From a virus, in the IMG/VR virus record IMGVR_UViG_3300009026_000049, positions 1 through 28,400 of that record: a DNA stretch of 28,400 bases. The stretch is one strand, 5' to 3'. Position numbers and translations under genes: made by a program. Positions within the stretch are counted from its first letter, which is position 1, and each line of letters starts with the position of its first letter. Under the pieces are notes generated by a model that saw only the letters and a program-made list of their open reading frames with translations, had not been told where the DNA came from and did no database searches. Shown piece by piece: positions 1-28,400 of the stretch.

Positions 1-1838
1 CTAAAATACCTGAAGGCGAAACAAGTTTTGCACATCTTGACGCTACAAACCCTACACCCGGAATAGAAACTACACAAGGCGAGATACCTGATGATGTAGG
101 TAATAGACTAGAAGACGAGCTTAATCCATATGATGTTGGTTACGAAGGAGATGGTAGAACTTTAAAACCCGGTGCAACATTTTACAACGGAATGTTTGAG
201 GATAGTCTTGAAGACCAAGCTAAAGAAGCTGGTATTCTTAAAGATGGAACAAGCCCTGACCCACAAAAAATTGAAGTATCTCCTGCACAAAGAGCTGCAA
301 GAAGAATGGAAAAACTTATCCACGACCAAATAGAAGAATCAAATGGTAATGCTGAAATAAGAAATGCTCTTTTAGAATCTGCTTTGTTAGGCACAGGGAT
401 TGTAAAAGGACCATTTAACTTTAATAAAAAACTTCACAAATGGGATACTTCTGAAGAAGGCGAAAGAGTTTATAATCCATTAGAAGTTAGAGTACCTAGA
501 ATAGAGTTTGTAAGTTGTTGGGATTTTTATCCTGACCCTAACGCTACTAACATGGATGAATGTGAATATGTTATACATAGACACAAAATGAACAGAAGTC
601 AATTAAGACAGTTAAGAAACATGCCTTACTTTGACGATGACTCAATACGTAGTGCAATACAAATGGGTGCTAATTACGTAGAAAAAGATTTTGAAAGCCA
701 GTTAAAAGACGATGCTAGAAGTGACGAAGAGATGAACAATAGTTACGAAGTCTTAGAATACTGGGGAATGATGGATGCAGAGTATGCACGAGAAGTAGGT
801 ATCGACTTACCCGACACTGTTGATGACCTAGATGAAGTACAAGTAAACATATGGACATGTGGTACTTACTTGTTAAGAGCTGTACTTAATCCATTCACTC
901 CATACAGAATACCATACAACGCTTTCCCATACGAAAGAAATCCTTATAACTTCTTTGGTATCGGTGTAGCAGAGAATATGGATGACTCTCAACAAATTAT
1001 GAATGGTCATGCAAGAATGGCTATAGATAACTTAGCAATGTCAGGTTCTTTAGTATTTGATGTAGATGAGTCTGCTTTAGTTGGTGGACAGTCAATGGAA
1101 ATATATCCGGGTAAAGTCTTTAGAAGACAAGCTGGAATGCCGGGACAAGCTATACATGGTTTAAAGTTTCCTAATACATCACAAGAAAACTTAATGATGT
1201 TTGACAAGTTCAGACAACTTGCAGATGAACAAACAGGTATACCTAGTTACTCACATGGACAAACAGGTGTCCAAAGTATGACAAGGACTGCTTCAGGCAT
1301 GTCAATGTTAATGGGAGCATCTAGTTTAAATATTAAAACAGTTATCAAAAACCTTGATGACTTTTTATTAAAGCCACTTGGAGAATCTTATTTCCAGTGG
1401 AACATGCAATTCTTAGAGGATGATTTGGATGTCAAAGGTGATTTAGAAGTTAAGGCTACTGGAACAAATAGCTTGATGCAGAAAGAAGTTAGAAGTCAAA
1501 GACTTACTATGTTCTTACAAACTGCACAAAGTCCTGCTATTGCTCCATTTGTTAAGATTTCTAAACTCGTTAGTGAACTTGCCTACAGCTTAGACTTAGA
1601 CCCTGATGAAATACTCAATGACCCTGAAGAAGCAGCTATCATGGCACAAATAATAGGAATGCAAAATGCTGGACAAACAAATGGCGAGGAAGCTCAACCC
1701 AATGGTCAACAGCCCCCAATGGGAGGACTTGAAGGAACACCTCAAGAACCTCAAGAACTTGGAGCTACAGGCACTGGTGGTGGCAACATCGGAACAGGAA
1801 ATGTACCGGTTGCAGGGGAAGCTGAATTTACTGGGTAA
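1..1838 (+). CDS. Portal (head-tail connector) protein, 5'-partial
   Basis: The frame is open from the first complete codon at position 3 to TAA at 1836-1838, giving 611 visible residues; the true start lies upstream of the window, so the ATG at 192 is internal. Podophage portals form the dodecameric ring at the capsid vertex through which DNA enters and leaves. Support is the overall sequence style (a F-V-S-C-W-D-F-Y-P-D-P segment near 510-540, followed by a long helical region rich in Asn/Gln/Met), the size, and the position ahead of scaffolding and capsid genes. The last ~60 residues are Gly/Pro/Gln-rich and look disordered; the same DNA encodes a second protein in another frame (1666-1896). 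Identity rests on family resemblance and gene order, not on a catalytic motif. Confidence 0.8.
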   Translation, partial: KIPEGETSFAHLDATNPTPGIETTQGEIPDDVGNRLEDELNPYDVGYEGDGRTLKPGATFYNGMFEDSLEDQAKEAGILKDGTSPDPQKIEVSPAQRAARRMEKLIHDQIEESNGNAEIRNALLESALLGTGIVKGPFNFNKKLHKWDTSEEGERVYNPLEVRVPRIEFVSCWDFYPDPNATNMDECEYVIHRHKMNRSQLRQLRNMPYFDDDSIRSAIQMGANYVEKDFESQLKDDARSDEEMNNSYEVLEYWGMMDAEYAREVGIDLPDTVDDLDEVQVNIWTCGTYLLRAVLNPFTPYRIPYNAFPYERNPYNFFGIGVAENMDDSQQIMNGHARMAIDNLAMSGSLVFDVDESALVGGQSMEIYPGKVFRRQAGMPGQAIHGLKFPNTSQENLMMFDKFRQLADEQTGIPSYSHGQTGVQSMTRTASGMSMLMGASSLNIKTVIKNLDDFLLKPLGESYFQWNMQFLEDDLDVKGDLEVKATGTNSLMQKEVRSQRLTMFLQTAQSPAIAPFVKISKLVSELAYSLDLDPDEILNDPEEAAIMAQIIGMQNAGQTNGEEAQPNGQQPPMGGLEGTPQEPQELGATGTGGGNIGTGNVPVAGEAEFTG

Positions 1839-1896
1839 GTTAGAACAGTTAGACTTACAAGTTAAAGAAGCAATTAACAGACATAAAGAGGATTAA
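1666..1896 (+). CDS. Small helical protein overlapping portal 3' end
   Basis: This 76-residue ORF runs +1 relative to the portal frame, and its first 173 nt lie within the portal gene. AGGA at 1655-1658 sits 7 nt before the ATG, which is good ribosome-binding spacing. A later in-frame ATG at 1681 is an alternative start. The product is strongly helical and charged, with W-x-x-L-x-x-H-L near residues 19-26 and a M-Y-R-L-Q-G-K segment near residues 46-52. That pattern resembles small uncharacterised proteins encoded directly after portal genes in other podophages (from memory). Its 3' part, 1839-1896, fills the gap before the next gene, which argues for a real gene. Function unknown; possibly a small structural or assembly protein. 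Confidence 0.6.
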   Translation: MLDKQMARKLNPMVNSPQWEDLKEHLKNLKNLELQALVVATSEQEMYRLQGKLNLLGKLEQLDLQVKEAINRHKED

Positions 1897-1901
1897 ATAA
1901 T

Positions 1902-2069
1902 ATGTTACAGTTTATAAATGAATTTATAGCACTAATACCTACAATAGTTATGTGTGCATCTTTAATATGTGCAGCAACGCCTACACCTAAAGATGATGCA
2001 GCATTATCTAAAGTATACAAATTTTTAGACTGGTGTGCATTAAACATCGGCAAAGCAAAGGAGAAGTAG
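1902..2069 (+). CDS. 55-residue membrane protein with T-P-T-P-K-D-D motif
   Basis: ATG at 1902 follows GAGGA (about 1888-1892) and the ORF ends with TAG at 2067-2069, just before the next gene at 2071. It has one hydrophobic segment (about residues 4-25, containing two Cys), then T-P-T-P-K-D-D, then a short amphipathic tail ending L-N-I-G-K-A-K-E-K. This arrangement (short helix, T-P-T-P-K-D-D, terminal N-I-G-K-A-K) recurs in small uncharacterised phage proteins I recognise but cannot name. A membrane location is inferred from hydrophobicity. It could be holin-like or an accessory virion protein; nothing here decides. Confidence 0.7.
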   Translation: MLQFINEFIALIPTIVMCASLICAATPTPKDDAALSKVYKFLDWCALNIGKAKEK

Positions 2070-2070
2070 A

Positions 2071-3693
2071 ATGCCATACGGAACAGGAACATATGGAAGT
2101 AAAGTAGGTAGACCTAAAAAGTCTATGTTATCAGATGACAGAAATTCTTATGGAGCAGGTGCAATAGTTAAGAAAAGTTATAAAGCACTTAAAAAACAAT
2201 ATGAAGACCATGTAGAAAAAGTTGCTGAAGATTATGGTGATGAATATAGAATAAGCAATGCTCCGTCAAAAACAAGAAAAGTTACTCCTAAAGAAGCTGA
2301 ACAAATTTTAAAAGTAGTTAATAACTATGAAATACCTTTTGGAGGAACAGAAGGGACATTAGATAGATTATTTGAGTATGAATTAGAAATGGTTGCTGCT
2401 GGTAAAAAACCACAAGAATTAAATCATTGGTGGTTTGCTGTAGATGACTCTACGGATGATTATGTTAATAGTTTAACTCCTGATGAAGGACTTTTCCTAG
2501 CACTTGATTTTTCAAAAAACTCTCAAAGACCAGCAACCAAAGAATTAGCAAGAAAACAAAAAAGTGCTGGTGGTATACTAACAAAACTATTTAAACTTGC
2601 TAAAAAAGAACAACCTAAAAAAGTTAAAGAACAAGACATAGATAGAATACTCGATAACTTGTCAGACGAACAAATGAGTAAGTTATCTCCAATAGAAATA
2701 GAACAACTACTAGATATGGACTTAGCAAAGTCAGGTGTTGATAACATTCCTACAAAGTCTACTAAAAAAGACATTGATAAAATACTAGGTGGTTTAACTG
2801 ATAAAGAAATGGAAAACTTATCAGACATTGAAATAGAACAACTACTAGACATGGACTTAGAAAAGTACGGTAGAAAAGGTAAAAAGAAAGGTGGTCTTCT
2901 TGATGACGATAGACAAACCTATGGTGCTGGTAGTCTTGTTAAAAAAATAATAAAAGAAATACCAGATGTAGTACAAGATTTAACAGCTAAAAAAGCTCCT
3001 AGAGCTAAAGTTCAAATTAAAAAACTTGAAACAAAAGCAGATAACTTATATAAAGTAAGAGAATCAATTCAAAATAATAAAAAAGAATATGATGCTGAAA
3101 ACTATAATGATGCACTTGCTTCTATTGATAATTCAATTAATAGTATAAATGATGAACTAAGAGAACTAGGAATTAATCCTTCTAAAAAGAATTATGAAGC
3201 AAAAACTAGAGCTAATAAAGCTGACGGTGGTATGCTTCCTGATAATGATATGGAAGAAAACTACACAAGATTTATAATGGATGAAGCATTAAGTGAAGAA
3301 GAAGAAGATATGCTTGTAACCAAACTAGAACAAGATAAAGAACTACAAATGTTATTTGATAAAGTAATAGATGTAGCACAAGAATTTGCTGGGAACGGAC
3401 CTGTTGAAGGACCGGGAACAGGAGTCTCTGATGACATACCTGCAAGGTTGTCTGATGGGGAATTTGTTTTCACTGCGAAAGCTGTAGAAGAAATCGGAGA
3501 AGACAATTTAATGTCTATGATGAAAGACGCTGAAGCTGCTGCAGATGGAAGACAAGGTTTTGCTGAAGGTATGATGGTAAAAGAAAAGCCTCAATCAATG
3601 TTATCTCAAACCGGTATTATCCAAGAGGATGGAGTTGGTGAAGGAATAACAGAAGATATGAGAAAAGAAGTTACTAAAAATATCTACAGCTAA
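2071..3693 (+). CDS. Putative virion protein with L-S-D-G-E-F-V-F motif
   Basis: 540 residues; AGGAG at 2059-2063 lies 7 nt before the ATG. The N-terminus (M-P-Y-G-T-G-T-Y-G) and a D-D-R-x-x-Y-G-A-G-x-x-V-K-K element occur near residues 22-35 and again near 278-292. Two copies of a ~34-residue acidic helical repeat (I-D-x-I-L...I-E-I-E-Q-L-L-D-M-D-L) start at residues 189 and 234. Near residues 450-480 there is G-P-G-T-G followed by S-D-D-I-P-A-R-L-S-D-G-E-F-V-F-T-A-K-A-V. That motif is widespread in phage head- or tail-associated proteins of unknown function. Lying between portal and scaffolding genes suggests a head-associated role. The gene is very AT-rich and Lys/Asp/Glu-rich. No enzymatic domain recognised. 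Confidence 0.75.
   Translation: MPYGTGTYGSKVGRPKKSMLSDDRNSYGAGAIVKKSYKALKKQYEDHVEKVAEDYGDEYRISNAPSKTRKVTPKEAEQILKVVNNYEIPFGGTEGTLDRLFEYELEMVAAGKKPQELNHWWFAVDDSTDDYVNSLTPDEGLFLALDFSKNSQRPATKELARKQKSAGGILTKLFKLAKKEQPKKVKEQDIDRILDNLSDEQMSKLSPIEIEQLLDMDLAKSGVDNIPTKSTKKDIDKILGGLTDKEMENLSDIEIEQLLDMDLEKYGRKGKKKGGLLDDDRQTYGAGSLVKKIIKEIPDVVQDLTAKKAPRAKVQIKKLETKADNLYKVRESIQNNKKEYDAENYNDALASIDNSINSINDELRELGINPSKKNYEAKTRANKADGGMLPDNDMEENYTRFIMDEALSEEEEDMLVTKLEQDKELQMLFDKVIDVAQEFAGNGPVEGPGTGVSDDIPARLSDGEFVFTAKAVEEIGEDNLMSMMKDAEAAADGRQGFAEGMMVKEKPQSMLSQTGIIQEDGVGEGITEDMRKEVTKNIYS
2635..2871 (+). repeat. Two-copy 135-nt-spaced internal repeat
   Basis: Within the 540-residue protein, one repeat begins at 2635 and a second at 2770, exactly 45 codons apart. 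Both encode D-I-D-[RK]-I-L...L-[ST]-D-[EK]-[QE]-M...I-E-I-E-Q-L-L-D-M-D-L. Protein similarity is much stronger than DNA identity, so the duplication is either old or constrained at the protein level. Confidence 0.75.
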
Positions 3694-3703
3694 ACAAACT
3701 AAC

Positions 3704-3737
3704 GATAAAGCCACCCTATTAGCGTAGGCACTTTATC
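3704..3737 (+). promoter_or_regulatory. Intergenic hairpin after the 540-residue gene
   Basis: GATAAAG (3704-3710) pairs perfectly with CTTTATC (3731-3737); inside, CCTA (3715-3718) pairs with TAGG (3725-3728) around a 6-nt loop. It is followed by a short T-rich run (ATTTT, 3738-3742), so it may be a weak terminator or an mRNA-processing or stability element ahead of the scaffolding and capsid genes. Seen directly; function inferred. Confidence 0.5.
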
Positions 3738-3754
3738 ATTTTAATAACCGAAAG

Positions 3755-3812
3755 GCTACCTTTACAAACAAGCCCTCTAGTCGACATAGAGCTACCTTGT
3801 GAAACAAGCCCT
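3755..3812 (+). repeat. Pair of 22-nt direct repeats flanking a small stem
   Basis: Copies at 3755-3776 and 3791-3812 share GCTACCTT and AAACAAGCCCT and differ only in a 3-nt block (TAC versus GTG). Between and partly overlapping them, CTCTA (3775-3779) pairs with TAGAG (3787-3791). The second copy can itself fold, CTTGT with ACAAG around GAA. They lie 18-75 nt upstream of the scaffolding start codon in the largest non-coding gap of the window, so a regulatory role (promoter, RNA-binding or processing site) is plausible. No recognisable sigma-70 or T7-like promoter consensus was identified. Confidence 0.55.
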
Positions 3813-3829
3813 GAGTAGGAGAATAGAAA

Positions 3830-4702
3830 ATGACTAATACAGTCCAACAGGAAGAACAAGCGAATCCTTATAACGCAAAGAAAGATTACCATGTAGAAGA
3901 TACACCTTTTACCCCTGCTAATCAATTATATTTTGAAGAGCCTTCTGAAAAGAATAAACTCTTCGATAGTAATGACATAACTGAAGTTACATCTACAGCC
4001 AATGTTAATACTGAAGAACTGGATGCTCCTTATAAGAGACCAGACTATAAAAAAAGATATGATGATTTAAAAAGACATTATGATAGTAAACTTAATGAGT
4101 TTAAATCTAGAGAACAAGAGTTAATTGAAGAGGCTACTAGTAATAGAACCGAATACAAAGCTCCTAAATCTCCTGAAGAACTAGAAGAGTTTAAAAATAA
4201 CTATCCTGATGTTTACGAAGTCGTAGAAACCGTTGCTCATTTACAATCTGAGACTAAAGCAAAAGTTCTAGAAGAACGCCTTAGTAAACTCCAAGAACGT
4301 GAAAATCAACTAGTACGACAAGATGCAGAAAAAAGATTAATGGAAAGACATTCTGATTTTGAAGATATCAGAAACAGTGATGACTTCCATAGTTGGGCAA
4401 AAGAACAGCATTCATCTATCCAAGCTTGGGTATATGATAATGATAACAATGCTGACTTAGCTTCACGTGCTTTAGACTTGTTTAAAAAAGATTTAGGAAT
4501 TGACCTTCCAAAGGATATGTCATCTTCTAAACAGACTAGAAAATCTGCTGCTGATATGGTCTCTACTAAAACAAAAAGTATAGAACCTAATCAACAAAAG
4601 GTTTGGTCTGAAAAGGAGATTTCTGCAATGAGTGTTGCTGAATTTGATAAATTTGAAAAAGAGATATCAGATGCAATGCAAATGGGCAGAATCGTAAAAT
4701 AA
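3830..4702 (+). CDS. Capsid scaffolding (assembly) protein
   Basis: 290 residues, preceded by AGGAG. Scaffolding proteins template procapsid assembly and leave before or during packaging. Visible features are a disordered acidic N-terminus, Y-K-R-P-D-Y-K-K-R-Y-D-D-L-K-R-H-Y near residues 67-85, a long charged coiled coil, and then H-S-D-F-E-D-I-R-N-S-D-D-F-H-S-W-A with a following helical segment. The last resembles the H-P-D-F...D-x-F-x-x-W segment typical of scaffolding proteins in marine podoviruses. The length fits the T7 gp9-like family, and the position immediately before the major capsid gene supports the assignment. No protease domain is seen. Confidence 0.8.
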   Translation: MTNTVQQEEQANPYNAKKDYHVEDTPFTPANQLYFEEPSEKNKLFDSNDITEVTSTANVNTEELDAPYKRPDYKKRYDDLKRHYDSKLNEFKSREQELIEEATSNRTEYKAPKSPEELEEFKNNYPDVYEVVETVAHLQSETKAKVLEERLSKLQERENQLVRQDAEKRLMERHSDFEDIRNSDDFHSWAKEQHSSIQAWVYDNDNNADLASRALDLFKKDLGIDLPKDMSSSKQTRKSAADMVSTKTKSIEPNQQKVWSEKEISAMSVAEFDKFEKEISDAMQMGRIVK

Positions 4703-4728
4703 CTATTATAACTTAAAGGAAATATATC

Positions 4729-5703
4729 ATGGCTCAATTTTTTGAACCCGGAACTGATACTAATGCAAACTTTGCAAACTCCGTAAGTGGACAAACTAAT
4801 AGTTTCTTCCTACCTTCCGTATACTCTAAGAAAGTTCTAAACTTCTTTAGAAAGGCAAGTGTAGTTGAAGCTATTACTAACACCGACTATGCCGGTGAGA
4901 TATCTGCTTTTGGAGACTCTGTAAAAATCATTGGTGAACCAACAATCTCTGTATCTGATTATACAAGAGGTTCTGACACGACTGCAACTAAACTAACTGA
5001 TGCTGAAACAACTCTTGTTGTTGATAGTGCTAAAGCTTTCAAATTCATCGTAGATGATATTGAGACTAAAATGTCACACGTCAACTTCAAAGAAGTAGCT
5101 TCATCATCTGCTGCGTATGCTCTTAAAGATGCATATGATGCTGCTGTACTAGCAACTATGTTTGCTGGTTGTTCAGCTTCATCACCTGACCATATCATTG
5201 GTTCAGACAGTGCAACTGCTGACGCAACATTAGGACACGCTACTAACTCTGTAGACCTATTAGGCTCAGACGGAACTGGTGTAGATGCTATCGACCTTAT
5301 GGCGAGATTCGCTAAACTATTAGACGAACAAAATGTACCTGAAGAAGGTAGATGGTTCGTAGCTCCTCCTTCATTCTATGAAGAATTAGCTAAAGCTGAC
5401 TCCAAGTTAATGTCTGTTGACTTTAACGCTGGACAAGGTTCTATCAGAAATGGTTTAGTATCAAGTGGTAAACTAAGAGGATTTGACATGTACAAATCTA
5501 ACAATGTTGCTGCTACATCTAACGCTACTGGTAAATGTATGGCTGGTCACATGTCGTCAACTGCTACTGCTAATACTATTCTTTCAACTGAAGTGTTGAG
5601 AGACCCATCATCATTTGGTGATATAGTAAGAGGCTTACATGTCTACGGTGCGAAAGTACTTAGAGATGACGCTTTATGTAGTGCATTCTACGTGATTGAC
5701 TAA
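4729..5703 (+). CDS. Major capsid protein
   Basis: 324 residues with a strong ribosome site (AAAGGAAA upstream of ATG 4729). The sequence is Ala/Ser/Asp-rich with no Cys-rich or catalytic motifs. It begins with a flexible arm and has an S-V-Y-S-K-K-V-L-N-F-F-R-K-A-S segment near residues 32-46, as in T7 gp10A-type HK97-fold capsid proteins of podophages. It follows the scaffolding gene and is followed by a strong terminator, the usual arrangement for the most abundantly made virion protein. Codons carry more GC-ending third positions than the neighbouring genes, consistent with high expression. Family assignment is from resemblance and order. Confidence 0.85.
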   Translation: MAQFFEPGTDTNANFANSVSGQTNSFFLPSVYSKKVLNFFRKASVVEAITNTDYAGEISAFGDSVKIIGEPTISVSDYTRGSDTTATKLTDAETTLVVDSAKAFKFIVDDIETKMSHVNFKEVASSSAAYALKDAYDAAVLATMFAGCSASSPDHIIGSDSATADATLGHATNSVDLLGSDGTGVDAIDLMARFAKLLDEQNVPEEGRWFVAPPSFYEELAKADSKLMSVDFNAGQGSIRNGLVSSGKLRGFDMYKSNNVAATSNATGKCMAGHMSSTATANTILSTEVLRDPSSFGDIVRGLHVYGAKVLRDDALCSAFYVID

Positions 5704-5715
5704 GTTGTCAAACTC

Positions 5716-5744
5716 GGGGGAGGCTTCGGTCTCCTCCACTTTTT
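5716..5744 (+). terminator. UUCG-loop intrinsic terminator after capsid gene
   Basis: A 9-bp GC-rich stem (5716-5724 with 5729-5737, including two G-U pairs) closes a C(UUCG)G tetraloop and is followed after two bases by TTTTT at 5740-5744. The stem stands out in this AT-rich window. It lies 12 nt after the capsid stop, so it would end or attenuate capsid mRNA and set the high capsid-to-tail ratio. Confidence 0.85.
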
Positions 5745-5755
5745 AAGGGATTAAA

Positions 5756-5929
5756 ATGAAAGGTGTAAAACATTATAAAAGAGACGGTACTGAACATAAA
5801 GGTGGCTCTCATAAAATGCCTAACGGGGATTTACATTCTGGCAAGACACACGGTAAGACCAGTGTAAAACTTTTTCATTTTAAAGATTTAAGTAAAAAAG
5901 CAAAGTTAAAAGCTAAAGGTAAAAAATAA
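5756..5929 (+). CDS. 57-residue Lys/His/Gly-rich protein
   Basis: ATG at 5756 follows AAGGGA at 5745-5750 with 5-nt spacing, just past the terminator. The TAA at 5927-5929 overlaps the next gene's ATG by one base (TAATG). The product is very basic, with six His and about 17 Lys, short repeated elements (G-T-E-H-K-G-G-S-H, G-D-L-H-S-G-K-T-H-G-K-T), and a Lys-rich C-terminus. Such composition suits a nucleic-acid-binding or virion cement protein, but no family is recognised. Translational coupling to the adaptor gene supports it being expressed. Confidence 0.7.
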   Translation: MKGVKHYKRDGTEHKGGSHKMPNGDLHSGKTHGKTSVKLFHFKDLSKKAKLKAKGKK

Positions 5930-6696
5930 TGGCTACAACATATCTTAACATAACAAACGAAGTATTAAGAGAACTCAATGAAGTTCCATTAACTTCTGCA
6001 AACTTTACAAACGCTACAGGTATTCAAAAGTTTGTTAAAGATAGTATCAATAAATCTATATTTGATATAGCCAATGAAGAACCACAACTTCCATTCTTTT
6101 CTGCAGGAGCTAGTGGAGGCACTGACCCTTTCTATGGTAACGTAACAGTTGCTACAGTTGCAGGAACAAGATGGTACACTCTTAAGTCTGATAGTTCTAG
6201 TATTACTACAGACTACTCATCAATAGATTGGGATGACTTTTATGTTACAACAATCAACGTAAGTGGAGAAACAACACCTTATGTCTCTAAAGGTTTAAAG
6301 TTTCTTACAAATACAGACTGGACAAGATACTACAGAGACAGTGAGAATGCAGATGATGCAGATACTCAAAACCATGGAGAGCCTAGATTTGTAATCAAGT
6401 CTCCTGACAATAGAAAGTTTGGGTTAAGCCCAATACCTGATAAGGTTTATAATATACACTTTTATGCTTTTGTAAGACCGACTGCGTTATCAGCACACGA
6501 TGACACAATCACTTTACCAGAGCAGTACAGTAATATAATAACAGCTAGAAGTCGTTATTACATTTGGCAGTTTAAAGAAAGCCCACAACAAGCAGCTTTC
6601 GCATTGGATGATTATAAGAAAGGTATGAAGTATATGAAATCAAACCTAATGAATCCAGCTCCAAAGTATATGACAGACGATAGAACTTACTTTTAA
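5929..6696 (+). CDS. Head-tail adaptor / tail tubular protein A-like
   Basis: 255 residues, start codon overlapping the previous stop. The N-terminus, containing I-T-N-E-V-L-R-E-L-N-E-V-P-L, then V-K-D-S-I-N-K-S-I-F-D-I, is a helical pattern I recognise from proteins at this position in many marine podophages and associate with the T7 gp11-type adaptor ring below the portal. The C-terminal half has aromatic and helical segments (Y-Y-I-W-Q-F-K near 207-213) typical of the adaptor helical bundle. It lies between capsid and nozzle-like genes, the usual place for this function. No direct catalytic motif; the assignment is by resemblance and order. Confidence 0.6.
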   Translation: MATTYLNITNEVLRELNEVPLTSANFTNATGIQKFVKDSINKSIFDIANEEPQLPFFSAGASGGTDPFYGNVTVATVAGTRWYTLKSDSSSITTDYSSIDWDDFYVTTINVSGETTPYVSKGLKFLTNTDWTRYYRDSENADDADTQNHGEPRFVIKSPDNRKFGLSPIPDKVYNIHFYAFVRPTALSAHDDTITLPEQYSNIITARSRYYIWQFKESPQQAAFALDDYKKGMKYMKSNLMNPAPKYMTDDRTYF

Positions 6697-6699
6697 AAT

Positions 6700-8301
6700 A
6701 TGGCACGTTCACAACCTTTTACCGTAGCATGTGCAGGTGGCTTAGTAACATCAGCTAACTCAATAGACTTGTTACGTACACCCGGAGTTGCTACAGTTTT
6801 ACAAAACTTTGAAGTATCTATTGAAGGTGGGTATAGACGTATTAATGGGTTTAGTAAGTTTGGTGCAGGAGATGCAGTTCAACCTACAGGTGGTGTAACA
6901 AATATATTAGGTACACAGCCTTATGCAGATGGTGTTGTAGTTACTGCAGGTACTAATATATACTTTACACAAGACGGTATTACATGGATAACAATAAATA
7001 GATTATCAGCAGGTAGTGGAGATAATTACTCAACCTTTACAGGTAAAAGTATTGCAGCAAGAACTGGACAAGGACAATGCCAGTTTGCAATGTTTGAAGG
7101 TGCTGGACAAGATTACGGAAGTATTATAATAGCTGATGGAGTTAATGAACCCTTTAGTTTTAGAATGGAAGGTACAGGAAACTTAAGTACTAGAACATAC
7201 TTTACAGAAGAAATAACAGTTACAGGTACTAAAGGTGTACAGTTTATTACAGCTCATGACCATCATTTAATAGCTGCTGGTGTAACTGATAATGAAAATA
7301 CAGTTTACTATAGTGTTAATAATGACCCTACATCTTTTAGTGGTACTGGTGCAGGTGCAGTAACTATATCAGATAAGATAGTAGGTATTAAAGGTTTCCG
7401 TACAGACTTATTTATATTTTGTGAAAACAGTATTCATAAACTTATAAACATTAATAATTCAAGTACAGTAGCAGTAGTACCTGTTGCTGAAAGTGTAGGA
7501 TGTTTAAGTGGCTACAGTATTCAAGAGATTGGTGGTGATTTAATATTTTTAGCACCTGATGGTTTAAGAACAGTTGCTGGTACATCAAGAATTGGTGACG
7601 TTGAGTTAGGTACAGTTAGTAAATCAATACAGCCTATTATAACAGAGTTAGCACAAAATGTCAATGAATATACAATAAGTAGTGTAGTATTGAGAGAAAA
7701 ATCACAATATAGATTATTTTATAGTGATACAGACTTGACAAATGCTTCACAAAAAGGTATAATAGGTACATTAAGACCTAATGGTTTTGAGTGGTCTGAA
7801 ATGTTAGGTATGGAAGTTACATCTATAGGTTCAGGATTTGATACCAACGGTATTGAAAAATATTATCATGGTGATACAAACGGTTATGTTTATTTACATA
7901 ACTCAGGAGATAATTTTGATGGTGCTGCAATAGATGCAAGATATCAAACACCTGATTACGATTATGGAGACTTTGGAACTTTAAAAACTTTACACTACGT
8001 TAAACTATCTATAGGTCCTGAAAATGAAGTACAGCCTTCAGTAAGGGTTAGATTTGATTATGATAGTAACGAAACACCACAACCCGAAGATTATTTATTA
8101 GACAGCGTACCAGCTCCATCAATATTTGGTACAGCTTTATTTGGCACTGCAAAGTTTGGAGCATCTGAACAGCCTTTAGTTAGGTTAGCATTACAAGGTA
8201 GTGGTTACTCTAATAGCTTTAGAATATTAACAAACGATACAAACGCACCATACACAATAAACGGACTATACATAGATTACATTCCATCAGGTAGGAGATA
8301 A
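6700..8301 (+). CDS. Tail nozzle / DNA stabilisation-like protein
   Basis: 533 residues. It starts M-A-R-S-Q-P-F with L-L-R-T-P-G-V-A near residues 25-32 and E-G-G-Y-R-R-I-N-G-F near 42-51. Short beta-rich, Gly-containing strands follow throughout, as in the propeller-like P22 gp10 / T7 gp12 class that seals or extends the tail tube. An F-G-T-A-L-F-G-T-A-K-F-G-A element lies near residues 475-490. It sits between the adaptor-like protein and the tail fibre, where the nozzle gene is usually found. It follows the adaptor with a 3-nt gap and so is probably co-translated. Fold is inferred; function moderately certain. Confidence 0.6.
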   Translation: MARSQPFTVACAGGLVTSANSIDLLRTPGVATVLQNFEVSIEGGYRRINGFSKFGAGDAVQPTGGVTNILGTQPYADGVVVTAGTNIYFTQDGITWITINRLSAGSGDNYSTFTGKSIAARTGQGQCQFAMFEGAGQDYGSIIIADGVNEPFSFRMEGTGNLSTRTYFTEEITVTGTKGVQFITAHDHHLIAAGVTDNENTVYYSVNNDPTSFSGTGAGAVTISDKIVGIKGFRTDLFIFCENSIHKLININNSSTVAVVPVAESVGCLSGYSIQEIGGDLIFLAPDGLRTVAGTSRIGDVELGTVSKSIQPIITELAQNVNEYTISSVVLREKSQYRLFYSDTDLTNASQKGIIGTLRPNGFEWSEMLGMEVTSIGSGFDTNGIEKYYHGDTNGYVYLHNSGDNFDGAAIDARYQTPDYDYGDFGTLKTLHYVKLSIGPENEVQPSVRVRFDYDSNETPQPEDYLLDSVPAPSIFGTALFGTAKFGASEQPLVRLALQGSGYSNSFRILTNDTNAPYTINGLYIDYIPSGRR

Positions 8302-8306
8302 ACACA

Positions 8307-11300
8307 ATGGCAGGTTACACAAGACAAAGTACATTCGCAGACGGAGATACAATCACTGCTGCACTATTTAATAATGAGTACAACCAAGTTTTAAATGCTT
8401 TTAGCAATACAGGTGGTCACAAACATGATGGCACTGCAAACGAAGGACCAGTTATAGGTATTATTGGTGATGCAGGAGAAACTTCTCCAAACAATAAAGT
8501 CTTAATAGACACAACAAATAATTACATTGAATTTTATGTACAAGTATCAGGTTCTTCTGTACAACAGTTATACATAGCAGATGGAGCTATAATACCTGTT
8601 ACAGACAGTGATGTTGACTTAGGTACAACGGGTTTAAGATTTAAAGACGCATACATTGACACAGTAACAACAACTGGTAATGTAGCAGTAGGTGGTAATC
8701 TAACAGTTACAGGTACAACTACTTTTAACGGTGGTACAATCACTATGGGTGATGCGGCTACTGATAACGTAGTCTTTGGTGCTGATGTTGATTCAAACAT
8801 TATACCTGATGATGATGACAGCTATGACCTAGGTAGCTCTACACAAGAATGGAGAAACTTATACATAGACGGTACAGCACATATAGATACACTAGACGTA
8901 GATGTAAATGCTACTATTGCAGGAACTCTAGGTGTTACAGGCGTACTAACGGGTACAAGCTTAGACATCTCTGGAGACATTGATGTAGACGGTACTACTA
9001 ATCTTGATGTTGTGGACATTGATGGTGCAGTTGACATGGCTACAACTCTTACAGTTGGTGGTGAAATAGCAGCAGCAAGTTTAGATATATCAGGCAACGT
9101 AGATGTAGACGGTACACTTGAAACAGATGCACTATCTATAAATGGTACAGCAGTTACAAGTACTGCAGCCGAATTAAACCTTTTAGACGGTAAAGCTTTC
9201 CTTGACGAAGATAACATGGCATCTAATAGTGCTACAGGTATTGCTTCTCAACAATCCATTAAAGCTTATGTAGATACACAAATTACTGCAGAAGACTTAG
9301 ACATTACTACAGACAGTGGAACTATTGCAATTGACTTAGATAGTGAAACATTAACTGTATCAGGTGGTACAGGTCTTGATAGTTCTGCAACAGGTAATGC
9401 AGTTACTTTAGCAATTGATAGTACAGTAGTAACTCTTACAGGTTCACAAACTCTTACAAACAAATCACTAACTGCTCCTACGCTTACAGGTACTGCTGTA
9501 GTAGCTTCACTAGACATCTCAGGCGATATAGACGTAGACGGAACTACTAACCTAGACGTAGTAGATATAGATGGTGCTGTAGACTTTGCATCTACAACTG
9601 CTCATGCAGGTAATGCAACTTTTGCTGACAGTGCTAAAGCTATCTTCGGAGCAGGTTCAGATTTACAGATTTATCACGATGGTAGTAATAGCATTATAGA
9701 TGACGCAGGAACAGGTAATTTATTTATTCGTGGGACAAATATAAACATACAAAACCTAGATGCCGACCCTGATGAAAATATGATTACTGCTGTAGCAAAC
9801 GGAGCGGTTACTCTTCTTCACAACAACGCAGCAAAACTAGCCACAACCTCAACAGGTATAGACGTTACAGGTACAGCCACTATTGATGGAGGTTCATCAG
9901 AAAATACAGTTTTAACATTAGATTCAAGCACTGCTAACACCTATCTTAAAATAACTGATTCAAACTCTACTAATGGAGCATTTATTGGTGCGACTACTAA
10001 TGATTTAAATTTTTATCCAAATAATGTTTTGTCTGCAAAGTTTGCTGCTGGAGGAGACATCTCCTTCTACAACGCAGCAGGTTCTAGCCAAGCTCTATTC
10101 TGGGATGCAAGTACTGAACGATTGGGTATTGGAACGACTAGTCCTAATCAAAAGTTAAATGTATCAGGTGGCAGAAGTTATTTTGGTGCAAACAACGAAG
10201 CATACGCTATTGGTGTTGGATATAACGGAACAAGAACAGCAGCTAACCAAAATTATTTTATTGGTGCTACAGATGCAACAGCTCCCGACTTGCAGTTTTC
10301 AAATTCAGATGGCGGAGAAAAAGTAAGAATTACTCATGCTGGAAATGTTGGAATTGGAACGACTAGTCCTACAGGTATAACTTCAGGTGTAACATCTTTA
10401 AGCATAAGTGACACAGGTTCAAAAGGAAACGGAGATAAAAACGGAGTTTTATCTTTTAAAACTGATGATGCAAGTTATACAAATACTTACTCTGATGGAG
10501 TTACTGCTGAAATAAATTCAATATCTGAATCTGGAACAGGTGCAGCATATGGTCTAGGCTTTGTTACTGGAACTATAACAAGTTCAAACAGAGCTGAAAG
10601 AGTACGTATTAGTGCTACAGGAGATGTTGGAATTGGAGTTACTGCTCCTGCTCAAGCACTTGATGTATCAGGAAATATTTTATCAAGAGGAACTTCTACA
10701 GAAGATAGATTTATTGAAATTGGTACAGGCAGAAGTGGTAATGGCTATGCTTTTTTTGATTTAGTTGGTGATGCTACTTATACAGATTATGGTTTAAGAA
10801 TTATTAGAAACAATAGTGGAGCTAATACAACAAGTGTTATTCAACACAGAGGAACAGGAACTTTAGGATTACTAACGCAAGAAGCAGCACCTATCCACTT
10901 TAGCACATCAAACACAGAAAGAATGCGTATTACAGACGATTCGGTTGGAATTGGAACGAGCGTATTTACAAATTCTTACAAAACATATATTGAAGGTCTT
11001 GACCAAGACACAGCAAACCTTACAGACTCAGGAAATCACGGAGCTACTTTATATTTAAGAGCTACCGCTAATGCAGCAGGTAGTGGTGGTGCTGTAGCTT
11101 TTGGTACTACCTTTGGAAATAAAACACCTTTTGCAGCTATAAAAGGTCATGTTACAGATGGTGCTACTAATACAGTAGGAGATTTATGTTTCTCTACTAG
11201 GGCAAGTGTCTCTGCTACAGCTTTAACAGAAAGAATAAGACTTTCAGCATCAGGCAAAGTTGGAATTGGAAATAGTAGTCCAACAAGAAATTTGGTAATT

Positions 11301-12698
11301 CAAACATCCGACCAAACTGATGTAGCAATTATTGCAGCCAATGACCAAAATTCAATATTAAATTTTGGCGATACTGATGATGATAATGTAGGAAGAATAC
11401 AATACAACCATGCTACAAACTTAATGACCTTCAGAACTAATACTGCTGATGCTATGCATATAAACTCATCAGGCAATGTTGGAATTGGAACGAGCAGTCC
11501 TACAGTCGGTAAATTACAAGTAAATGATGGTTCAGGTGCAATAACAGCTCTTACAAGAACATCAGGCTCAACTAGTGGTGATTTAGGAACTATAAGATTT
11601 GGCAATACAGATGTAGATTCTAACTTAGTAAATATTGTTGCATTTCAAGATGGTGCTACCAATTCAGGTGCTTTAAAATTTGAAACACAAGCGTCAGGTG
11701 GTGCTACAACAGAACGCATGAGAATAGACTCATCAGGCAATGTTGGAATTGGAAGCAGTAGTCCTTCTGCCAATTTAAGTTTAGGAAAAAGTATTGGCTA
11801 TAATGCAGATAGTGCTTTATTTAGTGATATTTCTATAAACGATACTGCTGTTAATAATAATGCTGTTTATCGTTGGAGAACAGGTATGACTGGTAATGCT
11901 ACAGGTCATTCACTAACATTTTCAACATTAGGTAGGACTGAAAGTAGTTATGTAGAAAGAATGCGTATTGACTCATCAGGTAATGTTGGAATTGGAATTA
12001 GTAGTCCTGATACAAAACTTCATGTATATAAAGGAAGTGCAGGTAGTGTAACAGCACTATCAGACAGCACATTAGTTTTAGAAAATAGCACACATAATTA
12101 CCTAACATTCCTATCACCAAATGATAAAGAACAGGCAATAATATTTGGAGATGCTGGTAGTAACAATGTTGGTAGTGTAGGATATAACCACAATACAGAT
12201 AATTTAGGTATATCTGCGGCTGATGATATTATTTTTTACACAAGTGGTACAACACGAGGTAGATTTACAGACAATGGATTATGCTTTAACGCAGACACAG
12301 CAGCAGGTAACGCACTTGACGATTATGAAGAAGGTACAGCTACATTAACACTAGCCAGTACAGGAACTTCTCCTACAATAGCACAAGGAAATACCTTTAC
12401 TATTGCTTACACAAAAATAGGAAATCTAGTAAGGTTTGTAGGTTATACAGCAGCTAGAAATATTACTAATGCAGGAACAGGCTCAGCTAAAATTACTGGA
12501 TTACCCTTTGCTCAAGCTGGTTCTTATTATGGTCAAGTAACATTTACTCATAATACAATGTTTACAGATACTGTAACTGGATATATTGAATCTGGAAATA
12601 CATTTTTCTATCCTATAATTATGAATACATTAAGCACTGGAAGTTATCCAACAGGTATAAAATATTTAATGGTACAGGGTTTATATCATACAGCATAA
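8307..12698 (+). CDS. Modular tail fibre / host-recognition protein
   Basis: 1463 residues, SD AGGAG before ATG 8307. Residues 1-110 form a virion-attachment-like head. Residues ~110-420 are Asp/Thr/Val-rich beta repeats including V-T-S-T-A-A-E-L-N-L-L-D-G and S-L-T-A-P-T-L-T-G-T-A, both common in marine phage fibres. Residues ~605-1235 hold eight modules marked by [VL]-G-I-G-x-[ST]-x-x followed by Pro, usually preceded by E-R-[MV]-R-I-x-x-[ST]-G. The C-terminus starts at L-D-D-Y-E-E-G-T (~1336) and looks like a beta-sandwich receptor-binding tip. I see no C-terminal intramolecular chaperone (S74) signature. It probably forms trimeric fibres that bind the host surface. Confidence 0.85.
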   Translation: MAGYTRQSTFADGDTITAALFNNEYNQVLNAFSNTGGHKHDGTANEGPVIGIIGDAGETSPNNKVLIDTTNNYIEFYVQVSGSSVQQLYIADGAIIPVTDSDVDLGTTGLRFKDAYIDTVTTTGNVAVGGNLTVTGTTTFNGGTITMGDAATDNVVFGADVDSNIIPDDDDSYDLGSSTQEWRNLYIDGTAHIDTLDVDVNATIAGTLGVTGVLTGTSLDISGDIDVDGTTNLDVVDIDGAVDMATTLTVGGEIAAASLDISGNVDVDGTLETDALSINGTAVTSTAAELNLLDGKAFLDEDNMASNSATGIASQQSIKAYVDTQITAEDLDITTDSGTIAIDLDSETLTVSGGTGLDSSATGNAVTLAIDSTVVTLTGSQTLTNKSLTAPTLTGTAVVASLDISGDIDVDGTTNLDVVDIDGAVDFASTTAHAGNATFADSAKAIFGAGSDLQIYHDGSNSIIDDAGTGNLFIRGTNINIQNLDADPDENMITAVANGAVTLLHNNAAKLATTSTGIDVTGTATIDGGSSENTVLTLDSSTANTYLKITDSNSTNGAFIGATTNDLNFYPNNVLSAKFAAGGDISFYNAAGSSQALFWDASTERLGIGTTSPNQKLNVSGGRSYFGANNEAYAIGVGYNGTRTAANQNYFIGATDATAPDLQFSNSDGGEKVRITHAGNVGIGTTSPTGITSGVTSLSISDTGSKGNGDKNGVLSFKTDDASYTNTYSDGVTAEINSISESGTGAAYGLGFVTGTITSSNRAERVRISATGDVGIGVTAPAQALDVSGNILSRGTSTEDRFIEIGTGRSGNGYAFFDLVGDATYTDYGLRIIRNNSGANTTSVIQHRGTGTLGLLTQEAAPIHFSTSNTERMRITDDSVGIGTSVFTNSYKTYIEGLDQDTANLTDSGNHGATLYLRATANAAGSGGAVAFGTTFGNKTPFAAIKGHVTDGATNTVGDLCFSTRASVSATALTERIRLSASGKVGIGNSSPTRNLVIQTSDQTDVAIIAANDQNSILNFGDTDDDNVGRIQYNHATNLMTFRTNTADAMHINSSGNVGIGTSSPTVGKLQVNDGSGAITALTRTSGSTSGDLGTIRFGNTDVDSNLVNIVAFQDGATNSGALKFETQASGGATTERMRIDSSGNVGIGSSSPSANLSLGKSIGYNADSALFSDISINDTAVNNNAVYRWRTGMTGNATGHSLTFSTLGRTESSYVERMRIDSSGNVGIGISSPDTKLHVYKGSAGSVTALSDSTLVLENSTHNYLTFLSPNDKEQAIIFGDAGSNNVGSVGYNHNTDNLGISAADDIIFYTSGTTRGRFTDNGLCFNADTAAGNALDDYEEGTATLTLASTGTSPTIAQGNTFTIAYTKIGNLVRFVGYTAARNITNAGTGSAKITGLPFAQAGSYYGQVTFTHNTMFTDTVTGYIESGNTFFYPIIMNTLSTGSYPTGIKYLMVQGLYHTA
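8961..9584 (+). repeat. Identical 25-residue fibre repeat, divergent DNA
   Basis: Segments 8961-9035 and 9510-9584 encode the same 25 residues, L-D-I-S-G-D-I-D-V-D-G and onward to I-D-G-A-V-D, 183 codons apart. Sixteen of the 25 codons differ, all synonymously. A looser third copy, L-D-I-S-G-N-V-D-V-D-G, lies between them. Confidence 0.85.
10122..12008 (+). repeat. Eight G-I-G-T-S-S-P fibre modules
   Basis: The DNA core GTTGGAATTGGAA (first copy slightly divergent) recurs eight times at spacings of roughly 220-320 nt, near 10122, 10346, 10624, 10943, 11258, 11477, 11743 and 11982. Each marks the start of a beta module. Spacers between cores are unrelated in sequence, and lengths stay in frame, so these are protein domain repeats rather than a CRISPR-like array. 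Confidence 0.85.
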
Positions 12699-12712
12699 CA
12701 ATTTAACTAATA

Positions 12713-12732
12713 TACCTAGTGGATTCTAGGTA
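12713..12732 (+). promoter_or_regulatory. Perfect 7-bp hairpin between fibre and next gene
   Basis: TACCTAG (12713-12719) and CTAGGTA (12726-12732) form a perfect stem around TGGATT. No T-run follows, so it is a poor intrinsic terminator. It lies just upstream of the AGGAG ribosome site of the gene at 12754, and could be an mRNA 3'-end stabiliser, processing site or protein-binding palindrome. Confidence 0.4.
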
Positions 12733-12753
12733 CGGACAAAAGGAGAAAATAGA

Positions 12754-13047
12754 ATGGCAATAACAAAAGAAATAATAGAAGATAAAATAGAAGTTGTAGG
12801 AGACTACAAAGCTATACAAGTAAGAACAGCTACAGTCATCAAAGAAGATGATGTAGAGCTTAGTAGGTCTTTTCATAGACACGCATTAGAATGTGTAAGC
12901 TCTGTACAAAACGATGACGATAGTTGGACTCATACAGATACAGACGTGTCTGGAGAGTCTACAGAAGTTCAAGGCATTGCAACAGCAGTGTGGACAGATG
13001 CAGTTAAAACTGCAAAACAAACCGCTAACGAAAACACAGGAGTTTAA
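12754..13047 (+). CDS. Conserved small phage protein (tail-region)
   Basis: 97 residues, SD AAAGGAG. It contains K-I-E-V-V-G-D-Y-K-A-I-Q-V-R-T-A-T-V-I-K-E-D-D followed by S-R-S-F-H-R-H near residue 43. I recognise this as a widespread small protein downstream of tail fibres in marine phages, of unknown role. It is mostly beta in its first half, then a helical C-terminus (A-V-W-T-D-A-V-K-T-A-K). Probably a soluble fibre accessory or cytoplasmic chaperone; no evidence chooses between them. Confidence 0.75.
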   Translation: MAITKEIIEDKIEVVGDYKAIQVRTATVIKEDDVELSRSFHRHALECVSSVQNDDDSWTHTDTDVSGESTEVQGIATAVWTDAVKTAKQTANENTGV

Positions 13048-13049
13048 AA

Positions 13050-13394
13050 ATGGCAATAGGATATACTTGGGACGTTTCAACAGTTGATACTTACCCAACA
13101 CTAGATAGTAATGCAGACGTTGTTTATAACGTGCATTGGAGATTAACAGCAGAAGATGATGCTAATCAGGATGCTGATGGTAACAACTGGACTGCTACAT
13201 CATACGGAACACAATCTGTAGATACTTCAGACTTGTCAAGCTTTACAGCTTTTGCAGATTTATCTGCTTCAGACGTACAAGGTTGGGTTGAAGCAGGTAT
13301 GGGTAGTGATGATGTTACAGCTTTAAAGTCTGGTTTAGATGCTCAAATCGCATTACTTATCACACCAACATCCGTTACTAAAACTATAGGATAA
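13050..13394 (+). CDS. Conserved small phage protein (DUF7936-like)
   Basis: 114 residues starting 2 nt after the previous stop. Motifs are Y-T-W-D-V-S-T-V-D-T-Y-P, then D-V-V-Y-N-V-H-W-R near residues 23-31, Y-G-T-Q-S-V-D-T-S-D-L near 51-61, W-V-E-A near 79-82, and P-T-S-V-T-K-T-I-G at the very end. This pattern is common in marine myo- and podophages, usually next to tail genes. The DUF7936 label is from memory and unverified. It looks like a compact beta protein and may act with the preceding protein. Confidence 0.75.
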   Translation: MAIGYTWDVSTVDTYPTLDSNADVVYNVHWRLTAEDDANQDADGNNWTATSYGTQSVDTSDLSSFTAFADLSASDVQGWVEAGMGSDDVTALKSGLDAQIALLITPTSVTKTIG

Positions 13395-13402
13395 AACACA
13401 GC

Positions 13403-13645
13403 ATGGAATTAACACCATATTTGTTTTGGAACATCTTCATAACTTTGGTGTTAGCACCAGTGCTTTACAGCATTAGACTAAACACAGAAGAGGCTAAACG
13501 CCTTGACATTCTCTTAAATAAAACACGTGAAGAGATTGCAAGAGAGTACGTAACCAAATCAGAATTAAAAGATGACATGGGTATCCTCATGGATAGAATA
13601 GATAAAATCGGAGAAAAGCTTGACAAACTCTTTGAAGTCAAGTAA
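13403..13645 (+). CDS. Small membrane-anchored coiled-coil protein
   Basis: 80 residues. A hydrophobic segment at about residues 6-23 (L-F-W-N-I-F-I-T-L-V-L-A-P-V-L-Y) is followed by a charged helix that reads as a coiled coil (heptad-like Leu/Ile to the C-terminus). This topology fits small phage membrane proteins at the tail/ejection boundary, such as a holin-like or spanin-like component. There is no lipobox. Function unassigned. Confidence 0.7.
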   Translation: MELTPYLFWNIFITLVLAPVLYSIRLNTEEAKRLDILLNKTREEIAREYVTKSELKDDMGILMDRIDKIGEKLDKLFEVK

Positions 13646-13668
13646 AATAGGTATAAAGGAATTTATAA

Positions 13669-16600
13669 GTGGATAGAAGAAGTAACAATATATTAAAAAA
13701 GTATAGAAGTAGTGCTAAACCAGCAACGCCTTCTAAAAAAAAGTCAGTAAAGGTACCTTCTAAAAAATCAAGTCCTCCTAAAAAAAATGATGGACCTATT
13801 AAAGAAAAACCAAGTATTGTTACACCACCTAAAAAACAACCAATAAAGGTACCACCAAAGAAAGTAGTACCACCTAAAAAACAACCAATAAAAGTACCAC
13901 CAAAGAAAGTAGTACCACCCAAAAGAGAACCAATAAAGGTACCACCAAAGAAACCGGCTCCGACTCCTGCTCCTACCCCAGCACCGACTCCAGCCCCAAC
14001 ACCTGCACCAACACCAGCTCCAGTAAAGGACCCCATAAAGGCACCACCACAGAAAGCAGTACCAGTTCCAAAAGAGGACATAAATATGAAAAACAAAGAA
14101 GATTATATAAGACCAAAAGCTCGTATAGGAGGACCTAAAAAAGGTGGACCTGCTAAAGACCCTAGAGATGATTTTATATCTATAGGTGGCGTAGGTGGTG
14201 GACAAGGTGGTCCGGGAGAAAATGAACCAACACCTGCACCAACTACAGCTCCAACTACAGCTCCAACAGCAGCTCCAACAGCAGCCCCTACTCCTGCACC
14301 AACTGCAGCTCCTTCTACAAGTCCTGAAATAGAAAGAGAAACAGAAACTCCTGTAAATGTAGATAAAGTAACAGGAGATGTTACTCCTTATAGTACTTAT
14401 CAAAAAGACGCTGCATTAGAAGCTGCAAGAAAAGAAAGAATTAGAGAAACAGGATTACAAACTGAAGCTGCTGCAAGGGGAGAAGTACCTGAAGGTGCTA
14501 AACTTAAAGATGCTGAACAAGTAGGTGGTATAGACCCTAAAACTGGAGAGCCTATAGTACGAGACCAAGTTACTACTGAAATGGCTGATACTACAAAAGT
14601 AACTACAGAAGGTGCTAAAGCAGTTGAGGATGAAACAGTTTCAACCGGTACTGTAACAGAAGGAACAGTTGCAGAACAAGTACAAGCAGATACTTATGAG
14701 GCTACAATAGTAGACCAAAGTCCTGAAGTTAAAGCTGCTTTAGGTGAGTTATCTGAAGGAGCAAAAGCTAAAGTTACTGAAATAAGTAATTTAACAGACC
14801 CTGCAACTTTTGCAAGTATTTCACAAAAAGTCGCAGAAGGTGCTAAAGCAAAAGATATTGAAGGTGTTTTATCTTCAGGAGCTTTTGTCACAGAAGGAGG
14901 CGTTAGAGCTTCTGATGTTAATGTATCAGAAACTCCTGATGCAGAGAAAAAGGAACGTGAAGCTATTACAGGTATCCCTGCTACAGATGGAAAAGCTGCT
15001 GAAATTTTAGGAGTAGTTAATTATGATGCTGTTAAACAAAGAGCAGTAACAGGACAAGCTGCAAAAGGTGCTGCTGCAGAAATGGTTGCAGAAGTTGGTA
15101 ATATACCACCTGAAATTGCTGCTGCTATTGTAGAAGACCCTGCAACTGTAGAAGCTCAAGTAGATACAAATCCTGTAGAAGTTAATGCTGCTATTGCTGC
15201 GTTACCTACAGAAGCTTTAGTATCTTCACAGATGGAAACTTTATTAGGAGGCATGGAAGACGGTAAGATTCCAATGTGGGCTAAACCTGCTGTAGATGCA
15301 ATGAATGCTCAAATGGCTCAAAGAGGTTTAAGTGTTTCTACTGTAGGTAGAGATGCTTTGTTTAACTCTATTATTCAAAGTGCTATGCCTATAGCACAAA
15401 GTAATGCACAAGCTTTACAAACTAGAGCAGCTCAAAACCTAGGAAACCAACAACAAGCAAACTTACAACAAGCTACACAAGAGCAACAATTAAGAATGCA
15501 AAACTTGGCAAATCGTCAAGATGCTGCAAGTCAAACTGCACAGATGTCTCAGCAAATGAAGACAATGCAAAGCCAGTTTAACCAACAAGCTGTAATGACT
15601 ACTGCTGACCAACAGCAACAAATGAGGATGCAAAACCTGCAGAATAAACAACAAGCTGCAGTAGTTAATGTTGAAAATCAACAACAGATGAACATGCAAA
15701 ACCTCGGTAATGAGCAACAGCTAAACATGACAGAGCTTCAGATAGATGCTGCTAGAGCTGGAGCAGACCAGTCTGCAGAGAATCAAAGTCGTATGGCAGA
15801 GATGCAAGTTGCTGCTGATTTCTTAGCTAAGAATGCTGGTTTTAAACAACAAATGGAATTAGCTAATTTATCTAATGACCAACAAATGAGACTTGCAAAC
15901 TTATCAGCTCTTAATCAAGCCAGTTCAGAAAATCTTAGTGCTGAACAACAAACAGAACTTGCAAATCTTAATAAGAACATGCAGACTAATCTTTTACAAG
16001 CTAACATTGCTAAAGATATGGGACTTGCACAGCTTAATGTGGACCAACAAACTGCTATATATAATGCTACAACGACTGCTGGTATGAATATGGCAAACTT
16101 TAATGCTGACCAACAAAGAGTGTTAGCTGATAGTAAGTTTATGCAAACAGTAGCTATTACAAACATGAATGCTGAACAACAATCTATTATGCAAAATGCT
16201 ACAGCTATGGCATCTTTAGATTTAGCTACAGTAGACCAAAGAACTAAGTTAGCAGTTAGTAATGCTCAAAACTTTTTACAAATGGATATGGCTAATTTGT
16301 CTAATCAGCAACAGTCTAATATGATGAAGGCTCAACAAGAACAACAAAGATTATTGTCTAATCAGTCTGCTGAAAATGCATCAAAACAATTTAATTCTTC
16401 AAGTGAAAATCAAACTAATCAGTTTATGGCTAATCTTAATGCACAAATGAGTCAGTATAATGCTTCACAAAACAATGCAATGAGTCAGTTTAATGCTTCT
16501 CAAAACAATGCTGCAGAAGCTAGAAGAGCTGGTAGAGATGCTGATTTAAATAAGTTTGATGCACAGCTTATAGCTCAAACAGACCAGTTTAATTCTCAAC

Positions 16601-17001
16601 AAGACTTTGCAAGAGCTAGTTGGAATGCACAGAACTCTGCTGCTGTTGAGGCTTCTAATGTTTCTTGGAGAAGACAAGCAAATACAATTAATACTGCTGC
16701 ACAAAATCAAATTAATGCACAGAACGCACAGAATGCTTTTGGTATGTCTATGCAATCTCAGTCATTTTTATGGCAAGAACTTAGAGACCAAGCAGACTTT
16801 GATTTTAGAGCAGGTGAAAACGAATTAAATAGACAGGCTCAAATACTATCAACAGCTATTGCTAACGAAGGTAAAGCTGGTGAAAGATATGATGATTTTT
16901 TAACAACTTTAATAAGTACATTAGGTGGTTCATATAGAACTGGATTGACTAGTGGCTCCACAGGTGGTGGTAATTCAAGCAGTGGTAATCAAAGAAAATA
17001 A
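13669..17001 (+). CDS. Giant Gln/Asn-rich hendecad-repeat virion protein
   Basis: 1110 residues, GTG start with AAGGA at 13656-13660 (8-nt spacing). Residues 1-118 are a Lys/Pro linker with three 15-residue tandem repeats and (T-P-A-P)5. Residues ~118-225 are Gly/Pro/Ala-rich with further A-P-T repeats. Residues ~225-570 are Ala/Glu/Thr-rich helices. W-A-K-P-A-V-D-A-M followed by G-R-D-A-L-F-N-S-I-I-Q (near 545-570) resembles a segment conserved in marine phage internal virion proteins (from memory). Residues 590-1062 are 43 consecutive 11-residue repeats. Gene order (after tail genes, before the glucosaminidase protein) suggests an internal core/ejection protein. No catalytic domain. Confidence 0.75.
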   Translation: MDRRSNNILKKYRSSAKPATPSKKKSVKVPSKKSSPPKKNDGPIKEKPSIVTPPKKQPIKVPPKKVVPPKKQPIKVPPKKVVPPKREPIKVPPKKPAPTPAPTPAPTPAPTPAPTPAPVKDPIKAPPQKAVPVPKEDINMKNKEDYIRPKARIGGPKKGGPAKDPRDDFISIGGVGGGQGGPGENEPTPAPTTAPTTAPTAAPTAAPTPAPTAAPSTSPEIERETETPVNVDKVTGDVTPYSTYQKDAALEAARKERIRETGLQTEAAARGEVPEGAKLKDAEQVGGIDPKTGEPIVRDQVTTEMADTTKVTTEGAKAVEDETVSTGTVTEGTVAEQVQADTYEATIVDQSPEVKAALGELSEGAKAKVTEISNLTDPATFASISQKVAEGAKAKDIEGVLSSGAFVTEGGVRASDVNVSETPDAEKKEREAITGIPATDGKAAEILGVVNYDAVKQRAVTGQAAKGAAAEMVAEVGNIPPEIAAAIVEDPATVEAQVDTNPVEVNAAIAALPTEALVSSQMETLLGGMEDGKIPMWAKPAVDAMNAQMAQRGLSVSTVGRDALFNSIIQSAMPIAQSNAQALQTRAAQNLGNQQQANLQQATQEQQLRMQNLANRQDAASQTAQMSQQMKTMQSQFNQQAVMTTADQQQQMRMQNLQNKQQAAVVNVENQQQMNMQNLGNEQQLNMTELQIDAARAGADQSAENQSRMAEMQVAADFLAKNAGFKQQMELANLSNDQQMRLANLSALNQASSENLSAEQQTELANLNKNMQTNLLQANIAKDMGLAQLNVDQQTAIYNATTTAGMNMANFNADQQRVLADSKFMQTVAITNMNAEQQSIMQNATAMASLDLATVDQRTKLAVSNAQNFLQMDMANLSNQQQSNMMKAQQEQQRLLSNQSAENASKQFNSSSENQTNQFMANLNAQMSQYNASQNNAMSQFNASQNNAAEARRAGRDADLNKFDAQLIAQTDQFNSQQDFARASWNAQNSAAVEASNVSWRRQANTINTAAQNQINAQNAQNAFGMSMQSQSFLWQELRDQADFDFRAGENELNRQAQILSTAIANEGKAGERYDDFLTTLISTLGGSYRTGLTSGSTGGGNSSSGNQRK
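13828..14022 (+). repeat. Lys/Pro 45-nt tandem repeats and T-P-A-P run
   Basis: Three 45-nt units (13828-13872, 13873-13917, 13918-13962) encode P-K-[KR]-[QE]-P-I-K-V-P-P-K-K-[VP]-[VA]-P. Directly after, 13963-14022 encodes five T-P-A-P units whose codons vary synonymously. Lys-Pro and Ala-Pro runs form stiff extended linkers, as in TonB. A second A-P-T run lies at about 14230-14310. Confidence 0.9.
15436..16854 (+). repeat. 43 uninterrupted 11-residue (33-nt) repeats
   Basis: Residues 590-1062 divide exactly into 43 units of 11 with no insertion or deletion. Typical units are N-L-S-N-D-Q-Q-M-R-L-A, N-L-S-A-E-Q-Q-T-E-L-A and N-A-S-Q-N-N-A-M-S-Q-F. Position 1 is usually Asn, position 2 small or hydrophobic, positions 6-7 often Q-Q, position 10 Leu/Met/Gln. 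Hendecad periodicity is compatible with a long continuous helix or right-handed coiled coil. Confidence 0.9.
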
Positions 17002-17013
17002 CAAGGAAACAAT

Positions 17014-18057
17014 ATGGGATTTTTAAGAAAAGTAGGTAGGAAAGTAAAAAAGAAACTAAACAAAGTGTTTGGTGAGAAAGTAGGAGGCATACTAGGAATG
17101 GTAGGTTTATACTTTGCTATGGGTGCTGTTGCTAAAGGACTTAGTGGGTGGGCTAAAAGTACGTTTGGTGCTGGTAAAAGTACTGCAGATGTTGCCAACG
17201 TAGCACAACAAGCTTCAGAAGTTTCAAAGACTGCTGCAGATGTTAAAAGTGCAACAGATAGCACTGCTGTTATTACTGAAGCTGCTAAAAAAGGAGTTGA
17301 TGCAACTGTAACCTCTACCGGAGCTAGTGTAGAAACTTTAATAGCTGAGTCTACAACCAATGCTGAAAAGTTTAATAGCTGGGTAGGAGGACAAGAAAGT
17401 CTTCTTAATCAAGGTAAACTTCCTGTAGAAGTTAATCCTAGTCTTACAGATACTGTAGTTAATAGTATTTCTAATGAAGAAGTTTATAAACAAACAACAG
17501 GAGAAGTTTTTAAATACTTAGAACAACCTGCTTTAGATGTAAATAGAATAGCTGAAAGTGTTACAACAGCCGAACAAGCTGCTACTGCATCTCAAACAGA
17601 AATGGCTCGTCAAGGAATAGACTTTACTAAAGGAATTACTTCGCCTAAAGCAAGTATAGAAGGAACTAAATTAGCACAAGAAAGTGCTACAGGATTTCAA
17701 AAATTTACAACAGACCCTATAGGCTCTACTGTAGATTATGTAGGAACTAAAGCAAAAGAAGCAGGAGACTATGTAAAATCAGGAGCTTTTGTACCTGATA
17801 TAGCAGAAGTAGCTTTAACTACTGCTGCAAATAACGCACTTATGGAAAAAGAAGAAGTAATGGGTTTTGGTAGACCAGCACAAGGACAACCAATGATGAC
17901 TGCAGCTCAAGGCAATCATCTAGCTGCTGTACAAGCACAGCCGGGTTATGCAAACTTAACTAACATGAGAAGCTTTACAGACCTAGCAAATCAAACACTA
18001 TACGGAACAGGTTCACCATCATATTTACAAAACGTATATCAACCAATTAAAATATAG
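17014..18057 (+). CDS. Putative internal virion protein, basic/hydrophobic N-terminus
   Basis: 347 residues, SD AAGGAAA. The first ~18 residues are strongly basic (K-V-G-R-K-V-K-K-K-L-N-K). Then comes a Gly-rich hydrophobic helix (G-G-I-L-G-M-V-G-L-Y-F-A-M-G-A-V-A, ~24-40) that could insert in a membrane. The middle is Ala/Thr/Ser/Glu-rich helix. The C-terminus (M-T-A-A-Q-G-N-H-L-A-A-V-Q-A-Q near 290-304, ending S-P-S-Y-L-Q-N) is a distinct domain. A membrane-active helix in a protein of the ejection-gene cluster suggests a role in DNA delivery across the envelope, by analogy with T7 gp14. No family firmly recognised. Confidence 0.65.
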   Translation: MGFLRKVGRKVKKKLNKVFGEKVGGILGMVGLYFAMGAVAKGLSGWAKSTFGAGKSTADVANVAQQASEVSKTAADVKSATDSTAVITEAAKKGVDATVTSTGASVETLIAESTTNAEKFNSWVGGQESLLNQGKLPVEVNPSLTDTVVNSISNEEVYKQTTGEVFKYLEQPALDVNRIAESVTTAEQAATASQTEMARQGIDFTKGITSPKASIEGTKLAQESATGFQKFTTDPIGSTVDYVGTKAKEAGDYVKSGAFVPDIAEVALTTAANNALMEKEEVMGFGRPAQGQPMMTAAQGNHLAAVQAQPGYANLTNMRSFTDLANQTLYGTGSPSYLQNVYQPIKI

Positions 18058-18066
18058 GAAATCATT

Positions 18067-18663
18067 ATGGCAATGACAGAAAAAGCAGCACAGTTTGTGC
18101 AAGGAAACATGGAAAGAGGAAGACCTATTCCGGGTCAAAGCCTTACAAACGACCCTAGTCAACCTTATAACTGGGAAAAAGCTCCTGAGTTTACTAACGC
18201 TAAAGAAGCTATGCTGTACGTTTTTGAGAATTTAACAGTCCCTGAAACTACTGCTAATATTTTATTATCTTTAAGTAAAGGTATTGGTGTTATTGACATT
18301 GCATCTATAACATTGTATACTGGCTTTACTGAAGGTAAATGGAATCCTGATATGATGATGTTATTAATGGAACCAACTATGTATATGGTTATGGCATTAG
18401 CAGAAAAAGCAGAGTTAGACTTTGTTATGGACTCTTCAGAAGAAGTAGGTGAAGAAGAAATACTAGGAGACAAAGCTATACAGCAAATAGAAGAAGGCAT
18501 AGGTTCATTAGATGCTATGAGAAAACAAGCTGCTCAAAGAGTAAGCCCACAGTCAGTCCCACAGGAAGTTAGAGAAGTAATAGAAGAAGCAAAGATAGAA
18601 CCTAGTATTTTAGAAAAAGTAGAAGAAGTAAAAAGTAATAGTTTATTAGCAAGAGAGGAATAA
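18067..18663 (+). CDS. Conserved phage virion protein with R-P-I-P-G-Q-S-L-T motif
   Basis: 198 residues. The N-terminal R-G-R-P-I-P-G-Q-S-L-T-N-D-P and central G-K-W-N-P-D-M-M-M-L-L-M-E-P-T-x-Y-M-V-M-A-L-A-E-K-A are patterns I recall from uncharacterised structural proteins of marine phages, including cyanophages. The centre is hydrophobic and Met-rich (about residues 95-120) and the C-terminus acidic and helical. A short 9-nt gap follows the 347-residue gene and only 1 nt precedes the next gene, so it is co-translated with the ejection cluster. Function unknown. Confidence 0.7.
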   Translation: MAMTEKAAQFVQGNMERGRPIPGQSLTNDPSQPYNWEKAPEFTNAKEAMLYVFENLTVPETTANILLSLSKGIGVIDIASITLYTGFTEGKWNPDMMMLLMEPTMYMVMALAEKAELDFVMDSSEEVGEEEILGDKAIQQIEEGIGSLDAMRKQAAQRVSPQSVPQEVREVIEEAKIEPSILEKVEEVKSNSLLAREE

Positions 18664-18664
18664 G

Positions 18665-20050
18665 ATGGCTGGAAAAGAAATATTAAGTGGATTATTAACT
18701 AGACAAAATCAAGGAAGTACTGGTGGTACTTTTAAAGATATAGCTGCTGATTTTTTTAGTGGTTCATCTAACGATAGCAAAAGACGTAGAAATGTATTGA
18801 TAGGAACTGCATTATGGAATGCAAAAGAATCTGCTATGCAAAATAATGTTATGAAGAATTTACAAGAAAATGAAACTAAACGTACTTTTGAACTAGCGGG
18901 GCTTACTCAAAAATGGGATGCTTACAATACTTTAATTAATGACGATAGAGCATTTAAAAAAGACAAAAATTATTTTTTTACTAAAGCAGAAGCAGAGTTT
19001 AATAGGTTAAATCCTAATTATGATACTGAAACTAAAGATTCAGGAGACACAGCACAGGAAAGTAAACTTACAGAAATAAATGATTTACAAAAAAGATATG
19101 AAGAAATACATAATAATAAAATGACCACAGGTAATATAACTGGTAAAAATTATATGACTAAAGAAGCTTTCTTTAAGCCTTTTGAAGATTATTATAGTCA
19201 ACAAGAAACACAACTATCTGCTCCTAAAAATGTTAGTATAATACATAATGCATGGGACAGAGTAACAAGTAACTTTAAAAACAAAGATAAACTAGAAAGC
19301 AAATCAGAACAACTTACACTTGAACAAGCTAATAGAAATACTTTTGGATATTTAGTAGAGCCTGATGAAATACAAGGTAAAGCAGCTATTGAAATATATA
19401 GAAAAAATAAAAAAGGTTTTGATACTACTGCCTTTGAAATGGACAATGACGATGCTAAATTTAATATTTTAAAACTACAAGGCATATCTCAAGAACAAAA
19501 AAATTATTTAATTAGAAACATAGGAGAAGGAAATTACACTTCAAATGCACTACAAGCTAAGATAGTTGTTTTATCTGCAGACTTTGACCCTTATATAAAT
19601 GCACGAAATGTAGCAGGTAATACTTTTGAAAAACGATATAAAGATTCAGGTAAAGAAATACCGGAACAAAAAACACCTGAGTATCAAGAGTATGTATTAA
19701 GAAAAACTAATTTTATAGACATTGAAACTAAACAAGGAGATAAAGAGCTTAATGAACTTAGAAGTAATATGTTTATGTTAAAAGATTTACAAGTCAATCC
19801 TGTAAAAAATGCTAAAGCAATTACTTTTTTAGAAACTAAAATTAAAGAACAAGGATTGGGTAAAATACAAATAATGGCTTTAAATACAGCCATGTCTAGT
19901 GTAACAGACCCTAATGTAGTGGCTGTTTTAGAACTAGCTGGTAAAGACTCTGGTAAAACTTCTGAAGAACTAAAGTCTGACCATATGGCAAGTGTGTATG
20001 AAGGTATCTTAGATTTTTCAGATGCTATATTAAAATCGGAAAATGAATAA
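18665..20050 (+). CDS. Unrecognised 461-residue protein of the ejection cluster
   Basis: I do not recognise this family. The N-terminus (M-A-G-K-E-I-L-S-G-L-L) carries a short amphipathic helix. The rest is highly charged, Lys/Asn/Glu-rich and mostly helical, with no signal peptide, no clear membrane span and no Cys or His cluster. It sits between the 198-residue conserved protein and the 1556-residue hydrolase-bearing protein, with gaps of 1 and 2 nt, which implies one translational unit. By position it is a candidate internal core protein (T7 gp15 slot), which is inference only. Confidence 0.6.
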   Translation: MAGKEILSGLLTRQNQGSTGGTFKDIAADFFSGSSNDSKRRRNVLIGTALWNAKESAMQNNVMKNLQENETKRTFELAGLTQKWDAYNTLINDDRAFKKDKNYFFTKAEAEFNRLNPNYDTETKDSGDTAQESKLTEINDLQKRYEEIHNNKMTTGNITGKNYMTKEAFFKPFEDYYSQQETQLSAPKNVSIIHNAWDRVTSNFKNKDKLESKSEQLTLEQANRNTFGYLVEPDEIQGKAAIEIYRKNKKGFDTTAFEMDNDDAKFNILKLQGISQEQKNYLIRNIGEGNYTSNALQAKIVVLSADFDPYINARNVAGNTFEKRYKDSGKEIPEQKTPEYQEYVLRKTNFIDIETKQGDKELNELRSNMFMLKDLQVNPVKNAKAITFLETKIKEQGLGKIQIMALNTAMSSVTDPNVVAVLELAGKDSGKTSEELKSDHMASVYEGILDFSDAILKSENE

Positions 20051-20052
20051 TA

Positions 20053-23000
20053 GTGGCTTTACCTCCTAAACCAAAAGAAAAAGGAATATTAGACGCTGCT
20101 TTAAATGTAGGTCCTTTAGGTAATGTTTATAGATTATTAAATGAGGGACAACAAGAAACTGTAAAACGTACTGCTGCTCAAATAGGTTTCACTGTTCCTA
20201 GAGAAGCACTAGAACTTAGTAGAATGATTGTTACTCCTGATAAAACAACCATAGACAAACAAGAAGAATTTTTAGAAGATTATCTTGGTTATATGGTAGG
20301 TTCTGAAAATGTTGAAATGGACCAACGTGGCGAAGAAGAAGCTGGAGGATATAGTGTAGCCTCTATTAAAGACCCTGAAAACGAATTAGCTCAAGTAGTA
20401 TCAATGGCTGGAGGTTTTGTAACAGGTATGCTAGGAGCAGGTAAACTTAAGACAGGTGCAGAGTTTTTAGGTAAAAAAGCATTTAAGAAAAAAATACCAA
20501 AAGTTGTTCCTTCAACAAAACTAGGAGCAGCAGCAGCCTACACAGGTAGACAAGCCTCTTCAGGAGCTATAGCATCTCAAATTGGTTTTAATCCTTATGA
20601 TGAACAAATGGCAGAATGGCTTGGCGAGTTTATGCCTGAAGACACAGGTTGGAAAGGAGACTTAAAAGACTATTTAACAGCAGATAGACAAACTAAAACT
20701 CAACTAGAAAATAGAATAGACTTACTAGCTGAAGGAGCTTTTCTTGGTTTAGGAGTTGCTGCTGTAGGTGGTATGTTTAAAGGTGGTAAATATTTATCAG
20801 AGGCAGAATTAAAAGATAAATTTGTAGTTGGATTTAAAAATAGTATAAACAGAATAGGACAAGGAACTAGTGATAGATTAGAATCTTTTGTAAAAAAATT
20901 AGATTTAGATTATACTAAGTCTGATACAGCTCAAAGAAAAGCTACACTAGCCCATAGAAATCAAGACGTTATAGATGGTAAAGTAGTAGATATGGGAGAC
21001 ATAGATGCTATGAAACCTAGTAAGTATACTAAATGGTTATCAGATGTTAATCTACAGTTTAGTGATAGTCCTATATTAAGAAAACTAGATAATCTTAGAA
21101 GTAAATTAGTTACTACAAGAGGAGGAAGAACTAGGGCTTTAAATGAAAAGTTTTTAAAAACAGAAAACATTAAAGAAAAATGGTCTGATAATATTAATAA
21201 TACTGCTTATAACTTAGAAAAATCTTTAGACGATTTAGTTCTAAAAGTAAGTGATGGTAATTTTTTTAGTAACAATAGATTAGAAAATAAAGAAAAGTTT
21301 TTAAAAAAACTTAGTGATGTTTTATATACTGACTTTAGAAGTCCTACTATAGTAACAGGTAAAAGTGGAATAAAACTAGGTAAAAGACAAAAACCTACTT
21401 TTGAAAAAGAATTACAAAGTAATTTTCCAGAAGAAATGTGGGATGACATTAGACAGGCAAGGAATTTACAAGATAACCTTAGTAAGTTAATGTTAGAAAG
21501 CAATACATTAACTAATGCACAAAAGAAAATATATACAGATAGTTTAGGTTTTTATGTTAGGAGGTCTTTTAAACTTTATGAAGATTCTAATTATGTTCCT
21601 AGTAAAGATTCACTTAAAGAAGCTCGTAAATTTTTAGAAGAAGAAATATTAAAAGAAAATCCTAACATTGCTCCTGAAGATTTAAGATTAGAAGTAATTG
21701 CTAAGATGAAAATAATAGAAGGTAAAGGTGCTAAAGCAGGAAGTTCTTTTACTCAAAATTTAGATAAGTTTGACAGAGTTAGAAAAGAAATATTAAATGG
21801 ACGTAAAGATATTCCCCCACCAATTAAAAATTTCTTAGGAGAAATAGAAGACCCTATACAAGCATTAATTTATTCAACAACTAAACTTTCTAAATATGTA
21901 GAAGATATAAAATTTTATAATGATGCTTTTGAAGAAGGCTCTGAAATTTACTTTAAGTCTAAGCCATCAGGAGTTTTTACAGAAGAAATAGGAGAAGGAT
22001 ACGGTAAACTTAGTAAAACATTTACTACTCCTGAAATGAAAGAATATTTTTCTAGTTATCAAAAGTTTGGACAACAAACTTTAGAAACAAACGAGCTTAG
22101 TATTAGAGGAGGTGTTGGCTGGGCATATAGAAACACATTACTACTAAAAGGATTATCACAAGCTGCTAAAACTGTATACTCACACGCTACACATTTTAAA
22201 AACTTTATTGGTGGTAATCATATGTCACTAGCTAATGGAGTTAATACTTTAAACCCTGCTAAAAGTTTAAGAATTGTAAAAACTTTAAGAGCTAAAACTA
22301 GAAGAGATAAAGATGCACAGGCTTATCATGAAGAACTTTCAGGAAGAGGTCTTTTAAGTAAAGGAGTAGTAGCTCGTGATATAGAAGGGTTAGCTAAAGA
22401 TATTAGTAAAGTTAAGAAAGGATTTTTAGTAGGTAAAGTTGATTGGGCTTTTGGTAAATTAGGTTTAAAATACGTAGCTAAAAAAGCTCAGAATTTTTAC
22501 ATAGGAACAGATGATTTTTATAAAGTTAATATGTATGAGTCAGAACAAGTTTGGTTAAATGATTTTAATAAAGCACTTCCTAACGATGTAAAATTTGATA
22601 CTTATCGTTTTAAAAATCTAGAAGCTATTAAAGATGAAGCAGCTACTATGACTAGAGATACTTTACCTAACTATGATTTAGTTCCTGAAATTTTAAAAGA
22701 TTTAAGAAGAGTTCCTTTTGTAGGTAAATTCTTTTCTTTTATGTCTGAGTCAATTAGGATTTCTCAAGGAACACTACGAAGGGCTCATAAAGAAATTACA
22801 ACAGGAAAAGCTTTAAAAGCTGAAGGAGCAACTGAAGCTGGTGATATAATTTTAAAAAGAGGAACTAATCGTTTAGCTGCTTTTACCGTAATGGGAGGAG
22901 TAGGAGCTAAAGCAGTTGAAGAAGGAAGCAAAGCAGTGTATGGTGTAACTACAGATGTTGTAGACGCAGCAAGAGACATGTTACCTGATTATATGCAAAA

Positions 23001-24723
23001 TGCTAATTTATTTGTTACAGTTAAAGAAGACGGAACACCTACTGTAGCAAATATTAGTACATGGGATGCTTATGATTTTCCTAAAAAACCACTACAGGTT
23101 CTTTCTCGTAGAATTTTAAATTCTAATAATGTAAATGATGAAGAGCTTTACAAAGATATGTTTACAACTTTAACTAGTGAAATGGTTGCTCCTTTTATAG
23201 GTGAATCTTTAATACAAGAACAATTAAGTAATTATATTTTTTCAGACGGTATAACTAACGATAAAAGATTAATGAGAAATCCTTTTAATAAAAGTGAACA
23301 GTATGATAACTCCGGAACTCAAATTGAAAATGCTTTAAATAAAGATAATCTTAATATTTTAATGGCTAATATATTTCAAACTGTTTTACCGGGAAGTATA
23401 GATAGAGGAATAGACTGGGCTAAAACATTAGGTAAAGAACAAACAGAATTTGACCAAGATATTTATCCTGTTGACCAAGCTATGAAGTTTTTAACAGGAT
23501 GGGGAACTCAACCTTTAAATAAAGAATATGTAGAAAATGTTTTTTCTTTTAAAGCTAGTAAACTTAGTAAAGAAAAAGGATTCAGAAGAAGAAGAGTATA
23601 TAACGCTATTGATAAAGATTTAGACAACACTAAATTTATTAATAATTATTTAAAAGAAAATCAACAGTATGCTAAATCATATGCTAAAACGCATAAACTA
23701 ATAAAGTCTGGAAATACTTTTAATTTAGATGTTAATGCTTTATTACAAGATTCAGGTTTTAATGAATCAGATAGAATATATTTAACATTAGGAGACAGTT
23801 TTAAACCTCTTGGAATAACAAAAGACATGGATAGAATGTTAATGGAAAACTCTTCTAGTCTAAAACAATACAAAGAATTAAAACAAGACCTTAATGTTAT
23901 TGACTTGTCTTTAAGTAATATACCTATTATATTTGACTCTGATAATTATAAACAAACAGGAACTGAAGTTTTTGAAGACTTAAGAGAAAACTATAAAACA
24001 GGAGGAATAGTTCCAAATGTTCAAGAAGACCCTAAAGATAGAAAAAATCCTATTCTTCAAGAAAGTTATAAAGAAACTTCAAAAGGTTTAACTGACTTAC
24101 AAAAAATTATAGGCGTAGCTAATGAAGTTTTAAAGCCTAAAGAACAAATGGAAAGACTAGGGTTTAAAGATGGTGGTATGACTGATACTATAAATTCTTA
24201 TTTAACAAAGTATAGAACTCAAAATGAAAAACAATACGATGAAGAAACAGGAGAACATACTCATAATAAAGAAGTAAATAAAGAGCCTGATAAGTTTGTA
24301 AAAGATATGTATTTAAAGTTAAAAGAAAGTGGTCATCCTTTCCCAAAGATGGCAGCAGCACAAGCAGGAGCAGAAAGCGAATATGGAATGAGTGCGTTGT
24401 CACGAAAAGCTAACAATACTTTTGGAGTTAAAGTAAGAAAAGGTGAAAAGTTTGAAGGCGTAATGATGCCCACTAAAGAAGACTATGGTCAAGGACAAGT
24501 AGACGAAGTAGCTAATTTTAGAACATATGATACTGTTGATGCTAATATAAAAGGTTATATAAACTTTTTAAACACAGGAAATTATGATAAAGCTTTAAAC
24601 GCTGAGTCAGACATGGAGTATTTACAAGAACTTAAAAATGCTGGATATGCTACTGACCAAGACTACGTAACCACAGTTGGTTCTGTTTATAAACGTAACA
24701 TAGAAAGTGGTACTTTTGATTAA
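20053..24723 (+). CDS. 1556-residue ejection protein with C-terminal glucosaminidase
   Basis: GTG start 2 nt after the previous stop; no strong SD, so probably coupled. The body (1-~1370) is a long, mainly helical protein with Gly-rich hydrophobic stretches near residues 112-140 (V-S-M-A-G-G-F-V-T-G-M-L-G-A-G) and 228-243, as expected for a giant internal virion protein. L-G-F-K-D-G-G-M occurs near 1370. Residues ~1413-1556 match the glucosaminidase (GH73/FlgJ-type) pattern: helix, then Q-A-G-A-E-S-E-Y-G-M-S with the probable catalytic Glu at 1441, then N-N-T-F-G-V-K, F-R-T-Y-D-T, and a Y-A-T-D-x-x-Y terminal helix. It probably cuts peptidoglycan glycan strands during DNA entry. T7 gp16 carries its wall-cutting domain at the opposite, N-terminal, end. 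Confidence 0.8.
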   Translation: MALPPKPKEKGILDAALNVGPLGNVYRLLNEGQQETVKRTAAQIGFTVPREALELSRMIVTPDKTTIDKQEEFLEDYLGYMVGSENVEMDQRGEEEAGGYSVASIKDPENELAQVVSMAGGFVTGMLGAGKLKTGAEFLGKKAFKKKIPKVVPSTKLGAAAAYTGRQASSGAIASQIGFNPYDEQMAEWLGEFMPEDTGWKGDLKDYLTADRQTKTQLENRIDLLAEGAFLGLGVAAVGGMFKGGKYLSEAELKDKFVVGFKNSINRIGQGTSDRLESFVKKLDLDYTKSDTAQRKATLAHRNQDVIDGKVVDMGDIDAMKPSKYTKWLSDVNLQFSDSPILRKLDNLRSKLVTTRGGRTRALNEKFLKTENIKEKWSDNINNTAYNLEKSLDDLVLKVSDGNFFSNNRLENKEKFLKKLSDVLYTDFRSPTIVTGKSGIKLGKRQKPTFEKELQSNFPEEMWDDIRQARNLQDNLSKLMLESNTLTNAQKKIYTDSLGFYVRRSFKLYEDSNYVPSKDSLKEARKFLEEEILKENPNIAPEDLRLEVIAKMKIIEGKGAKAGSSFTQNLDKFDRVRKEILNGRKDIPPPIKNFLGEIEDPIQALIYSTTKLSKYVEDIKFYNDAFEEGSEIYFKSKPSGVFTEEIGEGYGKLSKTFTTPEMKEYFSSYQKFGQQTLETNELSIRGGVGWAYRNTLLLKGLSQAAKTVYSHATHFKNFIGGNHMSLANGVNTLNPAKSLRIVKTLRAKTRRDKDAQAYHEELSGRGLLSKGVVARDIEGLAKDISKVKKGFLVGKVDWAFGKLGLKYVAKKAQNFYIGTDDFYKVNMYESEQVWLNDFNKALPNDVKFDTYRFKNLEAIKDEAATMTRDTLPNYDLVPEILKDLRRVPFVGKFFSFMSESIRISQGTLRRAHKEITTGKALKAEGATEAGDIILKRGTNRLAAFTVMGGVGAKAVEEGSKAVYGVTTDVVDAARDMLPDYMQNANLFVTVKEDGTPTVANISTWDAYDFPKKPLQVLSRRILNSNNVNDEELYKDMFTTLTSEMVAPFIGESLIQEQLSNYIFSDGITNDKRLMRNPFNKSEQYDNSGTQIENALNKDNLNILMANIFQTVLPGSIDRGIDWAKTLGKEQTEFDQDIYPVDQAMKFLTGWGTQPLNKEYVENVFSFKASKLSKEKGFRRRRVYNAIDKDLDNTKFINNYLKENQQYAKSYAKTHKLIKSGNTFNLDVNALLQDSGFNESDRIYLTLGDSFKPLGITKDMDRMLMENSSSLKQYKELKQDLNVIDLSLSNIPIIFDSDNYKQTGTEVFEDLRENYKTGGIVPNVQEDPKDRKNPILQESYKETSKGLTDLQKIIGVANEVLKPKEQMERLGFKDGGMTDTINSYLTKYRTQNEKQYDEETGEHTHNKEVNKEPDKFVKDMYLKLKESGHPFPKMAAAQAGAESEYGMSALSRKANNTFGVKVRKGEKFEGVMMPTKEDYGQGQVDEVANFRTYDTVDANIKGYINFLNTGNYDKALNAESDMEYLQELKNAGYATDQDYVTTVGSVYKRNIESGTFD

Positions 24724-25157
24724 TGGGTTTTCCGTTTGAGATAATAACTATGTTAGGCTCTACTGTACTCGGTGGAGTTATGAGTGTTTGGGCAGAGAGT
24801 CGTAAGGCTAAACAAGACCAACAAAAACTTCTTATAACACGTGGTGAGTTTGAAATGAAAGCTCGTAAAGCTGCAAGAGATGTTAAAGATAAAGGATTCC
24901 AGTGGACAAGAAGAATTATAGCATTAACATCAGTGTTTGCTATTGTTGTTTTACCTAAACTTGTTGCTGTTTATTATCCTGCTGTAGATGTTACTGTAGG
25001 ATATACAAACTTTCAACCGGGATTTTGGTTTTTTAAAGAAGGTAGAGATGTTTTTGAATGGATTACATTTCAAGGTCTTGTAATTACACAATTAGACACC
25101 AACTTAGTATCAGCTATTATAGGTATGTACTTTGGTGGTAGTTTAGTTAAGAAGTAA
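24723..25157 (+). CDS. Holin-like membrane protein
   Basis: 144 residues; its ATG overlaps the preceding TAA by one base. The N-terminus is hydrophobic and Gly-rich (I-I-T-M-L-G-S-T-V-L-G-G-V-M-S-V-W, ~7-23). A charged helix follows, then F-Q-W-T-R-R-I-I-A-L-T-S-V-F-A-I-V-V-L-P-K-L (~59-80), and a final hydrophobic segment (V-S-A-I-I-G-M-Y-F-G-G-S). Three membrane segments resemble the 3-TM holin-type family common downstream of internal proteins in marine phages. Holins permeabilise the inner membrane to time lysis. Assignment is by topology and place, not by proof. Confidence 0.65.
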   Translation: MGFPFEIITMLGSTVLGGVMSVWAESRKAKQDQQKLLITRGEFEMKARKAARDVKDKGFQWTRRIIALTSVFAIVVLPKLVAVYYPAVDVTVGYTNFQPGFWFFKEGRDVFEWITFQGLVITQLDTNLVSAIIGMYFGGSLVKK

Positions 25158-25158
25158 T

Positions 25159-25440
25159 ATGAACGATTGGATACAAGCAATAGAAACTATAGGTATTCCG
25201 GCAGCAGGTGCAGCAGGGTTAGGATATCTTGTATGGGTACTTTTTAAATCTTTGATAGCAGACATACATAAGAAGTTAGATACGCAACATGGTATGATAG
25301 TTGCATTAATAGATAGAATAAGACAGATGGATAACGACATGATTAGAATAGATGCCATGTGTCGGGCAGCAATGGGTTTAAAACCCGATATAGATAGGAT
25401 AGCAAGAGCAGATGGAAAAAAAGACCAAAGAAAAGACTAA
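25159..25440 (+). CDS. Small N-terminally anchored coiled-coil protein
   Basis: 93 residues starting 1 nt after the previous stop. A single hydrophobic segment (I-P-A-A-G-A-A-G-L-G-Y-L-V-W-V-L-F, ~13-29) is followed by a helical soluble part with regular Ile/Leu/Met spacing (D-R-I-R-Q-M-D-N-D-M-I-R-I). It resembles small phage proteins next to holins. It could be a holin partner, an i-spanin-like protein or a second holin; no o-spanin lipobox gene was found beside it other than CsgG. Confidence 0.65.
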   Translation: MNDWIQAIETIGIPAAGAAGLGYLVWVLFKSLIADIHKKLDTQHGMIVALIDRIRQMDNDMIRIDAMCRAAMGLKPDIDRIARADGKKDQRKD

Positions 25441-25603
25441 TAAAAAGATACTACAGATAGTTAATCTTTCTCCAAGTGAGTCTTGGATAGAAAAGATTGT
25501 AGATGTACACCCTATGAGACAGATTACTATAGCCTCTATTGTACAAGTAGTAGTGTTTGGCTTTATGCTAGGTGCTTTTTGGATAAACTCACAAATATTT
25601 TAA
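25412..25603 (+). CDS. 63-residue single-pass membrane protein
   Basis: Overlaps the preceding gene by 29 nt and fills the space up to csgF. The N-terminus is very basic (K-K-T-K-E-K-T-N-K-K). The C-terminal third is one membrane helix (I-T-I-A-S-I-V-Q-V-V-V-F-G-F-M-L-G-A-F-W, ~38-57) ending with a five-residue tail, so a cytoplasmic N-terminus is expected. No family recognised. Its size and topology suit a lysis regulator or small holin. Confidence 0.6.
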   Translation: MEKKTKEKTNKKILQIVNLSPSESWIEKIVDVHPMRQITIASIVQVVVFGFMLGAFWINSQIF

Positions 25604-25608
25604 AGATT

Positions 25609-26103
25609 ATGAAACTAAAACCAACATTTAAAAGCAATAAAACTATAAGGAACTGTAAGTTCTGTATGTTTTTTTGGACTATACTTATTATGTTTTGGTC
25701 TGTAGGAAGCATTGCAGACGAAATGGTACATAAGTTTAAGAGTCCTAGCTTTAGTGGTATCAACACTAGCTCACATTATCTTACAATTCAGAACCAAGAG
25801 TTCAATCGTAAGGCAGCTCTCAAAGCAGAGATAAAAGCTTTACAAGACCAAATAGAAAGAGACAAAGAGAATACAACACTTGCAAGGTTCATAAGGAACT
25901 TGGAATCACGTATATACTCACAGTTGTCAAGACAGTTAGTAGAGAACTTGTTTGGTGAGACTCCTTCTGACTTTGGCACACTAACTTTAGAAGGCAATAC
26001 AATAGTCTATAAGGTAGAAGACGGAATAATAACTTTAACTATAACGGACAGTGATGGCAATTCAACGACTATATCTTTGCCTGTTGGTAACTTTACTTTC
26101 TAG
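25609..26103 (+). CDS. csgF: CsgF-like curli assembly factor
   Basis: 164 residues from ATG 25609; an upstream in-frame ATG at 25483 overlaps the 63-residue gene and lacks a signal peptide, so I reject it. Residues ~20-36 form a signal sequence (F-F-W-T-I-L-I-M-F-W-S-V-G-S-I-A). The mature N-terminus, H-K-F-K-S-P-S-F-S-G, parallels the E. coli CsgF segment F-R-N-P-N-F-G-G that plugs the CsgG pore as a second constriction. The C-terminal half has a helix and then beta strands with I-T-D-S-D-G-N-S-T-T-I, matching the CsgF end. In curli systems CsgF couples secreted subunits to the outer membrane pore. Its gene overlaps csgG by 50 nt. Confidence 0.85.
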   Translation: MKLKPTFKSNKTIRNCKFCMFFWTILIMFWSVGSIADEMVHKFKSPSFSGINTSSHYLTIQNQEFNRKAALKAEIKALQDQIERDKENTTLARFIRNLESRIYSQLSRQLVENLFGETPSDFGTLTLEGNTIVYKVEDGIITLTITDSDGNSTTISLPVGNFTF

Positions 26104-26908
26104 TTGTGCAGTAGTACAGGAGAGTGGAGACTTAGTTTTAACTAAAAGAATCCAGTCAAGTTCTACATTAGATTTACAATCAGAAGAGTTAAGAAATTTA
26201 CCACCAGCTAAAGTAAAACCAACGATAGCAATATACCCTAATAGTTTTAGGGACTTAACAGGACAGCGTAGAAGTAACAGTACTTTTGCTTTGTTTAGTA
26301 CAGCAGTAACACAAGCACCTGAAGCTTTTCTTATTAGAGCTTTTAAGCATACAGCAGGTGGAGAGTTTTTTAGAGTTGTAGAACGTGTAGGTTTAGATGA
26401 CCTAACAAAAGAAAGACAACTCATACGTAGTACACGTAAAGATTTTAAAGAAGATAATAAGATGCAACCACTGTTATTTGCAGGGTTGTTAGTCCAAGGT
26501 GGTGTGATTAGTTACGAAGCTAATCTAAAATCTGGAGGTTCTGGTGCAAGGTACTTAGGCATTGGGACAAGTAAACAGTTTAGAGAAGACACAGTTACTA
26601 TATCTTTAAGGTTAGTATCTGTATCTACTGGTGAAGTTCTTATGGAAACATTAGTATCCAAAAGCATTTTATCTACAAGTGTTTCTCAAGATGTGTTTCG
26701 TTTTATTGAGACTGGCACAGAGCTAGTAGAAATAGAAGGTGGTATATCAGAGAACGAAAGTGTTTCTATAGCATTACAAAAAGCTGTAGAGACTGGGGTG
26801 TTGAATATTATAAACATAGGAATAGAGAGAGGCTATTGGAAATATGAACAAACTAAAATTATTAAGCCTGATTGTACTGATGAATGTATCAGTGCTATAC
26901 GGGGCTGA
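26054..26908 (+). CDS. csgG: CsgG-like curli secretion pore lipoprotein
   Basis: 284 residues from ATG 26054 (an adjacent GTG at 26051 is an alternative). L-L-S-S-C gives a lipobox with Cys18. CsgG forms a nonameric outer membrane channel that exports curli subunits. Recognisable segments are L-P-P-A-K-V-K-P, D-L-T-G-Q, F-S-T-A-V-T-Q, E-R-V-G-L-D-D-L-T-K-E-R, Y-E-A-N-L-K-S-G-G-S-G-A-R-Y-L-G-I-G and A-V-E-T-G-V-L-N-I-I-N-I-G-I-E-R-G-Y-W, all close to E. coli CsgG. At the pore eyelet, the Phe before S-T-A-V is kept but the Asn before it is Leu and the loop is about one residue longer. The gene overlaps the next by 65 nt. Confidence 0.92.
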   Translation: MAIQRLYLCLLVTLLSSCAVVQESGDLVLTKRIQSSSTLDLQSEELRNLPPAKVKPTIAIYPNSFRDLTGQRRSNSTFALFSTAVTQAPEAFLIRAFKHTAGGEFFRVVERVGLDDLTKERQLIRSTRKDFKEDNKMQPLLFAGLLVQGGVISYEANLKSGGSGARYLGIGTSKQFREDTVTISLRLVSVSTGEVLMETLVSKSILSTSVSQDVFRFIETGTELVEIEGGISENESVSIALQKAVETGVLNIINIGIERGYWKYEQTKIIKPDCTDECISAIRG

Positions 26909-27560
26909 CAACGAAATATACATAGACCAATCAGGTGCTACGTTTAACTTAGATGCTGAACAGTTAGGTTCAGGTAACATTATAGGTGGAGCAGATGCAA
27001 TTGCTGGTACTATGACTGCATTAGATTTAGATGGTGCTACACAGACCATAGACATAAATCAAATAGGGTCAAACAATAAGTTCTTAGGAGATATTACTGC
27101 TGATAATTTCATAGGTTTTTGGGAGTTTGATGGTTCTACTAACGTGTTCAACGTACAGATAGACCCTACTAATACTTATGGTGCTGATGGTTCTGATGTT
27201 AATGTAGATGTAACAGGTGGTACAAATACCTTTACACTAGACTTAGCAACTACAGCTCTTGCAAGTAATGCAGATGTTGATTGGGTTATCAATGGAGATG
27301 GTAACACACTTGATTTTAATATTAACTACACTGATGCTACCAATGACGTAAATGTAGATGGTAACGATAATACTATCAACTTTACTGGTCAAGGCTATGC
27401 AGGTGGTTACTTTAAATTAAATCAAACAGGTAACTCTAGAACATTTAACATACAACAATTGAGTACTTTAGACAATGACTGGTTACAAATTAATTCTACT
27501 GGTTCTAGTGGTACTATCTGTGTCATTCAGAACGATGGGGGAACAGCAGTCGGTTGCTAA
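26844..27560 (+). CDS. Secreted curlin-like repeat protein (candidate CsgG substrate)
   Basis: 238 residues with a clear signal peptide (M-N-K-L-K-L-L-S-L-I-V-L-M, cleavage probably after L-Y-G). The mature protein is Gly/Asn/Asp/Thr-rich with beta-strand repeats of curlin type: I-D-Q-S-G followed by E-Q-L-G-S-G-N, I-D-I-N-Q-I-G-S-N-N, D-G-N-D-N-T-I, and F-K-L-N-Q-T-G-N-S-R-T-F-N-I-Q-Q. Curlin repeats carry Q-x-G-x-x-N. Here the repeats are degenerate and separated by longer Asp/Asn-rich strands, so an amyloid fold is plausible rather than shown. Two Cys lie in the last 13 residues, one at the very C-terminus. Adjacent csgF/csgG make it the obvious exported subunit. The ORF overlaps the FecR-like gene by 86 nt. 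Confidence 0.7.
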   Translation: MNKLKLLSLIVLMNVSVLYGADNEIYIDQSGATFNLDAEQLGSGNIIGGADAIAGTMTALDLDGATQTIDINQIGSNNKFLGDITADNFIGFWEFDGSTNVFNVQIDPTNTYGADGSDVNVDVTGGTNTFTLDLATTALASNADVDWVINGDGNTLDFNINYTDATNDVNVDGNDNTINFTGQGYAGGYFKLNQTGNSRTFNIQQLSTLDNDWLQINSTGSSGTICVIQNDGGTAVGC

Positions 27561-28400
27561 TATAGGCAACATAACTGAACTGAACGGAACAGGTAGAGTC
27601 GTAAGAGATGAAACCTTCCAAGCTTCTCTAGCATTAGACATAAACAGCTACGATAATGTCCAAACTTCTAACGGGAGATTGGGCATTACTTTTTTAGATG
27701 ACAGTCAAGTTAGATTGACAGAGCATTCTGAATTAATCATAGACGAATTTATCTATGACCCTGACCCGTCTAAGTCTAAGATGGCTTTACAATTTGCCAG
27801 TGGTACTGCAAGGTTTATCACTGGTAAGTTAGCATCTATAGATAAAGAAAACATATCTATACAAACTCCAAGTGCCACGATAGGTATACGTGGTACAGAC
27901 TTTACCGTGACTGTTGATGAGTTAGGTAGAAGTCTAATTATTTTATTACCTGATGACGATGGTCTTCCAAGTGGGGAGATACTCGTTAGTACAGCAATGG
28001 GACAGGTGGTTCTTAACAAGCCTTATCAAGCTACTACAGTTTCTATGTTTGAAACTAAACCCACTAATCCCGTTATCCTTGACTTGACTCTTGAGTTAAT
28101 TGATAACATGTTAATTGTAAATACACCACAGGAAATAAAAGAGAATGAAGGACAAGATGGAGGGAGCAACACTAATCTTCTTGATGTTGACTACCTTGAG
28201 TTTGATGATTTAGAAATAGATTACTTAGCAGAAGATGAATTAGAATTTACAGAGCTTGATATAAATTACTTGGATGTTAATTTTCTTGAAGACTTGTTAG
28301 ACATTATAGAAGATGTCAATGAGTTAGACCAAACCTCAACAATTTTAAAAACTGATATAGATTTAAAAGGTACTAAGATTGGTTACGATAGTGAGACTCA
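27475..28400 (+). CDS. FecR-domain secreted protein, 3'-partial
   Basis: Open to the window end (308 residues visible). I choose ATG 27475 because it adds a hydrophobic leader (Y-K-L-I-L-L-V-L-V-V-L-S-V-S-F); GTG 27520 and ATG 27535 are alternatives without it. Residues ~44-180 fit the FecR domain: L-G-I-T-F-L-D-D-S-Q-V-R-L, F-I-Y-D-P-D-P, L-Q-F-A-S-G-T-A-R-F-I-T-G-K, and T-P-S-A-T-I-G-I-R-G-T-D-F starting at residue 132. No sigma factor or receptor gene is adjacent, so iron-type signalling is unlikely. The final ~75 residues are an acidic Leu/Asp repeat (D-Y-L, N-Y-L, D-L-L). It may be a surface or periplasmic partner of the curlin-like protein. Confidence 0.75.
   Translation, partial: MTGYKLILLVLVVLSVSFRTMGEQQSVANIGNITELNGTGRVVRDETFQASLALDINSYDNVQTSNGRLGITFLDDSQVRLTEHSELIIDEFIYDPDPSKSKMALQFASGTARFITGKLASIDKENISIQTPSATIGIRGTDFTVTVDELGRSLIILLPDDDGLPSGEILVSTAMGQVVLNKPYQATTVSMFETKPTNPVILDLTLELIDNMLIVNTPQEIKENEGQDGGSNTNLLDVDYLEFDDLEIDYLAEDELEFTELDINYLDVNFLEDLLDIIEDVNELDQTSTILKTDIDLKGTKIGYDSET

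Follow-up and report, generated by a model that had tools for sequence, protein, structure and literature searches.

Whole-unit length change in an array of 11-residue units suggests a rod or tube for DNA delivery in podophage-type viruses

The stretch of DNA analysed here, referred to as the window, is a 28.4-kb virus record in which a single large ORF encodes 43 consecutive units of 11 residues. This protein is annotated just as hypothetical in its relatives among the HMO-2011-type phages and pelagiphages. The locus raises the question of what keeps so long a repeat in strict phase, and what a protein of this kind could do at the head of an ejection-type gene cassette.

The array protein and its boundaries

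The array protein is 1110 residues long and includes a low-complexity N-terminal part, two conserved anchors and the array, as follows.

13669..17001, + strand: array-protein ORF, 1110 aa, GTG start, heading the ejection-type cassette
13824..14319, + strand: low-complexity N-terminal part with 45-bp Lys/Pro repeats ahead of PTPAP and TAAPT repeats (Tandem Repeats Finder)
15262..15435, + strand: conserved N-terminal anchor, residues ~532–589, PMWAKPAVDAMNAQMAQRGLSVSTVGRDALFNSIIQSAMPIAQ..., a helix running into the array
15436..16854, + strand: array of 43 gapless 11-residue units, 473 aa
16657..16854, + strand: conserved C-terminal anchor, inside units 38–43, NVSWRRQANT...FLWQELRDQAD

The unit of the Lys/Pro repeat is 15 residues (45 bp) and is followed by Pro/Thr/Ala repeats; the length of this low-complexity part varies among homologues. 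The N-terminal anchor was defined by invariant alignment columns, an HMM anchor and a helix in the predicted model, and the C-terminal HMM anchor is present in 212 of 213 distinct homologues.

The first-pass annotation of this DNA had divided residues 590 to 1062 into 43 Asn/Gln-rich units of 11 without an indel, encoded by diverged DNA, and this description is confirmed. The residues from 590 (encoded from 15436) to 1062 (ending at 16854) are gap-free and number 473, or 43 x 11. Identity autocorrelation of the protein is 0.21–0.24 at lags of 11, 22, 33 and 44 (z of 8.1, 9.5, 8.3 and 8.6, 2,000 shuffles), with z at or below 2.0 at all remaining lags up to 45. The DNA exhibits maxima at 33, 66 and 99 nt (0.38, 0.42 and 0.40), and the other tested multiples of 3 give approximately 0.28–0.31. 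An 11-position profile of the array scores 43 of 43 units positive in phase, a result that is partly circular as the profile was built from the array itself. The unit preceding the array (579–589) is in phase but weaker and the stretch from 1063 onward fails the profile, so the array boundaries are correct to within one unit. The array contains 90 Q, 74 A and 65 N among its 473 residues, is also rich in L, S and M, and lacks proline. There are three W and 16 F residues, with F occurring regularly at position 11 in units ~29–35 only. DNA identity between the units averages 37% and no pair exceeds 73%, which indicates that the array arose long ago and is no recent satellite. Profile searches of PHROGs, Pfam and the PDB gave no match for the array protein, and megablast identified no DNA-level relatives in the phage collection.

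Whole-unit length change among homologues

Homologues were identified in 26 phage records by tblastn against the phage collection and at over 200 IMG/VR loci, where viral contigs were queried with single proteins and with alignments, for a total of 213 distinct ORFs. Array length was measured between two HMM-defined anchors, a PIAQ-type helix before the array and an NVxWRR motif near its end. Both anchors are found in 207 of the 213 proteins, and the other six run off their contigs. The inter-anchor distance takes 14 values between 148 and 643 residues, and every one of them equals 5 modulo 11 (207/207 homologues), with core identity among these phase-conforming proteins going down to approximately 16%. 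This series corresponds to 13 to 58 units, or about 22 to 96 nm if fully extended; the window protein has a distance of 423. As a control, the N-terminal flanks have 132 distinct lengths and the C-terminal tails 44, and all eleven classes modulo 11 are occupied. If phase were indifferent, 14 lengths would fall into one class with a probability of about 3e-14, a rough figure that assumes independent lengths. The array has changed length at least 15 times on a tree of the gapless core. Single-unit steps are seen in the runs 148/159/170/181 and 412/423/434/445/456, and close homologues differ by −11, +55 and +165 residues in the array and by indels of 1–3 residues immediately after it. The first-pass annotation had read the strict phase as selection on repeat register and had proposed that homologues be checked for out-of-phase indels; none appeared among the proteins with both anchors, and the modulo-11 rule beside flanks that are not quantised supports that reading. 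Over proteins this diverged, such a rule is a rare and sharp evolutionary signature of a structural unit.

Among isolates, the distance is 148 in phiM6 and RHph_N3_19, 159 in HTVC033P and CRP-3, 170 in CHOED, 181 in Slicky01 and MQM1, 225 in CRP-345, 313 in HTVC115P and HTVC103P, and 335 in ctYwJ313. HMO-2011 gp25, HTVC115P gp47, CRP-345 gp44, CHOED_013, phiM6_25 and MQM1_018 belong to the same family by tblastn. The HMO-2011 gp25 protein and the other isolate homologues share the anchors, the modulo-11 rule and similar neighbours with the window protein and are annotated as hypothetical, but their array lengths differ from that of the window. The family includes abundant oceanic HMO-2011-type phages and pelagiphages, and the group is mostly marine.

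The longest arrays (L016–L018, 643 residues between anchors) gained their 220 extra residues through insertions of 55 and 165. L016 still bears the trace of a tandem duplication of 10 units, with 67% identity in its best 5 units. A near-identical homologue (L001, 5794–8671) is encoded in two overlapping frames upstream of the array, which is probably due to a frameshift in the contig.

A predicted helix with two hydrophobic seams

The AlphaFold model of the C-terminal part of the protein (residues 845–1110, 105 sequences) consists of two long helices without strand, one of which is unbroken over 155 residues with a pLDDT of 84–96 along most of its length. The model of the whole array is likewise all-helical but weaker, with a mean pLDDT of 65 and a pTM of 0.32, and its middle is broken at ANLS motifs into helices of 22–33 residues, some with a pLDDT of approximately 90. 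Covariation by mean-field DCA, from shallow alignments of effectively 45–66 sequences, is stronger at offsets 3, 4 and 7 than at 2, 5 and 6 throughout the array, its middle included (p=2e-8). A single unbroken helix of about 70 nm, as considered in the first-pass annotation, is therefore only a possibility, since AlphaFold gives a long continuous helix for the C-terminal part alone and breaks the middle every 22–33 residues.

These breaks could be taken to mean that the array is a folded bundle or solenoid, in which helices of 22–33 residues turn back at N-cap motifs (ANLS) to give a compact fold, and the 11-residue phase would reflect repeat packing and not a long helix. The whole-array model is consistent with this around residues 703–783, where pLDDT is close to 90, as is a lag-22 autocorrelation that exceeds lag 11 in most homologues. 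A bundle nevertheless appears unlikely, as the better-supported C-terminal model continues through 155 residues, the broken model has a low pTM, the hydrophobicity spectrum lacks a clear 22-residue component, and length steps of a single 11-residue unit exist.

The hydrophobicity spectrum has a power of 0.1 at 3/11, 38 at 4/11 and 30 at 5/11, with a 95% permutation limit of 4.7. Power at 11/4 and 11/5 with none at 11/3 places two opposite hydrophobic seams on an 11/3 wheel, composed of positions 2/6/10 and 4/8/11. The two-position face (3/7) is without large hydrophobics and is 71% N/Q/S/T and 13% charged, and the three-position face (1/5/9) is 32% charged, with position 5 the most variable. 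Position 1 of the unit is a conserved Asn. A classical hendecad coiled coil and an apolipoprotein or LEA-type 11-mer helix were rejected, since the array has no single hydrophobic stripe. Of the hendecad coiled coil first suggested for this array, the alpha-helix stands (model and covariation), but it is not a conventional coiled coil. The proposed Q/N-rich face is likewise upheld in part: there is a polar face like that of a known DNA-conducting tube, but the helix has two polar faces, one uncharged and the other charged and variable.

A helix carrying two opposite seams can pack against a copy of itself on either side, which would allow helices to assemble into a sheet or tube. Parallel packing in register would lead residues at equal height in opposite seams to covary, and the signal at i+1/i+2 agrees with this. 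Opposite-seam pairs at i+2 covary at 1.26 sd against 0.38 sd for polar-face pairs in the core alignment (p=0.014) and at 0.92 against 0.36 sd in the alignment of the long class (p=0.003), and none was seen at i+9 in the same alignments. As these alignments are shallow, the seam covariation is only suggestive of parallel, in-register packing. The phase rule, the helix and the two-seam pattern are well supported. Foldseek searches with the long-helix model gave no match in the PDB, and in the viral library they returned sequence relatives followed by non-significant matches that included tape measures, with TM-scores below 0.2.

The ejection-type cassette and a proposed delivery rod or tube

The window virus is known from its genes alone, which include a podophage-type module (PHROGs). 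The array gene lies between the following features.

3..12698, + strand: upstream head-tail module with portal, major head protein, two tail proteins and tail fibre (PHROGs)
17014..18057, + strand: next gene, lineage-specific, 347 aa, homologues in 8 loci only, no family match
18067..18663, + strand: 198-aa protein conserved alongside the array gene, with homologues at 178 loci, 11 of them in isolates
18665..20050, + strand: 461-aa cassette gene, in position and size like the gp15/gp20 ejection proteins (synteny; PMC8954989)
20053..24723, + strand: 1556-aa cassette gene with a C-terminal glucosaminidase domain (PF01832, E 1.6e-21)

The 198-aa family carries the motif PIPGxSLT...PWExPP, and many members end in a C-terminal GLMARR. 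The 1556-aa protein also matches PHROGs for virion structural protein and endolysin, and is a candidate gp16-like peptidoglycan-cutting ejection protein. Both it and the 461-aa protein diverge fast. Downstream of the array gene, the examined isolates carry a gene of ~180 aa ahead of larger ones, typically one of 365–615 aa and one of 817–1893 aa; the HTVC103P and CRP-3 stretches stop short of covering both of the larger genes, and additional small genes intervene in some phages. The cassette with its glucosaminidase-bearing large protein is syntenic in short-tailed phages, and the gene order of the isolates resembles the layout of podophage ejection proteins, whose sizes are known (PMC8954989). 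By eye, the isolate annotations gave no obvious relation between array length and the size of the large cassette protein. In the pelagiphage HTVC115P (L025), the gene immediately after the array gene (10522–10971) is annotated as a toxin-activating lysine-acyltransferase.

The array phages have the podophage structural module in common with T7 and P22, and the genes gp14-gp15-gp16 of T7 and gp7-gp20-gp16 of P22 share with the cassette a small, medium and large order in which the large protein is peptidoglycan-cutting (PMC8954989). Compared with this three-gene set, the array protein and the 347-aa protein are extra. No PHROG, Pfam or PDB match indicated homology of the array protein to the T7 or P22 ejection proteins, and to our knowledge these contain no hendecad array.

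One of the two nearest precedents is the phiX174 H tube. It is built from ten helices, each starting with three hendecads, and its inner surface is mainly Gln, Asn and Arg (PMC7354561). The H protein (PDB 4JPP) is, like the array, a hendecad helix with a narrow two-position Gln/Asn-rich face, seams on both sides of it and a charged face opposite. If the Gln residues in H-hendecad positions 1 and 8 are assumed to face inward, which is our own reading of a table in PMC7354561, the geometry predicts a single register. Scored against the array profile, the H hendecads reach +11.5 bits in this register and approximately −13 to −54 in the other ten; the match is modest (p=0.035 on permuting the hendecad columns). 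The H protein delivers the genome, a role that for the array protein would be assigned by analogy. H has three hendecads followed by heptads in 121 residues and 17 nm, whereas the array has 43 hendecads; H is a solved decamer from an ssDNA microvirus, whereas the array protein is known from sequence in a dsDNA podophage-type virus. Neither the PDB profile search nor Foldseek gave a sequence or fold relationship to the solved H.

We propose, with a probability of roughly 0.5, that the array protein is an ejection-type helix of variable length whose copies pack sideways to form a rod or tube, lined with amides, for genome delivery. The C-terminal half of the protein would form an extended alpha-helical array of 11-residue units, and through the opposite seams (2/6/10 and 4/8/11) copies would associate laterally to give a rod or tube, the chains probably being parallel and in register. 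By analogy with the H tube, its interior would be lined by the narrow Gln/Ser/Asn face without charge (3/7), and the charged, variable face (1/5/9) would look outward. The chains may be stored in the head, exit via the portal ahead of the DNA and help to form a conduit through the envelope. Each unit would add ~1.65 nm, and length change by whole units would keep the seams in register. We infer virion location, oligomerisation, a channel and an order of ejection; packaging, ejection and tube formation are suggested by synteny, the resemblance to the H tube and ejection-protein biology. A literature search found no virion proteomics or structure for any family member. The array would measure 71 nm fully extended, and a straight helix of this length exceeds both the span needed for a Gram-negative envelope and the width of a podophage head. 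The chains may therefore be partly folded or staggered, or may extend past the inner membrane.

The whole-unit length change over more than 200 relatives suggests a rod or tube for DNA delivery whose length is tuned unit by unit, and offers a direct way into the question of how podophages make their conduit through the envelope. That dsDNA podophages carry an H-like, amide-lined DNA tube, mostly much longer than that of phiX174 and evolving in length by whole units of ~1.65 nm, is a tentative extension that we consider possible but doubtful. If the tube reading is true, the phiX174 pilot tube, the tape measures and the podophage ejection proteins would be linked by one helical design, and the natural series of 13 to 58 units could be used to ask what sets the length of a conduit. 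No description of an 11-residue array in short-tailed phages, with an ejection-type cassette, two seams and an amide face, was found in the open-access literature. That a phage protein can change length by whole units is already known from siphophage tape measures, the second of the nearest precedents, which consist of a variable number of 11-residue units (PMC3271669).

This likeness, which extends to copy number and whole-unit length differences, raises the alternative of a tape-measure-like, length-setting rod or scaffold that acts inside the virion and is not a channel. Its helices would span or fold in the head or along the portal axis and organise the core or DNA, and the protein would be ejected incidentally. 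Tape-measure proteins are among the weak fold matches, but these are not significant (E at or above 0.02). Siphophage tape measures set the length of long tails and carry W/F markers, whereas the array units are Q/N/A-rich and most of them lack such markers. The isolated relatives are short-tailed, on the evidence of the HMO-2011-type RCA phages (PMC6918029), and so have no long tail to measure, and their array gene lies in an ejection-type cassette. An internal rod of this kind is an improbable account of the array.

The phase might also be a mutational register, in which recombination between repeats inserts or deletes entire units, and indels that break the phase are simply uncommon. The visible duplication in L016 speaks for this, but identity between the window units is too low for efficient recombination, and the same proteins carry small odd indels just outside the array and none inside it, which makes this account very unlikely. 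A beta-solenoid with 11- or 22-residue coils, to which the hydrophobicity peak at 11/5 (2.2 residues) and the conserved Asn at position 1 might point, was rejected as barely credible, because a two-faced 11/3 helix gives that same peak as its second harmonic, the composition is Q, A, M, L and E with little V, I, T or G, both AlphaFold models lack strand, and mid-array covariation is lower at i+2 than at i+3/4 (p=1e-4).

Apart from the delivery rod or tube proposed for the array protein, two other regions of the window are of note. An ORF between the portal and the next head gene (2071–3693) contains a PARLSDGEFVF segment to which many tape-measure and endolysin PHROG profiles match over only ~50–120 residues, and this segment is predicted to be a mobile domain that these families have in common, not a tape measure. 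Near the end of the window (25483–28398), a series of successive ORFs that overlap one another gives matches to CsgF (E 3e-17), CsgG (E 2e-48) and a FecR domain (E 2e-11), and an unmatched ORF among them (26844–27560) is curlin-like and Asn/Asp-rich. These ORFs appear to form a curli-secretion-like gene set on a phage genome.
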